A stretch of 64,000 nucleotides of DNA, taken from the NCBI RefSeq assembly GCF_023746535.1, contig NZ_CP098747.1:1184364-1248363 (forward strand), given 5' to 3'. The DNA is from Sneathiella marina. Lineage in GTDB: Bacteria > Pseudomonadota > Alphaproteobacteria > Sneathiellales > Sneathiellaceae. Shown one piece after another: positions 1-64,000 of the stretch (position 1 is the stretch's first letter; every line of letters begins with the position of its first letter). A model generated the notes under the pieces. That model was not told where the DNA came from. It made no database searches and saw only the letters and a list, made by a program, of their open reading frames with translations. The position numbers were made by a program, and so were the translations under genes.

Positions 1-144
1 TCGAACCGTTTCATTGGAAATATCCTGGCCTCGTTCGGCCAGAAGATCTTCAACATCTCGATAGCTCAGCGTAAATCGAGCAAACAGCGATACGGCTTGC
101 TGAATAATATGAGGCGAGAAACGATGGCGCTGATAGGAGATCTT
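1..144 (-). mobile_element. IS6-family transposase remnant, cut by the window edge
   Basis: The complement strand reads about 48 codons that match the N-terminus of IS6/IS26-type transposases: a YQRHRF start region, then an IIQQAV helix, then the conserved RDVEDLLAERG and ETVR segments. The reading frame runs off the left edge, so only the N-terminal helix-turn-helix part is visible. No ATG opens the frame: the only upstream ATG (150-148) is followed at once by a TAA. The start is therefore either non-canonical or damaged by a small indel. A sequence near 207-193 could be the terminal inverted repeat, but it was not matched to a known end. The family is clear; whether the element is intact is not. 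Confidence 0.75.
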
Positions 145-207
145 TTACATCGACAAAGATTAGTACGTCATCGATTTTCTCGCCGATAAGTCAATGTGAC
201 AATACCC

Positions 208-2202
208 CTACTCTTCAGCTATAGGTCCTATTTCCAATAGAAGTTCGTCTGCGGCTATCTGATTGCCAGCGATGGCTGATATTTCAGCAACAACACCGTC
301 GATATTCGCAATAATTTCATGTTGCATTTTCATTGCTTCTAGCACGGCAAGCTTATCGCCCTTGGAAACGCTCTCCCCGGACTTTACGGCAATCTCCAAC
401 AGTAACCCATGCATTGGAGATTTTACGGAACCGCTATTATTGCCTTCATCAGTTCTGGAGTTTCTTGACGCGTTCGTCAGCAGGAGAGAGGTGTTGCCAA
501 TGGCAACATTAAGATTACCATCTGACTCCTCGTGAATTACGGCGTCAAAGCCGTGTCCTTTAACATTTAGTGTCGCGCAATTACCATCCACATTCACATC
601 ATCAACATCAATCAATTCATCTGCGATCTCGACTTGATATGACTGGCTGCCCAATGCCGTCACAGTGGATTGAACGGTTTCATCTCCGCGCATAAATGAA
701 AATACGCTCTGTAGTTTGCCTGTGCTTGACCAGTTGAGCAATTCCTGATTGAGGTCGATTGTTTCGGCTAGAGCGCGATTACGTTCGAGAGTAAATTTCA
801 AAACAGCGACAGCGGCCAGGATTTCGATTTCCTGTTGCGCCGCTTTGTAACCGCCTTCACCATAAACATCGTCAATGAAGGCTGTTGTTGCTTCGCCATT
901 CGCAAATTTCTGCTGAGACAATGTATCAATAAGGAAATCCCGGTTCGACTTTAGGCCGAATAGCGCAGAGGATTTCATCGCCTTAATCAAACGCAGCCGA
1001 GCCTGGTTACGGGTTTCTCCATGGGCGATAATTTTCGCGACCATTGGATCATAAAAAGGTGAGACGTTGCTGCCTGTCTGAATACCGCTATCCACCCGGA
1101 TATCTTTTCCTTGCGGCTCATGCCACAAGGTTACAGGACCGGTACTCGGCAGGAAGTCATTTTCTGGATCCTCCGCATACAATCGAACTTCAATGGCATG
1201 ACCATTTAGCGTTACTTCTTCCTGGGTTATGCCAAGAGGCTCTCCCGCTGCAACATTTAATTGCAACGTGACAAGATCTAGTCCGGTCACAAGCTCCGTT
1301 ACCGGATGCTCGACTTGTAAGCGGGTATTCATCTCCAGGAAATAGAAATTCCCCAATGAATCGAGCAAAAACTCAACGGTTCCAGCACCCACATAATCTA
1401 CTGCCTTTGCCGCGTCGACAGCCGCCTTTCCCATTCTCGCCCGTAGTTCCTCCGTCATCACGGGGCAGGGTGATTCTTCTACTATCTTTTGATGGCGTCG
1501 TTGCACTGAGCAATCCCGCTCGCCAAGGTGAATTGTATTACCAAAGGTGTCGGCGAAAATTTGTATTTCTACATGACGTGGTTGTTGTACGGCTTTTTCA
1601 ATTATTAGTTCACTGGATCCGAACGCATTTTGCGCTTCAGATCGAGCTAGTTGTATCGCTCCAGGCAGGTCATTATCGTTGAACACCAATCGCATACCAC
1701 GGCCCCCGCCGCCCGCTGCGGCCTTAACCATTATTGGAAAACCGATGGCCATACTCTCATCGATTAGGCGCTCGTCACTTTGGTCCTCTCCCTGGTACCC
1801 CGGAACACATGGTATATTTGCCTTAATCATTGCTCGTTTTGACCGCGCTTTGTCACCCATTACATCAATCGCGTGTTCAGGTGGGCCGACAAATACCAGG
1901 CCAGCTTCATTTACTGCTTTCGAGAAAGCCGAATTTTCGGACAGGAAACCGTATCCAGGGTGAATGGCTTCAGCGCCGGATATTTTTGCGGCATCGATAA
2001 TTTTTTCGATGACCAGATAAGACTCTCCAACTGGCGAACCGCCGATATGAATTTTGTCATCTGCAAATTTTACATGGGGCGCCGTTTTGTCCGCATCTGA
2101 GTAAACAGCGATAGTCCGTAAACCCAATTCTTTAGCAGTTCGCATAATTCGAAGGGCAATTTCACCGCGATTGGCGACGAGTAACGAGGAAAATTCTTTC
2201 AT
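208..2202 (-). CDS. Acyl-CoA carboxylase alpha subunit (biotin carboxylase plus biotin carrier)
   Basis: Carboxylates biotin with ATP and bicarbonate, then carries the carboxyl group to the beta subunit encoded just upstream. Domains in order: biotin carboxylase N-domain (LLVANRGEIA near residue 10), ATP-grasp with a glycine-rich loop (KAAAGGGGRGM, about 160-170), the catalytic EMNTRLQVEH segment (about 290-299), a biotin carboxylase C-domain, a linker, and a C-terminal biotinyl domain with the EAMKM motif (Lys near 625). The length of 664 residues is normal for methylcrotonyl-, geranyl- or propionyl-CoA carboxylase alpha chains. The ATG at 2202 is chosen over one at 2217 because AGGAGA lies six bases before it and the earlier ATG sits inside the beta subunit's stop. 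Last gene of the operon. The AtuA neighbour favours an AtuF-like role; the substrate is inferred. Confidence 0.9.
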   Translation of the reverse strand: MKEFSSLLVANRGEIALRIMRTAKELGLRTIAVYSDADKTAPHVKFADDKIHIGGSPVGESYLVIEKIIDAAKISGAEAIHPGYGFLSENSAFSKAVNEAGLVFVGPPEHAIDVMGDKARSKRAMIKANIPCVPGYQGEDQSDERLIDESMAIGFPIMVKAAAGGGGRGMRLVFNDNDLPGAIQLARSEAQNAFGSSELIIEKAVQQPRHVEIQIFADTFGNTIHLGERDCSVQRRHQKIVEESPCPVMTEELRARMGKAAVDAAKAVDYVGAGTVEFLLDSLGNFYFLEMNTRLQVEHPVTELVTGLDLVTLQLNVAAGEPLGITQEEVTLNGHAIEVRLYAEDPENDFLPSTGPVTLWHEPQGKDIRVDSGIQTGSNVSPFYDPMVAKIIAHGETRNQARLRLIKAMKSSALFGLKSNRDFLIDTLSQQKFANGEATTAFIDDVYGEGGYKAAQQEIEILAAVAVLKFTLERNRALAETIDLNQELLNWSSTGKLQSVFSFMRGDETVQSTVTALGSQSYQVEIADELIDVDDVNVDGNCATLNVKGHGFDAVIHEESDGNLNVAIGNTSLLLTNASRNSRTDEGNNSGSVKSPMHGLLLEIAVKSGESVSKGDKLAVLEAMKMQHEIIANIDGVVAEISAIAGNQIAADELLLEIGPIAEE

Positions 2203-2213
2203 ATTCAGTCTCC

Positions 2214-3836
2214 TCACATTCTCGAGACGCCAAAGGCGTTCGGCTGTAAGTCACGATTACGGCCTTCAAGGCAGGTTTCAAGAGCAAAACCAATTACATT
2301 GCGACTGTCACGGGGATCAATTACACCATGATCGAGAACACGCCCAGATGTGTAAAAGGCACTTTCCTGTTTGGTGAAATAGTCATAAATTCGTTTCTCT
2401 TCTCGCATGATCAACTCCTGATCGACAGGTTCGCCGCGACGTTCTGCTGCTGCTGTGATAATTTGACCCATTGTCTTTGATGCTTGTTCTCCACCCATGA
2501 CTTGCGATGTTGAGTTCGGCCATGAAAATAAGAAGTCTGGCTCATAGGCATATCCACACATGCCATAATTTCCGGCTCCGTAGCTTGCACTGATGTAAAG
2601 CGAGATTTTTGGCACTCTAATGTTAGAGACTGCCTGTATCATTTTGGCACCATGCTTGATCATTCCGGCTTGCTCATATTCGGTTCCCACCATGTACCCT
2701 GTCGTATTGTGGAGGAAAATAATGGGTAGATTGGCAGAGTCACACAATTGAAAAAACTGGGCGGCTTTCGTTGCTCCCTGCGGATCAATAGGGCCATTGT
2801 TTCCGATCATTGCACATGGATATCCCATGACACTTGTCTGAACGCAAACGGTCGCGGCACCATAGCGTGGTTTGAATTCTTCAAAATCCGATCCGTCGAC
2901 CAGTCGGGCGATAACCTCTCTGGTATCGAACGAAGCCTTATAATCCTTTGGCACCACTCCGATCAGTTCGTCAGGATCATATAGTGGGGGATCAAATGGG
3001 CGTCGTTTCGGTGGCTTTGCACGAGTATTCCAGTTAAGGCGACCAACAATGTCACGCGCAATCTCAAGACCGTGAGTGTCATCTTCAGCCAAATATTCCA
3101 CCAAACCAGAAGTAGTTGAATGCATTTCAGTACCGCCAAGCTGTCGCTCGTCGGCAACCTCACCCGTTGCCGCCTTTACGAGGGCAGCACCAGCAAGGGC
3201 AGCCAAACCATTTTCCTTCACACCTATTACATAGTCTGACATTCCTGGCATGTACGCGCCACCTGCTGTGGAAGGACCATGCAGCACCACCATGGTCGGA
3301 ATCCCTGCCGCGCTTAGTCGCGCAAGATTTTTGAACATACCTCCGGAGCCAGCCCAGCTTTCTACCAGAAACGTTGTTAGATCGGCGCCGGCGCTCTCGA
3401 CTAGATGTACAAGGGGTAGTTTCTGCCGCCGCGCTATTTCCTGGAGGCTAATAATAGTCGGCATCGTCGTCTTGGTCATGGATCCAGCGCGGATGCCGCT
3501 ATCATCAACCCAGATCATACATCGGACGCCCTTGATAAAGCCAATCCCGCAAATCAGGTTTGCACCGGGAATACTTGTCTCAGGATTGTCGTCTTCTACA
3601 AGATAGTTCGCCAGAGAATGTAGCTGCAAAAAAGGAAGGCCAGGGTCCAGTAAACGTGACAACCGTTCATGGGGTGGAATTTGCCCCCTTTTTTCAAATA
3701 CCGGGCGCCGTTTGTTAGAGGTTGTCACGGCACGCTGTTCCAGGCTGCGCAGTGTTTCAATTGCAGCCAAACTGTCAGCATGGTTCTTGTTGTACGTATC
3801 TGAATTGGTGTTTACACGCGATTTGAAAATAGACAT
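2214..3836 (-). CDS. Acyl-CoA carboxylase beta subunit (carboxyltransferase)
   Basis: Transfers the carboxyl group from carboxybiotin to an acyl-CoA. It has the two crotonase-like carboxyltransferase halves, including STAGGAYMPGMSD in the first and GAGNYGMCG in the second. At 540 residues it is normal for MCC/GCC beta subunits. The segment around VESAGADLTTF lacks the RQDEVFPDRDHFG signature I associate with genuine methylcrotonyl-CoA carboxylases, so geranyl-CoA carboxylase (AtuC) or another branched enoyl-CoA is at least as likely. The start at 3836 overlaps the stop of the preceding gene by one base (TAATG), implying translational coupling; a further upstream in-frame start would lie inside the atuA-like gene and is not used. 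Substrate specificity is inference. Confidence 0.88.
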   Translation of the reverse strand: MSIFKSRVNTNSDTYNKNHADSLAAIETLRSLEQRAVTTSNKRRPVFEKRGQIPPHERLSRLLDPGLPFLQLHSLANYLVEDDNPETSIPGANLICGIGFIKGVRCMIWVDDSGIRAGSMTKTTMPTIISLQEIARRQKLPLVHLVESAGADLTTFLVESWAGSGGMFKNLARLSAAGIPTMVVLHGPSTAGGAYMPGMSDYVIGVKENGLAALAGAALVKAATGEVADERQLGGTEMHSTTSGLVEYLAEDDTHGLEIARDIVGRLNWNTRAKPPKRRPFDPPLYDPDELIGVVPKDYKASFDTREVIARLVDGSDFEEFKPRYGAATVCVQTSVMGYPCAMIGNNGPIDPQGATKAAQFFQLCDSANLPIIFLHNTTGYMVGTEYEQAGMIKHGAKMIQAVSNIRVPKISLYISASYGAGNYGMCGYAYEPDFLFSWPNSTSQVMGGEQASKTMGQIITAAAERRGEPVDQELIMREEKRIYDYFTKQESAFYTSGRVLDHGVIDPRDSRNVIGFALETCLEGRNRDLQPNAFGVSRM

Positions 3837-5653
3837 TAGCTTAGAGTCTCCGCTAGTGTGGAGGGAATAGGAATAGGGGTTTGCAATAGAATCTGGGCGT
3901 AACATTTCCCTTGCGGATCATTTCTTAAACTGGCGATACCTCCGCCGCCTAAAACGTCATGGAGAACAAAATTCATGGCGTTAGTACCAGGTAAAAAATA
4001 GCGATCCACCGAGTTTTCTTTGGGTGTCTGGAGAAAGTGTGAAAAACGTTCCGCGATTTCCTGACTTGTTAGCACCTGCCAAATCCATGGAGCGAATTCC
4101 GCTGAACGAGGAAAGATGCCAATATTGGCTTTGTTTCCCTTATCGCCGGATCGCCCCAAAGCTAGTTTTATAAGAGGTACCTTTTGCATTGAAAGGGTAA
4201 GTTCTGGAAGGTTGGTCTCAGGCTGTTCAGGTATACAGGTTTGATTAGTATCAATTGCATCACTATCCATCTCGTTGACAGTATGTGTCTCACCGTTGAG
4301 ACAAACTGAAACAGGAACATCTTTTTTCGCAATCAATAGAGAAAAAAGTCGAACGACCGGTGACGGCTTCGGTCTGCTTCCTGAAAAGAGTGCTAGGCCG
4401 GGCGGTGCTGCCAATGCTAAGCCAGAGCCTTCTTTCAACACCAGTGACGTCGATTGTGGATCCTGATGCTTAACCGCAATTTTGAGTGTGACTTCCCGTG
4501 ATCCAGTGTTTTTAGCTGCAGCACCGTAATGACTTTCATCTCCCATCACTTCAGTCAAGACTTCGTCAAAATCAGCGATGTTTTGAGCACGTAGTTTATT
4601 GCGCGCGCGCTGGAGGGTGGCATCTGCGAAACTTCGTGCTTTTGCCGCGGCATTTTCTCCTATGAAAAACCACACCGTTGCAATACGCCAGCCATCGTAG
4701 AAGGTCGCACTTGCCTTGTAATTGGCTGGCGCCGCCCTACCTTTTGCACCGGTCACCGATACCCTGTTATTACCCAGCTGTATAAGTTCTACTTGGGAAA
4801 AATCACAGATTACATCGGGCAAAATATAGGCTTGGGGATCGCCAATTTCATAAAGCATTTGCTCACCCACCGTTCCGGTTGTCACTGCGCCACCACTGTT
4901 ATCTGGTTTACCGACAACGAAGGCGCCATCCTTGGATATGTCTGCAATCGGATAGCCCGCATCATGAAGAGAGTCCGCCATCTCTTCCCAATCGGTGTAG
5001 TTTCCGCCTGTGGCCTGCGGTCCGCATTCCAGAATATGGCCGGCGAGGCTACCGCCAGACAATGCGTCATAATCGTTTCGTGACCAGCCAAATTCGTGAA
5101 TACAAGCGCCAAGCGTTACAGCGCTGTCAACGCATCGGCCTGTGATAACAATATCGGCTCCCTGGTTTAATGCTTCCGCGATCGGAAAAGCGCCAAGATA
5201 GGCGTTTATACTAGCGACTGTCTCTGGCTCCGGAAAACATTCACCGGAAAACATTTCCTTTACATTTGACGCTTGCAATTCTTCTTTGCGGCTGAGGAGA
5301 TTATCTCCCAAAACCGTTGCGACTTTTAAACCAAGTTGTAATTCATCTATCAGTGCTTGAACTGCCTTTGCGCATGCCTGCGGGTTCATCCCACCAGCAT
5401 TGGAGATAACTTTGATACCCTGACGAGAAATTTCCTTCAGATTTTGTTTAAGAGCGCCGGAGACGAAGTCTGTGGCATAGCCAAGGTCTGGGTCTTTGGC
5501 AATTGCTCTCGCCATAATCGACATCGTAATTTCCGCCAAATAGTCGAAAACCAGGTAGTCAAGGTCCCCCTGTTTGAGCAACTGCGGTACCGCGATATCG
5601 GAATCGCCCCAATATCCACTAGCACCTCCAATTTTCAAGGTTTTTTTGCTCAT
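3836..5653 (-). CDS. atuA: AtuA family protein (DUF1446, acyclic terpene utilisation)
   Basis: A 605-residue protein of the AtuA family, whose members accompany geranyl-CoA-type carboxylases but whose biochemical role is not established. The N-terminus KKTLKIGGASGYWGDS, the SNAGGMNP segment (about residues 85-92) and ITGRCVDSAVTLGA (about 170-183) are family hallmarks. About the last 110 residues form the extra C-terminal AtuA-like domain, containing LALGRSGDKGNKANIG. A fair ribosome site (GAGGAA) lies 10-15 bases before the ATG. It is flanked by the enoyl-CoA hydratase-like gene and the carboxylase beta gene on the same strand. Soluble, no signal peptide. Family assignment is strong, function is only by association. 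Confidence 0.85.
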   Translation of the reverse strand: MSKKTLKIGGASGYWGDSDIAVPQLLKQGDLDYLVFDYLAEITMSIMARAIAKDPDLGYATDFVSGALKQNLKEISRQGIKVISNAGGMNPQACAKAVQALIDELQLGLKVATVLGDNLLSRKEELQASNVKEMFSGECFPEPETVASINAYLGAFPIAEALNQGADIVITGRCVDSAVTLGACIHEFGWSRNDYDALSGGSLAGHILECGPQATGGNYTDWEEMADSLHDAGYPIADISKDGAFVVGKPDNSGGAVTTGTVGEQMLYEIGDPQAYILPDVICDFSQVELIQLGNNRVSVTGAKGRAAPANYKASATFYDGWRIATVWFFIGENAAAKARSFADATLQRARNKLRAQNIADFDEVLTEVMGDESHYGAAAKNTGSREVTLKIAVKHQDPQSTSLVLKEGSGLALAAPPGLALFSGSRPKPSPVVRLFSLLIAKKDVPVSVCLNGETHTVNEMDSDAIDTNQTCIPEQPETNLPELTLSMQKVPLIKLALGRSGDKGNKANIGIFPRSAEFAPWIWQVLTSQEIAERFSHFLQTPKENSVDRYFLPGTNAMNFVLHDVLGGGGIASLRNDPQGKCYAQILLQTPIPIPSTLAETLS

Positions 5654-5691
5654 CAGAAATAATTCCTCTTGAGATTGTGACAGGTCATTCC

Positions 5692-6453
5692 TCAGGCCCT
5701 GTGAAAATAGTCATGAATTTGCTTTTTCATCTCGGGTCTCTGTCCCATTGCGTGTTGTATATCCCTTTCCGCATCAAGTTGAGCATCCAGACCCGTCTCA
5801 CAAGCCTTGTTTATCAAGCGCTTGGAAGCGGCAATGGCTTGATGGGATTTGGTGGCCAGATCGAGGGCAATTTGAGTGGCTTTCTCGGCCAGGATTTCGT
5901 CATCAAATATTTTCCAAAAGAGGCCCCATGTATGTGCTTCTTCTGCCGTTATTCGATCCTCAAGCAAAATGGCCGCCGATGCACGTATGCGTCCTGCGAT
6001 TGTCGGTAAAATCAAAGAGTTACCACCATCCGGCACCAAACTTAAACCGACGAACGGCTCGTACAGATAAGCTGAGCGGGCAGCGATAACGATGTCACCT
6101 GAAAGGGCAATAGCGACTGATACACCAGCGCATGGCCCATTTATAGAAGAGACAATTGGCAATCTGGAGGCCCGCATTCTCCGGATGAGGGGATTAAAAT
6201 GCCTGTCCAGAACTTCGTAAAGATTGGGTGCTTCGTCGGTTGGTATTGTTGATAGGTCATATCCGGCACCAAATGCTCTGCCACTACCAGTCAATATGGC
6301 GGACCGAACATTTCGATCATCTTCAATGCGGTCCAGTGCGTCGGATAACTCATCGGCTGTCTCATTCCGCATCGCATTCAGTTTGTCGGGACGCAATACT
6401 GTAAGACGGGCAACGCCTTCTTCGATATGGACGGATATGTCACTATATTTCAT
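5692..6453 (-). CDS. Enoyl-CoA hydratase/isomerase family protein, PaaG-like
   Basis: Crotonase-fold enzyme of about 253 residues acting on acyl-CoA thioesters. The oxyanion-hole segments are visible as GRAFGAGYDLS (58-68) and SINGPCAGVSVA (103-114). The position of the first catalytic glutamate of true hydratases appears to hold Ala114. A VPDGG segment (Asp142) resembles isomerases of the PaaG/ECI type. An isomerase or atypical hydratase role is therefore more likely than a standard beta-oxidation hydratase. The ATG at 6453 follows an AGGTG site, while an upstream in-frame ATG at 6495 has no such site. It sits 58 bases after livK-like and 38 before atuA, within the operon. Confidence 0.8.
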   Translation of the reverse strand: MKYSDISVHIEEGVARLTVLRPDKLNAMRNETADELSDALDRIEDDRNVRSAILTGSGRAFGAGYDLSTIPTDEAPNLYEVLDRHFNPLIRRMRASRLPIVSSINGPCAGVSVAIALSGDIVIAARSAYLYEPFVGLSLVPDGGNSLILPTIAGRIRASAAILLEDRITAEEAHTWGLFWKIFDDEILAEKATQIALDLATKSHQAIAASKRLINKACETGLDAQLDAERDIQHAMGQRPEMKKQIHDYFHRA

Positions 6454-6511
6454 TTGATACACCTGGGTTGTGCGTTGGCGGGTTGCGTTTATCAACCCGC
6501 CATTGCAATGC

Positions 6512-7687
6512 TCAATATTGGGTGAATTCTGTTACCGGAGTAACGGTTTGCTTCGCGGGGTCGATTTCGAGCACGCGAACCGCGGTAGCTGAAATATGGC
6601 GATCCTTGGCGAATGTGAGAGGCAGCGTCACGCCAGAAGTATCGAATTCTTCACCGGATTCAATTTTCTCGACGGCGCAAGCACGGGTTGGGTTTTCGCC
6701 GCAACGGCGTATAGCTTCGATCATGATGCGGGTTGCCACATAGCCGGTCATGGAATAGCGGTTTAACGCTTTCATTTCCTCTTCCGTCAGAGCAGCTTTT
6801 GCAGAATTCATAAATTTAACGGAACCCTCGGATCCCATTGGGGAAATATAATCGCCACTGAAATATGTATACCCGTAAGGTGCTGAAAGTTTCATGATTG
6901 GAGGGAGCGTTGATGTTGGCACCGTTGCAATTTCCAGTGGCAGTTTGAATTTACTGGCCTCTTTTAGCATCGCGGGTATTTCAGTAGTAACGCCGCCTAT
7001 AATCACGACATTTGATTTTGCGGCACGGGTTTTAAGTATTTCAGCACCAAAATCTTTTTGACCCCGTTTGTACCGAATTGGTTCCGCTGCATCTGCCTTG
7101 AATTCACTGACCGCCCTGTCAAATGCTTCTTCAACTTGCTTTCCAAAGTCATCATCTTGCCTAATAACACCAAACTTCTCGTTTTCGGGTTTGCGGTTTT
7201 TGTGAATGTAATCCAACTGGGCAAATAACAAGTCCTGATAGGAGGCGCCAATCATAAAAACTGTTGGTTTTATCGGATCCACTGCAGCTTTCAACGGCGA
7301 GAACGATACAATCGCGGGAATACCCTCTTCTTCAAGGACGGGAAGGATCGCAGCTGTTCCTGCGCCAGCGCCGGTCCCGATCAGCCCAAACACACCCTCA
7401 TCAATATGTTTGCGCAGACCCTGAACAGTGCGGGCCGGAATATAACCGTCATCCTCAGTTTTAATTACGATGATACGTCCATTGACGCCGCCACTCGCAT
7501 TGGCTTCCGCCGCTGCAACTACAGACCCAAAATGGGCGGCGCGTCCAACAAGAGCCGCGGAGCTGGTCATTGGCAGAATATTACCGATGATGATCTCTTT
7601 GTCAGTCACACCGGGTTCAGCAGAAGCGGTTGCACTGCTTGCGAGCAATGCCAACGCCCCGATTAATGTTGATTTACATAGTTTCAT
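6512..7687 (-). CDS. livK: Liv-type ABC transporter periplasmic binding protein
   Basis: Receptor of the branched-chain amino acid/amide ABC importer class (type 1 periplasmic binding fold). A signal peptide of about 23 residues (charged MKLCK start, hydrophobic core, ATASAEP cleavage region) is followed by GVTDKEIIIGNILPMT, the typical first strand of LivK-like receptors. Total length of 391 residues is normal. It is encoded last of the importer genes in the operon, 37 bases after livM, among acyl-CoA catabolic genes. Its ligand is therefore more likely the organic acid or terpenoid-like substrate of this locus than an amino acid. That ligand is inference. Confidence 0.85.
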   Translation of the reverse strand: MKLCKSTLIGALALLASSATASAEPGVTDKEIIIGNILPMTSSAALVGRAAHFGSVVAAAEANASGGVNGRIIVIKTEDDGYIPARTVQGLRKHIDEGVFGLIGTGAGAGTAAILPVLEEEGIPAIVSFSPLKAAVDPIKPTVFMIGASYQDLLFAQLDYIHKNRKPENEKFGVIRQDDDFGKQVEEAFDRAVSEFKADAAEPIRYKRGQKDFGAEILKTRAAKSNVVIIGGVTTEIPAMLKEASKFKLPLEIATVPTSTLPPIMKLSAPYGYTYFSGDYISPMGSEGSVKFMNSAKAALTEEEMKALNRYSMTGYVATRIMIEAIRRCGENPTRACAVEKIESGEEFDTSGVTLPLTFAKDRHISATAVRVLEIDPAKQTVTPVTEFTQY

Positions 7688-7724
7688 TTTTTTTCTCCCT
7701 TTAGTTACCCGGCCGCTTTCCGTA

Positions 7725-8771
7725 TCACACAGACAATGGCCAATGGGTCCAGTAACGCTTCACATCTTGCCAAAGACCAATAAGTCCGTGAGGTTTGAGA
7801 CGAAGCATAATGATGATCGCCAGCCCGGTAAGAAGCCCGCGAAGTTCATAAATGTAAGTAGAAAGCAGATCGGTAATTCCAGAAGGCAACAGATCAATCA
7901 CCTCACGTGTGGCTTCTGGTAATAGGACAATAAAAATAGCTCCAAGTATGGCGCCGGGCACTGAACCCAACCCACCGACAATAATCATCGCCAATGCTTC
8001 AACGGATAGAAGAAGATTAAATAGATCGACATTGATAAACTGAAATTGGAAGGCCATGAGACCGCCAGCAATTCCGACAATGAAGGACGAAACTACAAAA
8101 GCGATTAGTTTATATCGGGTGAGGCTGATGCCCATCATACGCGCGGCAATGTCGTGATCACGTATAGCCGTGAAGGCGCGTCCCACACGGGATCTCAAGA
8201 TGTTCAGGGCGGCTACTGCCGTAAGCACTGTAATCGCCAGGGCCAAATAATATAGCTGTGCGGGTGATGAAAGATCGAGACCGAGAAAGTCCAGATTTTC
8301 TATGCGGACGCCATATGGTCCGTGAGTTATGTCCTCGGCATATAGAAGGAAATGAGTAATGATAAAGGAAAAAGCCATTGTCGTGATGGCTAGATACAGC
8401 CCTTTCAATCTTAATGACGGTATGCCAACGACAAGACTGAGAAGTGCAGCCATGACACCCGATGCCAGCAGTGCAAGTTCGGGTGGCCAGGAATAATCCG
8501 TAATTAGAAGTCCTGTCGTATAGCATCCCGCGGCCAGAAAACCCGCTTGCCCTAATGAAATCAAGCCGGTAACTCCGGTTAGAAGGTTCAGCCCAATTGC
8601 GCCAATTGCCGCAATAAAAACCGTGATAGCAAGGGCCAGGAAGTAATTGCTCGCCAGAATTGGGAAGGTCACCAGGATTAGAAGTAAAATTCCAATCCAG
8701 TGCCAAACAGTCCTACTGTCGGAAAGTTTTACATGGGTCGAATAGGTCTCTATGTAATGACCGGTTCTCAT
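7725..8771 (-). CDS. livM: Liv-type ABC transporter permease (LivM family)
   Basis: Inner-membrane permease of 348 residues with about eight or nine hydrophobic segments. The LNLLTGVTGLISLGQAGFLA stretch (about residues 63-82) is the signature of LivM proteins, and the C-terminal part has the AMIIVGGLGSVPGA loop. Its ATG overlaps the livH stop by one base (TGATG), so the two permeases are translationally coupled. It works with LivH as the heterodimeric channel energised by LivG and LivF. Substrate unknown, see the livK-like receptor. Confidence 0.9.
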   Translation of the reverse strand: MRTGHYIETYSTHVKLSDSRTVWHWIGILLLILVTFPILASNYFLALAITVFIAAIGAIGLNLLTGVTGLISLGQAGFLAAGCYTTGLLITDYSWPPELALLASGVMAALLSLVVGIPSLRLKGLYLAITTMAFSFIITHFLLYAEDITHGPYGVRIENLDFLGLDLSSPAQLYYLALAITVLTAVAALNILRSRVGRAFTAIRDHDIAARMMGISLTRYKLIAFVVSSFIVGIAGGLMAFQFQFINVDLFNLLLSVEALAMIIVGGLGSVPGAILGAIFIVLLPEATREVIDLLPSGITDLLSTYIYELRGLLTGLAIIIMLRLKPHGLIGLWQDVKRYWTHWPLSV

Positions 8772-9643
8772 CAGACGCGCTCCAGTTCTTTTTCGCCAAA
8801 CAGGCCGTAGGGTTTGATCATCAGGACAACAATGATGACGATAAATCCGGATATTTCCTTCAGGCCATGGCCTATGTATCCTTCGGAGAGCTCTCCGATG
8901 ACACCAATGATCAGACCTCCAAATCCGGAGCCAATTGGTGAATCCAGCCCGCCCAGAATTGTTGCTGGAAAGGACCTCAGCCCCTGGAACCAGATATCAG
9001 GAGCGCGAGAAAACATGATGGAAAATGTGATGCCAGCCAGACCGGATATTATGGCTGAGATAGCCCATGCGAGGGCGGATACACGTCGAACATCGACACC
9101 CATCAAGAGGGCGGATGTTTCATCCATAGCCGTTGCGCGCATGGCAACACCAACACGGGTAAACCGGAAGAACAAGTAAACGGTAGCGGAAACTGTAAAA
9201 AACAGAATTATGGCGGCCAACTGCTCGCTATAGAGAACCACCGGACCAATTTCTATTAAACCGCCCGAAATGGACGATTCAAAACTTTCAGCATCCACGC
9301 CCCAGATCATGTGAATACCGCTTCGCAAAGTAGCGGCAAGCCCAATCGTAACCATGACAATTGTGAAAATCGGCTGGCCGATCATCGGGCGTATCACCAG
9401 TCTTTCGGTTAAAACGCCTACTATTGCTGCTACGATAATTGACGCGAGAATCAGAATGGGGAAAGGTAAGGGAAGTGCGTTTCCAAGACTCCAGCTCAAA
9501 TAGGCAACCAACATCATTACTTCGCCTTGAGCAAAATTTAAAACCCCTGTTGTTTTAAAGATAATCGCGAAGGAAACAGCAATCAGTCCATAGATCGATC
9601 CGATGACAAGGCCGGAGGCAATAAGATTTAATAATAGATCCAT
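8771..9643 (-). CDS. livH: Liv-type ABC transporter permease (LivH family)
   Basis: Second membrane subunit, about 290 residues, highly hydrophobic. It has the N-terminal LIASGLVIGSIYGLIAVSFA helix and GVLNFAQGEVMM motif of LivH proteins, and the ATILGGLDSPIGSGFGG loop near the C-terminus. The ATG at 9643 is preferred: a GGGA element lies just before it. An in-frame ATG at 9676 would start inside the end of the acyl-CoA ligase gene. The 13-base gap from that ligase and the one-base overlap with livM place it firmly in the operon. Confidence 0.9.
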   Translation of the reverse strand: MDLLLNLIASGLVIGSIYGLIAVSFAIIFKTTGVLNFAQGEVMMLVAYLSWSLGNALPLPFPILILASIIVAAIVGVLTERLVIRPMIGQPIFTIVMVTIGLAATLRSGIHMIWGVDAESFESSISGGLIEIGPVVLYSEQLAAIILFFTVSATVYLFFRFTRVGVAMRATAMDETSALLMGVDVRRVSALAWAISAIISGLAGITFSIMFSRAPDIWFQGLRSFPATILGGLDSPIGSGFGGLIIGVIGELSEGYIGHGLKEISGFIVIIVVLMIKPYGLFGEKELERV

Positions 9644-9656
9644 GTCGCAATCCCTA

Positions 9657-11495
9657 TTACGCGTAAAGCGCTTCAATAATTGGTTCGAACTTTTCTTCGA
9701 TAACCGAGCGTCGGACCTTCATCGTGGCTGTAACTTCTCCGTCGTCATGGTCCAGCTCTTTATCGAGCAGTGCAAATTTTCGAATATTTTCAACGCGGGA
9801 GAATTCCTTGTTTACTGCGTGTATTTCGCCGTCAATCAACTCGAATACCTCAGACTGATTGGCGAGATTTTTAAATGTTGTGTAGGCAAGGCCCCGTTCT
9901 TGCGCCCATTTCCCCACAGTTTCGTAATCGATTTGGATAAGTGCCGTGATATAGTTTCGTCTTTCGCCGATTAACACGGCCTCGCGGATGTAGATTGAAT
10001 CCTTCATTCGGTTTTCTATGAGGGATGGCGTGATGTTTTTTCCGCCAGACGTTATGATGATGTCTTTCTTTCGGTCAGTAATCAGTATCGAATTATCATC
10101 GGTGAGCTCACCGACATCTCCCGTTTGCATCCAGCCGTCTTTAACGGCTTCAGCCGTTGCGTCGTCGTTTCTCAGATAGCCTGGAAATGTTGCCTTGCAG
10201 CGGACGAGAATTTCTCCGTCTTCAGCTATTTTATGCTCATAGGTATCCAGTGGCGGGCCGGACTGTCCCAAGGCGGTATGGCCGGGATACTGGCTATGAG
10301 ATATCCCCGAAAGCTCTGTCATTCCATATACTTGGTAAACTTTAAGGCCAATAGCCCAGAAAAACTCAAGGACTTCAGGGGAGATAGAGGCGCCACCACA
10401 TAGCATGGTTCGCGCGCGATTAAGACCAAGCGATTTCTGTAGAGCTCTGAAACAGATCAGCCAGAGAAACCAATAAGTTGCTTTGTCTTTTAAGGATGTT
10501 CGTTCGCCGCCATTTGCCAGTTGCCGTTGTGCGATCGAGCGGCCGTACGTTAAGCATTTTTCAACCAAATCTTGCTGAAAAGGGCGCGCATCTTTCAGCT
10601 TAACCATAATGCCGTATTGCATCTTTTCCCAAATTCGAGGGACGCCTAAAAAACCGGTTGGCGCTATTTCGCGCAAGTTTTCAGCAATTGTATCTATGGA
10701 TTCCGCAAAATTCACGGGTGTTCCATTTACTAGCTGCATAACTGTAGAGCACAGCCGCTCAGCTACGTGGCAAAGGGGTAAATAACATAGAACCTCCCAA
10801 TTTTTGTCATCAATACCATGCCGCTCAGCGAGCTTTAGGCCGCCCCAGATTAGGCCTTCATGAGAAAGCATGGCACCTTTAGGCATTCCGGTTGTGCCGG
10901 ATGTGTAAACAACTACAGCCACATTCTTTGGTGTCAAAGCATCAATAGAGTCCTCGAACAGATTTCCGAATTCCTGCCTTTTTAATCGGCCCAATTCAGT
11001 CACTTCCTTGAAACTCATCAGCATATCTCGGGGATAATGAGCGAGACCTTTCATATCGACGCAGATCACCTTTTCCAAATTTGGAAGGGAGCCGCCTTGT
11101 TCAATGGCGTCGAAAACCTTATCTGTTTGTTCCTGATCACCGCACACCACGATTTTAGCCTGTGAATGATCAAGGATGTAGCGTAGTTCTGGCCATGGAT
11201 TGGTGGGATATATACCGATACAGGCGCCGCCAAGGGCTTGAATTGCCATATCGGCATACATCCATTCAGGGGTGTCTTCGCTGGCAACCGCCAGGAAATC
11301 GCCCTTCTTAACGCCCAGAGCCGCCAGTCCAAAAGCAAAGTCTTTTGAACGCTCAAAATAGTCCTTAAAAGTGGACCTTTCCCAAATACCGAAGCTTTTT
11401 TCGCGAAAGGCGAGACGGTCCGGATATTGTTCGGCCCAGAACAGTAGCAGGCCGGGAAGAGTGGATTTTTCGAAAATTTCACTGTTACGTAGCAT
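9657..11495 (-). CDS. AMP-forming acyl-CoA ligase (long-chain type)
   Basis: Activates a carboxylic acid to its CoA ester through an acyl-adenylate. The 612-residue protein has the P-loop motif VVYTSGTTGMPKGAMLSH, the adenylate-binding VYGMTELSG segment and the hinge ITDRKKDIIITSGGKNI; these place it in the FAA1/long-chain branch. It is inserted between livH and livG, two bases after livG, which suggests that substrate import and activation are made together. In the Atu pathway the equivalent step is AtuH. No signal peptide; cytoplasmic or membrane-associated. Chain preference cannot be read from the sequence. Confidence 0.88.
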   Translation of the reverse strand: MLRNSEIFEKSTLPGLLLFWAEQYPDRLAFREKSFGIWERSTFKDYFERSKDFAFGLAALGVKKGDFLAVASEDTPEWMYADMAIQALGGACIGIYPTNPWPELRYILDHSQAKIVVCGDQEQTDKVFDAIEQGGSLPNLEKVICVDMKGLAHYPRDMLMSFKEVTELGRLKRQEFGNLFEDSIDALTPKNVAVVVYTSGTTGMPKGAMLSHEGLIWGGLKLAERHGIDDKNWEVLCYLPLCHVAERLCSTVMQLVNGTPVNFAESIDTIAENLREIAPTGFLGVPRIWEKMQYGIMVKLKDARPFQQDLVEKCLTYGRSIAQRQLANGGERTSLKDKATYWFLWLICFRALQKSLGLNRARTMLCGGASISPEVLEFFWAIGLKVYQVYGMTELSGISHSQYPGHTALGQSGPPLDTYEHKIAEDGEILVRCKATFPGYLRNDDATAEAVKDGWMQTGDVGELTDDNSILITDRKKDIIITSGGKNITPSLIENRMKDSIYIREAVLIGERRNYITALIQIDYETVGKWAQERGLAYTTFKNLANQSEVFELIDGEIHAVNKEFSRVENIRKFALLDKELDHDDGEVTATMKVRRSVIEEKFEPIIEALYA

Positions 11496-11497
11496 GC

Positions 11498-12262
11498 TCA
11501 GTCCTGACCTAGATAGGCATGTATGACGGCTGTATTTGAAGAAATTTCTGCTGGAGTCCCCTCTGCGATCAGAGAGCCATGATTGAGAACGGCGACCCGA
11601 TCAGAGATATCCATGACAATTCCCATGTCGTGTTCCACCATTACAATGGTGATTCCAAGCTCTTCGCGGATATCTAGAACGAAACGGGCAATGTCTTCTG
11701 TTTCTTCGCTGTTCATCCCGGACACCATTTCGTCGAGAAGAAGAAGCTTGGGTCCGATCGCAAGGGCCCGACCAAGCTCTACCCGTTTCTGAAGGCCATA
11801 AGACAAAAGCCCCACGGGAATGTCACGAAGATGCTCAATCTCCAAAAAGTCGATGATTTTCTCAACTTGCTGGCGGGCTTTAATTTCTTCTCGTCGTGCA
11901 GGGCCCCAGAAAAAGGCTGCACTAACAGGGGTTGCTGAAAGCTTGTGATGGAGACCGACCAGTAGATTTTCGACAACTGTTGCGTGTGAGAAAATAGCCA
12001 GATTCTGGAACGTTCTACCTATTCCATAGCCGGCAAGGTGATGGGTCTTAGCGCGATGAATGGGATGTCCGTCGAAGTCAATGGTACCGCTGGTTGTCGG
12101 AAACAGGGCGCTAATGAGATTGAACAGGGTAGTTTTTCCGGCACCGTTAGGGCCTATAACACTATATATGGATCCTTTGGGCACAGAGAACCCGACACTG
12201 TCGACAGCCATCAAATCCCCGAATTTTCGGGTTACGTTTTCAAGAGTTAAAAGCGGTGTCAT
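11498..12262 (-). CDS. livG: Liv-type ABC transporter ATPase (LivG family)
   Basis: ATPase subunit with Walker A GPNGAGKTT, the LivG-specific YGIGRTFQN segment, the signature-like SYGLQKRVELGRAL and Walker B LLLLDEMVSGM. About 254 residues. The ATG at 12262 shares four bases with the livF stop (ATGA), which is the likely coupled start; a GTG at 12271 would also be in frame. It is followed after two bases by the acyl-CoA ligase. The Walker B region has Met where LivG proteins usually show Pro (DEMVSGM), which is within family variation. Confidence 0.9.
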   Translation of the reverse strand: MTPLLTLENVTRKFGDLMAVDSVGFSVPKGSIYSVIGPNGAGKTTLFNLISALFPTTSGTIDFDGHPIHRAKTHHLAGYGIGRTFQNLAIFSHATVVENLLVGLHHKLSATPVSAAFFWGPARREEIKARQQVEKIIDFLEIEHLRDIPVGLLSYGLQKRVELGRALAIGPKLLLLDEMVSGMNSEETEDIARFVLDIREELGITIVMVEHDMGIVMDISDRVAVLNHGSLIAEGTPAEISSNTAVIHAYLGQD

Positions 12263-13050
12263 GATAACCACCGCTTGCGACGCTTATAGTGCTTTACGTC
12301 GCGGAAATTTTTGCGATCGCCACCTTCTGAATATCCCAAATAGAATTCTTTGACATCATCATTGCCGGCGATATTTTTTGCTTCACCATCCAAAACGACG
12401 CGACCATTTTCAATGATATAGGCATAGCTCGCCACGCGAAGAGCGAGAGATGCATTTTGTTCGACTAACAAGATTGACAGACCTTCTTCGTGATTTAGGG
12501 AAACAATAGTTTCAAAAATCTGCTCAATAATTTGAGGGGCGAGACCCAGGGAAGGTTCGTCAAGCATCAGTAACTTTGGCTTCGATAGCATTGCACGGCC
12601 TATAGCCGCCATTTGCTGTTCGCCACCAGAAAGATAGCCAGCGGTATATTTTCTGCGCTCTTTGAGGCGCGGGAAAAGTTTATAGACACGGTCAAGTGCC
12701 GCTGACACGTCTCCCCGGGATTGCAGGTAACCTCCCATTGTCAAATTTTCTTCAACTGTCATTAACGGAAAGAGGCGGCGTCCTTCCGGCACATGCACAA
12801 TTCCTTTACGCACAATTTCGTCCGCCGGCATTACAAGCAGGCTATCGCCCCCAAGTGAAATTTCACCGTGGAGAATTTCTCCCTCCTCGGGATAGAGGAC
12901 ATTGGATATGGCTTTTAGAAGTGTTGATTTTCCCGCACCGTTGGATCCTAAAAGAGCGACGATCTGACCGGGGGCCACGTCAAGGGAAACGTCACGAACT
13001 GCTTCGATGGCGCGGTCGTACATTACCTGAACATTGGTCAGCGCAAGCAT
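12259..13050 (-). CDS. livF: Liv-type ABC transporter ATPase (LivF family)
   Basis: Second ATPase of the importer, 263 residues. Walker A GSNGAGKST, the LivF hallmark HVPEGRRLFPLMTVEENL, signature LSGGEQQMAAIGRAM and Walker B LLMLDEPSLGLAP are all present. The C-terminus ends in a basic tail (KHYKRRKRW). It begins three bases after the tetR-like stop and overlaps livG by four bases. Together with LivG, LivH, LivM and LivK it completes a five-part importer. Confidence 0.92.
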   Translation of the reverse strand: MLALTNVQVMYDRAIEAVRDVSLDVAPGQIVALLGSNGAGKSTLLKAISNVLYPEEGEILHGEISLGGDSLLVMPADEIVRKGIVHVPEGRRLFPLMTVEENLTMGGYLQSRGDVSAALDRVYKLFPRLKERRKYTAGYLSGGEQQMAAIGRAMLSKPKLLMLDEPSLGLAPQIIEQIFETIVSLNHEEGLSILLVEQNASLALRVASYAYIIENGRVVLDGEAKNIAGNDDVKEFYLGYSEGGDRKNFRDVKHYKRRKRWLS

Positions 13051-13053
13051 CGA

Positions 13054-13758
13054 TTAATCCTCAGCCCGCGAAGAGTTTTCCATCCGACTAACGGCCGCCT
13101 CCAATCGCTCTACTCTTTTTGAGAGGTCGTCGGACTCGGATGGCGGCAAGGCCATTCCGGCCCAAATTAGTTCGGACAGTTGTTTGGTTATCTTGTCAAC
13201 ATCGAACTCACTGCGGTTAGCCAGAAATCCGGAAGCATGGCTTTCCAGACCGCCAAAGATCACATCACGTATTAGCGTTGTTGAGATGTCGGCTCGCAAT
13301 AGCCCAAGTTCCATTCCTTCCTCAATTACGTCCGTCAGAACCCGAACATATTTGCGATTGAGCTCGAAAAGCACGCTGTCATGATAATCGTCAGCTCCAC
13401 GCACTTCTGTAAAAAACAGACGGCTCAAGTCGGGACTGGCTTTAATTGCCTTAATGTGATTTCGAATGATTGTTCGGAATTTCGCTTGGGTACCTTCAAC
13501 ATCAGCGAGAGATTCCATGAACCCGGCTATCAGATCCTCGTACCAATGTTGAACCACGACAAGTAACAGATCACGTTTGTTTTCATAGTATTTGTATATT
13601 GTACCTTCTCGTATCCCGGCTTTCTCGGCGATTTCAGAAATGGAGGCGGCGGCGTAACCCCGCCGGGAGAATACACTCCGTGCTGCAACCTCAATTTCTC
13701 GCATTCTATCTTCTGGTGCCATGCGGACTGCGCGGCGTTTTTCAACGGCGTTTGCCAT
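13054..13758 (-). CDS. TetR family transcriptional regulator
   Basis: DNA-binding repressor of about 234 residues. The N-terminal helix-turn-helix (SISEIAEKAGIREGTIYKYYENKRDLL, about residues 39-64) is typical; the ligand-binding half is unassigned. The last 20 residues (KRVERLEAAVSRM) look like a short coiled coil, an uncommon addition. The start at 13758 is set by AGGAAGG six bases upstream; an in-frame ATG at 13776 lies inside the preceding gene. It is encoded in the operon it probably controls, as AtuR is in Pseudomonas. Two dyads in the divergent gap at 14592 and 14721 are its likely targets. Confidence 0.88.
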   Translation of the reverse strand: MANAVEKRRAVRMAPEDRMREIEVAARSVFSRRGYAAASISEIAEKAGIREGTIYKYYENKRDLLLVVVQHWYEDLIAGFMESLADVEGTQAKFRTIIRNHIKAIKASPDLSRLFFTEVRGADDYHDSVLFELNRKYVRVLTDVIEEGMELGLLRADISTTLIRDVIFGGLESHASGFLANRSEFDVDKITKQLSELIWAGMALPPSESDDLSKRVERLEAAVSRMENSSRAED

Positions 13759-13760
13759 GT

Positions 13761-14543
13761 TTACCTTCCTGTCCATTCTGGACGGCGCTTTTCAGAGAAT
13801 GCTGAAAATCCTTCTATTGCGTCTTTTGTGCGGGCCATATTGGCGAGCATAAAAGGCGCATATTCAAGCGCTGTTTCGAAATTCATTTCTCTAATTTTTG
13901 CAAGCGCCTGTTTACCGAGTCGAATACCGGTCGGTGAATTGACGGTGATCCGCTTCAACAGCCAGTCCATTTTGGAATCGAGCTCATCCGCCGGCACGGC
14001 ATAATTTATAAGATGATGATTAATGGCGTCGCCGGCGGTCAAAGGTTCCCCGGTCAGGCACATTTCCATCAAGATTCTGGTTGGGGTAACCCTTAGTAAA
14101 AAGGGGAGGATCATCATTGGGAACAGGCCGACTTTGACTTCTGTTACGCCGATTAACGCATCATCTCTTGCAACCACAAGATCGCATCCGCAAACAATGC
14201 CGAATCCACCAGCCAGCGCATGGCCATTTACTTTCGCGATGAGTGGTAACCGGCAGGCTTCCATTTTTTGAAATAATTTCGGTACATAATGCTGAGGGTC
14301 ATGAGCCTCGATTGCAAAAGGAGTGCCTTCGGCGTTGGGCTGTAAATCGCCGCCTGCACAAAAAGCCTTGCTGCCACTTCCGGTGAGAACAACCGCTCGA
14401 ATGGTCGGGTCTTTTTCCGCCTGATCCAGCGCTTCCATTATTCCGGTTGCGACAGCCTCATTAAGGGCGTTTCGGCGTTCTGGTCGGTTGATCGTGATGG
14501 TGAACACGCCATCTTTTTTATCTAAATTTAGTACCGCGCCCAA
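13761..14543 (-). CDS. Enoyl-CoA hydratase family protein, LiuC/AtuE-like
   Basis: Crotonase-fold protein of 260 residues and the first gene of the long minus-strand operon. Oxyanion-hole segments are SKAFCAGGDL (58-67) and NGHALAGGFG (106-115). The second catalytic glutamate position is kept (Glu135 in TEVKVG), but the first appears to be Gly115, so the exact reaction is uncertain. The GLFPMMILPFLLR stretch is like methylglutaconyl- or isohexenylglutaconyl-CoA hydratases, which act after the carboxylase in the leucine and acyclic terpene pathways; that role fits the locus. The stop is two bases before the tetR-like start. Confidence 0.8.
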   Translation of the reverse strand: MGAVLNLDKKDGVFTITINRPERRNALNEAVATGIMEALDQAEKDPTIRAVVLTGSGSKAFCAGGDLQPNAEGTPFAIEAHDPQHYVPKLFQKMEACRLPLIAKVNGHALAGGFGIVCGCDLVVARDDALIGVTEVKVGLFPMMILPFLLRVTPTRILMEMCLTGEPLTAGDAINHHLINYAVPADELDSKMDWLLKRITVNSPTGIRLGKQALAKIREMNFETALEYAPFMLANMARTKDAIEGFSAFSEKRRPEWTGR

Positions 14544-14591
14544 GTTATTCTCCTAACTGGCTCATCTTTTTTAGCTGTCCATTGATATAAA

Positions 14592-14616
14592 TGAACATAA
14601 TTCATTAATTATGTCA
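14592..14616. promoter_or_regulatory. Inverted repeat, candidate TetR operator 1
   Basis: A dyad with halves TGAACATAATT and AATTATGTCA around CATT, matching except for one extra base in the left half. It lies 49 bases upstream of the first gene of the minus-strand operon, within the 263-base divergent gap. It shares the core ATTCATTAAT with a second dyad at 14721. Location and symmetry fit the operon-encoded TetR protein; binding itself is inferred. Confidence 0.55.
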
Positions 14617-14720
14617 ATAGAGGGATTTCTCATATAGGAGATGTCGAATTATCGCTATAACCTATTGAAATAAAAAATAAAAATAAATAGAACTCAAAGA
14701 GTTTACCAAATAAATTAAAA

Positions 14721-14739
14721 AATATTATTCATTAATATT
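14721..14739. promoter_or_regulatory. Inverted repeat, candidate TetR operator 2
   Basis: Perfect dyad AATATTA-TTCAT-TAATATT, 68 bases upstream of the TTG start of the acyl-CoA dehydrogenase gene. The same ATTCATTAAT core occurs in the dyad at 14592, so one regulator could control both divergent operons. The gap is very AT-rich, so chance symmetry is possible. Confidence 0.45.
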
Positions 14740-14806
14740 GATTTTTTGCGGCAACCGTGTTTAATTGAAATACCGAAACGGCTTTACCGACTAGAGAGGA
14801 AAGACT

Positions 14807-16027
14807 TTGACCGAAAATCAAAATTCGCCGGAGTATCTTATTGATAACAAAGGTGACATGCCGTTTGCTCTTACGCTTGAGCAAGTCGAAATTTTGGATC
14901 AGACAGATAGATTCGCAAAAGCTGAACTTTACCCACTCGCCAATCGAATGGACGATGAAGAATGGTGGCCTGATGAAGCTTTTTCAAAGATGGGGGAGGC
15001 CGGGCTTTTTGGGCTTACAGTAGAGGAGAAATATGGCGGATCTGGCTCCGATCTTCTTACGGCGGGGGTTGCGCTGCAGGCGGTATCACGGTGGAACCAT
15101 GCCATTGCCTTGTCATATGTTGCGCACGATAATCTGTGTCTGAACAACATTTATCGCAATGGAAACGAGGATCAACGTAATCGGTATATTCCGCAATTAT
15201 GTGCGGGAACAAAAGTTGGGGCGCTGGGACTCACGGAGCCTGGTGCAGGATCAGATGCCTTGGGCTCCATGAAAACGACCGCCCGGCGTGACGGGGACTA
15301 CTATGTATTAAACGGATCAAAATTGTATATAACGAACGGCCCAATAGCTGATGTTCTTTTGATATACGCAAAAACGGACAAGGATCGGGGCGCGCAAGGA
15401 ATATCCTCCTTTATTGTTGAAAAGGACTACCCCGGGTTCCAGGTTGCACAAAAATTGACGAAAATGGGCTATCGAGGCAGCCAAACAGCGGAGCTCGTAT
15501 TTAACGACTGTAAAGTACCGGTTGAAAACCTGGTAGGCGAAGAAAATAAGGGGGTACAAGTGGTGATGAGCGGGCTAGATCTCGAGCGCGCTATGATTTC
15601 TCCCATTTGTCTCGGCATTTCTGAGCGTGCCTTAGAGTTGTCCATTGATTATGCAAAAACACGTCAGCAATTTGGCAAGCCAATTGGATCGTTTCAAATG
15701 GTTCAATCAATGTTGGCGGATATGTATGTTGCGATTGAGACAATGCGCACCTTTACTTATCGTACATTAAGCGCTGCTTCCGCCCTTGAGATTGGGGGAG
15801 GTGGCAGAGGTGAGATACACCAACTGACCGCAGCTTCTGTTATGTATGCAGCAAATGCCTGCCATGAGGTGCTGGATAAGGCCGTCCAAATTCATGGCGG
15901 GTCAGGATATATCTGGGAATCAGAAATCAATAGACTTTACCGCTCCATCAAATTGTTGGAAATCGGTGCTGGCACGACTGAAGTTCGTAAAATGATTATA
16001 GCCGGTGAGCTACTAAGCGATGGGTGA
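14807..16027 (+). CDS. Acyl-CoA dehydrogenase, isovaleryl-/citronellyl-CoA dehydrogenase-like
   Basis: FAD enzyme introducing a 2,3 double bond in an acyl-CoA, the step before the carboxylase. The 406-residue protein has the FAD-binding GLTEPGAGSD (141-150) and YITNGPIADV segments. It carries the catalytic base at Glu260 (SGLDLERAM), the internal position used by isovaleryl-CoA dehydrogenases. The C-terminal base of medium-chain enzymes is absent (GAGTTEVRK). The LSYVAHDNLCLN segment is also isovaleryl-type. Start is TTG at 14807, supported by AGAGGA six bases upstream; ATG at 14858 is a weaker alternative. Divergent from the carboxylase operon and probably co-regulated. AtuD and LiuA are the closest functional models. 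Confidence 0.88.
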   Translation: MTENQNSPEYLIDNKGDMPFALTLEQVEILDQTDRFAKAELYPLANRMDDEEWWPDEAFSKMGEAGLFGLTVEEKYGGSGSDLLTAGVALQAVSRWNHAIALSYVAHDNLCLNNIYRNGNEDQRNRYIPQLCAGTKVGALGLTEPGAGSDALGSMKTTARRDGDYYVLNGSKLYITNGPIADVLLIYAKTDKDRGAQGISSFIVEKDYPGFQVAQKLTKMGYRGSQTAELVFNDCKVPVENLVGEENKGVQVVMSGLDLERAMISPICLGISERALELSIDYAKTRQQFGKPIGSFQMVQSMLADMYVAIETMRTFTYRTLSAASALEIGGGGRGEIHQLTAASVMYAANACHEVLDKAVQIHGGSGYIWESEINRLYRSIKLLEIGAGTTEVRKMIIAGELLSDG

Positions 16028-16075
16028 TTGTTGAGGTTTTAACTAAATTCAATAGTCTTTTAGGAGATTCAAATA

Positions 16076-16876
16076 GTGCAGCAAGCTAGAGATTACTTGG
16101 AAGAGTGCGACGCGCTTTACGAATTGGTCACGCCTTTATCCGGAGATGTTTTTGACAGACCGACCGAGTTCAAAGGCTGGACAATCAATAATATTCTTCG
16201 TCACCTGCATATTTGGAACTGGGCCGCTGGCATGTCATTGCAAGATGCACCTGAATTTGACGATTTCCTCCAAAAAGCCATGCCCTACATCTTCAAAAAC
16301 CAGTTGAGGGAGTTCGAGAGTTTATGGCTGGATGAGCTGGACGGTTCTGAACTTGTGGTGAAGTGGAAAGACTACTATTCCGATATGGCAGCACGCTTCG
16401 ATTCGACTGCTCCCTCTACAAGAGTAAGGTGGGCGGGGCCCAGTATGAGCGCCCGGTCCTCGATAACGGCACGCTTTATGGAAACATGGGCCCATGGTCA
16501 GGCTATATACGATCTCCTAGGTGTTAAGCGTCAGAACCATGATCGCATTAATAATATTGTTGTACTTGGTGTGAACACATATGGCTGGACTTTCAAAAAT
16601 CGAGGAATGGAGATTCCCGGGCCAATGCCACACATAAAATTGACCGCGCCCTCTGGCGCTATTTGGACTTACGGTGAAGATAGCGCATCTGAAGTTGTTG
16701 AAGGGCTCGCCGAGGAATTCTGCCAGGTCGTGACGCAATCTCGCAATATCCGGGATACGGATCTAAACGTAACCGGTAAAATAGCAAGCGCCTGGATGGA
16801 AACTGCCCAATGTTTCGCCGGCCCACCTGAAATGCCGCCGAATGCCGGCACGCGAGGCAATTTCAGCCTGACTTAG
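16076..16876 (+). CDS. TIGR03084-type DinB-fold metal-binding protein
   Basis: A 266-residue soluble protein resembling the TIGR03084 family, a branch of the DinB/mycothiol-dependent maleylpyruvate isomerase fold. Visible features are the early LRHLHIWNW helix with two histidines and the later ETWAHGQAIYD helix, which together would supply a three-histidine metal site. The function of the family is not established. It starts with GTG at 16076, with TAGGAG ten bases upstream, and lies 48 bases after the dehydrogenase, so the two probably form one transcript. Its constant company with acyl-CoA catabolic genes suggests an isomerase or thiol-transfer step, which is inference. Confidence 0.72.
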   Translation: MQQARDYLEECDALYELVTPLSGDVFDRPTEFKGWTINNILRHLHIWNWAAGMSLQDAPEFDDFLQKAMPYIFKNQLREFESLWLDELDGSELVVKWKDYYSDMAARFDSTAPSTRVRWAGPSMSARSSITARFMETWAHGQAIYDLLGVKRQNHDRINNIVVLGVNTYGWTFKNRGMEIPGPMPHIKLTAPSGAIWTYGEDSASEVVEGLAEEFCQVVTQSRNIRDTDLNVTGKIASAWMETAQCFAGPPEMPPNAGTRGNFSLT

Positions 16877-17189
16877 TTGCTTGACGGATGGTTAACCTAA
16901 AAGATGTTCCTCCCGGACGCTGCTGCCGTATTTTCGGAGAAAGCTAGAGAAAATTGTTTCCCTCGAATAACAATGACCATTTCATCCAAATGTCAGGTTT
17001 CGTTGGGAATAGGGTGTGAAGATCTAAGGTTCCTGGCAATTGGCTCACCAAATTTCAGACATCATCTTCGACTTGACACAACTACAGTGGATTTTGGACA
17101 TACATCATTACAGCTAGATGAATAATCTCAGGTGAAGTTTTGAATTAACAAAAGGGATTTTTCGTGCGCCAACCGTAAATTCAGCTTCA
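16877..17189. other. Intergenic stretch, nothing recognised
   Basis: About 310 bases between two convergent genes. Short open frames occur but none has family resemblance or a good ribosome site. No convincing terminator hairpin was found. Confidence 0.6.
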
Positions 17190-19100
17190 TCACAGCTCAA
17201 CTGATTTTCTATGATAATGCCGCTGCGATAAAGCCAATAATCCAAACAAGGCAATATCAGAAACTAAAACAGCGAATTGAGCGGGAAAAGGCCAGCGATC
17301 CCCAAAGATGCTGAACGAAAACCCAATTACCATTGCCGCTAACCCTATGGCAGTTTCATATCCGCTAAAGCGTAGCAGCCAAGCCCGATACACAAGCAGG
17401 GTACAGGAGATTAAAGCAATTGGAACCGTAATGATTGAGCCAAGCCCCCAGAAGTCGAACTCCCCGGATAGGAGAATGACAGGGTTGTAAACGATCAGAT
17501 ATGGAATGATGAAACCCGACAAGGACAGTACAAAAGCGCGAAAAGCCGTGGCGAAATAAGGTGCGCGTGCAATTCCAGCACCGGCTAAAGCACCGAGTGC
17601 GACTGGCGGGGTCACCGCAGAAATGATGGCGAAGTAAAAGCAGAAGAAATGAGCTGACAAAATCGGAACGCCCATTTTCACTAGAGTTGGTGCGACGACA
17701 ATAGCAACTAAGCTATAGGCTGCTGCTGGCGGCACACCGCACCCGAGGATTATGGCAACGACCATAGTCATAATGAGCGCTAGGTGAAGGTTGCCCGCAG
17801 ATAGTAATTCAACTAAACCAGCAATCTTTCCTCCTAGACCAGTGGTTATGAGACTTTGTGAAATTATCCCGACAATCGCCAGCGACACTCCGATTTTAGC
17901 GCCGACAACGGCCCCTTCTACGACGCGGGTCAATAACTCACGTGCCGATGGCCGATCTTTGCGAATGTAAGCAATACACAAACAAGAAACAATCGCCCAG
18001 AACGCAGCGACACCCGTGGAGTAATGCAACATCAACAAAAGTGCAATCAATCCAACCGGGATAACGAAACTGGGGATGCCGATAAGTACAATCCGCCGGT
18101 CGGCCGTTTCTTTCGGCGCCTTGATGTCGGAAATTACGGAGACGCTTTGCACCCCAAAAAATACGCAAATGTAAAATAATACCGCCGGAACAATCCCGGC
18201 AATCATTATATCCGCATAGGGTACGCCGACAAAAAAGGCCATCAGGAAGGCTGCTGCGCCCATCACCGGTGGCATTAACTGACCGCCCGTTGATGCCGTC
18301 GCCTCAATTGCACCCGCAAGAGCTGGTTTGTAACCGACTTTTTTCATATACGGGATGGTAAACGCTCCCGTTATTGCGACATTGGCTACTGATGCGCCGG
18401 TTACCATTCCGATCATTGAACTGGAAATGACGGCCGCCAACCCTGGCCCACCGCGCATTCGACCGCTAACCATTTTTGACAACTCACTAAGAAAATCGCT
18501 GATCTTGAGCAAGCCCATGAGCGAGCCAAAAAGAACAAATAGAAAAATCTGATTGGCCGAGATAGCGAGAAAATTACCGTAAAGACCGGTTAATCCAATC
18601 GACAGATAGGAAATCACATATTCAAAATTGAAATTTCGATGAGACAAGGGGCCCGGTATATAATGGCCGAGAAAAAAGTAGGCAATAAATATTGCCGCGA
18701 CAATCGGTAGCGTCCACCCCCAAGCCTGCCGGGTGGCCTCTATGCAAACAGCGATAGCGATCAATCCGATTATAATATCCGTCGGTTCTGGAAAACCTAT
18801 ATCTTCTTCCAGCCGGGTCATGTTGAGACCGACATAGGTTGTCGCTCCAATCGCCGCGAAGATCAGAATAAATTGCACCGAGCTTTCGGTTTTTGTTTTT
18901 GAAGTCACCAGCCGATCCAGAAAAAGGACGACAAGGAGGAAGGCGAGATGAAGATTTTGATGCTCGAAACTACCAAGGACGACACCGTAAACAGTAAACA
19001 AGTGATAGACGACCATGCAGACTGCGGCAACAATCAGCACCCACCGGACGGAACGTTGGAATGGCGAGAGGAGTTGTTCAGAGGAAGCCAAAGAATTCAT
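17190..19100 (-). CDS. TAXI-type TRAP transporter fused permease (first copy)
   Basis: Inner-membrane protein of 636 residues joining the small (4 helix) and large (12 helix) TRAP permease parts, as is usual for TAXI systems. About 16 hydrophobic segments are visible. GAFTIPYMKKVGYKPALAG and ASTGGQLMPPVMGAAAFLM in the middle are typical of the large part. It imports an organic acid, driven by an ion gradient, together with the binding protein encoded 81 bases upstream. A strong hairpin sits between the two genes. The second copy of this system is at 35405-38390. Confidence 0.9.
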   Translation of the reverse strand: MNSLASSEQLLSPFQRSVRWVLIVAAVCMVVYHLFTVYGVVLGSFEHQNLHLAFLLVVLFLDRLVTSKTKTESSVQFILIFAAIGATTYVGLNMTRLEEDIGFPEPTDIIIGLIAIAVCIEATRQAWGWTLPIVAAIFIAYFFLGHYIPGPLSHRNFNFEYVISYLSIGLTGLYGNFLAISANQIFLFVLFGSLMGLLKISDFLSELSKMVSGRMRGGPGLAAVISSSMIGMVTGASVANVAITGAFTIPYMKKVGYKPALAGAIEATASTGGQLMPPVMGAAAFLMAFFVGVPYADIMIAGIVPAVLFYICVFFGVQSVSVISDIKAPKETADRRIVLIGIPSFVIPVGLIALLLMLHYSTGVAAFWAIVSCLCIAYIRKDRPSARELLTRVVEGAVVGAKIGVSLAIVGIISQSLITTGLGGKIAGLVELLSAGNLHLALIMTMVVAIILGCGVPPAAAYSLVAIVVAPTLVKMGVPILSAHFFCFYFAIISAVTPPVALGALAGAGIARAPYFATAFRAFVLSLSGFIIPYLIVYNPVILLSGEFDFWGLGSIITVPIALISCTLLVYRAWLLRFSGYETAIGLAAMVIGFSFSIFGDRWPFPAQFAVLVSDIALFGLLALSQRHYHRKSVEL

Positions 19101-19123
19101 GGAAACGTTACCTTGATATCGAG

Positions 19124-19159
19124 ATCGATCTTCCTGACCGGATCGACGGGAAGATCGAT
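19124..19159 (-). terminator. Intercistronic hairpin between TAXI receptor and permease
   Basis: Perfect 11-base stem (ATCGATCTTCC with GGAAGATCGAT) around a 14-base loop, in the 81-base gap of the operon. No run of T follows on the transcribed strand. It could act as a partial terminator or as an mRNA-stabilising structure giving more receptor than permease, a common arrangement for importer operons. Confidence 0.6.
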
Positions 19160-19181
19160 GATTTTCATTTGTTGTCGGAGG

Positions 19182-20174
19182 TTACTTAACCAACCCTGCC
19201 TCCCGATAGGCTTTCAATGCGCCCGGGTGAATGTTCTCCGGCTTCCAGCCATAAGCCAGAGTGCCAGGAGCCATTAATTTGCCGAGGGCGTGGTATTCCT
19301 TGAACTCACCAACATGGTCGATGATCATTTTGGTCAGATTGTAGACGGTTTCATCGGGAAGTTCCGGATAGGCGACCCAGGCGATGGCGTCGAAAAAGCC
19401 GTTCATCGGGGCGTCCATACCAGCGACTGCGCCGGTTGGAACGGAAAGGTGGTTTATGCCGACACCGGAATCCATGGTTTTCTGTACGGCGTCTTTACCC
19501 CATGGAATATGATAGAGGGTACGTCCAGATGCCATCAGTTCGGCGGTTTGCGGGCTTGGCTTGAATTCACCGCTGGAGACATTTGCGTAACCGCCAATAA
19601 TCGCAGCATCCACTTTGCCGTCGAGCAACGCCTGTGCGGCCGGCTTGGTGCCAAGCCGTTCAATCGTAATCTCGTCGTGCAAGCCCCAACCTTTGCTCAG
19701 AATCAGCTCAGGTTCGACCGTCCATAAAATCTGTGGCGGACGCCCAAGGGCCACACGTTTGCCGGCCAGATCCTTGATAGATTTGATTTCCGGATCGAAA
19801 GTCGCCAACCAGACCGAGCCAAGGAGGTAGTTGGCAATAAGTTTGGCGGGTGGGTGTTTTTTCTTGAACGGCTTCAGACCGTTAACAGCCAAATAACCAA
19901 GACCGGTAGTATAAGGCGTAAAAGTAGCTGTCTTTAAATCTGGTTCCTTGGCAAGTTTGCGGACATTGAAGACAAGTCCGGGTGATTCAGATGCAACAAC
20001 GTTGACACCTGCATCAGCCTTTTTTGAAATCTGTTCTATGGCGTTACCCAGGGCATAGCTGCCTGTACCGAATGGACCAGCAAACAACGCCAGTTCCTCC
20101 GCAACTGCGGTCTGTGAAACAGCAAGGCAGGCGACGAGTGACGCGACGATTGGTATTAAGTTTCGCTTTTTCAA
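19182..20174 (-). CDS. TAXI family TRAP transporter solute receptor (first copy)
   Basis: Periplasmic receptor of 330 residues. A signal peptide (MKKRN start, hydrophobic core, cleavage near TAVAEE) is followed by the TAXI-type beginning LFAGPFGTGSYALGNAI (about residues 30-46). The later KSIKDLAGKRVALGRP stretch is usual in the family. First gene of a minus-strand pair with the fused permease, divergent from an IclR regulator and CoA-transferase. The CoA-transferase neighbour suggests that an organic acid is carried; the ligand is unknown. Confidence 0.88.
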   Translation of the reverse strand: MKKRNLIPIVASLVACLAVSQTAVAEELALFAGPFGTGSYALGNAIEQISKKADAGVNVVASESPGLVFNVRKLAKEPDLKTATFTPYTTGLGYLAVNGLKPFKKKHPPAKLIANYLLGSVWLATFDPEIKSIKDLAGKRVALGRPPQILWTVEPELILSKGWGLHDEITIERLGTKPAAQALLDGKVDAAIIGGYANVSSGEFKPSPQTAELMASGRTLYHIPWGKDAVQKTMDSGVGINHLSVPTGAVAGMDAPMNGFFDAIAWVAYPELPDETVYNLTKMIIDHVGEFKEYHALGKLMAPGTLAYGWKPENIHPGALKAYREAGLVK

Positions 20175-20516
20175 GATGAAATCTCCTGTTCCGATAGTTC
20201 TACCAGTTATAGGTCCGCTTCAGGCCGCTCCTTCTGGTGCAACAGAAGCACCGAAATCAGGAATTGGCTTCGTTGATGCGGTCAATAACTGCTTTTAAAG
20301 TTTCATATAGTGAAACTCTATTTACAATAATGTAATATTAGGTATTATTGGGCATGATTGTCAACAGGAAATCAGCGCGTATCGGATTGATGGTGGAGTT
20401 GGGTGAAGGATTTTCGGAGATTGAAAACAAGCTTGAGGGAGCGTATATATTTCTATTATTGTAACAAGATACCTATAAGTGAAACTCAATCATATCGTGT
20501 GAAAGGCGATCCTTAT
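20175..20516. other. Divergent control region of the first TAXI/IclR module
   Basis: 342 bases between the TAXI receptor and the IclR gene. The first half is unremarkable; the part from 20290 to 20345 is AT-rich and holds a perfect dyad (20299-20317). A half-copy of the dyad, TGAAACT, recurs at 20480-20486, about 30 bases before the IclR start. Promoters for both directions probably lie here but no clear -35/-10 pair was chosen. Confidence 0.55.
20299..20317. promoter_or_regulatory. Perfect dyad, candidate IclR operator
   Basis: AGTTTCA-TATAG-TGAAACT, a perfect 7-base inverted repeat in the divergent gap between an IclR gene and the TAXI operon. Size and position suit IclR family operators. 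Binding is inferred. Confidence 0.6.
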
Positions 20517-21287
20517 ATGAAAAAGGACACCACATTACAGACCGTTAGCCGTGCCGTTAGAGTATTGCGTTGCTTCGATGGGGGCTCGCTCGATTTATCC
20601 CTAAAGGAACTGACCGAACGCATGGCTTTAAACAAAGTGACGGTTTTGCGTCTGGCACGAACCCTCGTAATGGAGGGTTTATTAGTTCACGATTCCCGAA
20701 CGGGCCTCTATCGGTTGTCTTTCGGCTGTATAGGGCTGGCCCGCAAGCTAGTAAATCGCGACGGACTATTCGAATGCGCCCTGACTTATATGGAAGAAGT
20801 CCGCCAAAATACGAATGAAACAGTTTGCCTCATTGTCCGTGAAGAGCTGGACCGTGTGACCACGCATTCTTTACCAAGTTTTCAGCAGGTCCGTTTTGTC
20901 CTCGAAGTCGGCGACCGTCGCCCGGTTTATATGGGTGCCGCAGGTCAATGTTTGATTTCTGAGCTGTCTGAGAGCGAACTTGAGACGATTTTCGCGCAAG
21001 CCGACGATAGACCGGGTCAGGAATACAAAGCCGTCAGCAAAGCCGAAGCTTTAGACAGGTTAGCCCTGGTTCGAAAGCGCGGCTGGGCAATTGGTCGTGG
21101 CGAGTGGTCTTCAGAAGCGGCAGGTGCCGCCGCGCCAATCCACGGCAGCGATGGAACCGTTCGTGGGGCAATCAGCGTCGTCATGCCGATAACACGCGCT
21201 GCAGACGAATATATGGAAAACTGTGCCCGGACCGCAAAGAAAGCCGCCCTTCAAATATCAAAAGAGTTGTCACGACAACATCAATAG
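20517..21287 (+). CDS. IclR family transcriptional regulator (first copy)
   Basis: About 256 residues. The N-terminal winged helix contains LSLKELTERMALNKVTVLRL (about residues 27-46); the C-terminal effector domain has the GAAGQCLISEL and GEWSSEAAGAAAPI segments expected of IclR proteins. The ATG at 20517 is chosen because homology begins there; an earlier in-frame GTG/TTG would add 38 residues of poor quality. Encoded 12 bases before the CoA-transferase and divergent from the TAXI transporter, so probably a substrate-sensing regulator of both. A dyad at 20299 is its likely site. Confidence 0.87.
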   Translation: MKKDTTLQTVSRAVRVLRCFDGGSLDLSLKELTERMALNKVTVLRLARTLVMEGLLVHDSRTGLYRLSFGCIGLARKLVNRDGLFECALTYMEEVRQNTNETVCLIVREELDRVTTHSLPSFQQVRFVLEVGDRRPVYMGAAGQCLISELSESELETIFAQADDRPGQEYKAVSKAEALDRLALVRKRGWAIGRGEWSSEAAGAAAPIHGSDGTVRGAISVVMPITRAADEYMENCARTAKKAALQISKELSRQHQ

Positions 21288-21299
21288 GAACTTAGACAC

Positions 21300-22526
21300 A
21301 TGAACACGGATCACGACTTGAGCGAGGAACACAACCAACCCCTACATGGATTGCGTATTCTCGATATCTCGACAATGATTGCGGCTCCGGTTGCAAGTAC
21401 GCTGCTTGCTGATTTTGGCGCCGAAGTGGTTAAGGTGGAATTGCCTGAATCTGGAGATGTCATGCGTCAACTCCCCCCTCATAAGGATGGCGCACCCTTG
21501 TGGTGGAAGGTTACTAACCGAAACAAGAAAGGGATAACGCTTGATTTACGTAAAGAAGAGGGGAAAGAAATTTTTCGCCGCTTGATCCCCAAGTTTGATG
21601 TATTAACTGAAAATTTTCGACCTGGAACCCTGGATCGGTATGGGTTTAGCAAAGAAATCCTGATGGAATTGAACCCAGACTTAATTATCCTCAGAATTAC
21701 CGGGTACGGACAGAGCGGACCAATGGCCTCACGCCCTGGTTTTGCCCGTATTGCCGAAGCCTATTCTGGATTCACTTCGCTTTGCGGTATACCGGGCCAG
21801 CCACCGATGCATATTGGATATCCTGTTGCAGATGGGATCACGGGTATGTTTGGTGCCATTGGTATTCTGATTGCCTGCTTCCGTCAAAAAACCCGTAAAG
21901 ATGCTCACGGAGAGGAAATTGATCTGTCGCTGGTCGATTCTATGCTTCGTATGCTTGAATTTTCAGTAATCGAATACGATCAGCTCGGTGTCGTTCGCGA
22001 GCGTTCCGGCAATCGCAGCCAATATGCTGGACCCAGTAATGTCTATCTGACAGAGGATAAGCGCTGGTTTTCGATGAGTGCTTCGGCGCAACCTGTATTT
22101 GAGCGCTTTGCACGGGCTATAGGGCGCCCGGATTTGATTGAAAATCCAGATTACGCTACCAATTCGGCGCGTGTCGAAAACGCTGACGCCCTAGATCAAA
22201 TCATTATTCCGTGGATTGGCAGTCATACACAAGACGAAATCATGGAGATTTTTTCCCGAGACGGCGTCTCCGGGGGCCCTGTCAATAATGCCCGCGATGT
22301 TTTCGAATCAAAGCATCTTCAGTATCGAAAATCATTCGTCGAAGTCGACGATAGCGAACTGGGCACTGTAACAATGCAAAACGTAATACCTGTAATGACC
22401 GAAGCTCCTGGTAAAGTTCACAGCACCGGGCCGACCCTTGGCCAACACAACGACGAAATTCTATCATCATTGATTGGCTTGAGTGAAGAAGAGATAGATG
22501 ATCTAAGCCGAAAGGGTGTTATATGA
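21300..22526 (+). CDS. Family III CoA-transferase (CaiB/BaiF type, first copy)
   Basis: Moves CoA between acyl groups and so activates an imported acid without ATP. The 408-residue protein has the N-terminal RILDISTMIAAPVASTLLAD and DFGAEVVKVELP segments, LTENFRPGTL (about residues 99-108), and the likely catalytic aspartate in GYPVADGITGMFGA. A ribosome site (AGGAA) precedes the ATG, and the gene follows the IclR gene by 12 bases. It is clearly related to the CoA-transferase at 32807-34039, sharing LLADFGA, ENFRPGTL, EYDQLG and VRERSGNR stretches. Donor and acceptor are unknown. Confidence 0.9.
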   Translation: MNTDHDLSEEHNQPLHGLRILDISTMIAAPVASTLLADFGAEVVKVELPESGDVMRQLPPHKDGAPLWWKVTNRNKKGITLDLRKEEGKEIFRRLIPKFDVLTENFRPGTLDRYGFSKEILMELNPDLIILRITGYGQSGPMASRPGFARIAEAYSGFTSLCGIPGQPPMHIGYPVADGITGMFGAIGILIACFRQKTRKDAHGEEIDLSLVDSMLRMLEFSVIEYDQLGVVRERSGNRSQYAGPSNVYLTEDKRWFSMSASAQPVFERFARAIGRPDLIENPDYATNSARVENADALDQIIIPWIGSHTQDEIMEIFSRDGVSGGPVNNARDVFESKHLQYRKSFVEVDDSELGTVTMQNVIPVMTEAPGKVHSTGPTLGQHNDEILSSLIGLSEEEIDDLSRKGVI

Positions 22527-22639
22527 CGGAATATTAACCTTGTCATATCCACTTGCAGTATGCGCAGAGAAGCTTCATCAAAAATAAGTGGTCACCGGCG
22601 GGCATGGTCACATTAACTTCTAATAGTCGCAGATATTCC

Positions 22640-23078
22640 TCGGATACAAAAAGACAATGAGCTTTCGCTGCCATTGCCCAAACCTCAAAAGATTGATCGT
22701 GGAGCCGTTTGAAACGCCATGCGATAAGACCTCAAATTATCTGTAACTACCGGCGTAGCCTACGGCGACAACCTTGCTCATGTGCGTTCCGTTGCTTTGG
22801 ACGAGTTCAGAAAAACTGACGCGGTACTGCAAGATCAGGATATAGACTTTTACTTCACAGAAATTAGTAGTTCTGCTTACAATTTTGAAGTCCGGTTCCG
22901 GATTAAGTTTAAGCAGCAGACGGATTATCTTGAAGCGATGAACGAGACTATTGTCAGGATCCATGACCGCTTTGAAAAAGAATCTATTTCTCTGGCATAT
23001 AATGTGACGACACTCGATTTCGGCGTAAAAGGCGGTGTCAATCGTTTTGATGAGAAGATGAAGGCTGGTGGTCAGTAG
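22640..23078 (+). pseudogene. MscS-type mechanosensitive channel remnant
   Basis: The open frame from 22728 reads LSVTTGVAYGDN, then a stretch resembling the cytoplasmic C-terminal domain of small mechanosensitive channels (FTEISSSAYNFEVRFRIK, then QTDYLEAMNETIVRIHDRF). Upstream, related pieces appear in other frames (RIQKDNELSLPLP, then PNLKRLIVEPF and DKTSNY) separated by frameshifts and stops between about 22640 and 22742. The transmembrane part is not seen. A GTG at 22782 could still open a 98-residue frame, but the product would be only a channel tail. A decayed gene is the best reading. Confidence 0.7.
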
Positions 23079-23430
23079 TATCTAATCACCTGGCATCCAT
23101 TCATTGATTTATGTTCCAGGATTTGTACTGCGCTTAATTTCGCTGGCCGTATCCCTTGTTAACCTGGACATTCTGCCAAAGACGGAACTCTTTTGCTGCT
23201 ATTGTTTTCCAGCTAACAGCGCCACATGGCTTGGCCTACTATTTTACGTCAGCCGTTGCTAGTTCATTACATACATAAAGTTAGAGCATGCCAAAAAAGA
23301 AAAAGAAGAACCGGAAGGAAGAGCCTGTGTCTCTTATCCAAGAATAGAACTTCGAAAGAGTATTGACAAATCAGTGCATGCGTTCTTTCTAATTCTAATA
23401 AAAATCGAACTTGCTGGCGGGTAATCAAAA
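23079..23430. other. Intergenic region before the GadC-like permease
   Basis: About 350 bases with no recognisable gene. A lysine-rich frame of 19 codons (23288-23347) was not accepted. The right end carries a probable promoter at 23363-23393. Confidence 0.5.
23363..23393 (+). promoter_or_regulatory. Candidate sigma-70 promoter for the GadC-like gene
   Basis: TTGACA at 23363-23368 and TCTAAT at 23388-23393, spacing 19, ending 37 bases before the ATG of the permease. The -35 is perfect and the -10 differs at one base; the spacing is slightly long. Confidence 0.45.
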
Positions 23431-24834
23431 ATGAAATCTGTTTCGACTGAACAAAAACATCAGATTGGCGTGTTAACGCTCACTCTGATCACCGCAGCTT
23501 TGTTCATGACCTTGCGCAACATGCCGATGATGGCTGAAACCGGCATGAAGATGATTGCGTTTAATATCATTACCATTATTGCCTATTTGATCCCCGTTGC
23601 CCTGGTCTCGGCGGAACTCGCCACCGGTTGGCCCAGAAATGGTGTTTTTCATTGGGTTGAGGCTGCTTTCGGAACACGCCTCGGCTTTGTTGCCGTATGG
23701 CTGCAATGGTCACAGAGTATATTTGGAATAACCTCGATCGTTGCCTATGTTGCCGCATCCCTAGCCTATGCGTTTGATCCGTCTCTCGGGTCCAACAGGT
23801 ACTTTATTGTTTCGGTTGTTCTGGCTGTATATTGGGCGGCAACCATTGCGAATTTTCGGGGGACCAAGGGCTCCGGTTTGATCAGCACATTCGCGGTTTC
23901 AGTCGGTGTTCTTTTGCCCACTGTGATGCTGATCGGTCTAGGAGCCATATATGTCGGTACGGGTAACGCCTTGCAGATTAACACCGAGCTGACTGTGAAA
24001 AACCTGGTCCCGTCAATATGGGAAACCGGCAACCTAGTCCTCTTCCTCAGTTTTATATTCGGGTTTGTCGGTGTCGAAGTGTCGGCAAGCCATGCCAGAG
24101 AGGTAAAAAATGTTCATCGAACTTATCCCCTTGCCGTATTTAGCGCGGCGGCAATCGGATTCGTCTTAACCTTAATGGGAGGAATGGCCGTTTCTGCTAT
24201 TTTGCCGGCCGCCTCAATTGACCAGATCAACGGAGCCATGCAAGCGTTCTCAGCCTTCTTTTCCCATTTCGGATTGATATGGCTTACTCCCGTCGTTGCT
24301 GTACTTGTCGCCTTGGGGGCAGCCGGCCAGGTCAGCACCTGGATTGTGGGCCCTGTAAAAGGGATACTGGCAGCCGGCCAGGCAGGAAATCTTCCTGTTT
24401 GGGCGCAAAAGGTCAATTCTCAGGGAGTGCCGACAAACCTTCTTTTACTACAAGCGTCCCTGATATCACTTATTGCGATGTCCTTTTTGGTTGTTGAAGA
24501 CGTGAACACAGCCTTTCTCATCCTCACCTCCATCGCCGTCCTCATCTATTCGCTTATGTATGCCCTGATGTACGCGGCTGCCATCCGCCTGCGATACAGC
24601 CATCCAGAGGTGGAGCGGGCTTACAAAGTACCGGGCGGAAAAATAGGTATCTGGATTGTTGCCGGGATTGGATTACTGGCGTCAGCTGCCTGCTTCGCTA
24701 TTGGTTTTATTCCGCCTGTGCTTGGCGGTCTGTCAATTACATCCTTTGAACTAATGATGGTTGCGGGTGTGGTGTCCGTCACCGTCATTCCCTTTATAGT
24801 ATTTGCTTTCCGGCGGTCTGGTTGGCTCCGGTAG
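23431..24834 (+). CDS. APC family antiporter, glutamate:GABA antiporter (GadC)-like
   Basis: Inner-membrane permease of 467 residues with about 12 hydrophobic segments. The beginning (LTLITAALFMTLRNMPMMAE, residues 16-35) resembles GadC-type exchangers, and SFIFGFVGVEVSASHAREV is typical of that branch. It appears complete and in frame. Right after it lies a broken glutamate decarboxylase, which supports the GadC reading: in other bacteria the pair exchanges external glutamate for GABA to resist acid. Without a working decarboxylase in the window it may now serve other amino acids. Substrate is inferred from family and context. Confidence 0.8.
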   Translation: MKSVSTEQKHQIGVLTLTLITAALFMTLRNMPMMAETGMKMIAFNIITIIAYLIPVALVSAELATGWPRNGVFHWVEAAFGTRLGFVAVWLQWSQSIFGITSIVAYVAASLAYAFDPSLGSNRYFIVSVVLAVYWAATIANFRGTKGSGLISTFAVSVGVLLPTVMLIGLGAIYVGTGNALQINTELTVKNLVPSIWETGNLVLFLSFIFGFVGVEVSASHAREVKNVHRTYPLAVFSAAAIGFVLTLMGGMAVSAILPAASIDQINGAMQAFSAFFSHFGLIWLTPVVAVLVALGAAGQVSTWIVGPVKGILAAGQAGNLPVWAQKVNSQGVPTNLLLLQASLISLIAMSFLVVEDVNTAFLILTSIAVLIYSLMYALMYAAAIRLRYSHPEVERAYKVPGGKIGIWIVAGIGLLASAACFAIGFIPPVLGGLSITSFELMMVAGVVSVTVIPFIVFAFRRSGWLR

Positions 24835-24863
24835 GCCCCCTTTAAAAAAACGAGTTACAGAAG

Positions 24864-25278
24864 ATGAAAAAAGATACAGAAAAATCTCCAGCAGTAGAAG
24901 CCGCTTCAACCCTCACGCCTGCTTATGGGGGCCGCGTAATGCAGGAATCTATCCCGAAATATTTCCGAGATTGGGCCGTTTGAGCTTCTAAGCGATGGAA
25001 GTACTATTCCGGTCTTTGCGTTCAAGATGAAGAACCCGGAGAAATACACTGTCTATACAATATCGGAACAGTTACGGCTCCACGGATGGCAGGTGCCTGC
25101 TTATGCGATGCCCGAAGGCGCTGGAGATCTGCATGTATTGCGGATCGTCATCCGCGAAGGATTTAGCCGCGATATGGCCGAAATGCTGTTGAAGGACATC
25201 TCCGATGTAGTGACAAAGCTCGATGGTGAGATAACGCAAAGTCAAATGCCCGACTCAAAGCAGTTTTCACATTTGTAA
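24864..25278 (+). pseudogene. gadB: Glutamate decarboxylase with large internal deletion
   Basis: From ATG 24864, 39 codons read a decarboxylase-like N-terminus (VEAASTLTPAYGGRVMQE, SIPKYF) and end at TGA 24983. In another frame, from 24967, the true C-terminus begins: EIGPFELLSDGSTIPVFAFK, YTVYTISEQLRLHGWQVPAY and VLRIVIREGFSRDMAEMLL, to the stop at 25276-25278. About 300 residues are missing between, including the pyridoxal-phosphate lysine, and the junction near 24960-24967 shifts the frame. The C-terminal frame alone could open at 25027 but would make an inactive 83-residue piece. Lies 29 bases after the GadC-like gene. Confidence 0.85.
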
Positions 25279-25341
25279 TGTTCACATAGCTGCTTGGGCG
25301 CGACCATCTCAGCAACCTCATTTCTAACCAGCGGGACATTA

Positions 25342-25369
25342 TCTAGATGTATTAAAAGATACATCTAGA
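25342..25369. repeat. Perfect 11-base inverted repeat
   Basis: TCTAGATGTAT and ATACATCTAGA around TAAAAG, 63 bases after the decarboxylase remnant. No T-run follows. A second shorter hairpin (GCCGAG...CTCGGC, 25392-25412) is close. From 25356 a 43-codon frame without ATG runs to 25487; I do not recognise it. Confidence 0.6.
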
Positions 25370-25505
25370 GCAGCTTGTCTTTCCCTTAGCGGCCGAGGCT
25401 GAAAAGCTCGGCGACAATCCTCCAATTGCAATTTTTTCCCTCAAACCTGAGCCAATTGGAGAAATCAATATAATTACTTCAACTTCATGAGTAAGAAATT
25501 TCGAA

Positions 25506-26054
25506 ATGAAAGTAATCTCAAAAAACAAGCATACAAGCCTCTTTGCGACATTGATGATCCTTTTGCTGGTATCGCCAATAATTGATGATGAGGCAACGGG
25601 TGCCGTTCTTCTTCCGGCCCTTTTCTCACTCGTCCTTATTGCCTGTACTCTAGTCGTCGACAAAAGCAGGCATCAAACACTCATTGTCCTCTCATTTGCT
25701 GTCCCCTGGGCCTATCTGACTTGGCTGCATCCAAGTTTATCAGATTATCCCGTTGCTAACATCGCCAATTTCATCCTGGTGACCTGCACAATATATGTCG
25801 CACTCATCTTGCTAATCGGAATCAGTTCTACCGAAAAAGTAAGCAGGGACATCATTTTTGGGGCTATCACCGTCTATCTAATGGTTGGAATTGCATGGAC
25901 CATTGTCTACGCATTGATCGAAAATTTTCGCCCCAGTTCTTTTGATTTAGGGGCCACTGAAAACGGACTGATCTGGAATAGACTGATCTATTTCAGTTTT
26001 TCAATAATTACAACGCTTGGATATGGAGTTGGGATTCCTTTTAATTTCTCATAA
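25506..26054 (+). pseudogene. Two-helix potassium channel cut at the selectivity filter
   Basis: Encodes 182 residues with about five hydrophobic segments (near 13-24, 34-50, 58-72, 86-106 and 116-138), then the pore loop RLIYFSFSIITTLGYG (159-174). In potassium channels of the ion-channel-2 family the TLGYG filter is followed by an aspartate, an outer loop and a last membrane helix. Here the filter is followed by VGIPFNFS and a stop. None of the three forward frames downstream restores the missing helix, so a deletion or rearrangement rather than a single frameshift is likely. The product could not form a normal pore. Confidence 0.7.
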
Positions 26055-26140
26055 TTAGCTTGTTATTCAAGGCGTTAAGAGGAAAACTGTGAATATATTT
26101 GGAAATCCAATGCAAAGGGAGGGGACGCTTGTTCCAGATA

Positions 26141-27166
26141 ATGGACATCAATGAAGATCAAGCTCGCTACATCATGGCGGTCTTGAAAATGATTGCTACG
26201 GCAAATGGAACGATCGAGATGCACGATATACATCGTCGTACCATTGAGGCGATTGCTAAGCATCTGTTGATATCGCATATTGATCTTGAAAGTTTACCTG
26301 GCAACCTTCCTGAGGCCGCCGAAGAAGTAGAAGCTAAGATGCGTCACGAGGTCATCCATATCGCGGCAATCATGGCTGTTCTTGAAGTCGAGGGCAAAGG
26401 TAAGCGGGCACAAACCCTAGCAGAGCTGGCAAAGCATTGGAAACTCGAGAAAGGTTTTGTTCTAGGGGTGACCGGGCTGGTTGAAAATCACAAAATGAGA
26501 ATTTTCCTTCATGTCTTGCAGGCTTCCAAAGTAGAGCTGGGAGGAGGAGCTCTGACCCAGGTTTGGGACATTGCTAAAGCACGTTTGAGGCTAGATGGGG
26601 ATAAAAAATTGCTAGCCCGCTATCAGAGTTATCGCAATCTACCTGAGGGTACACTCGGCCATGAAATGCTGAGATATTATGACGACAACGGATTTAATTT
26701 GCCCGGTAAACCTGATAACTACTTCTCAAATGCGCTGATCAAACACGATTTCCATCATGTTTTGTCAGGCTATTCCACCTCCCCACTGGGTGAAATTGCG
26801 GTCCAGTTTTTTGATGCGGGAATTTCAAAAATAGATTATTCATCAGCCTTAGTTGCTTTAGTGGCTCAATTTCAAATAGCTATGACAATTGATTCTACCA
26901 TCCCTACCTGGATCAATCAGTTTGATCCAGAAATTGCATTCCTGGCAATGGAACGAGGACAAGCCTGCACTGAAAACTATTTGGACGAAGATTACGATTT
27001 TTATGCGCTGGCAACCGAGAAATTATCTGATATTCGAAAGCGGTTCAACATTTCAGAGCAAGGAATGCTTGTCAGCGGCCCAACTGATAAATGGTGTGGG
27101 CCGCTCGGAAAACCTTATGAAAGAGCTAATGATGAATTGATCAAACCTGCGACTTTGAAAATCTGA
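26141..27166 (+). CDS. Coq4-like protein with N-terminal TerB-like helical domain
   Basis: About 341 residues, no signal peptide. The middle part (PEGTLGHEMLRYYDDNG, then ALIKHDFHHVLSGYSTSPLG, about residues 178-231) resembles the Coq4 family, including the histidine-rich HDxxH motif thought to bind metal. The first 100 residues (DQARYIMAVLKMIATANGTIE) are helical and weakly like TerB-type domains. Coq4 acts in ubiquinone synthesis, but this distant member stands alone and its job is unknown. A strong AGGGAGGGG at 26116-26124 is well placed for a TTG start at 26129; ATG 26141 is the conservative choice. A hairpin follows the gene. Confidence 0.6.
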   Translation: MDINEDQARYIMAVLKMIATANGTIEMHDIHRRTIEAIAKHLLISHIDLESLPGNLPEAAEEVEAKMRHEVIHIAAIMAVLEVEGKGKRAQTLAELAKHWKLEKGFVLGVTGLVENHKMRIFLHVLQASKVELGGGALTQVWDIAKARLRLDGDKKLLARYQSYRNLPEGTLGHEMLRYYDDNGFNLPGKPDNYFSNALIKHDFHHVLSGYSTSPLGEIAVQFFDAGISKIDYSSALVALVAQFQIAMTIDSTIPTWINQFDPEIAFLAMERGQACTENYLDEDYDFYALATEKLSDIRKRFNISEQGMLVSGPTDKWCGPLGKPYERANDELIKPATLKI

Positions 27167-27199
27167 AGGAAAATTTGGCATTAACGCCAAATGCTTCAG
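27163..27199 (+). terminator. Hairpin at the end of the Coq4-like gene
   Basis: Two nested stems: CTGAAG with CTTCAG outside and ATTTGGC with GCCAAAT inside, starting at the stop codon. There is no long T-run, so it is a terminator candidate rather than a textbook one. It lies between convergent genes. Confidence 0.5.
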
Positions 27200-27339
27200 A
27201 GCGGCTTTGCTGTAATTTCAGTTTATCTGTGACGATTTGCGTTGGCGCGAAACCCTGCATCTTCAATAGTTTTCTCATCAGTTTCAAGGCAGCTTTTGTG
27301 TTTCTTCAGGATTGTAGGAGGAAATCCAAAGCCTCACCC

Positions 27340-29580
27340 TCACTCCCGTGCCATTTCAGCTTTGCCGACCCCTTCACCGTCCAAGTTTTTTTGCTTCGCC
27401 ATATGAACGGTGATTTTACGGAGAAAACCATTGAATTCAAAGGGGGAATCATAGTCTCCAACAGGATTTCCGCGGTCCCGTCCGATATCCAGCCCGGACC
27501 ATGAAATCAGCATAAAGAAACCAAGGTGACTTTCGATTCTGCCCGCTGGTTCCCCATCAATCAACAGGGTATAGCGGCTTTTGCCCATGCCGATACCCAT
27601 TTTAGGTTTTTCCTCGCGCGTTAGTCGTTCCACCTTTATCCCAAGCAAGCGCCGTCCAGGCTCCACGGGTTTATCCGATGTCACGACGACATGCTCGCCA
27701 CCTATATTCAAATCATGTACCAAAAAGCCATCGCGTAGAAAAAGGCTATATCCTGAGGTGCTGTCACCGTGAGCGATCAGAACGCCTTGTCCGCCCTTTT
27801 TTGGTATATCCACATCCGCCTCTATCCTGTAATCACGACTACGAAGATCTGGCGCTACGTCTGATGGAATGTGGCCAACGCCGCGATGGAAAACGGCTTT
27901 ATTGCGGGCACCTTGCAATCGTTCCGCATTTTCGGCAAAGCGCGGAGCAAAGCGATCGTCCAAGGGAAGAACTTTGTGCTTCTCTGCTTCCTCCCACCAA
28001 TTGCTAATCATTTCTGACAGCCGGTCCGGATGAACACCTGCGAGATCGTGGGCCTCGGAGAAATCTTCCTCCAGGTTGTAAAGTTCCCAATTATCTTCCT
28101 CAAACGGAGTGCCCATGGGATGGAACGCGACAGCTTTCCATCCGTCTTGCCAAAGGCCACGATGTCCGAACATTTCAAAATACTGTGGAGCTTCCCGAGA
28201 TGGCGCATCTACTTGAAAAAGGCTTTGCTTGAAGCTATGCCCCTCAATTGGCTGTTGCTCAACACCGTTGATTTGGCTTGGTGGTTCGATCGATATCAAA
28301 TCGAGTAGGGTAGGGACAAGATCGCTGCAATGAGCAAACTGATGCCGTAATTCTCCCTTGGCCAAGATGTTTTCTGGCCAAGAAATAATGAGTGGATCTC
28401 GGATTCCACCGCCGTGCGTATTCTGTTTATATCTTTTTAACGGTGTGTTTGCCGCCATTGCCCAACCATGGGGAAAGTTCGAATGTGTATCCGGTCCACC
28501 AATATCCTCAATTCGTGCTATTTTTTCGGCCATAGGTTCAGGCCTCAGATTGAACGGCCCCATGGCGTTGACGAGCCCATTTCGCCCACCTTCCTGGCTA
28601 GCGCCGTTGTCCGATAAAACCAGAATAAGAGTATTATCTTTTTGTCCTGTTTTTTCCAAAAAGTCGATTAGTCGGGTGATTTGTTGGTCAGTATGATCCA
28701 GCATGCCGGCATAGGCAGATTGCAGCCGTGTAAAAAGGCGGCGTTCCTCCGGGCTATGACTTTCCCATTCCTTTACACCATCATTTCGCGGTGGCATGTC
28801 TGTGCCGGGCGGGACTATCCCCATTTCCATTTGCCGAGCCATACGTTTTTGGCGTTCTTTGTCCCACCCTTCTTCAAACATGGGGTCATAGCTTTTTATG
28901 ATGCCCTTCGGCGCCTGATGAGGTGCATGGCAGGCCCCAAAAGCACACCACAACAGCCACGGATGTTCCTCTCCACCTGCCTGGTGATCCGCTAGTAGTC
29001 GAATGGACTGATCAACCAAATCCTCTGTCAAATGATAGCCTGAGACAAAATCTCCCGGCGGGTCGATATGGCCGTTGTCCCTGATCAACTCAGGTGCATA
29101 GTGGTCTGTTTCCGCATCAAGAAATCCGTAGAACCGATCAAATCCGCGACTCAAAGGCCATCCGTCAAATGGCCCTGTAGGGCCGCTTTCACTTAGCGGT
29201 GTGACATGCCATTTTCCGATCATGTAATTGCGATATGCATGAGGCCTTAGCATTTCGGCGAGTGTACCAGCCGATTTAGCAATCTTTCCCCGATAGCCGG
29301 GATAGCCGCTATCAAAATTTGCGAGGCATCCAACTCCTACCGAATGATGGTTTCTTCCCGTTAGAAGAGACGCGCGGGTTGTTGAACACATGGCCGTTGT
29401 ATGGAACCCTGTATAGCGAAGGCCTGAAGCTGCAATGGCATCTATCGCAGGGGTGCGGATCGAAGAGCCGTAACATCCGAAATCAGAAAAACCGACATCA
29501 TCGAAAAGAACTACTAGAATGTTAGGGGCGCCCTTCGGCGGTAGGACCGGATCAGGCCACCATGGCTTGGTTTCTTCCAT
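27340..29580 (-). CDS. Type I arylsulfatase-like enzyme, cytoplasmic
   Basis: Hydrolyses sulfate esters. The 746-residue protein begins with the metal-binding NILVVLFDDVGFSD strand (20-33) and has the active-site motif CSTTRASLLTGRN (Cys65), in which the cysteine would be converted to formylglycine. The IGKWH segment (about 120) completes the site. About the last 170 residues form an extra beta-rich region (VDIPKKGGQGVLIAHGD onward). There is no signal peptide, so it acts inside the cell after import. The ATG at 29580 has AAGGA eight bases upstream, unlike the in-frame ATG at 29634. Last gene of the CoA-transferase operon. No formylglycine-generating enzyme is in the window. Confidence 0.85.
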   Translation of the reverse strand: MEETKPWWPDPVLPPKGAPNILVVLFDDVGFSDFGCYGSSIRTPAIDAIAASGLRYTGFHTTAMCSTTRASLLTGRNHHSVGVGCLANFDSGYPGYRGKIAKSAGTLAEMLRPHAYRNYMIGKWHVTPLSESGPTGPFDGWPLSRGFDRFYGFLDAETDHYAPELIRDNGHIDPPGDFVSGYHLTEDLVDQSIRLLADHQAGGEEHPWLLWCAFGACHAPHQAPKGIIKSYDPMFEEGWDKERQKRMARQMEMGIVPPGTDMPPRNDGVKEWESHSPEERRLFTRLQSAYAGMLDHTDQQITRLIDFLEKTGQKDNTLILVLSDNGASQEGGRNGLVNAMGPFNLRPEPMAEKIARIEDIGGPDTHSNFPHGWAMAANTPLKRYKQNTHGGGIRDPLIISWPENILAKGELRHQFAHCSDLVPTLLDLISIEPPSQINGVEQQPIEGHSFKQSLFQVDAPSREAPQYFEMFGHRGLWQDGWKAVAFHPMGTPFEEDNWELYNLEEDFSEAHDLAGVHPDRLSEMISNWWEEAEKHKVLPLDDRFAPRFAENAERLQGARNKAVFHRGVGHIPSDVAPDLRSRDYRIEADVDIPKKGGQGVLIAHGDSTSGYSLFLRDGFLVHDLNIGGEHVVVTSDKPVEPGRRLLGIKVERLTREEKPKMGIGMGKSRYTLLIDGEPAGRIESHLGFFMLISWSGLDIGRDRGNPVGDYDSPFEFNGFLRKITVHMAKQKNLDGEGVGKAEMARE

Positions 29581-29649
29581 CAGTTTATCCTTTTTCGCCT
29601 GCGTAATAGGCGTGTTATTTATTCTGGCAACCATAGAAATTCAGTGAGA

Positions 29650-30825
29650 CTACCTGCGAATAGTTCCCCTTTCAGAAACTTGTTTCTTTGTATTTTTTGC
29701 GATGTTGAGCTGATGTATCTGACTGGTTCCTTCATATAATCTGAAGAGCCGTACATCTCTGTAGAAGCGTTCGATATTGCTATAATCCGCCACATAACCA
29801 GAGCCTCCAAAAATTTGAACGGCACGATCTGCAACCCGTCCGCACATTTCGGTCGCAAAATATTTGCACATGGAGGCTTCAAGTGTCACATCGCCACCGT
29901 CATCCCGCTTGCGGGCCGTTTCCAGAATGAGTGCACGAGCGGCAGCGATTTCCGTATGGCTATCCGCGATCATAGCCTGAACAAGCTGGAAGTCTGCAAT
30001 TGGGGCTCCAAACTGTTGGCGCTCTAGAGCATGCTTGGTAGCTTCATCCAGCATTCGCATTGCCGGACCTGTACTCAGTGCAGACAAGTGAATTCGTTGC
30101 TTGTTCAAGGCCTTCATAGCCGTTTTAAAACCAACTCCTTCCTTGCCTCCTAAAATACGGGTTGCCGGAATGCGGCAGTTTTCAAAGTATACTTCAGATA
30201 CTGGAGACCCAGATTGCCCCATCATTTTATAGGCAGGGCCAACAGATAATCCCGGTGTATCGCGATCAACCAGAAACGCGCTGATCCCGTTATGGGTTGG
30301 GTCGTTTACATCTGTTCGAGCAAAAACGGTGAACAGGTCTGAAATAGGGGCGTTGGTGATATAAGCCTTGGATCCGTTTAGAATAAAGCTGTCACCATCG
30401 CGAATTGCTGTTGTTTTGAGCGCAGTAGCCTCAGACCCTGCTTCTTTTTCCGTGAGAGCAAAGCAACCAACAATATCACCGTTCGCCAGCTTGGGAAGAA
30501 AGGCGTTCTTTTGCTGGCCGGTTCCATCAACAATAAGGGATTCGCTGCCAATACCGGTATTAGATCCAACCCGAGCCCGAAACGCGACAGAGCAGTAAGA
30601 GAGTTCGAAGGCCGCAAACACAAGTTCTTCAGTTGTCAAACCTGCGCCGCCGTATTGTTCGGGAACGGACCATCCGAAAAATCCACTCCTCTGCATGTCA
30701 TCGACGAGGTCTTGGGGGACTTCATTGAGAGAGGCGACCCGGTCTTCGTTAGGGATCGCGACGTTCTCGACCCATTGACGGATTTTGGCCAGAAATATTT
30801 CGTTTGCTTCGGTATCTCGTATCAT
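29650..30825 (-). CDS. Acyl-CoA dehydrogenase, short/medium-chain type
   Basis: A 391-residue FAD enzyme that oxidises an acyl-CoA at the 2,3 position. FAD-binding segments CFALTEKEAGSEAT and AYITNAPISDLF are visible, followed by RQQFGAPIADFQLVQ. The catalytic base is at Glu365 in LYEGTSQIHQ, the C-terminal position of short- and medium-chain enzymes. This differs from the isovaleryl-type enzyme at 14807. It follows the nitronate-monooxygenase-like gene by 40 bases and precedes the sulfatase by 69, so all three are probably on one transcript. Substrate unknown. Confidence 0.88.
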   Translation of the reverse strand: MIRDTEANEIFLAKIRQWVENVAIPNEDRVASLNEVPQDLVDDMQRSGFFGWSVPEQYGGAGLTTEELVFAAFELSYCSVAFRARVGSNTGIGSESLIVDGTGQQKNAFLPKLANGDIVGCFALTEKEAGSEATALKTTAIRDGDSFILNGSKAYITNAPISDLFTVFARTDVNDPTHNGISAFLVDRDTPGLSVGPAYKMMGQSGSPVSEVYFENCRIPATRILGGKEGVGFKTAMKALNKQRIHLSALSTGPAMRMLDEATKHALERQQFGAPIADFQLVQAMIADSHTEIAAARALILETARKRDDGGDVTLEASMCKYFATEMCGRVADRAVQIFGGSGYVADYSNIERFYRDVRLFRLYEGTSQIHQLNIAKNTKKQVSERGTIRR

Positions 30826-30865
30826 TTTTATTATTCGCTTTCGAATATCGATTTAGCGGTGGGGG

Positions 30866-31957
30866 TCAGGCGCCTGTCAAACGTGTGATATTGGCAAACG
30901 AGTCATTGGTCTCTGAAACCAACCGTTTCATAATTTCATCTACAGTCTTTAGCTCATTGAACCACACGATACACTGTCCCGTGGCGTCATAGATCAGGGG
31001 CTCGACTTCATGCTCATTTATACCTGCAATAATATCAGCAGTAAGAACCTGCTGATAAGGCATTGAAAGTGGCGTAGGGGCGCTTTCCTTATTCCATTCT
31101 TCAGTCCATGCCGTTTTAATAAGACGGGCTGGTTTACCGCTGTGGCTATAAGATATCTCCGTATCTAGGCTTGTTGCCTTCAAAAGCTTTTGAGTGAGCA
31201 CATCAGATAACGCATGCTCCTTGGAGGTAAGCCAGGCAGTGCCGAGCCAGACACCCTGCGCACCAAGGGCGAGAGATGCCGCAATATGACAGCCGTGGCC
31301 TACACCTCCGGCAGCCAAAACAGGTATGTCACCAGCCGCCTTAACAATTTGGGGCACCAAGGAAAAAGTGCCGATTGGTCCAGTATGTCCACCAGCGTCA
31401 TAGCCTTGGGCAACAATCAAGTCGACACCAGCGTCGCGGGCCTTGGCAGCGTGGCGGGGTGCACCGACCAATGAGATCGTCTTTTTCCCGTATCGCTTGG
31501 CGCGACCTATCATTTCCGGTGGCATGCCGACAGCAGAAGCAAAACTATGGGTGCCGGATTCAAGTGTTGCGGCCATTTGTTCTTCAAATAATTGCTGTGA
31601 CCGGGTCTGTGAAGAAAAGAAGGTAGGCTTGGTTGCTTCAGGAACATGGTACTTTTCAGCTAGACCAGCTACGAAATCTTTGTGTTCTTGCGGTAAGCTA
31701 TCAACAACCTTCTTCCGATCTGTTTCTTCGCCGACAGACGCGGGGATCATTAAATCGATACCGAAGGGCAGGCCGTCCAATTCCTCCTGCATTATCTTTG
31801 CTTCGGCGGCGATCTCTTCAGGCATACTTCTGGCCGCACCAAAAACCGGGTATCCACCTGCTTTTCCAAGGGCAACCATGACATCAATACTATGAGCAAG
31901 GCCGAAGATCGGATATCGAATTCCCATTTCTTTACAAATCGGTGTGGCAAGCTCCAT
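30866..31957 (-). CDS. Nitronate monooxygenase-like FMN protein
   Basis: A TIM-barrel flavoprotein of about 363 residues in the NMO/2-nitropropane dioxygenase superfamily. It shows RYPIFGLAHS near the start and the phosphate-binding VLAAGGVGHGCHIAASLALG (about 222-241) followed by GVWLGTAWL. A GYDAGGHTGPIG loop is also typical. Members range from nitronate oxidases to enoyl reductases, and acyl-CoA context suggests the latter may be as likely. ATG 31957 is used, with AAAGGA nine bases upstream; the longer frame would begin with TTG inside the IclR stop. Nineteen bases after the IclR gene. Confidence 0.78.
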   Translation of the reverse strand: MELATPICKEMGIRYPIFGLAHSIDVMVALGKAGGYPVFGAARSMPEEIAAEAKIMQEELDGLPFGIDLMIPASVGEETDRKKVVDSLPQEHKDFVAGLAEKYHVPEATKPTFFSSQTRSQQLFEEQMAATLESGTHSFASAVGMPPEMIGRAKRYGKKTISLVGAPRHAAKARDAGVDLIVAQGYDAGGHTGPIGTFSLVPQIVKAAGDIPVLAAGGVGHGCHIAASLALGAQGVWLGTAWLTSKEHALSDVLTQKLLKATSLDTEISYSHSGKPARLIKTAWTEEWNKESAPTPLSMPYQQVLTADIIAGINEHEVEPLIYDATGQCIVWFNELKTVDEIMKRLVSETNDSFANITRLTGA

Positions 31958-31976
31958 AACGTCATGTCCTTTATTA

Positions 31977-32810
31977 TTAGTTTCCAAAGATATTTATGAG
32001 GCGCAAGTTTTCCGCAACTGAAGCAAGCCGAGGGGCAAGATCATTTTCAACCTCTTCCTTGCGGGCTCGATAGGCTGGAATACCGCAGGAAATTGTCACG
32101 TCAAGACCATCCGATGTCTTGCCAATAGGCGCTGCCATGGCATGCATATTTTCGCGCCATTCACCAAATGAAATGCAATAACCCTTCTCTTTGCAGCTTT
32201 TGATGGACTCTTCAATACGCGTTCCACACGCTTCCAGAGATCCCGGATATTGGCTTTCGATTTCCTCCAGTTTAAGGGCAAGCTGTTCGTCTGAAAGCAT
32301 GGACAGGAGAGACCTGCCTGTTGCTGTATTCGCGAGGGGGATAGTCATTCCCATCTCCGGTACATGAGGGAAATTCGAGGTATCTCCTGCAGTCTGAATG
32401 TAAACTGTATCTGCCCCATTGAAGACGGCGAGAGATGTATTCCCTTTCGCAAATTCTGCAAATTCTGACATAAGCCCTACCGCTTTTTGCCGCCATTTCA
32501 TGGACGATAATATAGGATATGAAAGCGCCAAAATTCCAGGAGCCAGCCTGAAACCTCCTTTCGGATTCCTACGCAAGTACTGAAGTGCCATTAGTGTTTT
32601 ACAGAGTCGTGAAACCGTCGCTTTATTGATTTCAAGCCGTTTCGCAATCTGTATGTTTGTCAGGACCTCTTCTGCGTCTCGGAAGCACCCTAATATTTCC
32701 ATCCCACGGATTAAAGTCAAGGACAAAGAGGCATCTTTTTCTACCAATTTGTCTTTTAAAAATAGATGCTTGTTGTGATTTCCTGAAGATCTACTGGAAA
32801 GGTTCGTCAT
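31977..32810 (-). CDS. IclR family transcriptional regulator (second copy)
   Basis: 277 residues with a 25-residue charged N-terminal extension, then a winged helix containing LTNIQIAKRLEINKATVSRL (about 50-69). The effector domain has NTATGRSLLSML and CISFGEWRENMHAMAAPI. The ATG overlaps the CoA-transferase stop by four bases (ATGA). It therefore lies inside the operon it probably controls, unlike the first copy, which is upstream of its CoA-transferase. Likely effector is the imported acid or its CoA ester. Control region at 34040-34142. Confidence 0.87.
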   Translation of the reverse strand: MTNLSSRSSGNHNKHLFLKDKLVEKDASLSLTLIRGMEILGCFRDAEEVLTNIQIAKRLEINKATVSRLCKTLMALQYLRRNPKGGFRLAPGILALSYPILSSMKWRQKAVGLMSEFAEFAKGNTSLAVFNGADTVYIQTAGDTSNFPHVPEMGMTIPLANTATGRSLLSMLSDEQLALKLEEIESQYPGSLEACGTRIEESIKSCKEKGYCISFGEWRENMHAMAAPIGKTSDGLDVTISCGIPAYRARKEEVENDLAPRLASVAENLRLINIFGN

Positions 32811-34039
32811 ATAATCCCTCGCTCCCGATAGGCGTTGATTTCATCAACGGACATTCCTAGCAGATTTTCATAGAGAGCGACATTGTTTGCCCCCAGATTC
32901 TTCGCTGTCCATCTTATGTTTCCGGGATAACGGGTAAATTTAGGCGTCACGGCCTGAAGCCGAACAGATCCGAAATCGTCATCTGGGACTGAAACGATGG
33001 CCTCTCTTGCGGTATACTGTGGATCCTTGAAAATCTGATCGACGGAATATATTGGAGCGATTGTTCCTTTTGCTTTGGAAAATGCTTCTAGAACTTCCTC
33101 CAGAGTATGTGAGGCAATGAACCCACCAAAAAGGCGGTCAAGCTCGACCGCATTTTGAACCCTCAAACCATTGCTGCTAAACCTCGGGTCCTCAACCAAT
33201 TCCGGGCGACCAATTGCACACGCATTTGCAAGAAAAGTTGAATTGGTGCTGCCAGCTAAAGAGACATAGCATTTGTCACTGGTCATATAAACATCGGAAG
33301 GCGCCGAATATTGGTTCCGATTGCCACTCCGTTCTCTCACTGTTCCTAATTGATCATATTCAACGGCAAGAAAGTCCAGTAGCCGAAAGGTTGCTTCAGT
33401 AAGGGACAAGTCAATCTCTTCCCCAACTTGCTTAGGGTGTCTTGCAACTTGAAAAAGCGCGGCGAGAATTGACATGGCGCCGAACAGTCCACCGATCGCG
33501 TCGGACAGCGGATATCCTGTATGCATGGGAAGGCCTTCCGGTTCTCCGGTAATATGGGTAAGACCGCCCATTGCTTCGAATATGCGAGCGAAACCAGGCT
33601 GGTCAACATAAGGGCCATATTGTCCAAATGCTGTTACTCTGAGAATGACAAGCTTTGGGTTGGCTTTCCAGAGAGTTGCTTGATCCAATCCCCATTTCTC
33701 AAGGGTTCCAGGTCTGAAATTTTCGATTAAGACGTCAAATTTGGGCAGCATCTTCAAAAGAAGTTCCGCTCCTTCTTTTTTTCGAAGATCCAGGGTACCA
33801 AATTTCTTGCCCCTATTGGCGGCCTTCCACCACAGCGATTTTCCTTCTTTAAAGGGTGGAAACCCGCGCATACCGTCTCCCGTTTCGGGAAGTTCAAGCT
33901 TTACAACATCGGCGCCAAAATCAGCCAGCAGCGTTCCGGCAAACGGTCCGGCGATAATTGTGGCGATGTCCAGAATTCGAAGACCTGATAACGGGCCCTT
34001 GCCACTTGCTTCGCCCATCTTGCTGCCTGTTTCGTCCAT
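32807..34039 (-). CDS. Family III CoA-transferase (second copy)
   Basis: A 410-residue CaiB/BaiF-type enzyme and first gene of a five-gene minus-strand operon. It has GLRILDIATIIAGPFAGTLL, DFGADVVKLELPETGD, LIENFRPGTL (about 109-118) and the probable catalytic aspartate in GYPLSDAIGGLFGA. It resembles the copy at 21300 strongly enough to suggest duplication or related substrates. An AGGA sits eight bases before the ATG. It presumably activates the acid brought in by the divergent TAXI system. Confidence 0.9.
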   Translation of the reverse strand: MDETGSKMGEASGKGPLSGLRILDIATIIAGPFAGTLLADFGADVVKLELPETGDGMRGFPPFKEGKSLWWKAANRGKKFGTLDLRKKEGAELLLKMLPKFDVLIENFRPGTLEKWGLDQATLWKANPKLVILRVTAFGQYGPYVDQPGFARIFEAMGGLTHITGEPEGLPMHTGYPLSDAIGGLFGAMSILAALFQVARHPKQVGEEIDLSLTEATFRLLDFLAVEYDQLGTVRERSGNRNQYSAPSDVYMTSDKCYVSLAGSTNSTFLANACAIGRPELVEDPRFSSNGLRVQNAVELDRLFGGFIASHTLEEVLEAFSKAKGTIAPIYSVDQIFKDPQYTAREAIVSVPDDDFGSVRLQAVTPKFTRYPGNIRWTAKNLGANNVALYENLLGMSVDEINAYRERGII

Positions 34040-34074
34040 TTGAAAATCCTGGTTTCTCTTTTTCTAGTTAGCTA

Positions 34075-34114
34075 TTGACATATATTGTTACGATAATTAA
34101 AACATATTTGTCAA
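34075..34114. promoter_or_regulatory. Divergent promoter region with overlapping -35 elements
   Basis: The 103-base gap holds TTGACA at 34075 on the plus strand, followed 17 bases later by TAAAAC. On the minus strand TTGACA reads from 34114. The two form an imperfect dyad of 40 bases. ACGATAAT occurs twice on the plus strand (near 34090 and 34137). One IclR protein bound here could control both directions. Confidence 0.45.
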
Positions 34115-34142
34115 TTGTATTAATAAATGAAAAATAACGATA

Positions 34143-35387
34143 ATGAATTTCAATTATTCACCCGAAACAGAAGATTTAGTCCGTCGCGTAGAGATGTTTT
34201 TTGCATCTGAAATCTTGCCGCGACATCGTGAATGGGTGCAAGAAGTTGGTCGTGAAGGTCAGGCGCCGTCCTTCATCAAGGAAATTCAGGCCAAAGCAAA
34301 ATCCCTTGGTTTATGGAATCTCGCGTTGCCGGATCTAGCACCGGATGAGCCGGGGACCCGCCTGAGTAATCTGGAGTTTGCTCCAATTGCTGAAATACTG
34401 GGGCGGCTTCCATGGGGATCCATGGCGTTTAACTGTCATGCGCCAGAAGTACCAAACATGGCGATGCTCCAATCGATTGCGACACGTGAGCAAAAAGCTC
34501 GCTGGCTAAAGCCGCTGCTGGAGGCGGAAACCAGGTCGGCGTTTGCCATGACTGAGCCATCGGTGGCGTCTTCTGATGCAACGAATATTGAGACCAAAAT
34601 CGAATTTGAAGACGATATGATCGTAATCAACGGGCACAAATGGTTTTCGACGGGTGCCGCACATCCTGACTGTTCATTTCTGATTGTAATGGGAGTGAGT
34701 GATCCGGAAGCAGGGCGCACCGCTCAGCATAGTATGGTCATCGTCCCGATCAACACTCCGGGCCTGAAAATTGTTCGCGATCTTAGGTTTATGGGATGGA
34801 CGGATCACGTGGCCCCAATTGGCGAGATCAAATTTGAAAACGTCAAGGTGCCTGCTTCAAACCTACTCGGTATTCGCGGGGAGGGCTTTAAGGGAGCGCA
34901 GGTTCGTCTCGGGCCCGCGCGGATACATCATTGCATGCGTTGCATTGGGCTTGCAGAAATGGTTCTGGCGCAAATGGTCGCCCGTGCGCAGGAGCGAAAA
35001 ACATTTGGAAGAACTATTGTTGAATACGATACAGTGCAGAAATGGATCGCCGAAGCCCGAATAGACATTGAGCAGACGCGGTTGTTTATCCAACGGGCAG
35101 CTTGGATGCTCGATAACAGTTCAGATAGAAATACCTGGCGTGCTGTATCGCAGATAAAAGTTGCGACACCGCGCATGCTTCAGAAGATTACAGATCGGGC
35201 CATACAGCTTTTTGGCGCCATGGGCGGAACGGACGATACTTTAATCCATCATGCTTGGACCTACTCTCGCTGGTTACGCATTGGGGATGGCCCTGACGAA
35301 GTCCATTTGCGCCAGATTTACAAAACTGAACCACTACCAGACTGGTCGATAGCGGATTGTCCTTATATTGCGCCGTCAGCGGCCTAG
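34143..35387 (+). CDS. Acyl-CoA dehydrogenase, ACAD10/11-like
   Basis: A 414-residue flavoenzyme of the branch near ACAD10/ACAD11, which oxidises unusual or long acyl-CoAs. Typical segments are FAMTEPSVASSDATN (about 134-148), the RLGPARIHHCMRCIGLAE helix, and a C-terminal GDGPDEVHLRQI, in which aspartate replaces the usual glutamate base. The AT-rich leader has no clear ribosome site. It is divergent from the CoA-transferase operon and ends 17 bases before the TAXI permease start, so transport and oxidation are likely made together. Confidence 0.88.
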   Translation: MNFNYSPETEDLVRRVEMFFASEILPRHREWVQEVGREGQAPSFIKEIQAKAKSLGLWNLALPDLAPDEPGTRLSNLEFAPIAEILGRLPWGSMAFNCHAPEVPNMAMLQSIATREQKARWLKPLLEAETRSAFAMTEPSVASSDATNIETKIEFEDDMIVINGHKWFSTGAAHPDCSFLIVMGVSDPEAGRTAQHSMVIVPINTPGLKIVRDLRFMGWTDHVAPIGEIKFENVKVPASNLLGIRGEGFKGAQVRLGPARIHHCMRCIGLAEMVLAQMVARAQERKTFGRTIVEYDTVQKWIAEARIDIEQTRLFIQRAAWMLDNSSDRNTWRAVSQIKVATPRMLQKITDRAIQLFGAMGGTDDTLIHHAWTYSRWLRIGDGPDEVHLRQIYKTEPLPDWSIADCPYIAPSAA

Positions 35388-35404
35388 GGAGAAGGAATTC
35401 ATTA

Positions 35405-37312
35405 TTGACCTCAAGCCTTAAATCAACCCTCAACTGGTTCTCCGCGATAGTTGGTGCGGTTATTGCCTTGCAGGCAATATACGTTGCGATGGCTGGTGGC
35501 TGGGATATTACTTTATCCAGGTCTTGGATATTATGTGGTGCGGTTATTGTCGCATTGCTGAACAACTTGTTGGCGGACAAGCGCTTAAAATCGGGCGACC
35601 TGCCAAGTGGTCCGTTCAAAGTTGCGCTATGGGCTTTTGACTTGTTGTTGATCGTCATATTCGTGATTGCAACATTAAAATTCATTGAGATTATGCGGCT
35701 CATTGAAGAGACCCTGTTCGAGTACGAGACGGCTGATATTGCCATTGCCTTCGCAGGTGTATTGGTCCTATTGGAAACGACCCGGCGTCTTTTCGGGCTG
35801 CCCATCGTAATAATAGCTGCATTGGGTATTCTATACTGCTTATATGGTGAGTATCTGCCGGGCTTCCTAAATCATTCGGGTTTTAGCCTGAACCGTTCTA
35901 TGCAGACAATTTGGTACAGCTTCCAAGGTGTCTATGGGCTACCCATGGGTGTCGTATTGCAAGTCGTTCTGATTTTTGTCGTGTTTGGCGTCGTTCTAGA
36001 GGGAAGCGGGGCGAGTGATGCGCTTATTCGGGCCTCCGTTGCCTTAACAGGCCGGACGCGCGGTGGGCCTGCGCATTCAGCTGTAGTTGCCAGTGCGGTA
36101 TTTGGAAGTATGTCGGGAAGCGTCACTGCAAACGTCGTGGGGACAGGCTCCTTTACAATTCCCATGATCAAGCGGCGCGGGTTTCCGGCCGCTACAGCGG
36201 GAGGAATTGAAGCTGCGGCATCTACCGGCGGCCAAATTGTCCCTCCGGTTATGGGTGCGGCTGCCTTCTTAATGGCGGACCTAACTGGAAGCGCCTATAC
36301 GACAATATGTATTGCTGCGCTGATTCCGGCACTTTTTTACTATGGTTCTCTATTTGCCTCTATCTCTATTCAGGCTGGTGCAAGCGGCATTGAACCTATC
36401 CCGAAAAGCGAGCGTCCACCCCTTAACAAACAGGACTTGGTCGCGTGCTTATTATTTGTAATCCCAATCCTTACAATAGTCTTCGTTCTGGTCATGGGAC
36501 GATCTCCTGCTCTGGCTGGTTTCTGGGCAATAGTTGCGGCAGTTATTCTTGGAGGCTTTAACAAAAGGAACAGAGAGAACCCCCGGGTTATTTGGGAGGT
36601 ATTGAAGAAGGCCGGTCGCGCCTGCGCCTGGATCATTGTCGCTGTCGGTTGCATTGGTGTCATACTTGGTGTTCTTAACCTGACAGGCCTCGGCTTGGCT
36701 TTCGCATCCGTCGTTGCAGAATTCAGTGAATACTCCCTGTTTGCTGCCTTACTGACGACGGCACTGGCGGCATTGGTACTAGGCATGGGAATGCCAACCC
36801 TACCAGCATATCTGATCATTATCCTTGTTCTCGGGCCCGTCATGCAGAAACTAGGGGCCGAGCTCATTCCGACCCATATGTTTGTTTTTTACTTCGGTGT
36901 TCTGTCCGCCATCACGCCGCCCGTTGCCATTGGTGCTTTCGCGGCCGCACCCATCGCCGGCGCCCATCCATTTTCAACAGCTATCGCCGCTGTTCGATTG
37001 GCCATTGTCGGTTTTATCATCCCTTTTATTTTCGTGTATGAACCCTCACTTCTGCTTGTTGGCAGCTTTGATCTTGAAAGCTTCGTAAGAGTCAGTGTCA
37101 GTCTTGCGTTTGCCATCTGGCTGATCAATACCGCGATGATTGGGTATGAGGGAGGAAATCTTGGCTCGATAGAGCGTTCACTTCGTGCGCTTGTCGGTGT
37201 GGGTCTGCTTATCCAGGTTCCAGCCCTTCAAATGGGTCTGCTTGTGATTGGTATTCTGATCGTTATCCAAAGGAGAATGCAGGCACGCAGGAAAGACACG
37301 CAAAAACTATAA
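35405..37312 (+). CDS. TAXI-type TRAP transporter fused permease (second copy)
   Basis: Fused TRAP permease of about 635 residues with some 16 hydrophobic segments. GSFTIPMIKRRGFPAATAGG and AASTGGQIVPPVMGAAAF mark the large part. It begins with TTG at 35405, placed eight bases after GAAGGA; an earlier TTG at 35357 would overlap the dehydrogenase. Here the permease precedes the receptor, the reverse of the first TAXI system, so the two copies are not a recent tandem duplication. Confidence 0.88.
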   Translation: MTSSLKSTLNWFSAIVGAVIALQAIYVAMAGGWDITLSRSWILCGAVIVALLNNLLADKRLKSGDLPSGPFKVALWAFDLLLIVIFVIATLKFIEIMRLIEETLFEYETADIAIAFAGVLVLLETTRRLFGLPIVIIAALGILYCLYGEYLPGFLNHSGFSLNRSMQTIWYSFQGVYGLPMGVVLQVVLIFVVFGVVLEGSGASDALIRASVALTGRTRGGPAHSAVVASAVFGSMSGSVTANVVGTGSFTIPMIKRRGFPAATAGGIEAAASTGGQIVPPVMGAAAFLMADLTGSAYTTICIAALIPALFYYGSLFASISIQAGASGIEPIPKSERPPLNKQDLVACLLFVIPILTIVFVLVMGRSPALAGFWAIVAAVILGGFNKRNRENPRVIWEVLKKAGRACAWIIVAVGCIGVILGVLNLTGLGLAFASVVAEFSEYSLFAALLTTALAALVLGMGMPTLPAYLIIILVLGPVMQKLGAELIPTHMFVFYFGVLSAITPPVAIGAFAAAPIAGAHPFSTAIAAVRLAIVGFIIPFIFVYEPSLLLVGSFDLESFVRVSVSLAFAIWLINTAMIGYEGGNLGSIERSLRALVGVGLLIQVPALQMGLLVIGILIVIQRRMQARRKDTQKL

Positions 37313-37352
37313 AAAATATATGCAATTTTTTTAGATACAGAGGAGGATTACA

Positions 37353-38390
37353 ATGAAAAACGCTAAAAAATACATTGGATTTGCCAAATCAATGGCAGTC
37401 GGATTCGGTTTGGTCTTGGGCATGTCTCAAGTCGCCGGGGCACAGGATAACTTTAAAATGGCATCGCTCGGCGCAGCATCTCCGTCGACAACCTTTTCCA
37501 TCACTTTGATTGAATTATTGAAGAAAAACAATGGTTACAAAGTTCAACTTTCCACTGGGGCACCAGCGACTAGACAAGCCGTTGATGCCGCCAAAAGAGA
37601 GCTGGATTTGTATGTTACCGCGGTCTCTATCAATCATTTTATGAAAAATGGCTTGCGGATGTACAAGAAGATGGAAGATGCGCCGGAGCTATTCGCCAAC
37701 CTTCGGGGTATTCTAAATTACCCTCTTGGCGCTTATCACGGAATTGTCTGGGCTGATTCAGGGATCAAATCTCTCGCGGACATCAAGGGCAAGAAGGTAT
37801 TTACCGGACCTCCCTCTGGGGCTGCCCGGACTGTTGTCGGTCAGATTATTAAAGGATCGACAGGGTATGAAGCGAAGACGGATTATGACGCTATAAATCT
37901 CGATTGGAGTTCTGCCGCACAGGCTTTTCAGGACAGGCAAGTTGATGTCTATTTTGTACCAACGTCCATCCCAAATGCTCAAATAGAACAAATTGCTGTG
38001 TTGGGTGAGTTTCGTGTTCTTGGAATTCCGGATAGTGCTCTTGAATCCGAGGAAATGAAACGAGCGTCTTCCTTGCCAGGACGTAGTTTTGTTATGCTGT
38101 CATCGGATCAATATCCAAACATGGCCAATGAGGGAAGCGTGCGGTTGTTGAACACTACCGTTGGTCTTGGTGCCAACAAATGGATGAGCGAAGAAGATGC
38201 CTACAATATTACCAAAACAGCGCTCACTCATAATTCGGAATTGGCTGCTGCGGCTGCTTGGATGAAAGTCATCACACCGCAAACCGCACTTGAGCAAATG
38301 AATATGCCGCTCCATATGGGCGCCTATAAATACTACAAGGAAGTGGGCATTGATGTGCCAGACGAGATTGTCCCGCCAGAAGCCAAATAA
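37353..38390 (+). CDS. TAXI family TRAP transporter solute receptor (second copy)
   Basis: Periplasmic receptor of 345 residues with a signal peptide cut near QVAGAQDN (about residue 30). The mature part begins FKMASLGAASPSTTFSITL, similar to but clearly different from the first receptor, then has KSLADIKGKKVFTGPP. A strong ribosome site (GAGGAGG) precedes the ATG. The divergence suggests a different ligand from the first copy. A GC-rich hairpin follows the stop. Confidence 0.85.
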   Translation: MKNAKKYIGFAKSMAVGFGLVLGMSQVAGAQDNFKMASLGAASPSTTFSITLIELLKKNNGYKVQLSTGAPATRQAVDAAKRELDLYVTAVSINHFMKNGLRMYKKMEDAPELFANLRGILNYPLGAYHGIVWADSGIKSLADIKGKKVFTGPPSGAARTVVGQIIKGSTGYEAKTDYDAINLDWSSAAQAFQDRQVDVYFVPTSIPNAQIEQIAVLGEFRVLGIPDSALESEEMKRASSLPGRSFVMLSSDQYPNMANEGSVRLLNTTVGLGANKWMSEEDAYNITKTALTHNSELAAAAAWMKVITPQTALEQMNMPLHMGAYKYYKEVGIDVPDEIVPPEAK

Positions 38391-38405
38391 TCTAGTTAAA
38401 CCGAT

Positions 38406-38429
38406 CCGCGGCCGGAGCTACGGCCGCGG
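38406..38429 (+). terminator. GC-rich hairpin after the second TAXI receptor
   Basis: Perfect 9-base stem CCGCGGCCG / CGGCCGCGG around GAGCTA, 16 bases after the stop codon. There is no T-run, so termination may be rho-assisted, but the location is right for the end of the operon. Confidence 0.6.
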
Positions 38430-38702
38430 TTAGGGTGCAGGCGGAGCATTATGCCGTTAGCAACTTCATCATAAAATTTGATTTTGAGGAAGCTTAGAAC
38501 TCTGTATACCGTTGAACAGCAACGATTTATGGGCATTGAATATTCCAAGAAATTTTTGTCAAAATGGTCATCGTCTCCGTGGCCTTGTAAGAGTAAAAAT
38601 GTTGAAACATTACCCTGTTCTCAACATTAGCTTCTCTGTTTTACAAATAATTTTAGAGTATTTTAAGCGAAGATTACGCCGAATTGGCCAGAGTTCCCCG
38701 TT

Positions 38703-38725
38703 TTTTCCCTGTTACACAGGGAAAA
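38703..38725. repeat. Perfect inverted repeat in a gene-poor region
   Basis: TTTTCCCTGT and ACAGGGAAAA around TAC: a 10-base stem with a three-base loop. It could be a REP-like element or part of a small mobile element. No second copy was noticed in the window. Confidence 0.5.
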
Positions 38726-38955
38726 TTGCCGAGACAGATTCGCCCCTGAACCCTGCAGATTCAAGAGCTGAATCATAGAGAAGCTTAGGATTTTAAGCCG
38801 GGCAGCTGTCGGGAGATGTACGGCTTTACCTCGCAAGATTACGTGCTTTGGCAACCTATTTATAGCTTGATTGAGCAGGCCTTCTTTTTTGTCAAACTTA
38901 ATCAAAGACAATGTCTGCATTGCGCATCACTAGATATGAGCGGTAGCCTCAAGCT

Positions 38956-39282
38956 ATGAAGCAACCCAATTCAAAAATGTGTTTTATTCTAGTGGAGTTG
39001 TGTGCGGTCTCAACCCTGCAAAGAATTGCCGATGACGTGCCTGAAATAATATCGGTTTTAAAACGGCTGGCTGATGGCGAATTACAGCAAGTTTTTCGTT
39101 CAAGAGACGGCCTAGTGTTTGGCTTTTTTATGAGGACATCCCTCCCGTTGGATGTCGTGCGTTCAAGCCTACAAAGAAGCGAGGCCAGCTTGGGCGACGA
39201 TAGCTTCTTGCTGTTGGAAGTAAGTGACGAATTTTCTGCAAAAGGGTTTTCCCGCGCTTGGACCTGGCTTCAGCATAATTAA
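38956..39282 (+). CDS. Small protein of unknown function, 108 residues
   Basis: I do not recognise a family. The product is soluble, with mixed helix and strand character: VELCAVSTLQRIADDVPEIISVLKR near the start, GELQQVFRSRDGLVFGFFMRT in the middle, then SSLQRSEASLGDDSFLLLEVSDEF. No signal peptide or membrane segment. The ribosome site is weak, and ATG 38977 is a possible second start. Support for a real gene comes from sensible composition and from a strong hairpin 20 bases after the stop. Confidence 0.5.
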   Translation: MKQPNSKMCFILVELCAVSTLQRIADDVPEIISVLKRLADGELQQVFRSRDGLVFGFFMRTSLPLDVVRSSLQRSEASLGDDSFLLLEVSDEFSAKGFSRAWTWLQHN

Positions 39283-39301
39283 TACACTTTTAAAGAGTTT
39301 G

Positions 39302-39336
39302 GAGAAAAGAGTTTCAAGTTATGAGGCTCTTTTCTC
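39302..39336 (+). terminator. Hairpin after the 108-residue gene
   Basis: Perfect 10-base stem GAGAAAAGAG / CTCTTTTCTC with a 15-base loop, 20 bases after the stop, followed by ATTTCCC. The T content of the right arm helps, so termination in the plus direction is plausible. Confidence 0.6.
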
Positions 39337-39608
39337 ATTTCCCTGATTCGAATTTCACGCATATATAGTATTGACTACACACTAATAGGTTATATACTAC
39401 TTATTCGATAATTCAGGTAATCTGATGTTGTCCAGAAAGATAATTTATTTCAATAAAACCAATAATTTATAAAATATTAAGTAACTAATTATTTAAATTT
39501 TTTATAAAACTTATAGGTTGTATGAGTTTAAATTCAATTTTTGATTGCTTTACAATTAGCTCAAATTTTATCCACTGAGCCGGTACTTTATTTTTTGCAG
39601 AGGATAAG
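39337..39608. other. AT-rich region with candidate promoter
   Basis: Very AT-rich, unlike flanking catabolic genes. TTGACT (39371-39376) and TATACT (39393-39398), 16 apart, could be a promoter for the next gene, leaving a leader of about 200 bases. No gene seen. Confidence 0.35.
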
Positions 39609-40070
39609 ATGAAAAATATTACTATAGAAACCGCATTTTTGCAGGACACCAGTATTTCCCTTGAAAGTAGATTAATTCAGCTATTACAGTTTGACGTTAT
39701 TGAAGAATATACTTGCAACAATTTTCAGATTAAAAACTATTGCTTGAACGTGACCAATTTCATTTTGAGTCATTCCGATAAAATCGATGATCTGCAAATA
39801 AATTGTTTGTTGCGCAAGGTTCAAGGCTTGCTTGAACGATTGGAAATCTCAGAATGCTATGATTTGCGTGAAGCAATAACGCTCCTGGAAATCGCCTGGT
39901 ATAATTCTTACTTTCATGACTGTCGGCTTTATATCAAAGGCATCCATGACGACGAATCGATACGGTGTCAGAATAAGGCCGTCATTGTAGCAGCCTTATC
40001 TGCGTTGCAAGGTCCGATGTTTCCAAGCAGGCTAACTTTTAGCAAGATACCCTGTTTCCTCAATTCTTGA
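39609..40070 (+). CDS. Small protein of unknown function, 153 residues
   Basis: No family recognised. The protein is helical in character, rich in isoleucine, leucine and cysteine, without signal peptide or clear membrane segment. LLRKVQGLLERLEISE and CYDLREAITLLEIAWYNS are likely amphipathic helices. AGAGGAT five bases before the ATG is a good ribosome site, and a terminator-like hairpin starts 10 bases after the stop, so the gene is probably real. Its low GC content differs from the neighbouring metabolic genes and hints at acquisition from elsewhere. Confidence 0.55.
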   Translation: MKNITIETAFLQDTSISLESRLIQLLQFDVIEEYTCNNFQIKNYCLNVTNFILSHSDKIDDLQINCLLRKVQGLLERLEISECYDLREAITLLEIAWYNSYFHDCRLYIKGIHDDESIRCQNKAVIVAALSALQGPMFPSRLTFSKIPCFLNS

Positions 40071-40079
40071 TGTTGTTAA

Positions 40080-40108
40080 GAAGGGCGGTGCGATGGCATC
40101 CGCCCTTC
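40080..40108 (+). terminator. Hairpin after the 153-residue gene
   Basis: Perfect 9-base stem GAAGGGCGG / CCGCCCTTC with an 11-base loop, 10 bases after the stop. Followed by ATTCTCC rather than a clean T-run. Confidence 0.65.
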
Positions 40109-40492
40109 ATTCTCCAGCGCTCCAATTATTGTCGTTCCGAGAATCCAGTTATGGGGGGGGGCGGCACTAATTTGGGCTCACCTGTTATGCGTCAGAGCCG
40201 CGCTGACAGACAGTGTCCGATTTAGTTCGAGCAACTCTACAAAGCCGACTTCGATTACGCGCAAAGGCCACCAGCGGAAAGGTTTCGATCGACAACAAAC
40301 AATGTTACTCAACTGATTTGAGGCGGTGAAAGAAGAAATTGAGATAAAATACTATCGTTTGAGCGGCGAGTAGCGGTCATTCTGCGTATAACGTTTCATG
40401 ATCGATGTAGAAGCATTGCCGGTTATCGTATTTTTATGACGTCTTCATGGGCTTCACCTTCGTGAGCAACGGAACACCCCTGGCAATGTTCT
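40109..40492. other. Intergenic region with a G9 run
   Basis: 384 bases with no recognised gene. A run of nine G at 40153-40161 is the only striking feature. It may be prone to slippage or sequencing error. Confidence 0.5.
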
Positions 40493-42697
40493 TCAACCTT
40501 TTAGCACCATTGAAGACATGTTTTGAGGCGCGTTGATTTTCGTAATTCGACCCGGAAAGCCTTTAAAATGCGGAATACCTTGCTCATAATCGAGAAATTC
40601 ATCATCATCTGAACACAGCACGGCGTCACTGGATATGAATGCGCCGGCCAATTCTTCCACACCCTTTAGTTCAGGATACCACCAACCGTGGGGGACGCGT
40701 ATGTGGCCAACTTTCATGGTATTATGGATCGAGATCTTCGCTTTGACAGTACCGATCTTGGTTTCCAATTTAACCCAGTCACCCTCGACAACGTTTTCCG
40801 CTGTAGCATCTGCAGGATGCAGAAATAATTTGGGTGACGGTGAACGTTCACGTAAGACCGGGATATTTCGTTGGCCCGTCTGGAAAAACGAATCCTCGCG
40901 CACCCCGGTAAATACGGCATAAGGATATTTTTCACATAAAGCAGGGCCTTCACGATAATAAGGTAACGGATCAAATCCAAGATCATCCAGTATACTTGAA
41001 TATAGTTCGACTTTTCCGGACGGTGTAGCAAAACCTGTTTGAAGATATTTCTGATATACGGGAGCCGGGATTTCCATAAAACTGGTCGCTTCAAATTCCG
41101 CAAATGTGCGGTTGGAACGCGATAACCTATGGTCCAGCATATCGTCCAGACTGGACCAAGGGAAATGCTCAGCAAACCCCATTCTGTGCGCCAGATCTGT
41201 CCAAAACTGGAAAGTGCTGCTGGCCTGCTCTGGCGGCTCGGCAATTTTCTGCGACAACGTCAGCCGGTTAGCCCAACTCCAACTATCGCCAATGTGGTTG
41301 CGTTCTGAAAATACATCTCCGGGTAACACATAATCTGCGAGCATAGCTGTCGGAGTCATGAAAATTTCATGTGCTACGATTAGATCCTGGTTCATCAGAC
41401 CTTCAAGAATCTGATGCTGATTGGGATAGCTGAGAAGGGTATTGTTCCCCAAGGTGAAAAGAGCTTTAACAGGATACGGGTCGCCAGTAGCCATCGCCCG
41501 AAATACATGGGTTGGATTGGCCATTTGACAGCCCATAACAATATCAGCGTAGGGATACCCCCAAGTTTTTTCTGTGGGATCTTTCAGTATTTCAGCCACG
41601 CGATAGGTAAAAGCCGGATGGTCATAAAAGCCAAGTTGCTTGGCTTTTTGTTCGGATGACAACGCATCGTGTAATCCTATTTCGGATTCCGGAATATAAT
41701 CTGCATTAAAACCGCCAAGAGTTTCGCCACCTTTGATATCAAGATTACCAGTTATTGCGCGTAAAATAGAATGCAGGCGAATTGCCGAAGTGGAGGAAAT
41801 CTGCTGATCAGTGATGGGAGTCCATGGGATTGTAGCGCCATCCGAATTCGCATATAGGCGTGCTGCTTCGGCAATCAGTTCACGATCCACTCCAGTAATA
41901 GCTTCCACTCGTTCCAGCGGATACTCATCTACGCGTTTACGTAAATCATCAAAGCCAAGGCACCATTCATTTACGAATGACTGATCGAATAAGTCTTCAT
42001 CAATAATTACCTTTAACCAGCCGAGGCACATGGCGGCGTCAGTACCGGCGCGTAATCCTAAATGCAAATCGGCCTTTTCAGCCTGATCAGATACACGTGG
42101 ATCCAGCACAATTACCTTCGCGCCACGAGAGCGGGCCAAATTGATGGCATTGTAAATGGGGGTCCATGAGTGCTTTCTCGGATTATGCCCGAATAATACG
42201 ATACATTTGGTATTGGCGTAGTCAGGCTGCGGAAACCAGCCATAAGTGATCCGGTTCACTGCCGCCGTATTACCAGCACATAAGGCGACACCACTGATCC
42301 AATTTGGAGATCCCAGCAGGTTCATAAATCGACGGTCAGTGCTGTGGGTGGTCTGGGTATTCCAGCCTGAAGTTGAAACGGCTAACGCCTCTGCACCATA
42401 GCGGTCTACAACTGACTTAAGTCGATCAGCAATCTCATCCATGGCCTGATCGTATGAAATCTCTTGCCATTTGTCTTCGCCGCGCTTGCCGATGCGCTTT
42501 AACGGAACTCGCAACCGGTCTTTATGATTGTGAATATCTGGAGCCGCGACACCTTTGTAGCAAATATTCCGGGCCAGCATTGGATTGTCATGTGCCATTA
42601 TCCGCTCTAACTTGCCGTCCACGGCTTCCGAGCGAAGTTGACATCCGGCATCGCAAATAGTGCAGACGGAGTATTTGGTCTCTGTGTTTTTGGCCAT
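40493..42697 (-). CDS. Molybdopterin oxidoreductase, formate-dehydrogenase-like
   Basis: A 734-residue member of the DMSO reductase superfamily. A [4Fe-4S] cluster is bound by Cys12, Cys15, Cys19 and Cys46. The molybdenum ligand is probably Cys140 in SGVALCAGNTAAVN, where formate dehydrogenases have Sec or Cys. The C-terminal molybdopterin-binding domain includes GVREDSFFQTGQRN and LFLHPADATAENV. There is no twin-arginine signal, so it is cytoplasmic. No partner subunits for quinone or NAD are adjacent; it stands with a MarR regulator only. Formate or another small substrate is possible; the reaction is not determined by sequence. Confidence 0.8.
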   Translation of the reverse strand: MAKNTETKYSVCTICDAGCQLRSEAVDGKLERIMAHDNPMLARNICYKGVAAPDIHNHKDRLRVPLKRIGKRGEDKWQEISYDQAMDEIADRLKSVVDRYGAEALAVSTSGWNTQTTHSTDRRFMNLLGSPNWISGVALCAGNTAAVNRITYGWFPQPDYANTKCIVLFGHNPRKHSWTPIYNAINLARSRGAKVIVLDPRVSDQAEKADLHLGLRAGTDAAMCLGWLKVIIDEDLFDQSFVNEWCLGFDDLRKRVDEYPLERVEAITGVDRELIAEAARLYANSDGATIPWTPITDQQISSTSAIRLHSILRAITGNLDIKGGETLGGFNADYIPESEIGLHDALSSEQKAKQLGFYDHPAFTYRVAEILKDPTEKTWGYPYADIVMGCQMANPTHVFRAMATGDPYPVKALFTLGNNTLLSYPNQHQILEGLMNQDLIVAHEIFMTPTAMLADYVLPGDVFSERNHIGDSWSWANRLTLSQKIAEPPEQASSTFQFWTDLAHRMGFAEHFPWSSLDDMLDHRLSRSNRTFAEFEATSFMEIPAPVYQKYLQTGFATPSGKVELYSSILDDLGFDPLPYYREGPALCEKYPYAVFTGVREDSFFQTGQRNIPVLRERSPSPKLFLHPADATAENVVEGDWVKLETKIGTVKAKISIHNTMKVGHIRVPHGWWYPELKGVEELAGAFISSDAVLCSDDDEFLDYEQGIPHFKGFPGRITKINAPQNMSSMVLKG

Positions 42698-42736
42698 GAT
42701 TAAGTCTCCATGCTCGTTATTTTTGATATGGTTGTA

Positions 42737-43168
42737 TCAGGAAAGGGCGGGATCACTGCTTAGATCCGTCAATAGCTCGGTTAAAACTGATCGTTTATCT
42801 TCGCCGAGCCGGTTTTTCAATGTCGATTGAACCTTCTGCCATAGTGGGGCTGCTTGATCGAAGAGGCGATGTCCACTTTTGGTGAGGTGGATGATTTTGG
42901 TACGAGCATCTGTTCCCGATTGCATTTTGATTAATCCTATATTTTGAAGCAATCGAAGGTTTCGTCCTAAAGTACTGCGATCTAGATCAGTCGCCTTAGC
43001 CAGATCATTGAGTGTAGGATGATCCAAGTGCTGTACTTTGTGTAGCAGTGAAAACTGGGTGACCGTAATGCCGACAGGTTTCAAAGCCTTGTCATAAATT
43101 TTAGTCAGTTTTTGCGCGGCGCTTCGAAGTTCGATGCATAGGCAAATTTGCGGTATATCTTGGTCCAT
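42737..43168 (-). CDS. MarR family transcriptional regulator
   Basis: A 143-residue winged-helix repressor. The recognition region is LNDLAKATDLDRSTLGRNLRLLQ (about 53-75), followed by the wing with GTDARTKIIHLT. It is encoded 39 bases upstream of the molybdopterin oxidoreductase in the same direction, and a perfect palindrome lies 21 bases before its ATG. Autoregulation together with control of the oxidoreductase is the simplest reading. Effector unknown. Confidence 0.88.
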   Translation of the reverse strand: MDQDIPQICLCIELRSAAQKLTKIYDKALKPVGITVTQFSLLHKVQHLDHPTLNDLAKATDLDRSTLGRNLRLLQNIGLIKMQSGTDARTKIIHLTKSGHRLFDQAAPLWQKVQSTLKNRLGEDKRSVLTELLTDLSSDPALS

Positions 43169-43188
43169 TGATTACCCCCGTTATTTAA

Positions 43189-43200
43189 GGGTATATACCC
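43189..43200. promoter_or_regulatory. Palindrome GGGTATATACCC, likely MarR operator
   Basis: Perfect 12-base palindrome, extended by AA before and (after one C) TT behind. Centred about 26 bases upstream of the marR-like start, and it contains a TATA element that could be part of the -10. A bound repressor would block transcription. Confidence 0.65.
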
Positions 43201-43288
43201 CTTTTTTGCTCCAATGTATACTTGAGTGGCTGTGTCTGCGTAAATTGAGCAAATTTCTAGGCGGCGGGGCGGGCGATTTGACGCAAAT

Positions 43289-43747
43289 CTAATCATACAC
43301 TCGAATACTCAGTTCGGTTTTGACTCTGTCCATAACAACTGAGCTCGTAAATTTGTTTACCTGCGAGGAGCTGAAGAAATACTCATGTGTAAATTCCGTG
43401 TACTCGGCCATATCCTTAACGACCACAATCACAATGAAATCAGCCACACCGGTTGTGTAGTAACATTGCTGTACTTGTGGTGCGTGAAGCATGCGTTTTT
43501 TAAACGCATCAAGCACTTCTTTGTTTTCCTGGTTCAAAGATACTTCAACAATTACAGTCACGTTTTGGTTCAATTGCGCTGGGTCCAGTACGGCGATTTC
43601 CTTAAGAATAATTTTCGCGTCACGCATCTTTTTAATGCGTTTTTGAACTGCTGCAGAAGACAAGCCCACAATCTCACCTATTTTTTCAGCTGTCTGGCGC
43701 GAGTTAGTCTGTAAAACAGAAAGTATTTTGCGATCAAAGATATCCAT
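43289..43747 (-). CDS. Lrp/AsnC family transcriptional regulator
   Basis: A 152-residue Lrp-type regulator: N-terminal helix-turn-helix (TAEKIGEIVGLSSAAVQKRIK, about 19-39) and a C-terminal RAM domain with CYYTTGVADFIVIVVV. It is divergent from an M20 amidohydrolase and a diaminopropionate ammonia-lyase, with 120 bases between. Lrp proteins of this type often sense the amino acid whose catabolism they switch on, so an amino acid from this pair of enzymes is a likely effector. That is inference. Confidence 0.88.
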   Translation of the reverse strand: MDIFDRKILSVLQTNSRQTAEKIGEIVGLSSAAVQKRIKKMRDAKIILKEIAVLDPAQLNQNVTVIVEVSLNQENKEVLDAFKKRMLHAPQVQQCYYTTGVADFIVIVVVKDMAEYTEFTHEYFFSSSQVNKFTSSVVMDRVKTELSIRVYD

Positions 43748-43752
43748 ATTCT

Positions 43753-43781
43753 GAAATTCTGACCTTTTCGACTGATATAAT
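43753..43781 (+). promoter_or_regulatory. Candidate promoter for the M20/ammonia-lyase operon
   Basis: A perfect TATAAT at 43776-43781 with a weak -35 (GAAATT or TGAAAT) 17-18 bases before. An activator such as the divergent Lrp protein could compensate for the weak -35. The leader would be about 80 bases. Confidence 0.4.
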
Positions 43782-43867
43782 ACGAAAAAAGGAAAATTTT
43801 AGCCCGGATCGGCGCAGAACACACTTCCTTTTATGCATATAGTTCCGGCAGGAAGGAAAATGTAAAT

Positions 43868-45052
43868 ATGTGCAAAACAACAGACACTGTAAGAACTTGT
43901 GAACTGGACCCGTCACTGCGCGATTACATGGTTGAATTTCGCCATGATGTGCATCGTCTTCCAGAGCTTGGATTTCGTGAAAAACGCACGTCAGATTGTG
44001 TCGCAGAGGCGCTGCGAAGTTTTAATATAGAAGTTTTTCAAAACAAGGGCGTTGTCGGGGTCCTTAAAGCAGGTAATTCTCAAAGAGTTATCGCATTGAG
44101 GGCTGAATTGGATGCACTTCCCATTCAGGAAACCTCCACGCATGACTATGCGTCCATCGTTCCCAAAACGATGCATGCCTGTGGGCATGACGGGCATATG
44201 GCTATGCTGTTGGGCGCTGCAAAATATTTATCTGAAACTCGGGCCTTTGACGGAACAGTCATTTTCATTTTTCAGCCAAATGAAGAAAATGGTTTGGGTG
44301 CAAAAGCGATGTTGGAAGAAGAGGTTCTTGCTCGGTTTGGGATCGAGGAAATTTATGCAATTCACAATTTACCGGGAGCACCACTTGGCGAAATTTCTAC
44401 TCGAGCCGGTCTAATTTGCAATAGCGAAAGCTTGTTTGAAATAGAGATTAAGGGGCAAGGTGGCCATGCCTCAATGCCCGACGTTGGAGTAGACACGATT
44501 TTGGTTGGATCAGAAGTTGTCCAGGCGCTTCAGACAATCGTTGCGCGTAAACTTCCACCAGGAAGTGGTGCTGTTGTTTCGGTGACGGAATTCATCACCG
44601 ACGGTGCTCGCAATATACTTCCGGGGCTCACTATTTTGAAAGGCGATGTTCGAGCTCAAAATCCGGAGCATCGAACTAAGATAGAGCGCTTAATGCGACA
44701 GATCGCGACCGGAGTAGCTGCTACACATGATGTCGAAGTTCACGTCAAATTTCAAACCGAGTTCATAGAAACAATCAACCATTCTGAAAATGCGGCAGCC
44801 GTTGTCCGTGTCGCCAAAAGAGTGACGAACCAGGTTATTGCGGATCGCGAACCCATGTCATTTTCTGAGGATTTTGCTTATTTTTTGGCCGCTATTCCAG
44901 GATGCCTTTTGCTTTTGGGTAATGGGGTAGAGGATGTACATGGCAAACCGTTGCACTCCTCAAATTATGATTTTAACGATGATGCATTGATGATCGGTGC
45001 TCGGTTTTGGGCAAGCCTGGTCGCAGAACGTTTGCCAATTGGAGATGCCTAG
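43868..45052 (+). CDS. M20 family metallo-amidohydrolase
   Basis: A 394-residue member of the hippurate hydrolase/N-acyl-amino-acid deacylase group. Metal ligands lie in HACGHDGHMAMLLG (His103-His110) and in the acidic FQPNEENGLGA segment (Glu139/Glu140); the dimerisation domain contains GQGGHASMPDVGVD. It removes an acyl group from an N-acylated amino acid or similar compound. It ends one base before the ammonia-lyase start, which suggests that the free amino acid is passed on. Acyl group and amino acid are inferred only from the pairing. Confidence 0.87.
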   Translation: MCKTTDTVRTCELDPSLRDYMVEFRHDVHRLPELGFREKRTSDCVAEALRSFNIEVFQNKGVVGVLKAGNSQRVIALRAELDALPIQETSTHDYASIVPKTMHACGHDGHMAMLLGAAKYLSETRAFDGTVIFIFQPNEENGLGAKAMLEEEVLARFGIEEIYAIHNLPGAPLGEISTRAGLICNSESLFEIEIKGQGGHASMPDVGVDTILVGSEVVQALQTIVARKLPPGSGAVVSVTEFITDGARNILPGLTILKGDVRAQNPEHRTKIERLMRQIATGVAATHDVEVHVKFQTEFIETINHSENAAAVVRVAKRVTNQVIADREPMSFSEDFAYFLAAIPGCLLLLGNGVEDVHGKPLHSSNYDFNDDALMIGARFWASLVAERLPIGDA

Positions 45053-45053
45053 T

Positions 45054-46262
45054 ATGTTCAGTTTTTTTGACAGATCTGAAATAGACATTGTCCGTTACAC
45101 ACCAAAAAAGGGGAACGCACATTCTACAGTCTTGACACCAAGGGATTTTGCCGATGCCGCTAAAGAAATTAAAGCCTGGAATAATTACACGCCAACGCCA
45201 CTGCTTCGATTGACGAGTTTGGCATCCGAGTTAAACGTGAAAGACATCCTTTACAAGGATGAAGGCCCACGTTTTGGCCTAGGAAGTTTTAAAGCACTTG
45301 GCGGAGCTTATGCCGCGCTGAAAATTTTGCGACGTGAAATCGATAAAAAACAAACAGCCATAGGCTTAGCTGGTGGTGTAACCCTTGAGGATGTTCGCGA
45401 AGGGCGCTTCGCCAAAGAGGCATCTAATATAACTCTTGTATCTGCGACAGATGGAAATCACGGTCGCTCTTTGGCGTGGGGGTGTCACAGGTTTGGTGCA
45501 CCTTGTCGTATTTATATCCACGCAGAAGTAAGTGAGGGGAGGGCGACAGCCATGCGGAAGCTGGGAGCGACGGTCATCCGGATAAAAGGTGATTATGATG
45601 CGTCAGTTCGGCTTGCCCGGCTTGAAGCAGAGAAAAATGGCTGGTTTGTCGTTTCTGATACCTCGTGGGAGGGTTACACGGATCCACCGCGGGACGTAAT
45701 GGCCGGTTACGGTGTAATGGTTGGAGAAATAGCCGAAAATCTCAAAATGCCCCCGACCCATGTCTTCTTGCAAGGTGGCGTTGGTGGGCTTGCAGCGTCT
45801 GTCTGCGCAGCGTTTCGACAATATTGGGGAGACAGCTGTCCACGGGTCATCATCGTAGAACCGGACCGCGCAGCCTGTTTGTTCGAGAGTGCTAAGGCTG
45901 GCGAAACGAAAACCGTAAAGATTGAACGTGAAACGGTAATGGCTGGTTTGTCCTGCGGAGAGCCATCTGATATGGCATGGTCAATTCTAAAAGAAGAGGC
46001 TCAGGACTTTATGACTATTACCGATGAAGTTGTCGTCCCGACACTTCGTTTGTTAAAATCTCCCGTCGGCACAGACCCGGTCGTAGAGGCTGGCGAATCT
46101 GCCGTCGCCGGCTTGGCTGCGACAATCTTGGCGTCCCGAAGGGAGGAACTGCGAGATGCTCTTGAAATGGATGGGAATTCGGTAATAGTTGTTGTCGGGT
46201 CTGAGGGAATAACGGATCCCGCAGTTCATGCCGAATTGATGAAAGAAGCTGATCACGCCTGA
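45054..46262 (+). CDS. dpaL: Diaminopropionate ammonia-lyase
   Basis: A PLP enzyme of 402 residues that converts 2,3-diaminopropionate to pyruvate and ammonia. The PLP lysine is Lys80 in GPRFGLGSFKALGG, a motif close to YgeX-type enzymes. SATDGNHGRSLAWG and the phosphate-binding QGGVGGLAAS are also typical. The start at 45054 is one base after the M20 stop and has GGAGA eight bases upstream; a longer frame from 44997 would overlap that gene. Other fold-II beta-eliminating substrates are possible, but the family match is good. Confidence 0.85.
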   Translation: MFSFFDRSEIDIVRYTPKKGNAHSTVLTPRDFADAAKEIKAWNNYTPTPLLRLTSLASELNVKDILYKDEGPRFGLGSFKALGGAYAALKILRREIDKKQTAIGLAGGVTLEDVREGRFAKEASNITLVSATDGNHGRSLAWGCHRFGAPCRIYIHAEVSEGRATAMRKLGATVIRIKGDYDASVRLARLEAEKNGWFVVSDTSWEGYTDPPRDVMAGYGVMVGEIAENLKMPPTHVFLQGGVGGLAASVCAAFRQYWGDSCPRVIIVEPDRAACLFESAKAGETKTVKIERETVMAGLSCGEPSDMAWSILKEEAQDFMTITDEVVVPTLRLLKSPVGTDPVVEAGESAVAGLAATILASRREELRDALEMDGNSVIVVVGSEGITDPAVHAELMKEADHA

Positions 46263-46418
46263 AGCACTCAAAAGCCTGCTACATCAACTTGACATAGGCG
46301 AAGAGAAACCTTTGCGCTTATTCCAATACCTTGGATCGGTACGCTTTTTGCCCTCTTCGTCTTACCGGGGATTGGTCTTGTCTCGACCAAAAATGAGCCA
46401 GGACCATATTTTTCGCCT

Positions 46419-48884
46419 TTACACGGATGAGACAATATTGTCCTTGGCTCGTATTGATAATGGATCATACATAGGTTTTAGTGAAACACTTGCTTTGACA
46501 CGGCAACCTGCCACTTCAATCTCATAGTTTGAAGCCAATATCTCAGAGAGTTTTTCGTCTTTGCTGGGGACATATCCAAGCCCAACAGCAGCTCCCAATG
46601 TATGGCCATAACCTCCAGAAGTCAGATATCCAACCACCTCTCCCTCACGGATAATGGGTTCATTGTGAAATAATAAGGGTTCGGGGTCAGATAAAAGGAA
46701 TTGTAACAGCCGCATTTTCGGCCCCGTCTCCTTTCGCGCAAGCACGGCAGCGCGCCCAATGAAATCCGGCTTATTTGTCCTTACTGCGAAACCAAGTCCA
46801 GCATCAATAACGTGATCTTCAGAGGTTATATCATGCCCGAAATGACGAAAGGCTTTCTCGAGACGGCAGTTATCCATCGTATGCATCCCGCATAACTTGA
46901 GATCAAGTTTTCGACCTGCCTCCAATAGAGTATCAAGTACATGGGCGGCCATATCAGAAGAAACATAAATCTCCCAGCCAAGCTCCCCCACATACGTAAC
47001 CCTGTGTGCCCGCGCCAACCCCATACCGATTTCGATATCCTGAGCAGTACCGAAGGGGTTGTTGGTATTTGAAAAATCATTGGGACTGACCATTTGGAGT
47101 AGTTTGCGAGAATTCGGCCCCATTACTGCAAGTACGGCCTCTCCCGCTGTGACATCGGTGATGACAACTTGAAAATCGACACTGTGTCGTTCCAGCCAGC
47201 GTTGATCGGAGAGCCGTGTTCCCGCGGGCGTAATTACAAGATAAGCGGTTTCCGAGAGCCTTGTCACCGTTACATCGGCCTCAATTCCACCCTTTTTATT
47301 CAGAAATTGAGTATAGACAATCTTACCAATTGGAACGGAAAAATCTCCAGAACCAACGTAGTTCAGGAATTTTTCTGCATCATGTCCTTCAACCCGGATC
47401 TTGCCGAAGGAGGACATATCATACATTCCAACATTCTCTCGAATTGCTTTATGCTCTGACGCTGAGTTCTCAAACCAGTTTTGCCGCTTCCAGCGGTAAT
47501 GATAACGTCGTTCCTGGCCAGGGTTAGCAAACCAATTTGGCCTTTCCCAGCCTGAAACTTCTCCCATAACAGCGCCTTGAGCCAACATTTCATGATGAAA
47601 TGGAGACCGCCGGATTCCACGCGCCGTCGCCTTTTGCCGAAAGGGAAAATGGTCTGCATAGAGAAGTCCCAAAGTTTCTTTTGACCGTTCAAAAAGATAC
47701 TTGCTGTTTCCCTGAAAGGGCTGCATTCGAGTGATGTCCACATCACTAAGATCGAATGGCTTTGCACCGTCATTCATCCAGTGAGCAAGTGCCATTCCAG
47801 CGCCGCCAGCAGATTGAATTCCAATAGAGTTAAACCCGGCTGCTACCCAAAAATTTTCGAGCTCCGGCGCTCGGCCAAGATGGTAAGCATCATCCGGGGT
47901 AAAACTCTCTGGACCGTTAAAGAAAGTTTGGATGCCTGTTTCTGCTAGGATTGGCATTCGATTTACGGCGTTGTTAAGAATTGGTTCAAAATGATCAAAA
48001 TCTTCTGGCAGTTGGTCAAATTCAAAGCTTTCTGGGATACCTGACATACCCCATGGTTTGGCTATGGGCTCGAATGCGCCAAGCAGAATTTTTCCCGCGT
48101 CTTCCTTGTAATAGGAGCATTCGTCAGGAACTCTCAATACAGGCAGCTTAGGCAGCCCCTTTATATTCTCGGTAACAATGTAAAAATGCTCGCATGCATG
48201 AAGTGGCACATTTACACCTGCCATTCGACCAACTTGATGGCCCCACATTCCCGCACAATTCACTACCATCTCAGTCTGAATGTGGCCAACTTCACCATTT
48301 TCATCCTTCCAATCAATTCCCTCAGCTCGGCGGTTTGATACGCGAATATTATTCACTGCAATTCGTTCGAAAATTTGCGCGCCTCGCTGTCGTGCCCCTT
48401 TCGCCATCGCGAGAGCAATATTTCCAGGATCTCCCTGACCATCGTGAGGAAGCCAAACTGCGCCTTTTACTCCCTCCAAATTTATATATTCATAACGCTC
48501 TTTGACGTCAGTCGGGCTAATTTCCTCGACTTCAACATTAAACGCGCGCGCCATGGAGGCTTGCCGGAGTAGTTCTTCTTTTCTTTCCTCCGTCAGGGCA
48601 ACGGTTATGGAGCCAGTTTCACGCATACCCGTTGCGACGCCTGTTTCTGCCTCAAGTTGGCTGTAAAGTTCCTGACTATATTTGGCAAGGCGTGTCATAT
48701 TCTTAGATGCGCGAAGCTGTGCAATAAGGCCTGCTGCATGCCAAGTCGTACCAGACGTTAACTGCTTTCGCTCCAGCAGAACAACATCTGTCCAACCAAG
48801 TTTTGTCAGATGATAAGCGACCGAACATCCGATCACACCGCCACCGATAATGACAACGCGGGCCTTTTTGGGCAACTCGCTCAT
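46419..48884 (-). CDS. Dimethylglycine/sarcosine dehydrogenase-like FAD-GcvT protein
   Basis: An 821-residue two-part enzyme. The N-terminal DAO-type FAD domain has VVIIGGGVIGCS (11-21) and the TSGTTWHAAGL segment whose His49 would be the covalent FAD site, as in dimethylglycine dehydrogenase. The C-terminal half is a GcvT-like folate-binding domain (MYDMSSFGKIRVEG, then GELGWEIYV). Such enzymes remove N-methyl groups oxidatively and give methylene-tetrahydrofolate. AAGGAT lies seven bases before the ATG. It follows the G3E GTPase gene by 46 bases. The exact N-methyl substrate is not known; mammalian PDPR is a similar non-enzymatic relative. Confidence 0.87.
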   Translation of the reverse strand: MSELPKKARVVIIGGGVIGCSVAYHLTKLGWTDVVLLERKQLTSGTTWHAAGLIAQLRASKNMTRLAKYSQELYSQLEAETGVATGMRETGSITVALTEERKEELLRQASMARAFNVEVEEISPTDVKERYEYINLEGVKGAVWLPHDGQGDPGNIALAMAKGARQRGAQIFERIAVNNIRVSNRRAEGIDWKDENGEVGHIQTEMVVNCAGMWGHQVGRMAGVNVPLHACEHFYIVTENIKGLPKLPVLRVPDECSYYKEDAGKILLGAFEPIAKPWGMSGIPESFEFDQLPEDFDHFEPILNNAVNRMPILAETGIQTFFNGPESFTPDDAYHLGRAPELENFWVAAGFNSIGIQSAGGAGMALAHWMNDGAKPFDLSDVDITRMQPFQGNSKYLFERSKETLGLLYADHFPFRQKATARGIRRSPFHHEMLAQGAVMGEVSGWERPNWFANPGQERRYHYRWKRQNWFENSASEHKAIRENVGMYDMSSFGKIRVEGHDAEKFLNYVGSGDFSVPIGKIVYTQFLNKKGGIEADVTVTRLSETAYLVITPAGTRLSDQRWLERHSVDFQVVITDVTAGEAVLAVMGPNSRKLLQMVSPNDFSNTNNPFGTAQDIEIGMGLARAHRVTYVGELGWEIYVSSDMAAHVLDTLLEAGRKLDLKLCGMHTMDNCRLEKAFRHFGHDITSEDHVIDAGLGFAVRTNKPDFIGRAAVLARKETGPKMRLLQFLLSDPEPLLFHNEPIIREGEVVGYLTSGGYGHTLGAAVGLGYVPSKDEKLSEILASNYEIEVAGCRVKASVSLKPMYDPLSIRAKDNIVSSV

Positions 48885-48930
48885 AGCTAAATCCTTATTA
48901 TCATATTAAAATTTTTGTTCGTGAGAGTAT

Positions 48931-49866
48931 CTACTGACGCGCTGTCTCGGCCAGTTGCTTGAGATTTTCAGCAATAGTTTTTACTTCATTCTCTAAATCG
49001 CATTTGTTCCCTGTTGCGATCAAGACTAGTCCTGCTTCTGCTCCTTTCGGCGCACTGTCAAAAGTGAGACGATTGCCAACTCGCTGTAAGAGTGTTAGCG
49101 CCTTGGTCTCCTGGTCAAAAAAGAAACCTTTTACCCGATGGACTGTTGGCGGAAGAAGGGAAAGACAATCTGCCATGTCCTGCTTATTGATCGGGGAGGA
49201 GGGAATCCAATGGTAAGTGGCAATATTATCTGCCTCCCGAGGGTTCTCCATTCGCTGGGACACGGTTTTGGTCGAGGACGGTCCTAGCAACAATGCTGGA
49301 TCTATTTTTCCGGCGTCTACCGTGATCAAGGAAACAGTTGGAGATAATCTCGCAATCCAATCCCTAAGGTCCTGACACCTGTCATCTGACACAATATCTG
49401 ATTTGGTCAGTACAAGAATATCTCCAGCTTTTATCTGGCTATGTATCAATTGCCCGACGAATTTGTCCTGTGCCCGCATCTGAACCGTCTCAGCATCAAG
49501 CAATGTAACAATTGCATCCAATTCAAAACCGGGCCAATTCCCAGCATGTCGCGCGAGACGCATAGGATCTGCCACACCACTTGCTTCAAGAACAACCAGG
49601 TCAGGCGGGTTGTCCCGAGAAGCTTGCGCGTCCAACGCGTCACCAAGATCATCCGTTATTGAACAGCAAACGCATCCGTTGGTGAGGCTTATCGCTTGAT
49701 CTGTCTGTTCCTTGATAAGAGCAGTGTCAATATTAATTGCGCCGAAATCATTGACCAATACAGCGATCCGCTGGCCATCACTTACAGATAAAAGATGATT
49801 AATAAGGGTTGTTTTGCCCGCCCCCAAATATCCTGAGATCAGGGTGATTGGAATGCGCCTGGTCAT
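48931..49866 (-). CDS. G3E family GTPase, CobW-type metallochaperone
   Basis: A 311-residue GTPase with Walker A SGYLGAGKTTL (Lys18), the metal-binding CxCC motif GCVCCSI (Cys65, Cys67, Cys68), the VVLEASGVADP switch and guanine-specific LTKSD. A CobW C-terminal domain follows (HRVKGFFF). Such proteins deliver zinc, cobalt or similar metals to client enzymes. The ATG shares four bases with the stop of the amidohydrolase upstream (ATGA), so the metal-dependent amidohydrolase is the obvious candidate client. Metal identity is unknown. Confidence 0.87.
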   Translation of the reverse strand: MTRRIPITLISGYLGAGKTTLINHLLSVSDGQRIAVLVNDFGAINIDTALIKEQTDQAISLTNGCVCCSITDDLGDALDAQASRDNPPDLVVLEASGVADPMRLARHAGNWPGFELDAIVTLLDAETVQMRAQDKFVGQLIHSQIKAGDILVLTKSDIVSDDRCQDLRDWIARLSPTVSLITVDAGKIDPALLLGPSSTKTVSQRMENPREADNIATYHWIPSSPINKQDMADCLSLLPPTVHRVKGFFFDQETKALTLLQRVGNRLTFDSAPKGAEAGLVLIATGNKCDLENEVKTIAENLKQLAETARQ

Positions 49867-51512
49867 TTGTCAATGGGAAAGGGTTGTCCTTCGAAGACAG
49901 TACCCCAAATAGGAATATCTTTGAGTTGTTCTACGGGTGTTTCCCAGGGATCCATATCAAGAACCGTAAAATCGGCTTTCTTCCCGGCGCGAATAGAACC
50001 AATTTCATGCTCCATGCCGATGACATAAGCGGCATCGATTGTGATCGCCCGCATGGCGGCATCCAAATCTATGCGTTCTTCCGGTCCCAGAACGGCACCT
50101 GATTCAGCAATCCGATTGACAGCAACCCAAGCAGAATTAAGCGGCAATGCAGGCGCCATTGTAAAGTCGGAATGCAAAGCCGTCGTCACGCCATATTGCG
50201 CTAGAGTACCAAGCCTCGCCATTTGTGACGCTCGTTCGTACCCAATTGAATGTTGCCAATAGGCTTCTCCCAATTCATGAACATAATAAACATTGGCGGA
50301 AACCAGCGCTCCAAGGTCCGCTATGCGACGGACCTGCTCTGGTGTCGAAACACCAAAATGTTCAATCGTAAAGCGGTGATTAATACGCGGTCGCTCAAAC
50401 TGTAGTTTTTCCAACGTGTCGAGCGCCAGCTCAACGCCGAGATCACCGGTACAATGCACATGTATACGCTTACCTGAATTCCAGAAAGCCCGTGCCAAAG
50501 CTTCAAACATCTCAGGCGCCATGAGCCATTCTCCGTGATGGCCGTCGATGAAACCTGGATCTTGCATCTGCATCAGTTCGGCAAAGAAACCTCCGTCGGT
50601 AAAAAGTTTGATACCATTGCCGAATTGTAAACGGTGACTTCCGCGCGATGCATAGCTTTCCACACGCGCGACTTCTTCATCGGCGGATCCTTCCCAGGTA
50701 CCACGAAGAGCGCCACGGGGAATAATTTGCATACGGAAAGGAACGTCATCACGTTCCAGTGCTTCACTCAGGAAATGCCATTCGATCTCATCATCCAACA
50801 GGGGATAGGCCATTTCTCCAATAGTCGTATGACCTCCATGATGAATAGCCTTCTTTACAAGTTCCAGTCCGTGCTTGAAACGTTCAGGCTGAAAAAGATG
50901 CATGTTCATTGCCTTAGTCGCAATGGCAAGTCCAGTTTCATAAAAGCGACCGGTCGCGAGGTCAATTTGCGGGTGCCGTTCAAGATCTTCACGATCTAAC
51001 CCCATCCATTCAATCGCCGCGTCGTTTGCGATAATTTCGTGAAAAGAACGTTGCCAAACAAAAATGGGACGGGTGGTGGATATCGCGTTCAGCGCCTCTT
51101 TGTAAACTTCACCATGCCAGATTTTATGGTACCCCCAGGTAATCAGCGGTTCCGTCGGATCATCTATGCTTTCGTTGATTTCTTGTAAACGAGTAATATA
51201 CGCAACGTGACTTCGGACAGGGGCGCAAGTACGGTCCGGTAGCTTCCATTCCATTGCCGTGATGAAATGACACGATAGCAATATCGCCCCCAAAGACGGA
51301 TGGAGATGAGGGTCAATAAACCCGGGCATTAAAATTTTGTCTGCAAAACGGTGGTCAATGCTGTGAGGATGCGCGTCAAGCCATGGTTTCAGCGTTTCCA
51401 AGGTGCCCACTTCAATGATCTGTCCATCCCGGACAGCAACCGCACTGGCTTCTGGCATCGGTGGGTTCATTGTACGGATGTTTTTTGCAGTAAAGACTGT
51501 AATTTCGCTCAT
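49863..51512 (-). CDS. Metal-dependent amidohydrolase, YtcJ-like
   Basis: A 549-residue member of the amidohydrolase 3 group. The metal site starts with GFIDPHLHPSLG (about 75-86); further ligands are suggested by KRIHVHCTGD and FTIEHFGV. The N-terminal small domain (ITVFTAKNIRTM) and the C-terminal GSIRAGKKADFTVLD strand frame the barrel. It hydrolyses an amide or similar bond in the cytoplasm. ATG 51512 has AAGAGAG just upstream; a longer frame would overlap the XRE gene. Genes before and after are an XRE-cupin regulator and a metallochaperone. Substrate unknown. Confidence 0.85.
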   Translation of the reverse strand: MSEITVFTAKNIRTMNPPMPEASAVAVRDGQIIEVGTLETLKPWLDAHPHSIDHRFADKILMPGFIDPHLHPSLGAILLSCHFITAMEWKLPDRTCAPVRSHVAYITRLQEINESIDDPTEPLITWGYHKIWHGEVYKEALNAISTTRPIFVWQRSFHEIIANDAAIEWMGLDREDLERHPQIDLATGRFYETGLAIATKAMNMHLFQPERFKHGLELVKKAIHHGGHTTIGEMAYPLLDDEIEWHFLSEALERDDVPFRMQIIPRGALRGTWEGSADEEVARVESYASRGSHRLQFGNGIKLFTDGGFFAELMQMQDPGFIDGHHGEWLMAPEMFEALARAFWNSGKRIHVHCTGDLGVELALDTLEKLQFERPRINHRFTIEHFGVSTPEQVRRIADLGALVSANVYYVHELGEAYWQHSIGYERASQMARLGTLAQYGVTTALHSDFTMAPALPLNSAWVAVNRIAESGAVLGPEERIDLDAAMRAITIDAAYVIGMEHEIGSIRAGKKADFTVLDMDPWETPVEQLKDIPIWGTVFEGQPFPIDK

Positions 51513-51531
51513 AATAATAGCTCTCTTGCGG

Positions 51532-52140
51532 CTAATAGGTTGCGGGGCTGATGGCCCAGACGACCACAGTATCGACATCTCCTGGATTATGGCACCAATG
51601 CTTGCCAGCACCGAGCATCTGAAAACTATCTCCTTCCTCAAGGACATATGACTTGCCATTGACACTAAGTTCCAGCGTACCGGAGATTATCATGCCGCCT
51701 TCTTCCCCTTTGCGAGCACGGCCTGCATCGCCGGTACCAGCACCTGGTGAAAATGTTGTCAGGATCAACTCAAGCTGTCCCTTAAGATTAGGCGATAATA
51801 ATTCTTCCCGGGTGCCGGCTTGACTGAGATTGATCTCACGACGTGCCGAGCGCCTTACCACTACATCGCGTTCTTCCGGTGCGGCGACGGCGGTACCGCT
51901 GAAAAACCAATTAATCGATACATCAAGGGCGAGGGCGATGGCATCCAGCGCTTCAATGGTAATTGGACTGACACCGCGTTCCATTTCACTCAGATTGCCG
52001 ACTGACCGGCCGGTGACATTTTTCATATCGGTCAGTGTCAATCCGCGAGCACGACGCAATTCGCGGATTTGCTGTCCAACTGGAATTTGCGAATTTGCGC
52101 TTACTTCTTCATCTGAAATTTCATGTTGTTTTGATTGCAT
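51532..52140 (-). CDS. XRE-cupin transcriptional regulator
   Basis: About 202 residues: an N-terminal XRE helix-turn-helix (IRELRRARGLTLTDMKNVTG, SVGNLSEMERG) and a C-terminal cupin (EEGGMIISGTLELSVNGK, LEEGDSFQM) for a small ligand. Such proteins often regulate amine and amino acid catabolism. Divergent from the ABC importer, with a 14-base palindrome in the gap. The start is uncertain: ATG 52140 is taken, and an ATG at 52191 would run through the palindrome. Confidence 0.86.
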   Translation of the reverse strand: MQSKQHEISDEEVSANSQIPVGQQIRELRRARGLTLTDMKNVTGRSVGNLSEMERGVSPITIEALDAIALALDVSINWFFSGTAVAAPEERDVVVRRSARREINLSQAGTREELLSPNLKGQLELILTTFSPGAGTGDAGRARKGEEGGMIISGTLELSVNGKSYVLEEGDSFQMLGAGKHWCHNPGDVDTVVVWAISPATY

Positions 52141-52164
52141 AATATGAATGATCTCATAATAAAA

Positions 52165-52178
52165 TTCAGTTAACTGAA
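52165..52178. promoter_or_regulatory. Palindrome TTCAGTTAACTGAA, likely XRE-cupin operator
   Basis: Perfect 14-base palindrome, 24 bases upstream of the regulator's ATG at 52140 and about 91 bases before the importer's first gene. It could control both directions. Binding is inferred from symmetry and position. Confidence 0.6.
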
Positions 52179-52269
52179 AATATTCTTGCAATTTTTCATT
52201 TTTGGTGCAACCTTTTTCGTCACTAAAGAAAAAAAATGATCTGTAATCATTCAGGGAGAATATCCAGAT

Positions 52270-53868
52270 ATGTTCAAATCCAATTTTATGCGCCCATTGT
52301 CGATCATTGCCCCGTTGGCGATTGCGGCTTTGCTTGGCGCCGCGACGGCGCCTCTGGCGGAGCCTCAGTCAGGCGGCACTCTTAACACGACCACAACCGG
52401 TTACCGTACGTTGAACCCGGGCGTTCAGTCCGGTGCAGCGACCGGTGTTCCAGGTTCGCAGATTTTTGCCGGCCTTGTATTAATAGATGAAGATTACAAA
52501 GCGACTCCATATCTCGCTGAAAGCTGGAGCGTATCCGACGACAATCTGAGTTACAGTTTCAAGTTGGTTCAAGGTGCTAAATTTCATGACGGTAAGCCGA
52601 TCACTTCTGCGGATGTTGCCTTTTCACTGGACACAGTGAAAACCAACCATCCGTTCGGAAAAGCCATGTTCGGAAATGTGGCCTCTGTCGAGACCCCAGA
52701 TCCCAGCACGGTTGTCTTCCAGCTTTCTGCACCTATCCCCGGGCTGTTGCTCTCTTTGGAGCCGCTTTTGATGCCGATCCTGCCCAAACACGTATATGGT
52801 GACGGTCAGGAAGTAAAAAAACATCCACGCAACATGGAAAATGTAGTTGGATCCGGCCCTTTCAAAGTGGCAGAGAATGTGCCGGCTGAACGCCTCGTGC
52901 TGGTAAAAAACGAGGAATTTTTTATTAAAGACCGACCCTATCTCGACAAGCTGGTCTTTTCTGTCGTGAAGGACAGTTTGACCCGTGTCTTAATGATGGA
53001 AAAAGGAGAAATCGACTATATCGGTTTCTCAGGTATACGTCCGACGGATGCAGAGCGGCTTGAAAAAACCGGTAACCTCACGGTAACAACCGAAGGTTAC
53101 GGCGCCATTGGGTATATTCACTATCTTGAGTTAAATTTGCGAGATAAACCCTTCAACGACCGCAAAGTGCGTGAAGCGCTGGCAACCGCGATAGATACAA
53201 ATTTCATCGCGAAAATCCTGTTTGGTGGACGGACTACTGTCGGCACAGGCCCGCTTCATACAGGAAGCGTTTTCTATACAAGCGATGTCCCCAGCATAAC
53301 AGCGGATCTCGACAAGGCGGCGAAGCTGCTTGACGAAGCCGGATATCCTGCTGGAGCAAATGGCGAGCGTTTTTCCTTCACCCTTGATATTCCAAGCTGG
53401 GCCAAACAGGCTCATGTTCCGATGGCAGAATATACACAATCTCAGCTGGGTAAAATCGGTGTGAAGGTTGAATTACGCCAGGCTCCGGATTTTGGTACCT
53501 GGGTAAAGCGGATCTCTAGTTTTGACTATCAGGCAACAATGAACGGCTCTTTCAACTATCCTGATCCAGTCATTGGAGTGCACCGTCATTTTGATTGCGA
53601 CAATATTCGCAACGTAATCTGGTCCAATACGCAGGGCTATTGCGATCCAGCAATGGATGCGATGCTTGATGCCGCAGCCGTCGAAACTGATTTAGACAAG
53701 CGTAAGGCAACATATGCTGAAATCCAGCGTAAAGCTGCGGAAGACCTCGTCTTCATCTATATGCCGCAGGATTTTACCGCCACGGTTTACTCGAAAAAGG
53801 TGGGAAATCCGCCTGCGAGTGTATTTGGTCCTCTGGCGCCATGGCATGAAGTATATCTGAAAAACTAA
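52270..53868 (+). CDS. ABC transporter substrate-binding protein, family 5 (peptide type)
   Basis: Periplasmic receptor of 532 residues. A signal peptide is cut near TAPLAEPQ (about residue 31), then QSGGTLNTTTTGYRTLNP begins the DppA/OppA fold. Internal hallmarks are YKATPYLAESWSVSDDN, LSYSFKLVQGAKFHDGKPIT and KVREALATAID. A good ribosome site (CAGGGAG) precedes the ATG. It is the first of five importer genes in the usual Dpp order. Family 5 receptors bind peptides but also opines, nickel complexes and other amides, so the ligand should be judged with the amidohydrolase next door. Confidence 0.9.
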   Translation: MFKSNFMRPLSIIAPLAIAALLGAATAPLAEPQSGGTLNTTTTGYRTLNPGVQSGAATGVPGSQIFAGLVLIDEDYKATPYLAESWSVSDDNLSYSFKLVQGAKFHDGKPITSADVAFSLDTVKTNHPFGKAMFGNVASVETPDPSTVVFQLSAPIPGLLLSLEPLLMPILPKHVYGDGQEVKKHPRNMENVVGSGPFKVAENVPAERLVLVKNEEFFIKDRPYLDKLVFSVVKDSLTRVLMMEKGEIDYIGFSGIRPTDAERLEKTGNLTVTTEGYGAIGYIHYLELNLRDKPFNDRKVREALATAIDTNFIAKILFGGRTTVGTGPLHTGSVFYTSDVPSITADLDKAAKLLDEAGYPAGANGERFSFTLDIPSWAKQAHVPMAEYTQSQLGKIGVKVELRQAPDFGTWVKRISSFDYQATMNGSFNYPDPVIGVHRHFDCDNIRNVIWSNTQGYCDPAMDAMLDAAAVETDLDKRKATYAEIQRKAAEDLVFIYMPQDFTATVYSKKVGNPPASVFGPLAPWHEVYLKN

Positions 53869-53947
53869 GCCCGATAAATGGGGCCGCTGCTTGAAATCAG
53901 GCATGCGGCTCCTCTCTCTTGTAGGATGTAATCGCGCAGGAAATACT

Positions 53948-54916
53948 ATGGTGAAATCATTATCCAAAAGGATCGGCAATGCGGTCGCGTTGCTGCTCGC
54001 GGTACTGATCCTCAATTTCACGCTTATCCATATAGCACCCGGGGACCCGGTTGAGGTATTGGCTGGAGAAATGGGCGGGGCGACACCCGAACTGCTCGCT
54101 GAAATTCGCGCCAGTTTTGGTCTAGATCAACCTTTCCATGTGCAGTTGCTAACATATCTTGGCAATGTTCTACAGGGTGACCTCGGCTATAGTTATTATT
54201 ATGATATGCCGGTAACCAACCTGATATTGGAACGTATTGGCGCGACATTGTTGCTGGTTGTCACGGCTCTTCTATTTGCTCTCTTCATCGGAACAGCGCT
54301 CGGCATTGCTTCAGCTCAGAAACGCAATTCATTTCTCAGCCATTTAGTCACAGTAATATCGCTTGCCGGTTTTTCGGCGCCGGTTTTCTGGGTTGGTATC
54401 ATGCTGATCCTTCTATTTGCGGTTGCCATTCCGATCCTTCCTGTAGCAGGTATGGTCTCCGCGGATACGCCGTCAGGGAGTTTTGCATATATTTTGGATG
54501 TGGCGCGACATCTCGTACTTCCCGTCCTCACGCTGGCTTCCATATACCTTGCCTTTTATAGCCGTCTTTCGCGGGCGAGTATGCTGGAAGTATTGGAGTC
54601 TGATTATGTCCGTACCGCCCGCGCAAAAGGACTGAGCCGTTTCCTCGTCGTCTATAAACATGCGCTTCGCAATGCGATCCTGCCAGTAGTGACATTTGCG
54701 GGTCTACAATTTGCGCAAGTCATCTCTGGCGCCGTGTTGGTGGAAACTGTCTTTGCTTGGCCTGGCCTCGGTACACTGGCATTTGAGTCAATATTACGAC
54801 GTGATTCTCCTACTCTACTCGGTATATTATTTTTCTCCGCACTGCTCGTTTTGATCGTCAATATTCTCATTGATATTACCTATCGTCTGATCGACCCAAG
54901 GATTAGCGCAAAATGA
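53948..54916 (+). CDS. dppB: ABC transporter permease, DppB type
   Basis: Inner-membrane permease of about 322 residues with six helices. HIAPGDPVEVLAGE near the start is typical of DppB. The EAA loop carries DYVRTARAKGLSRFLVVYKH. The ATG at 53948 has AGGAAA before it; the longer frame from 53891 includes untranslated leader. Its end overlaps the next gene by four bases. Partner of DppC. Confidence 0.92.
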   Translation: MVKSLSKRIGNAVALLLAVLILNFTLIHIAPGDPVEVLAGEMGGATPELLAEIRASFGLDQPFHVQLLTYLGNVLQGDLGYSYYYDMPVTNLILERIGATLLLVVTALLFALFIGTALGIASAQKRNSFLSHLVTVISLAGFSAPVFWVGIMLILLFAVAIPILPVAGMVSADTPSGSFAYILDVARHLVLPVLTLASIYLAFYSRLSRASMLEVLESDYVRTARAKGLSRFLVVYKHALRNAILPVVTFAGLQFAQVISGAVLVETVFAWPGLGTLAFESILRRDSPTLLGILFFSALLVLIVNILIDITYRLIDPRISAK

Positions 54917-55803
54917 CCGACCAATCCCTTAGTGATTTTGATGTAGATTCCTCGCAAAAACCCGTCTCACCGGCACGCCAGACTTGGAAGATGTTTCGTA
55001 GCAACCAGTCTGCAGTCGCCGGATTGACACTACTGGTCTTCGTGCTCCTGTTCTCGCTAGTCGGCCCGATCGTTTATTCGGTTGCCCCCACCGATATGGT
55101 TTGGATGCCGCTAACGCCACCAGGTGCATCGGAATACCTGCTTGGCACTGATTACCTTGGGCGGGACATTCTCGCAGGGTTAATCAATGGCGGACGAATT
55201 ACCCTTACAATTGGTGCGTCGGCTGCGGTACTGACAGTTTTGATCGGCGTGACAATTGGTGCGTTAGCTGGTTACTACGGAGGTTGGGTCGATAATCTGC
55301 TGATGCGGATCACTGAATTTTTTCAGGTTTTGCCCAATCTTCTTTTGGCGATGGTAGTCGTGATGCTTTTCTCTGCCACATTAACCAATATCGCAATTGC
55401 CATTGGTATTGTCTCCTGGACCAGCACAGCCCGGCTCACTCGGGCAGAATTTCTGCGCTTGCGTGAGATGGATTATGTACGCGCGGAACGAGCCATCGGC
55501 GCTAAAAACCGGCGGATGATCTGGGCGGTGATCCTGCCGAACGCAGCACCACCGCTCATTGTATCGGCTGCCCTTAGTATCGGCACGGCGATCCTGTTTG
55601 AGGCGGGGCTCGCATTCCTCGGTCTAAGTGATCCCAACAATATGAGCTGGGGCCGCATGATTGGCGACAACCGGCCTTATATTCTTGATAGCTGGTGGGG
55701 GGTTACTTTCCCTGGTATCGCCATTTTTCTGACGGTTCTAGCCATAAGCTTGGTCGGCGACGGGCTGAATGACGCCTTAAACCCAAAATTGAGGAAAAGG
55801 TAA
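54913..55803 (+). CDS. dppC: ABC transporter permease, DppC type
   Basis: Second membrane subunit, 296 residues. After a polar N-terminus comes the first helix, then the GTDYLGRDILAGLINGGRIT segment that marks DppC/OppC proteins, and an EAA loop with DYVRAERAIGAKNRR. Starts within the DppB stop (ATGA) and ends within the DppD start (TAATG), so the permeases and ATPase are coupled. Confidence 0.92.
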   Translation: MTDQSLSDFDVDSSQKPVSPARQTWKMFRSNQSAVAGLTLLVFVLLFSLVGPIVYSVAPTDMVWMPLTPPGASEYLLGTDYLGRDILAGLINGGRITLTIGASAAVLTVLIGVTIGALAGYYGGWVDNLLMRITEFFQVLPNLLLAMVVVMLFSATLTNIAIAIGIVSWTSTARLTRAEFLRLREMDYVRAERAIGAKNRRMIWAVILPNAAPPLIVSAALSIGTAILFEAGLAFLGLSDPNNMSWGRMIGDNRPYILDSWWGVTFPGIAIFLTVLAISLVGDGLNDALNPKLRKR

Positions 55804-56798
55804 TGAGCGCCCCATTGCTATCTGTACAGGATCTGGAAGTGGTTTTTCAGATAGACGGAATGGAAGTCCCCGTTGTACGCAATCTCAGCTTCGATGTCGC
55901 GTATGGTGAGACATTGGGCATAGTCGGTGAATCGGGGTGCGGGAAGAGCATGACAGCACTTGCGGTCATGGGGCTGGTTCCAAATCCTCCGGGCCGAATA
56001 TCTCGCGGAAAAATCCTGTTGGAGGGGAAAGATCTTGTGCAGGCCAGCGAAGCCGCACTTCAGCAAATAAGGGGCAACGACATTTCCATGGTTTTTCAGG
56101 AACCCATGACGTCACTTAACCCTGTATTCTCTGTCGGAGAACAGATCGCTGAAACCGCGCGTGCGCATTTTGGTATCCGACGGTCAGAGGCACGGGATCG
56201 GGCAATTGAGATGTTACGTCTGGTTGGTATCCCTTCCCCTGAAAAACGTATTGATGATTATCCACATCAACTATCAGGTGGGATGCGTCAACGGGTAATG
56301 ATCGCTATTTCACTGATATGCGAGCCCAAATTGCTGATCGCGGACGAGCCGACGACAGCTCTTGATGTTACAGTTCAAGCACAGATATTTGATCTCTTTC
56401 GAGGCCTTCAGGAAAAGACCAAAACAGCTATCATCCTTATCACCCATGACATAGGTGTCGTGGCGGAAATGACGGACCGGGTCATGGTGATGTATGCCGG
56501 CCGCAAGATAGAGGAAGGACCCGTGGTTGACTTTATACGTACACCACGCCATCCCTATACACAGGGCCTCATATCCTGTATCCCGACGTTGCAGGTTGAT
56601 CCAGCAGACAATCCTGATGCATTGTTCGAGATACCGGGGGTGGTCCCAAGTGCCGCTGAATTGGCACGTGTCGGTTGCGCCTTCGCACCGCGCTGCGCTC
56701 AAGTTTTAGATCGATGCCGGGCCGAATTTCCTCCAACAAAGTTTATGTCGAAGAACCGATCTGTCGCCTGTTGGCTGGATACGGAGGATACTGCATGA
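55803..56798 (+). CDS. dppD: ABC transporter ATPase, DppD type
   Basis: ATPase of 331 residues with Walker [11 protein letters not shown], signature [15 protein letters not shown] and Walker [15 protein letters not shown]. The C-terminal oligopeptide-type extension has [16 protein letters not shown], cysteines that bind an iron-sulfur cluster in some relatives. One base overlap with DppC and four with DppF. Confidence 0.93.
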
Positions 56799-57775
56799 TA
56801 AATTCCCCATCCCTTTTGGACGTCGAGGATCTCAAGGTCCATTTCCCAACGCGTGACGGCGCTACTGTTCATGCGGTGGACGGAGTTTCTTTTTCCATTG
56901 ACCGCGGGGTCGCTTTTGGCCTGGTTGGCGAAAGTGGATCAGGTAAGACAACAACGGCGCTTGCCTGCGTGCGGCTGGTTGATCCGACAGCAGGGCAGGT
57001 CTCTCTCGATGGGGAGGATATTACACATCTTGGTGGTGATTCTCTTCGCCAGATGCGGCGAAAGATGCAAATTGTCTTTCAGGATCCTTACGCATCCCTT
57101 AACCCTCGAGAGCGCGTCGGCTCAATTGTTGAACGACCGCTAAAACTGATGAAAATGGGTACTGCTCGAGAGCGGGCTGCCCGGGTGGCAGAACTTTTCG
57201 AAATAGTTGGTTTACGGCCGGAACAGCAATCACTTTTTCCACATCAGTTTTCCGGTGGACAGAGACAGCGCATCGGTATCGCTCGTGCCCTCGCGACACA
57301 GCCAGATCTTATTGTCTGTGATGAGCCTGTATCAGCCCTTGATGTGGCTATTCAAGCCCAGGTTTTAAATCTGCTCGCCCGGCTAAAGGCAGAATTTGAG
57401 CTAACCTATCTCTTTATCAGCCATGATCTCGCGGTAGTGCAGCATATCTGCGATGAAATAGCGGTGATGTATCTTGGCCAAATTGTTGAGCGCGGCTCCA
57501 AACAGGAGATTTTTCGTAACCCCCTGCACCCTTATACCAAGGCTCTTATTTCAGCCGTGCCCTCCGCAGATTCTCTCGGTAAACCAAAGGGGGAGCGAAT
57601 TATGCTTGAGGGTGATCCTCCAAGCCCGATCTCCTTGCCAAAAGGATGCCGTTTCGCAAGCCGTTGCCCTTTCGTTACCCCTGCCTGTGAGGAAGAGGCG
57701 CCGGCACTTCAAAATATATCACCTGAACATAGTGTTGCATGTTTGCGGGTTGATCCTGTCGGAAATTTTAACTAG
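56795..57775 (+). CDS. dppF: ABC transporter ATPase, DppF type
   Basis: Second ATPase, about 326 residues. Walker A GESGSGKTTT, signature FSGGQRQRIGIARAL, Walker B LIVCDEPVSALDVA, and the C-terminal GCRFASRCPFVTPAC. The ATG at 56795 overlaps the DppD stop by four bases; the longer frame from 56675 lies within DppD. Last gene of the importer; purU follows after 192 bases. Confidence 0.93.
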   Translation: MINSPSLLDVEDLKVHFPTRDGATVHAVDGVSFSIDRGVAFGLVGESGSGKTTTALACVRLVDPTAGQVSLDGEDITHLGGDSLRQMRRKMQIVFQDPYASLNPRERVGSIVERPLKLMKMGTARERAARVAELFEIVGLRPEQQSLFPHQFSGGQRQRIGIARALATQPDLIVCDEPVSALDVAIQAQVLNLLARLKAEFELTYLFISHDLAVVQHICDEIAVMYLGQIVERGSKQEIFRNPLHPYTKALISAVPSADSLGKPKGERIMLEGDPPSPISLPKGCRFASRCPFVTPACEEEAPALQNISPEHSVACLRVDPVGNFN

Positions 57776-57967
57776 GAACCTGGGACTGCTCTTTGTGACC
57801 GCACCGGAAAAATAAAAGGTTTCTGGATTGATGGTGATTGGGCATTTTGCCGAAAGGGAGTCTTGAACGATTACCGTTACAAAAAAAAGTACTGAAAATA
57901 CCGGAAGAACATTCGAAAACGTAATGCCACAAAGCCAAAGATATAGCTCAAACAATTGGGATACGGA

Positions 57968-58837
57968 ATGACGACAATAGTTAAAATAAATTGCGCTGAT
58001 CGCACGGGAATTGTTTCCAGATTATCAAGCCTGTTAAGTGAACTGGGCTGTAATATCTTGGAAAGTTCACAGTTTTTTCAACCGGATACAGGCACGAAGC
58101 GGGAGGATGGAACCGGGCAGTTTTTCATGCGTCTTGACTGTAGTACGGCAGGCGTCAAACTAGCTGATCTGCAAGATAGTCTGGACAGGTTCCGAGATGA
58201 ATTTTCAGCAAATGTGCTCATCGCGTCTTCCCAACAAATAGTACCAACGATCCTGATGGTCTCAAAATTCGATCACTGTCTTCAGGATATATTGTATCGC
58301 GTACAGACAGAAACCCTGCCGATAAAAATTGTTGCTGCTGTTTCCAACCATCCGGATGCGCGGGCAACCATCGAAAGGCTTGGCATCCCATTTCACCTTT
58401 GGCCTGTTACAAAGGAAAACAAGTCTGAGCAGGAAGCAAAGCTCGATGAACTGGTTGTCAGAACGGGCGCGGAGTTAATTGTGCTGGCGCGTTATATGCA
58501 AATATTGTCTGACGAATTCAGCTCTAAATATTTCGGTAAAATCATCAATATCCATCATTCGTTTCTACCGGCCTTCAAAGGGGCGAAACCCTATCATAAG
58601 GCCTGGGATAGGGGAGTGAAGCATATTGGCGCAACGGCGCATTATGTTACCCCCGATCTGGATGAAGGGCCTATAATTGAGCAGGGGACGGAGCGGGTAA
58701 ATCACGCCTGTGATCCGGACGAGCTTGTCAGTCGTGGCCGAGATATTGAATCTCGGGTTCTCTCCCGTGCCATAAAATTACATGCAGAAGAACGGGTGTT
58801 TGTAAACGGTAGCCGTACGGTGGTATTTGAACAATAA
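57968..58837 (+). CDS. purU: Formyltetrahydrofolate deformylase
   Basis: Hydrolyses 10-formyl-tetrahydrofolate to formate and free tetrahydrofolate. The 289-residue protein has an N-terminal ACT domain (VKINCADRTGIVSRLSSLL) and a formyltransferase-like domain with the catalytic Asn194, His196 and Asp232 (IINIHHSFLPAFKGAKPYHK, then VTPDLDEGPII). ATG 57968 is used; the frame also opens with TTG at 57956. In the context of the dimethylglycine-dehydrogenase-like gene, it would regenerate tetrahydrofolate when demethylation overloads the one-carbon pool. Confidence 0.93.
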   Translation: MTTIVKINCADRTGIVSRLSSLLSELGCNILESSQFFQPDTGTKREDGTGQFFMRLDCSTAGVKLADLQDSLDRFRDEFSANVLIASSQQIVPTILMVSKFDHCLQDILYRVQTETLPIKIVAAVSNHPDARATIERLGIPFHLWPVTKENKSEQEAKLDELVVRTGAELIVLARYMQILSDEFSSKYFGKIINIHHSFLPAFKGAKPYHKAWDRGVKHIGATAHYVTPDLDEGPIIEQGTERVNHACDPDELVSRGRDIESRVLSRAIKLHAEERVFVNGSRTVVFEQ

Positions 58838-58946
58838 AGCCGTTTCATAATGGAAATCGCGAATAGTCATGATAACGGTAAGCAGATGCCCATTCTCAAG
58901 ATTACGCTTAGTGTGACAGGACATTCTTGCTAAAATTTGTTGATCT

Positions 58947-59645
58947 CTACACTGATCGGGCGTCGATGAGCTGGCTCGGTTTTGCAAGAGCTTCAAGGGC
59001 GGAGATGTCGCCAAGATGTACCTTTGCTCCGTCGACGGTTACGCCATAAGGCTTCAAGGTGTTGAAAGCTCGGGAGAGATTTTCAGGTGCCATTCCCAAA
59101 AGAGAGGCCAGTGTTCGTTTATCATGGGGAAGTAACAGGAAGCCATGACAGCCCTGGTCATTATGATAGCGCAGCAACCGGTTTGCCAGTCGTTCGACGC
59201 CTGTTCGGAGCTTTAGGTTTTTATGCTCCTTGACCACAGAACGATAGCAGTTTGCCAATTCCTGAATGATTGCTCCGGCAAAGGCGGGATCCTTGACGAA
59301 GGCGGCACGGATATCTTCTGAAGGGATCATTAAGATACGAGATCGCTGACTAGTGCGTGCTGACATCAGATGCACGGCATCCTTCAAGACTGCTGCAAGA
59401 ATAAAAGTCCCAACTGGAGACACCATCGCCATCGTGGTTTCCCGGCCATTCGCAGAGGCGTACAGCTCGACACATCCTTCGACGACAACATAGAGGAAAT
59501 CTGCCGGATCGCCTTCCTCAATAAGTACGACATGATCTGGAAAAGTCTGGAAATAGGCGGCCTTGACAATGGAATCAAATGTCTCCTCCTCCATGGCCTG
59601 GAAGAGGTGAATAGACCGTACTTCTGGTAAGTCAGCGGATCGCAT
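58947..59645 (-). CDS. Crp/Fnr family regulator, Dnr-like
   Basis: A 232-residue regulator: N-terminal cyclic-nucleotide-type domain (LIEEGDPADFLYVVVEGCVEL), dimer helix and C-terminal winged helix (RTLASLLGMAPENLSRAF, about 178-195). It lacks the N-terminal cysteine cluster of oxygen-sensing Fnr, so a Dnr/NarR type that responds to nitric oxide or nitrite is more likely. An FNR/Dnr box sits 11 bases before its ATG, suggesting autoregulation, and another lies before the divergent nitrate genes. GAGGG provides the ribosome site. Confidence 0.87.
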   Translation of the reverse strand: MRSADLPEVRSIHLFQAMEEETFDSIVKAAYFQTFPDHVVLIEEGDPADFLYVVVEGCVELYASANGRETTMAMVSPVGTFILAAVLKDAVHLMSARTSQRSRILMIPSEDIRAAFVKDPAFAGAIIQELANCYRSVVKEHKNLKLRTGVERLANRLLRYHNDQGCHGFLLLPHDKRTLASLLGMAPENLSRAFNTLKPYGVTVDGAKVHLGDISALEALAKPSQLIDARSV

Positions 59646-59656
59646 CTGTCCCTCAA

Positions 59657-59670
59657 TTGATATTTATCAA
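59657..59670. promoter_or_regulatory. FNR/Dnr box 1
   Basis: TTGATATTTATCAA, a perfect TTGAT-N4-ATCAA site. It lies 11-12 bases upstream of the regulator's start codon. This close spacing fits repression of its own gene better than activation. Confidence 0.75.
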
Positions 59671-59793
59671 GAAACACTTTAGTCAACTTGTATCGTGAAA
59701 TCCATATTAATTATTTTTGTTCTTGATTTTTCAAAAGACATCTTCTGATTTTTGCCAGTAGCAAGCTTGTTTTTATACCAAAGCTTCACACCG

Positions 59794-59807
59794 TTGATTT
59801 GGATCAA
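59794..59807 (+). promoter_or_regulatory. FNR/Dnr box 2, upstream of narK1
   Basis: TTGATTTGGATCAA, a perfect site, centred 90 bases before the narK1 ATG. If it acts at -41.5, transcription would start near 59842 and leave a leader of about 49 bases. A poor -10 (CATTAC, near 59832) is as expected of an activator-dependent promoter. Confidence 0.75.
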
Positions 59808-59890
59808 CCCTTCACTGTCATAACCGCGCTCCATTACTCCAAGAACGACTGACCTGTCCGGCAAAGTACGGTGCGAGAGGGGATAAATTT

Positions 59891-61204
59891 ATGAGTATGA
59901 TGCATATAAGTGCGGGCGATCAAAAGAGGGCGCTGGCTGCCAGTACTCTTACCTTTACTGTATGTTTCGCCGTTTGGACGATCTTTTCGATCATCGGGAT
60001 CAAGATCAAGGCAGATCTGGGGCTGACCGATACGCAATTCGGTGTGTTGGTTGCTACACCGATACTGACCGGCTCGGTAAGCCGAATTTTTCTTGGCATC
60101 TGGACAGATCAATATGGCGGCCGCCTGGTTTATACGATCCAAATGCTGCTGACAGCTTTTGCGGCTTATCTCCTGACCCTGGTCACGACATATGAGATGT
60201 TTTTGGTCGCCGCCCTCGGCGTTGGTCTCGCCGGTGGCAGCTTCGCAGTTGGTGTCGCCTATGTCGCCAAATGGTATCCAAAAGAAAAACAGGGAACTGC
60301 ATTAGGCATTTTTGGTATGGGGAATGTTGGTGCAGCGGTGACCAATTTCTGTGCACCGTTCCTGCTGGTCCTTGTTGGTGGTCAATGGCAGGGCGTCGCA
60401 CAGGTTTATGCCGTCATAATGGCTGTCGCAGCCGTCCTGTTTTTTCTGTTCACCAAGGAAGACCCTGATGTTGCCGCACGTAAAAAAGCGGGTGAAAAAC
60501 ATGCGTCCTTTGTCGCGCAGCTGGAGCCTCTGAAGAACCTGCAAGTCTGGCGCTTCTCGCTTTATTACTTCTTTGTCTTCGGCGCCTATGTTGCGCTCGC
60601 ACTCTGGCTGCCCCGCTACTATGTAGGGGCCTACGGCCTGGAGCTCAAAACTGCCGGCATGCTGGCTGCCGCCTATGCGCTGCCGGGGTCAGTATTCCGC
60701 GCGCTCGGGGGATGGATGTCCGATAAATGGGGTGCGCGAACAGTGATGTACTGGACCTTTATTGCGAGTGTTGCCTGCACCTTTTTCCTCTCCTATCCGT
60801 CCACGGACTATACGGTGGCGGGAATTGAGGGGCCGATTGAATTCAATATCACCATTCCGCTTTGGCTGTTCGTTGTCCTGACAATTGTCCTCGGCTTTTT
60901 CATGTCTTTGGGCAAAGCAGCTGTCTACAAGCACATCCCGACTTACTATCCGGAGCATGTTGGCTCTGTCGGCGGCATCGTTGGCCTGATAGGCGGTCTT
61001 GGCGGCTTCTGCCTGCCGATTGCCTTCGGTTTCATGAATGATGTCACGGGCGTCTGGACGAGCTGCTTCATGCTGCTGACACTCATTATCGCTGTTGCGC
61101 TGACCTGGATGCATTTCACGATCCTGCGCATGGAAAAGAAACAGATTCCACAGCTTCGGGGACCGCGCAATTTGCCGGAACTTGAAAGTCTGCATGAGCA
61201 TTGA
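59891..61204 (+). CDS. narK: Nitrate/proton symporter, NarK1 type
   Basis: Major facilitator of 437 residues with 12 helices. The first nitrate signature region GVGLAGGSFAVGVAYVAKWYP (about 113-133) and the second, VGSVGGIVGLIGGLGGF (about 356-372), are clear. NarK1-type proteins bring in nitrate with protons. AGGGGAT gives the ribosome site. It is followed after 56 bases by a second NarK, the usual pair for periplasm-independent nitrate respiration. Controlled by FNR/Dnr box 2. Confidence 0.92.
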   Translation: MSMMHISAGDQKRALAASTLTFTVCFAVWTIFSIIGIKIKADLGLTDTQFGVLVATPILTGSVSRIFLGIWTDQYGGRLVYTIQMLLTAFAAYLLTLVTTYEMFLVAALGVGLAGGSFAVGVAYVAKWYPKEKQGTALGIFGMGNVGAAVTNFCAPFLLVLVGGQWQGVAQVYAVIMAVAAVLFFLFTKEDPDVAARKKAGEKHASFVAQLEPLKNLQVWRFSLYYFFVFGAYVALALWLPRYYVGAYGLELKTAGMLAAAYALPGSVFRALGGWMSDKWGARTVMYWTFIASVACTFFLSYPSTDYTVAGIEGPIEFNITIPLWLFVVLTIVLGFFMSLGKAAVYKHIPTYYPEHVGSVGGIVGLIGGLGGFCLPIAFGFMNDVTGVWTSCFMLLTLIIAVALTWMHFTILRMEKKQIPQLRGPRNLPELESLHEH

Positions 61205-61260
61205 AATTCAACGCCACCGCGAGACGCAATAGGCGGCCGAGGGGCAAACAGGAGTATAGA

Positions 61261-62880
61261 ATGTCTGATCTGAAAACACATGATCTGAGAGGATGGGATC
61301 CTGATAATGAGGCCCAGTGGGCAAGCGAGGGAAAATCCATCGCCACCCGCAACTTGTGGATATCCATCCCATCCTTGCTTTGCGGATTTGCGGTTTGGCT
61401 CTACTGGGGTATCATTACTGTGCAGATGATCAATCTCGGCTTTCCGTTTGAGCGTCATGAGTTGTTCACACTCACAGCTATTGCAGGTCTTTCCGGCGCG
61501 ACGCTCCGTATTCCAAGCTCGTTCTTTATCCGGCTCGCCGGAGGGCGCTATACAATATTCTTCACGACCGCGCTTCTGATCATCCCGGCGCTTGGTACCG
61601 GGATGTTGTTGCAGACCCCGAACTCAACGCTCTGGCAATTTCAGATCATGGCGCTTTTGAGCGGCTTTGGCGGCGGTAATTTTGCGTCCTCCATGTCTAA
61701 TATCAGCTTTTTTTACCCAAAAAAGATACAGGGTTATGCGCTTGGCATGAACGCCGGTTTGGGAAATTTTGGCGTGACGACCATGCAGATCCTGGTGCCA
61801 CTTGTTATGACTTTTGGCCTGTTTGGCGGGGATCCGATGATCCTGGAAAATGCGTCCGGGACCCTGATCGGGAAAATTCCGGCGGGAACGGAAACCTATA
61901 TCCAGAATGCCGGCTATATCTGGCTTCTGTTTTTAGTGCCGCTCGCTATTACCGTCTGGTTTGGCATGAATAATATCCGTGATGAATATGTCTCGCCCGA
62001 CGCGGACTCGGCGATCGGCGGGTTCCTGAAAATCGGGGGGATGCTGCTGATCGGTCTTGGAACATCTGTCTTTGGTTTGTGGCTTATGCTGCCAGCCGGT
62101 GTTGGTGGGTCGGGGCTGATGCTGTCGAAATGGCTCGTTCTGCCAATTGTCATCGTTGCGACCCTGTTCTGTATGAAACTTATCCCGGGGAAGACTCAAA
62201 CTAACCTGAAACGTCAGTTCAAAATTTTCGATAACAAACATACCTGGGCGATGACGGTAATTTATACCATGACGTTTGGCAGCTTCATCGGATTTTCCGC
62301 GGCGCTGCCGCTGGCGATCAAGGTTATTTTTGGCTTCCAGCACGGTATGGTCGATGGCGTAATGACCCATGACGTTGTTAATCCGAACGGACCGAGTGCC
62401 CTGATGTATGCCTGGATGGGGCCTTTTATCGGCGCGCTCATCCGTCCCGTCGGCGGAAAAATGGCGGATAAATTTGGCGGAGCACGGGTGACCCAGATCA
62501 TCAGTGTTGTGATGGTTTGTTCTGCCCTGGGTGTCGCTTACTTCATGAAGGTGGCTTATGGATCAATGACGCCGGAAGTTTATTTTTTCCCCTTCCTCAT
62601 TTTGTTCATCCTGCTGTTTGCGGCGACAGGCATTGGCAATGGATCAACCTTCCGGACGATTGCTATCGTATTTGACAAGGAACAGGCGGGTCCGGTTCTT
62701 GGCTGGACATCCGCCATTGCCGCGTATGGCGCCTTTATCATTCCCCAGGTTTTCGGTGAGCAGATCAAGGCGACAACCCCTGAATACGCACTGTACGGTT
62801 TCGCCATTTTCTACGGCGTTTGTATCTTGATCAATTGGTGGTTCTACCTGCGCAAGAGCGCCTATGTGAAGAACCCGTAA
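61261..62880 (+). CDS. narK: Nitrate/nitrite antiporter, NarK2 type
   Basis: Major facilitator of 539 residues, longer than NarK1 because of an extra loop region in the middle (about 190-225, with NASGTLIGKIPAGTETY). Nitrate signatures are GFGGGNFASSMSNISFFYPK (about 134-153) and GIGNGSTFRTIAIVF near the end. It exchanges external nitrate for nitrite. The ATG at 61261 has AGGAG seven bases upstream; the longer frame from 61201 overlaps narK1. In some bacteria narK1 and narK2 are fused; here they are separate. Confidence 0.92.
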   Translation: MSDLKTHDLRGWDPDNEAQWASEGKSIATRNLWISIPSLLCGFAVWLYWGIITVQMINLGFPFERHELFTLTAIAGLSGATLRIPSSFFIRLAGGRYTIFFTTALLIIPALGTGMLLQTPNSTLWQFQIMALLSGFGGGNFASSMSNISFFYPKKIQGYALGMNAGLGNFGVTTMQILVPLVMTFGLFGGDPMILENASGTLIGKIPAGTETYIQNAGYIWLLFLVPLAITVWFGMNNIRDEYVSPDADSAIGGFLKIGGMLLIGLGTSVFGLWLMLPAGVGGSGLMLSKWLVLPIVIVATLFCMKLIPGKTQTNLKRQFKIFDNKHTWAMTVIYTMTFGSFIGFSAALPLAIKVIFGFQHGMVDGVMTHDVVNPNGPSALMYAWMGPFIGALIRPVGGKMADKFGGARVTQIISVVMVCSALGVAYFMKVAYGSMTPEVYFFPFLILFILLFAATGIGNGSTFRTIAIVFDKEQAGPVLGWTSAIAAYGAFIIPQVFGEQIKATTPEYALYGFAIFYGVCILINWWFYLRKSAYVKNP

Positions 62881-62905
62881 TTCAACATTTTTGGGAGTAT
62901 TTTTT

Positions 62906-64000
62906 ATGAGCAACCTGATAGACCGGCTCAGTTATTTCACCGCCAGCCCAGAAGAATTTTCGGATGGACATGGCATCACCACAGATGAAAACCGGGAATG
63001 GGAGCATGCTTACCGGGGGCGCTGGGCCCATGACAAAATTGTCCGTTCGACCCACGGAGTGAACTGCACTGGATCCTGTTCTTGGAAAATCTACGTCAAG
63101 AATGGCCTGGTGACTTGGGAAACCCAGCAGACTGATTATCCAAGGACGCGACCGGATCTACCCAATCACGAGCCACGCGGCTGCTCACGCGGCGCCAGTT
63201 ATAGCTGGTATCTCTATAGTGCAGCCCGACTGAAATACCCTCTTATTCGCAGTCGTTTGATCAAACTTTGGCGAGAAGCCAAAAAACTGCATCCCGACCC
63301 AGTTGATGCTTGGGGCAGTATTGCTTCAAACCCATCGAAGATGCGCGAGTATAAAGAGATACGCGGGCTTGGTGGATTTGTCCGTGCCGATTGGGAGGAA
63401 GTGAACGAGATCATTGCCGCGGCCAATATCTATACTGCAAAAGAATATGGCCCGGATCGGGTTATCGGATTTTCGCCAATTCCAGCGATGTCCATGGTTT
63501 CCTATGCTGCGGGCAGCCGCTACCTGTCCCTGATCGGTGGCGTATGCATGAGTTTTTATGACTGGTATTGCGACTTGCCACCAAGTTCTCCGCAGACATG
63601 GGGTGAACAGACGGACGTTCCGGAAAGTGCCGACTGGTATAATTCGGGTTATATTATTGCTTGGGGGTCGAACGTTCCGCAGACACGTACTCCGGATGCT
63701 CATTTTTTCACAGAGGTTCGCTACAAGGGGACCAAAACGGTTTCCGTGACGCCCGATTATTCGGAAGTCGCCAAGCTAACTGATCTTTGGCTTAACCCTC
63801 GGCAGGGGACCGATAGCGCCATGGCTATGGCTATGGGCCATGTAATCCTGAAAGAATTTCATCTATCTGGCAGATCCAGCTATTTTCATGACTATTGCCT
63901 GCAATATACGGATATGCCCTTCCTTGTACGGCTTGAAAAACAGGGCGATCATTATGTTGCCGGGCGGACGCTCAGGGCCAGTGAGCTCATAGATGCCATC
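62906..64000 (+). CDS. narG: Respiratory nitrate reductase alpha subunit, N-terminal part
   Basis: Reduces nitrate to nitrite with quinol-derived electrons, on the cytoplasmic face of the membrane. 365 codons are visible before the right edge. The [4Fe-4S] ligands are His50, Cys54, Cys58 and Cys93, one residue ahead of the E. coli numbering. The molybdenum ligand is expected at Asp223 in DWYCDLPPSSPQTWGEQ. ATG 62906 follows GGGAG by eight bases and lies 25 bases after narK2. narH, narJ and narI should follow outside the window. Confidence 0.95.
   Translation, partial: MSNLIDRLSYFTASPEEFSDGHGITTDENREWEHAYRGRWAHDKIVRSTHGVNCTGSCSWKIYVKNGLVTWETQQTDYPRTRPDLPNHEPRGCSRGASYSWYLYSAARLKYPLIRSRLIKLWREAKKLHPDPVDAWGSIASNPSKMREYKEIRGLGGFVRADWEEVNEIIAAANIYTAKEYGPDRVIGFSPIPAMSMVSYAAGSRYLSLIGGVCMSFYDWYCDLPPSSPQTWGEQTDVPESADWYNSGYIIAWGSNVPQTRTPDAHFFTEVRYKGTKTVSVTPDYSEVAKLTDLWLNPRQGTDSAMAMAMGHVILKEFHLSGRSSYFHDYCLQYTDMPFLVRLEKQGDHYVAGRTLRASELIDAI

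Follow-up and report, generated by a model that had tools for sequence, protein, structure and literature searches.

The sea commonly contains small organosulfates, yet little is known about their use by bacteria as a source of carbon. Among the closest described systems, sulfatases of family S1 have a published catalytic pattern of [CS]-x-[PA]-x-R, or C-x-[PA]-x-R for the Cys type (PMC5066984, section 7), and the same paper places the Pseudomonas aeruginosa arylsulfatase AtsA (PAS, structure 1hdh) in S1_4 and names most of its ligand residues. For the family of acyl-CoA dehydrogenases that includes ACAD10/11 and LvaC, PMC12440821 names the residues of the Arg-HCMR pocket and the catalytic Asp, including those that hold the 4-phosphate in ACAD11.

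We analyzed a window of 64,000 nucleotides from Sneathiella marina (all positions below count from its first letter). It contains a cassette of eight genes that combines an importer, CoA activation, a sulfatase and a shared candidate operator, and that is therefore a concrete candidate for organosulfate use. The first-pass annotation knew of no described pathway with this set of genes; literature listings, with few subscription journals covered, likewise yielded none and did not describe a cassette of this kind. The parts are already known, whereas their combination is not known to have been described.

Organization and conservation of the locus

On the minus strand, genes for a type III (CaiB-like) CoA-transferase (32807..34039), an IclR-family regulator (31977..32810, within the operon; PF01614 and PF09339 over cut-off), an NMO/FabK-like flavoprotein (30866..31987, 373 aa), an acyl-CoA dehydrogenase (ACAD1, 29650..30825, 391 aa; PF00441, PF02770 and PF02771 over cut-off) and an S1-type sulfatase (27340..29634, 764 aa) are tightly packed. 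Domain profiles confirmed all five families that had been proposed for this operon. The CaiB and IclR genes overlap by 4 nt and the IclR and NMO genes by 11 nt, and 40 nt separate NMO from ACAD1. The gap between ACAD1 and the sulfatase is 15 nt, or 69 nt with the likely sulfatase start at Met19 (29580), which is favored by the orthologues. No terminator-like site was found in this gap on the minus strand, in a scan with site numbers at chance level.

The plus strand encodes an ACAD10/11-like acyl-CoA dehydrogenase (ACAD2, 34143..35387), a fused TRAP permease (35426..37312, start uncertain, with an open frame from 35357) and a TAXI-family solute receptor (37353..38390). Profiles and solved relatives (for ACAD2, the best were 4hr3, ACAD11 2wbi and 8v3u) agree with the families that had been assigned to this second operon. 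The two operons had been described as facing; in fact they are divergent, with 103 nt between them.

The order of the eight genes is identical in seven other full-length loci of Sneathiella-type genomes (L036, L037, L038, L040, L041, L043, L044), so the arrangement is beyond chance, and two truncated loci (L039, L042) agree with it. Two of the seven come from cultured species, L040 from Sneathiella chungangensis KCTC 32476 and L038 from S. litorea. Protein identities across the seven loci are 72-89%, except for TAXI (63% once) and IclR (65-75%). Orthologues of the sulfatase, NMO and ACAD2 co-occur in the same 11 of the 23 other genomes of the genus. Five of the 12 genomes without orthologues are less than 90% complete, and an NMO relative with 41% identity in G007 and G015 was not taken as an orthologue. 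In an rpoB tree of 16 of the 24 genomes (six gave no match, and G008 and G010 were omitted because their fragments are short), presence and absence of the cassette follow one split, indicating one gain or loss. The eleven genomes were therefore counted as a single event, not as eleven independent ones. In G010, the nearest relative, the gene of a second S1-type hydrolase follows TAXI in the same orientation after about 0.4 kb.

Importer and shared dyad

The permease (TIGR02123, 528.4 bits, cut-off 320.65) and the receptor (TIGR02122, 107.4 bits, cut-off 84.35) both exceed the curated cut-offs, which identifies the importer as TAXI-TRAP. Judged by hydropathy only, the receptor starts with a hydrophobic leader, and the N-terminus of the sulfatase shows none, in line with the earlier claim that this enzyme has no export signal.

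A dyad (34074..34115, no strand) lies between the operons. Its inverted repeat, ATTGACATATAT/ATATTTGTCAAT, is 92% complementary, and the TTGAC and GTCAA arms as well as the inner TGTTTTA and GTAACA blocks are invariant in all eight Sneathiella-type intergenic regions. We regard the dyad as a candidate IclR operator common to both operons; its TTGAC arms also resemble -35 boxes.

Sulfatase

The sulfatase matches PF00884 with 199.2 bits (cut-off 25), the profile of S1 formylglycine sulfatases. Its closest solved relative is PAS (1hdh, 2.4e-80; aligned query residues 36-548), and a C-terminal extension follows the sulfatase domain. The best solved chain, AtsA, is an S1_4 enzyme, which makes S1_4 a candidate subfamily. 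The predicted structure has a mean pLDDT of 53, too low for a fold search. The equivalents of the PAS ligands Asp13, Asp14, Cys51, Arg55, Lys113, His115, His211, Asp317, Asn318 and Lys375 (His115 and Lys375 being ligands by our assumption) are all present in the alignment, and the catalytic residues are unchanged in 80 of 80 orthologues.

The active-site motif reads CSTTR in all 80 orthologues. Because this lies outside the published pattern, we do not class the protein as a canonical formylglycine sulfatase; it is an S1 homologue, probably sulfatase-like in action, from a subfamily with Thr at the published Pro/Ala position. A clear formylglycine-generating enzyme (FGE) was not found among the two PF03781 matches of the genome. 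At E <= 1e-10, the better one matches chains of ToxD, CalU17, OvsA, SUMF2 and EgtB but none of an FGE; the second was compared solely with a motif. A phosphonate or phosphodiester hydrolase was also considered and appears unlikely, with 59 bits against the 900 needed for the PehA ester-hydrolase model and PAS as the closest solved relative.

Outside the Sneathiella group, sulfatase orthologues with 66-72% identity were never accompanied by the cassette (0 of 71 loci, some with short flanks), and a 47% homologue is located in a sugar operon. The sulfatase is therefore not tied to this pathway, and both observations count against a dedicated role of the cassette enzyme. The cassette-free orthologues, together with the single evolutionary event in the genus, would fit a general organic-acid module for a non-sulfated acid, behind whose ACAD1 a hitch-hiking sulfatase was put once, for an unrelated ester or for sulfur supply. 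Set against this, the unit is present or absent as a whole, and sulfur supply is an improbable need because sea water is high in sulfate.

Branched-chain-type ABC genes adjoin sulfatase orthologues, with all five in 16 of the 80 loci.

Enzymes of the acyl-CoA module

The CoA-transferase has a CaiB/BaiF domain (PF02515, 363 bits, over cut-off) and scores below the cut-off of each of seven function-specific models. No NCBIfam function-specific cut-off was reached by ACAD1, whose closest solved relatives are acyl-CoA dehydrogenases and the caffeyl-CoA reductase CarC; a YEGTSQ region is present and presumably contains the catalytic Glu. The flavoprotein has a nitronate monooxygenase domain (PF03060, 155.7 bits, cut-off 28) and scores 138.8 of the 453.1 bits needed for the FabK model. 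Since its closest solved relatives are FMN enoyl-ACP reductases of the FabK type, a role as enoyl reductase appears as likely as nitronate oxidation.

ACAD2 carries RLGPARIHHCMR and a GPDEVH pocket, and its residues 255, 260, 263, 266 and 385 are those of the Arg-HCMR pocket and catalytic Asp of the ACAD10/11-LvaC group. Domain profiles found no kinase gene in the cassette, and all eight APH matches found genome-wide are elsewhere; two APH-family matches lie 2-3 kb from an ACAD2 paralogue at 829 kb. As ACAD2 is not accompanied by an APH-type kinase, the cassette was not classed as an LvaA-LvaC/ACAD11 pathway.

Conceivably, ACAD2 itself expels sulfate from a 4-sulfooxyacyl-CoA, as ACAD11 and LvaC expel phosphate, and the sulfatase acts on side products. 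ACAD2 does keep the 4-phosphate-holding residues of ACAD11 (named in PMC12440821), and it lacks the neighboring kinase candidates of the 829 kb paralogue. However, the pocket is shared across the family (all 20 homologues in the comparison have it, including four paralogues in the same genome), a kinase could act in trans, and the sulfatase would be partly redundant, so that we consider this highly improbable. More improbable still is an extended version, with the sulfate ester in the role of the kinase-made phosphate: ACAD2 would expel sulfate directly, and the sulfatase, after maturation of its Thr-containing motif, would cover other ester positions. If true, sulfate would be removed in a CoA-dependent way that falls outside the four sulfatase families S1-S4 set out in PMC5066984.

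NMO and ACAD1 in other lineages

Searches with NMO, which are blind to sulfatases, recovered NMO together with ACAD1 in two further lineages. In genome G401 (identities: NMO 44%, ACAD1 64%, ACAD2 48%, TRAP 45%, TAXI 32%), ACAD1 is about 11 kb from NMO, and eight of nine PF00884 proteins, non-orthologous sulfatases of the S1 type, are encoded at 1204-1255 kb around the cassette, with NMO at 1221.5 kb. No CaiB relative was found in the stretches of G401 that were read. On the Paraburkholderia plasmid NZ_CP155075 (NMO 49%, ACAD1 61%, CaiB 43%), a non-orthologous S1 sulfatase lies 8.6 kb from NMO. With the same panel, control loci with NMO or ACAD1 alone had an S1 sulfatase in 0 of 20 cases; G302 and G379, with NMO at 44-45% and neither cassette nor sulfatase, were counted as controls. 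Plasmid records examined were 10 of 16 with NMO and, with ACAD1, seven plus the Paraburkholderia one out of 80 (12 listed).

ACAD1-only loci had an S1 sulfatase by the panel in 0 of 7 cases, and ACAD1 orthologues with CaiB-type transferases are among the loci that lack one. On the plasmids of Variovorax SRS16, Polaromonas W11N and Sulfitobacter W027, an ACAD1 orthologue (63-67%) has a CaiB-type transferase and a gene of a tripartite transporter in its vicinity, in the first two also an IclR-type regulator, but no cassette-type NMO and, by the panel, no S1 sulfatase. The module is therefore a general organic-acid one, with desulfation added. These loci without a sulfatase again favor a hitch-hiking one, and the non-orthologous sulfatases near NMO and ACAD1 in two lineages, as opposed to none in the controls, speak against it; on balance we think that hitch-hiking is unlikely, though it deserves serious weight. 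The Sulfitobacter W027 record also has a sulfatase/phosphatase-domain fragment annotated 7.6 kb downstream of ACAD1.

In genus g83, five (G105, G219, G311, G822, G824) of the seven genomes with NMO were examined. Their loci resemble the cassette in ACAD2, TRAP, TAXI and NMO (47-53% identity, with ACAD2 divergent from the rest), and, as read in G219, the places of CaiB, IclR and the sulfatase are taken by an ADP-forming acyl-CoA synthetase, TetR and a TauD-family dioxygenase, respectively. ACAD1 is missing from these loci, an S1 sulfatase was present in 0 of 5, and the dioxygenase is within the homologous operon in all five. It exceeds the taurine dioxygenase cut-off (334.9 bits versus 313), and a sulfonate is therefore indicated as much as an ester. 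By equivalence, a His presumably belongs to its sulfo-group ligands. Such ligands are apparently present, with Val and Arg placed via motifs in PMC5066984. The importer family might thus handle organosulfonates or a mixture of sulfonates and sulfates, the sulfatase serving a minor or related ester, as the dioxygenase in the homologous operon would suggest. Yet Asp94 and Asn95 of TauD (positions by our own count), which we take to hold the amine of taurine, are aligned with Ala in the g83 protein, arguing against a taurine-like substrate. Moreover, the TauD-like protein of G401 is closest to phenoxypropionate dioxygenases, and profile searches recognized no sulfonate enzyme in the Sneathiella cassette. 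We consider a sulfonate substrate improbable.

Proposed pathway

Our preferred reading, to which we assign a probability of about 0.52, is that all eight genes form a single regulated unit of catabolism, by which a sulfated small organic acid would be imported, CoA-activated, reworked and desulfated. Its basis in the sequence consists of the genes and their order, the fact that they are inherited jointly, the conserved dyad, and the proximity of the NMO-ACAD1 core to other sulfatases in two further lineages; from these we infer substrate class, step order, co-transcription and regulation. The compound imported by TAXI-TRAP would be a small organic anion, with a sulfate-ester-bearing carboxylic acid or something closely derived from it as the most likely choice, and the CaiB-type transferase would convert it to the CoA thioester. 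ACAD1, ACAD2 and the NMO/FabK-like flavoprotein may then modify the acyl moiety, the intracellular sulfatase may release sulfate from the free acid or the thioester, and IclR may sense substrate or product and control both operons via one shared site.

The first-pass annotation had suggested that a sulfate ester is imported, linked to CoA and desulfated inside the cell. The single unit and the intracellular sulfatase hold up, and a role in sulfate ester use is supported because non-orthologous S1 sulfatases accompany the CoA module in two lineages and none of 20 controls; a dedicated sulfatase does not follow. The second S1-type hydrolase of G010 and the g83 dioxygenase with its apparent sulfo-group ligands also speak for the proposal. 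The terminal position of the sulfatase gene, possibly 69 nt from its neighbor, counts against it, as do the non-canonical active-site motif, the lack of a clear FGE, the distance of ACAD1 from NMO in G401, and the g83 loci with importer, NMO and ACAD2 but no S1 sulfatase. The literature listings gave no pointer to any named substrate, for example zosteric acid.

Comparison with known systems

The cassette sulfatase resembles PAS over the sulfatase domain from end to end, with the calcium and sulfate ligands kept. PAS differs in its motif (CSPTR versus CSTTR) and length (536 aa versus 764 aa with the C-terminal extension). The cassette gene is set in a CoA operon, unlike that of PAS, which we take to lie beside sulfur-scavenging genes. 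The lva operon of P. putida, presumably without sulfatase, CaiB and NMO, has the LvaA-type kinase that is missing from the cassette. ACAD2 has the type of active site found in the lva operon and in mammalian ACAD10/11, both of which act in 4-hydroxy acid catabolism, and their removal of an oxyanion at C4 of the acyl-CoA, as described in PMC12440821, offers a model for possible cassette chemistry.

Organization and conservation of the cassette

The genome containing the window is a single contig of 4.07 Mb, and its closest named relatives belong to Sneathiella. We confirmed the gene content and operon grouping proposed in the first-pass annotation: the cassette at 27340-38390 consists of two divergent operons, with the families as stated and operon-like intergenic distances in both. 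The leftward operon encodes, in order, a CaiB-type CoA-transferase, IclR, an NMO/FabK-like flavoprotein (NMO), an acyl-CoA dehydrogenase (ACAD1) and a sulfatase; the rightward operon encodes an ACAD10/11-like dehydrogenase (ACAD2), a fused TRAP permease and a TAXI receptor. For the sulfatase, 29580 is the probable start, which leaves 69 nt to ACAD1. A candidate start was found 55-67 nt behind ACAD1 in 8/9 related loci (L036 being the locus without a resolved start).

All eight genes were present in identical order in seven other loci, and two truncated contigs agree with this order. The window's genes on either side of the cassette do not recur in the other loci. Orthologues of the sulfatase (79-87%), NMO (74-88%) and ACAD2 (76-87%) were detected in the same 11 of 23 other genomes of the genus. 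The remaining 12, five of them less than 90% complete, had no orthologue of any of the three at that identity level. In an rpoB tree of 16 genomes, the nine with the cassette and the seven without it form two sides (support 0.93), which we take as a single gain or loss.

The gap between the operons is 103 nt in the window and 83-85 nt in the other loci, with TTGAC, TGTTTTA, GTAACA and ATGTCAA kept in 8/8 gaps. In the window, two 12-nt arms (34074-34085 and 34104-34115) are 92% complementary. Most simply, the operon-borne IclR would bind an operator common to both operons, which would overlap two promoters. Sites detected by a general promoter scan were no more numerous than in shuffled sequence.

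Elsewhere in the window, a second TRAP, TAXI, IclR and CaiB group (17190-22526) lies 5 kb from the cassette; its CaiB is 49% identical to that of the cassette, and no sulfatase is found among its genes. The region 208-16876 resembles a catabolic cluster of the acyclic-terpene or leucine type (atu/liu), with AtuA, biotin carboxylase and carboxyltransferase, two enoyl-CoA hydratases, an AMP-ligase, a branched-chain-type ABC importer and an acyl-CoA dehydrogenase. The region 38400-42697 begins with a low-GC stretch without clear genes (38-40 kb, GC 0.41), followed by a molybdopterin oxidoreductase gene (40493-42697, minus strand) reading toward the cassette.

Possible association of the sulfatase with the proposed pathway

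Judged from its own relatives, the sulfatase is not tied to the cassette pathway. Among the best 80 relatives listed, nine were accompanied by the cassette or its remains (eight labelled Sneathiella). Around the other 71, mostly from Bradyrhizobium (69-72% identity), nothing matched CaiB, TRAP or TAXI, and matches to ACAD or NMO were limited to five weak ones (22-36%), some flanks being short. On a Paracoccus plasmid, sugar genes surround a 47% homologue. By reading, without profiling, branched-chain-type ABC importer-like genes occur near the orthologue in 16/80 loci (L048 and 15 others).

The active-site motif is C-S-T-T-R in 80/80 best relatives listed (window 27340-29634, loci L036-L115). 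At the third position, the published sulfatase pattern allows either Pro or Ala; among 4058 sequences, Pro accounts for 87%, Ala for 369 and each other residue for <1% (PMC5066984). Four more distant homologues carry CSPTR, CAPSR or CAPTR. The genome encodes two PF03781 proteins, the better of which had no FGE chain match at E <= 1e-10, and no clear FGE was seen among its PF03781 matches.

Judged from NMO, the sulfatase is tied to the pathway, with few cases. NMO is rare: at E <= 1e-70 it was detected in 9/385 genomes of the class, and at 1e-80 a sample of 398 from the phylum yielded it in the window's own genome alone. Among the loci read, those combining NMO with an ACAD1 orthologue belong to the Sneathiella group, genome G401 and Paraburkholderia sp. 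PREW-6R. G401 encodes nine PF00884 proteins, eight of them at 1204-1255 kb, around NMO at 1221.5 kb; the nearest sulfatase is ~4.4 kb and ACAD1 ~11 kb from NMO, and three of five sulfatases scanned passed the choline-sulfatase model. The Paraburkholderia S1 enzyme, whose best matches are arylsulfatase chains, adjoins an MFS-type transporter and lies 8.6 kb from NMO. None is orthologous to the window's sulfatase (20-24% identity for five compared from G401; 35% over 136 residues for Paraburkholderia).

Of 61 genomes in its family, G401 alone carries this NMO. Its sulfatase island (1195-1259 kb; L161, L156, L162, L206), with eight of the genome's nine S1 sulfatases, also holds two TAXI receptors with permease-like neighbours, and GMC alcohol and aldehyde dehydrogenases.

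As controls, we used loci with NMO alone (n=13; 11 at 34-39%, 2 at 44-45%) or ACAD1 alone (n=7; 63-67%). Searched by tblastn with seven S1 sulfatases, a panel that includes the positives' own, originally recognised by profile or structure search, 0/20 of these loci had an S1 sulfatase; in one of them, from Sulfitobacter, the panel overlooked an annotated sulfatase/phosphatase-domain fragment. The controls span ~10 kb each side, some less, so a partner farther away, as ACAD1 is in G401, would go undetected. With as few as three lineages, the association counts as support, not proof.

The first-pass annotation had proposed that a sulfate ester of an organic acid is imported, joined to CoA and desulfated inside the cell. 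From these sequence comparisons, a sulfated organic acid would be the best available reading, with a probability of about 0.5: S1 sulfatases near the NMO-ACAD1 core in further lineages favour it, whereas the 71 of the best 80 listed sulfatase loci that lack the cassette speak against it.

Related operons

In 5/5 loci examined from another genus (g83), a TauD-family dioxygenase is encoded in the homologous operon alongside ACAD2, TRAP, TAXI and NMO; an S1 sulfatase was present in 0/5 of these loci. The G219 locus also has an ADP-forming acyl-CoA synthetase and a TetR-like gene. The g83 dioxygenase best matches taurine dioxygenase, then phenoxypropionate dioxygenase and, further down, the alkylsulfatase AtsK and Rv3406. 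The His of the AtsK sulfate site was placed in it by an equivalence that we assume. Equivalents of the sulfate-site Val and Arg are present, placed by motifs printed in PMC5066984. In the TauD-like neighbour in G401, nearest to phenoxypropionate dioxygenases, Trp replaces Val. TauD-family dioxygenases lie within TAXI-TRAP and NMO operons in L153-L155, L180 and L181; the L154 operon includes an ADP-forming acyl-CoA synthetase, and in its dioxygenase what we take to be the taurine amine-binding positions are not conserved. In G010, the nearest relative, another S1-type hydrolase lies behind TAXI and on its strand.

Predicted chemistry and comparison with known systems

The predicted substrate is a carboxylic acid, to which both the TAXI-TRAP importer and the type III transferase point as families. 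NMO is equally near FabK-type reductases and nitronate monooxygenases, and ACAD1 looks like an ordinary dehydrogenase. Near one ACAD2 paralogue, at 829 kb, there are two APH-family matches at a distance of 2-3 kb; no APH-family match was found within the cassette. According to PMC12440821, ACAD11 holds the 4-phosphate by R626, H634 and R637, with R631 and D753 (mouse numbering), and ACAD2 has these residues. They were found in 20/20 homologues compared, including four paralogues of the window's genome, so the 4-phosphate pocket is family-wide. The cassette brings known parts together in a new combination.
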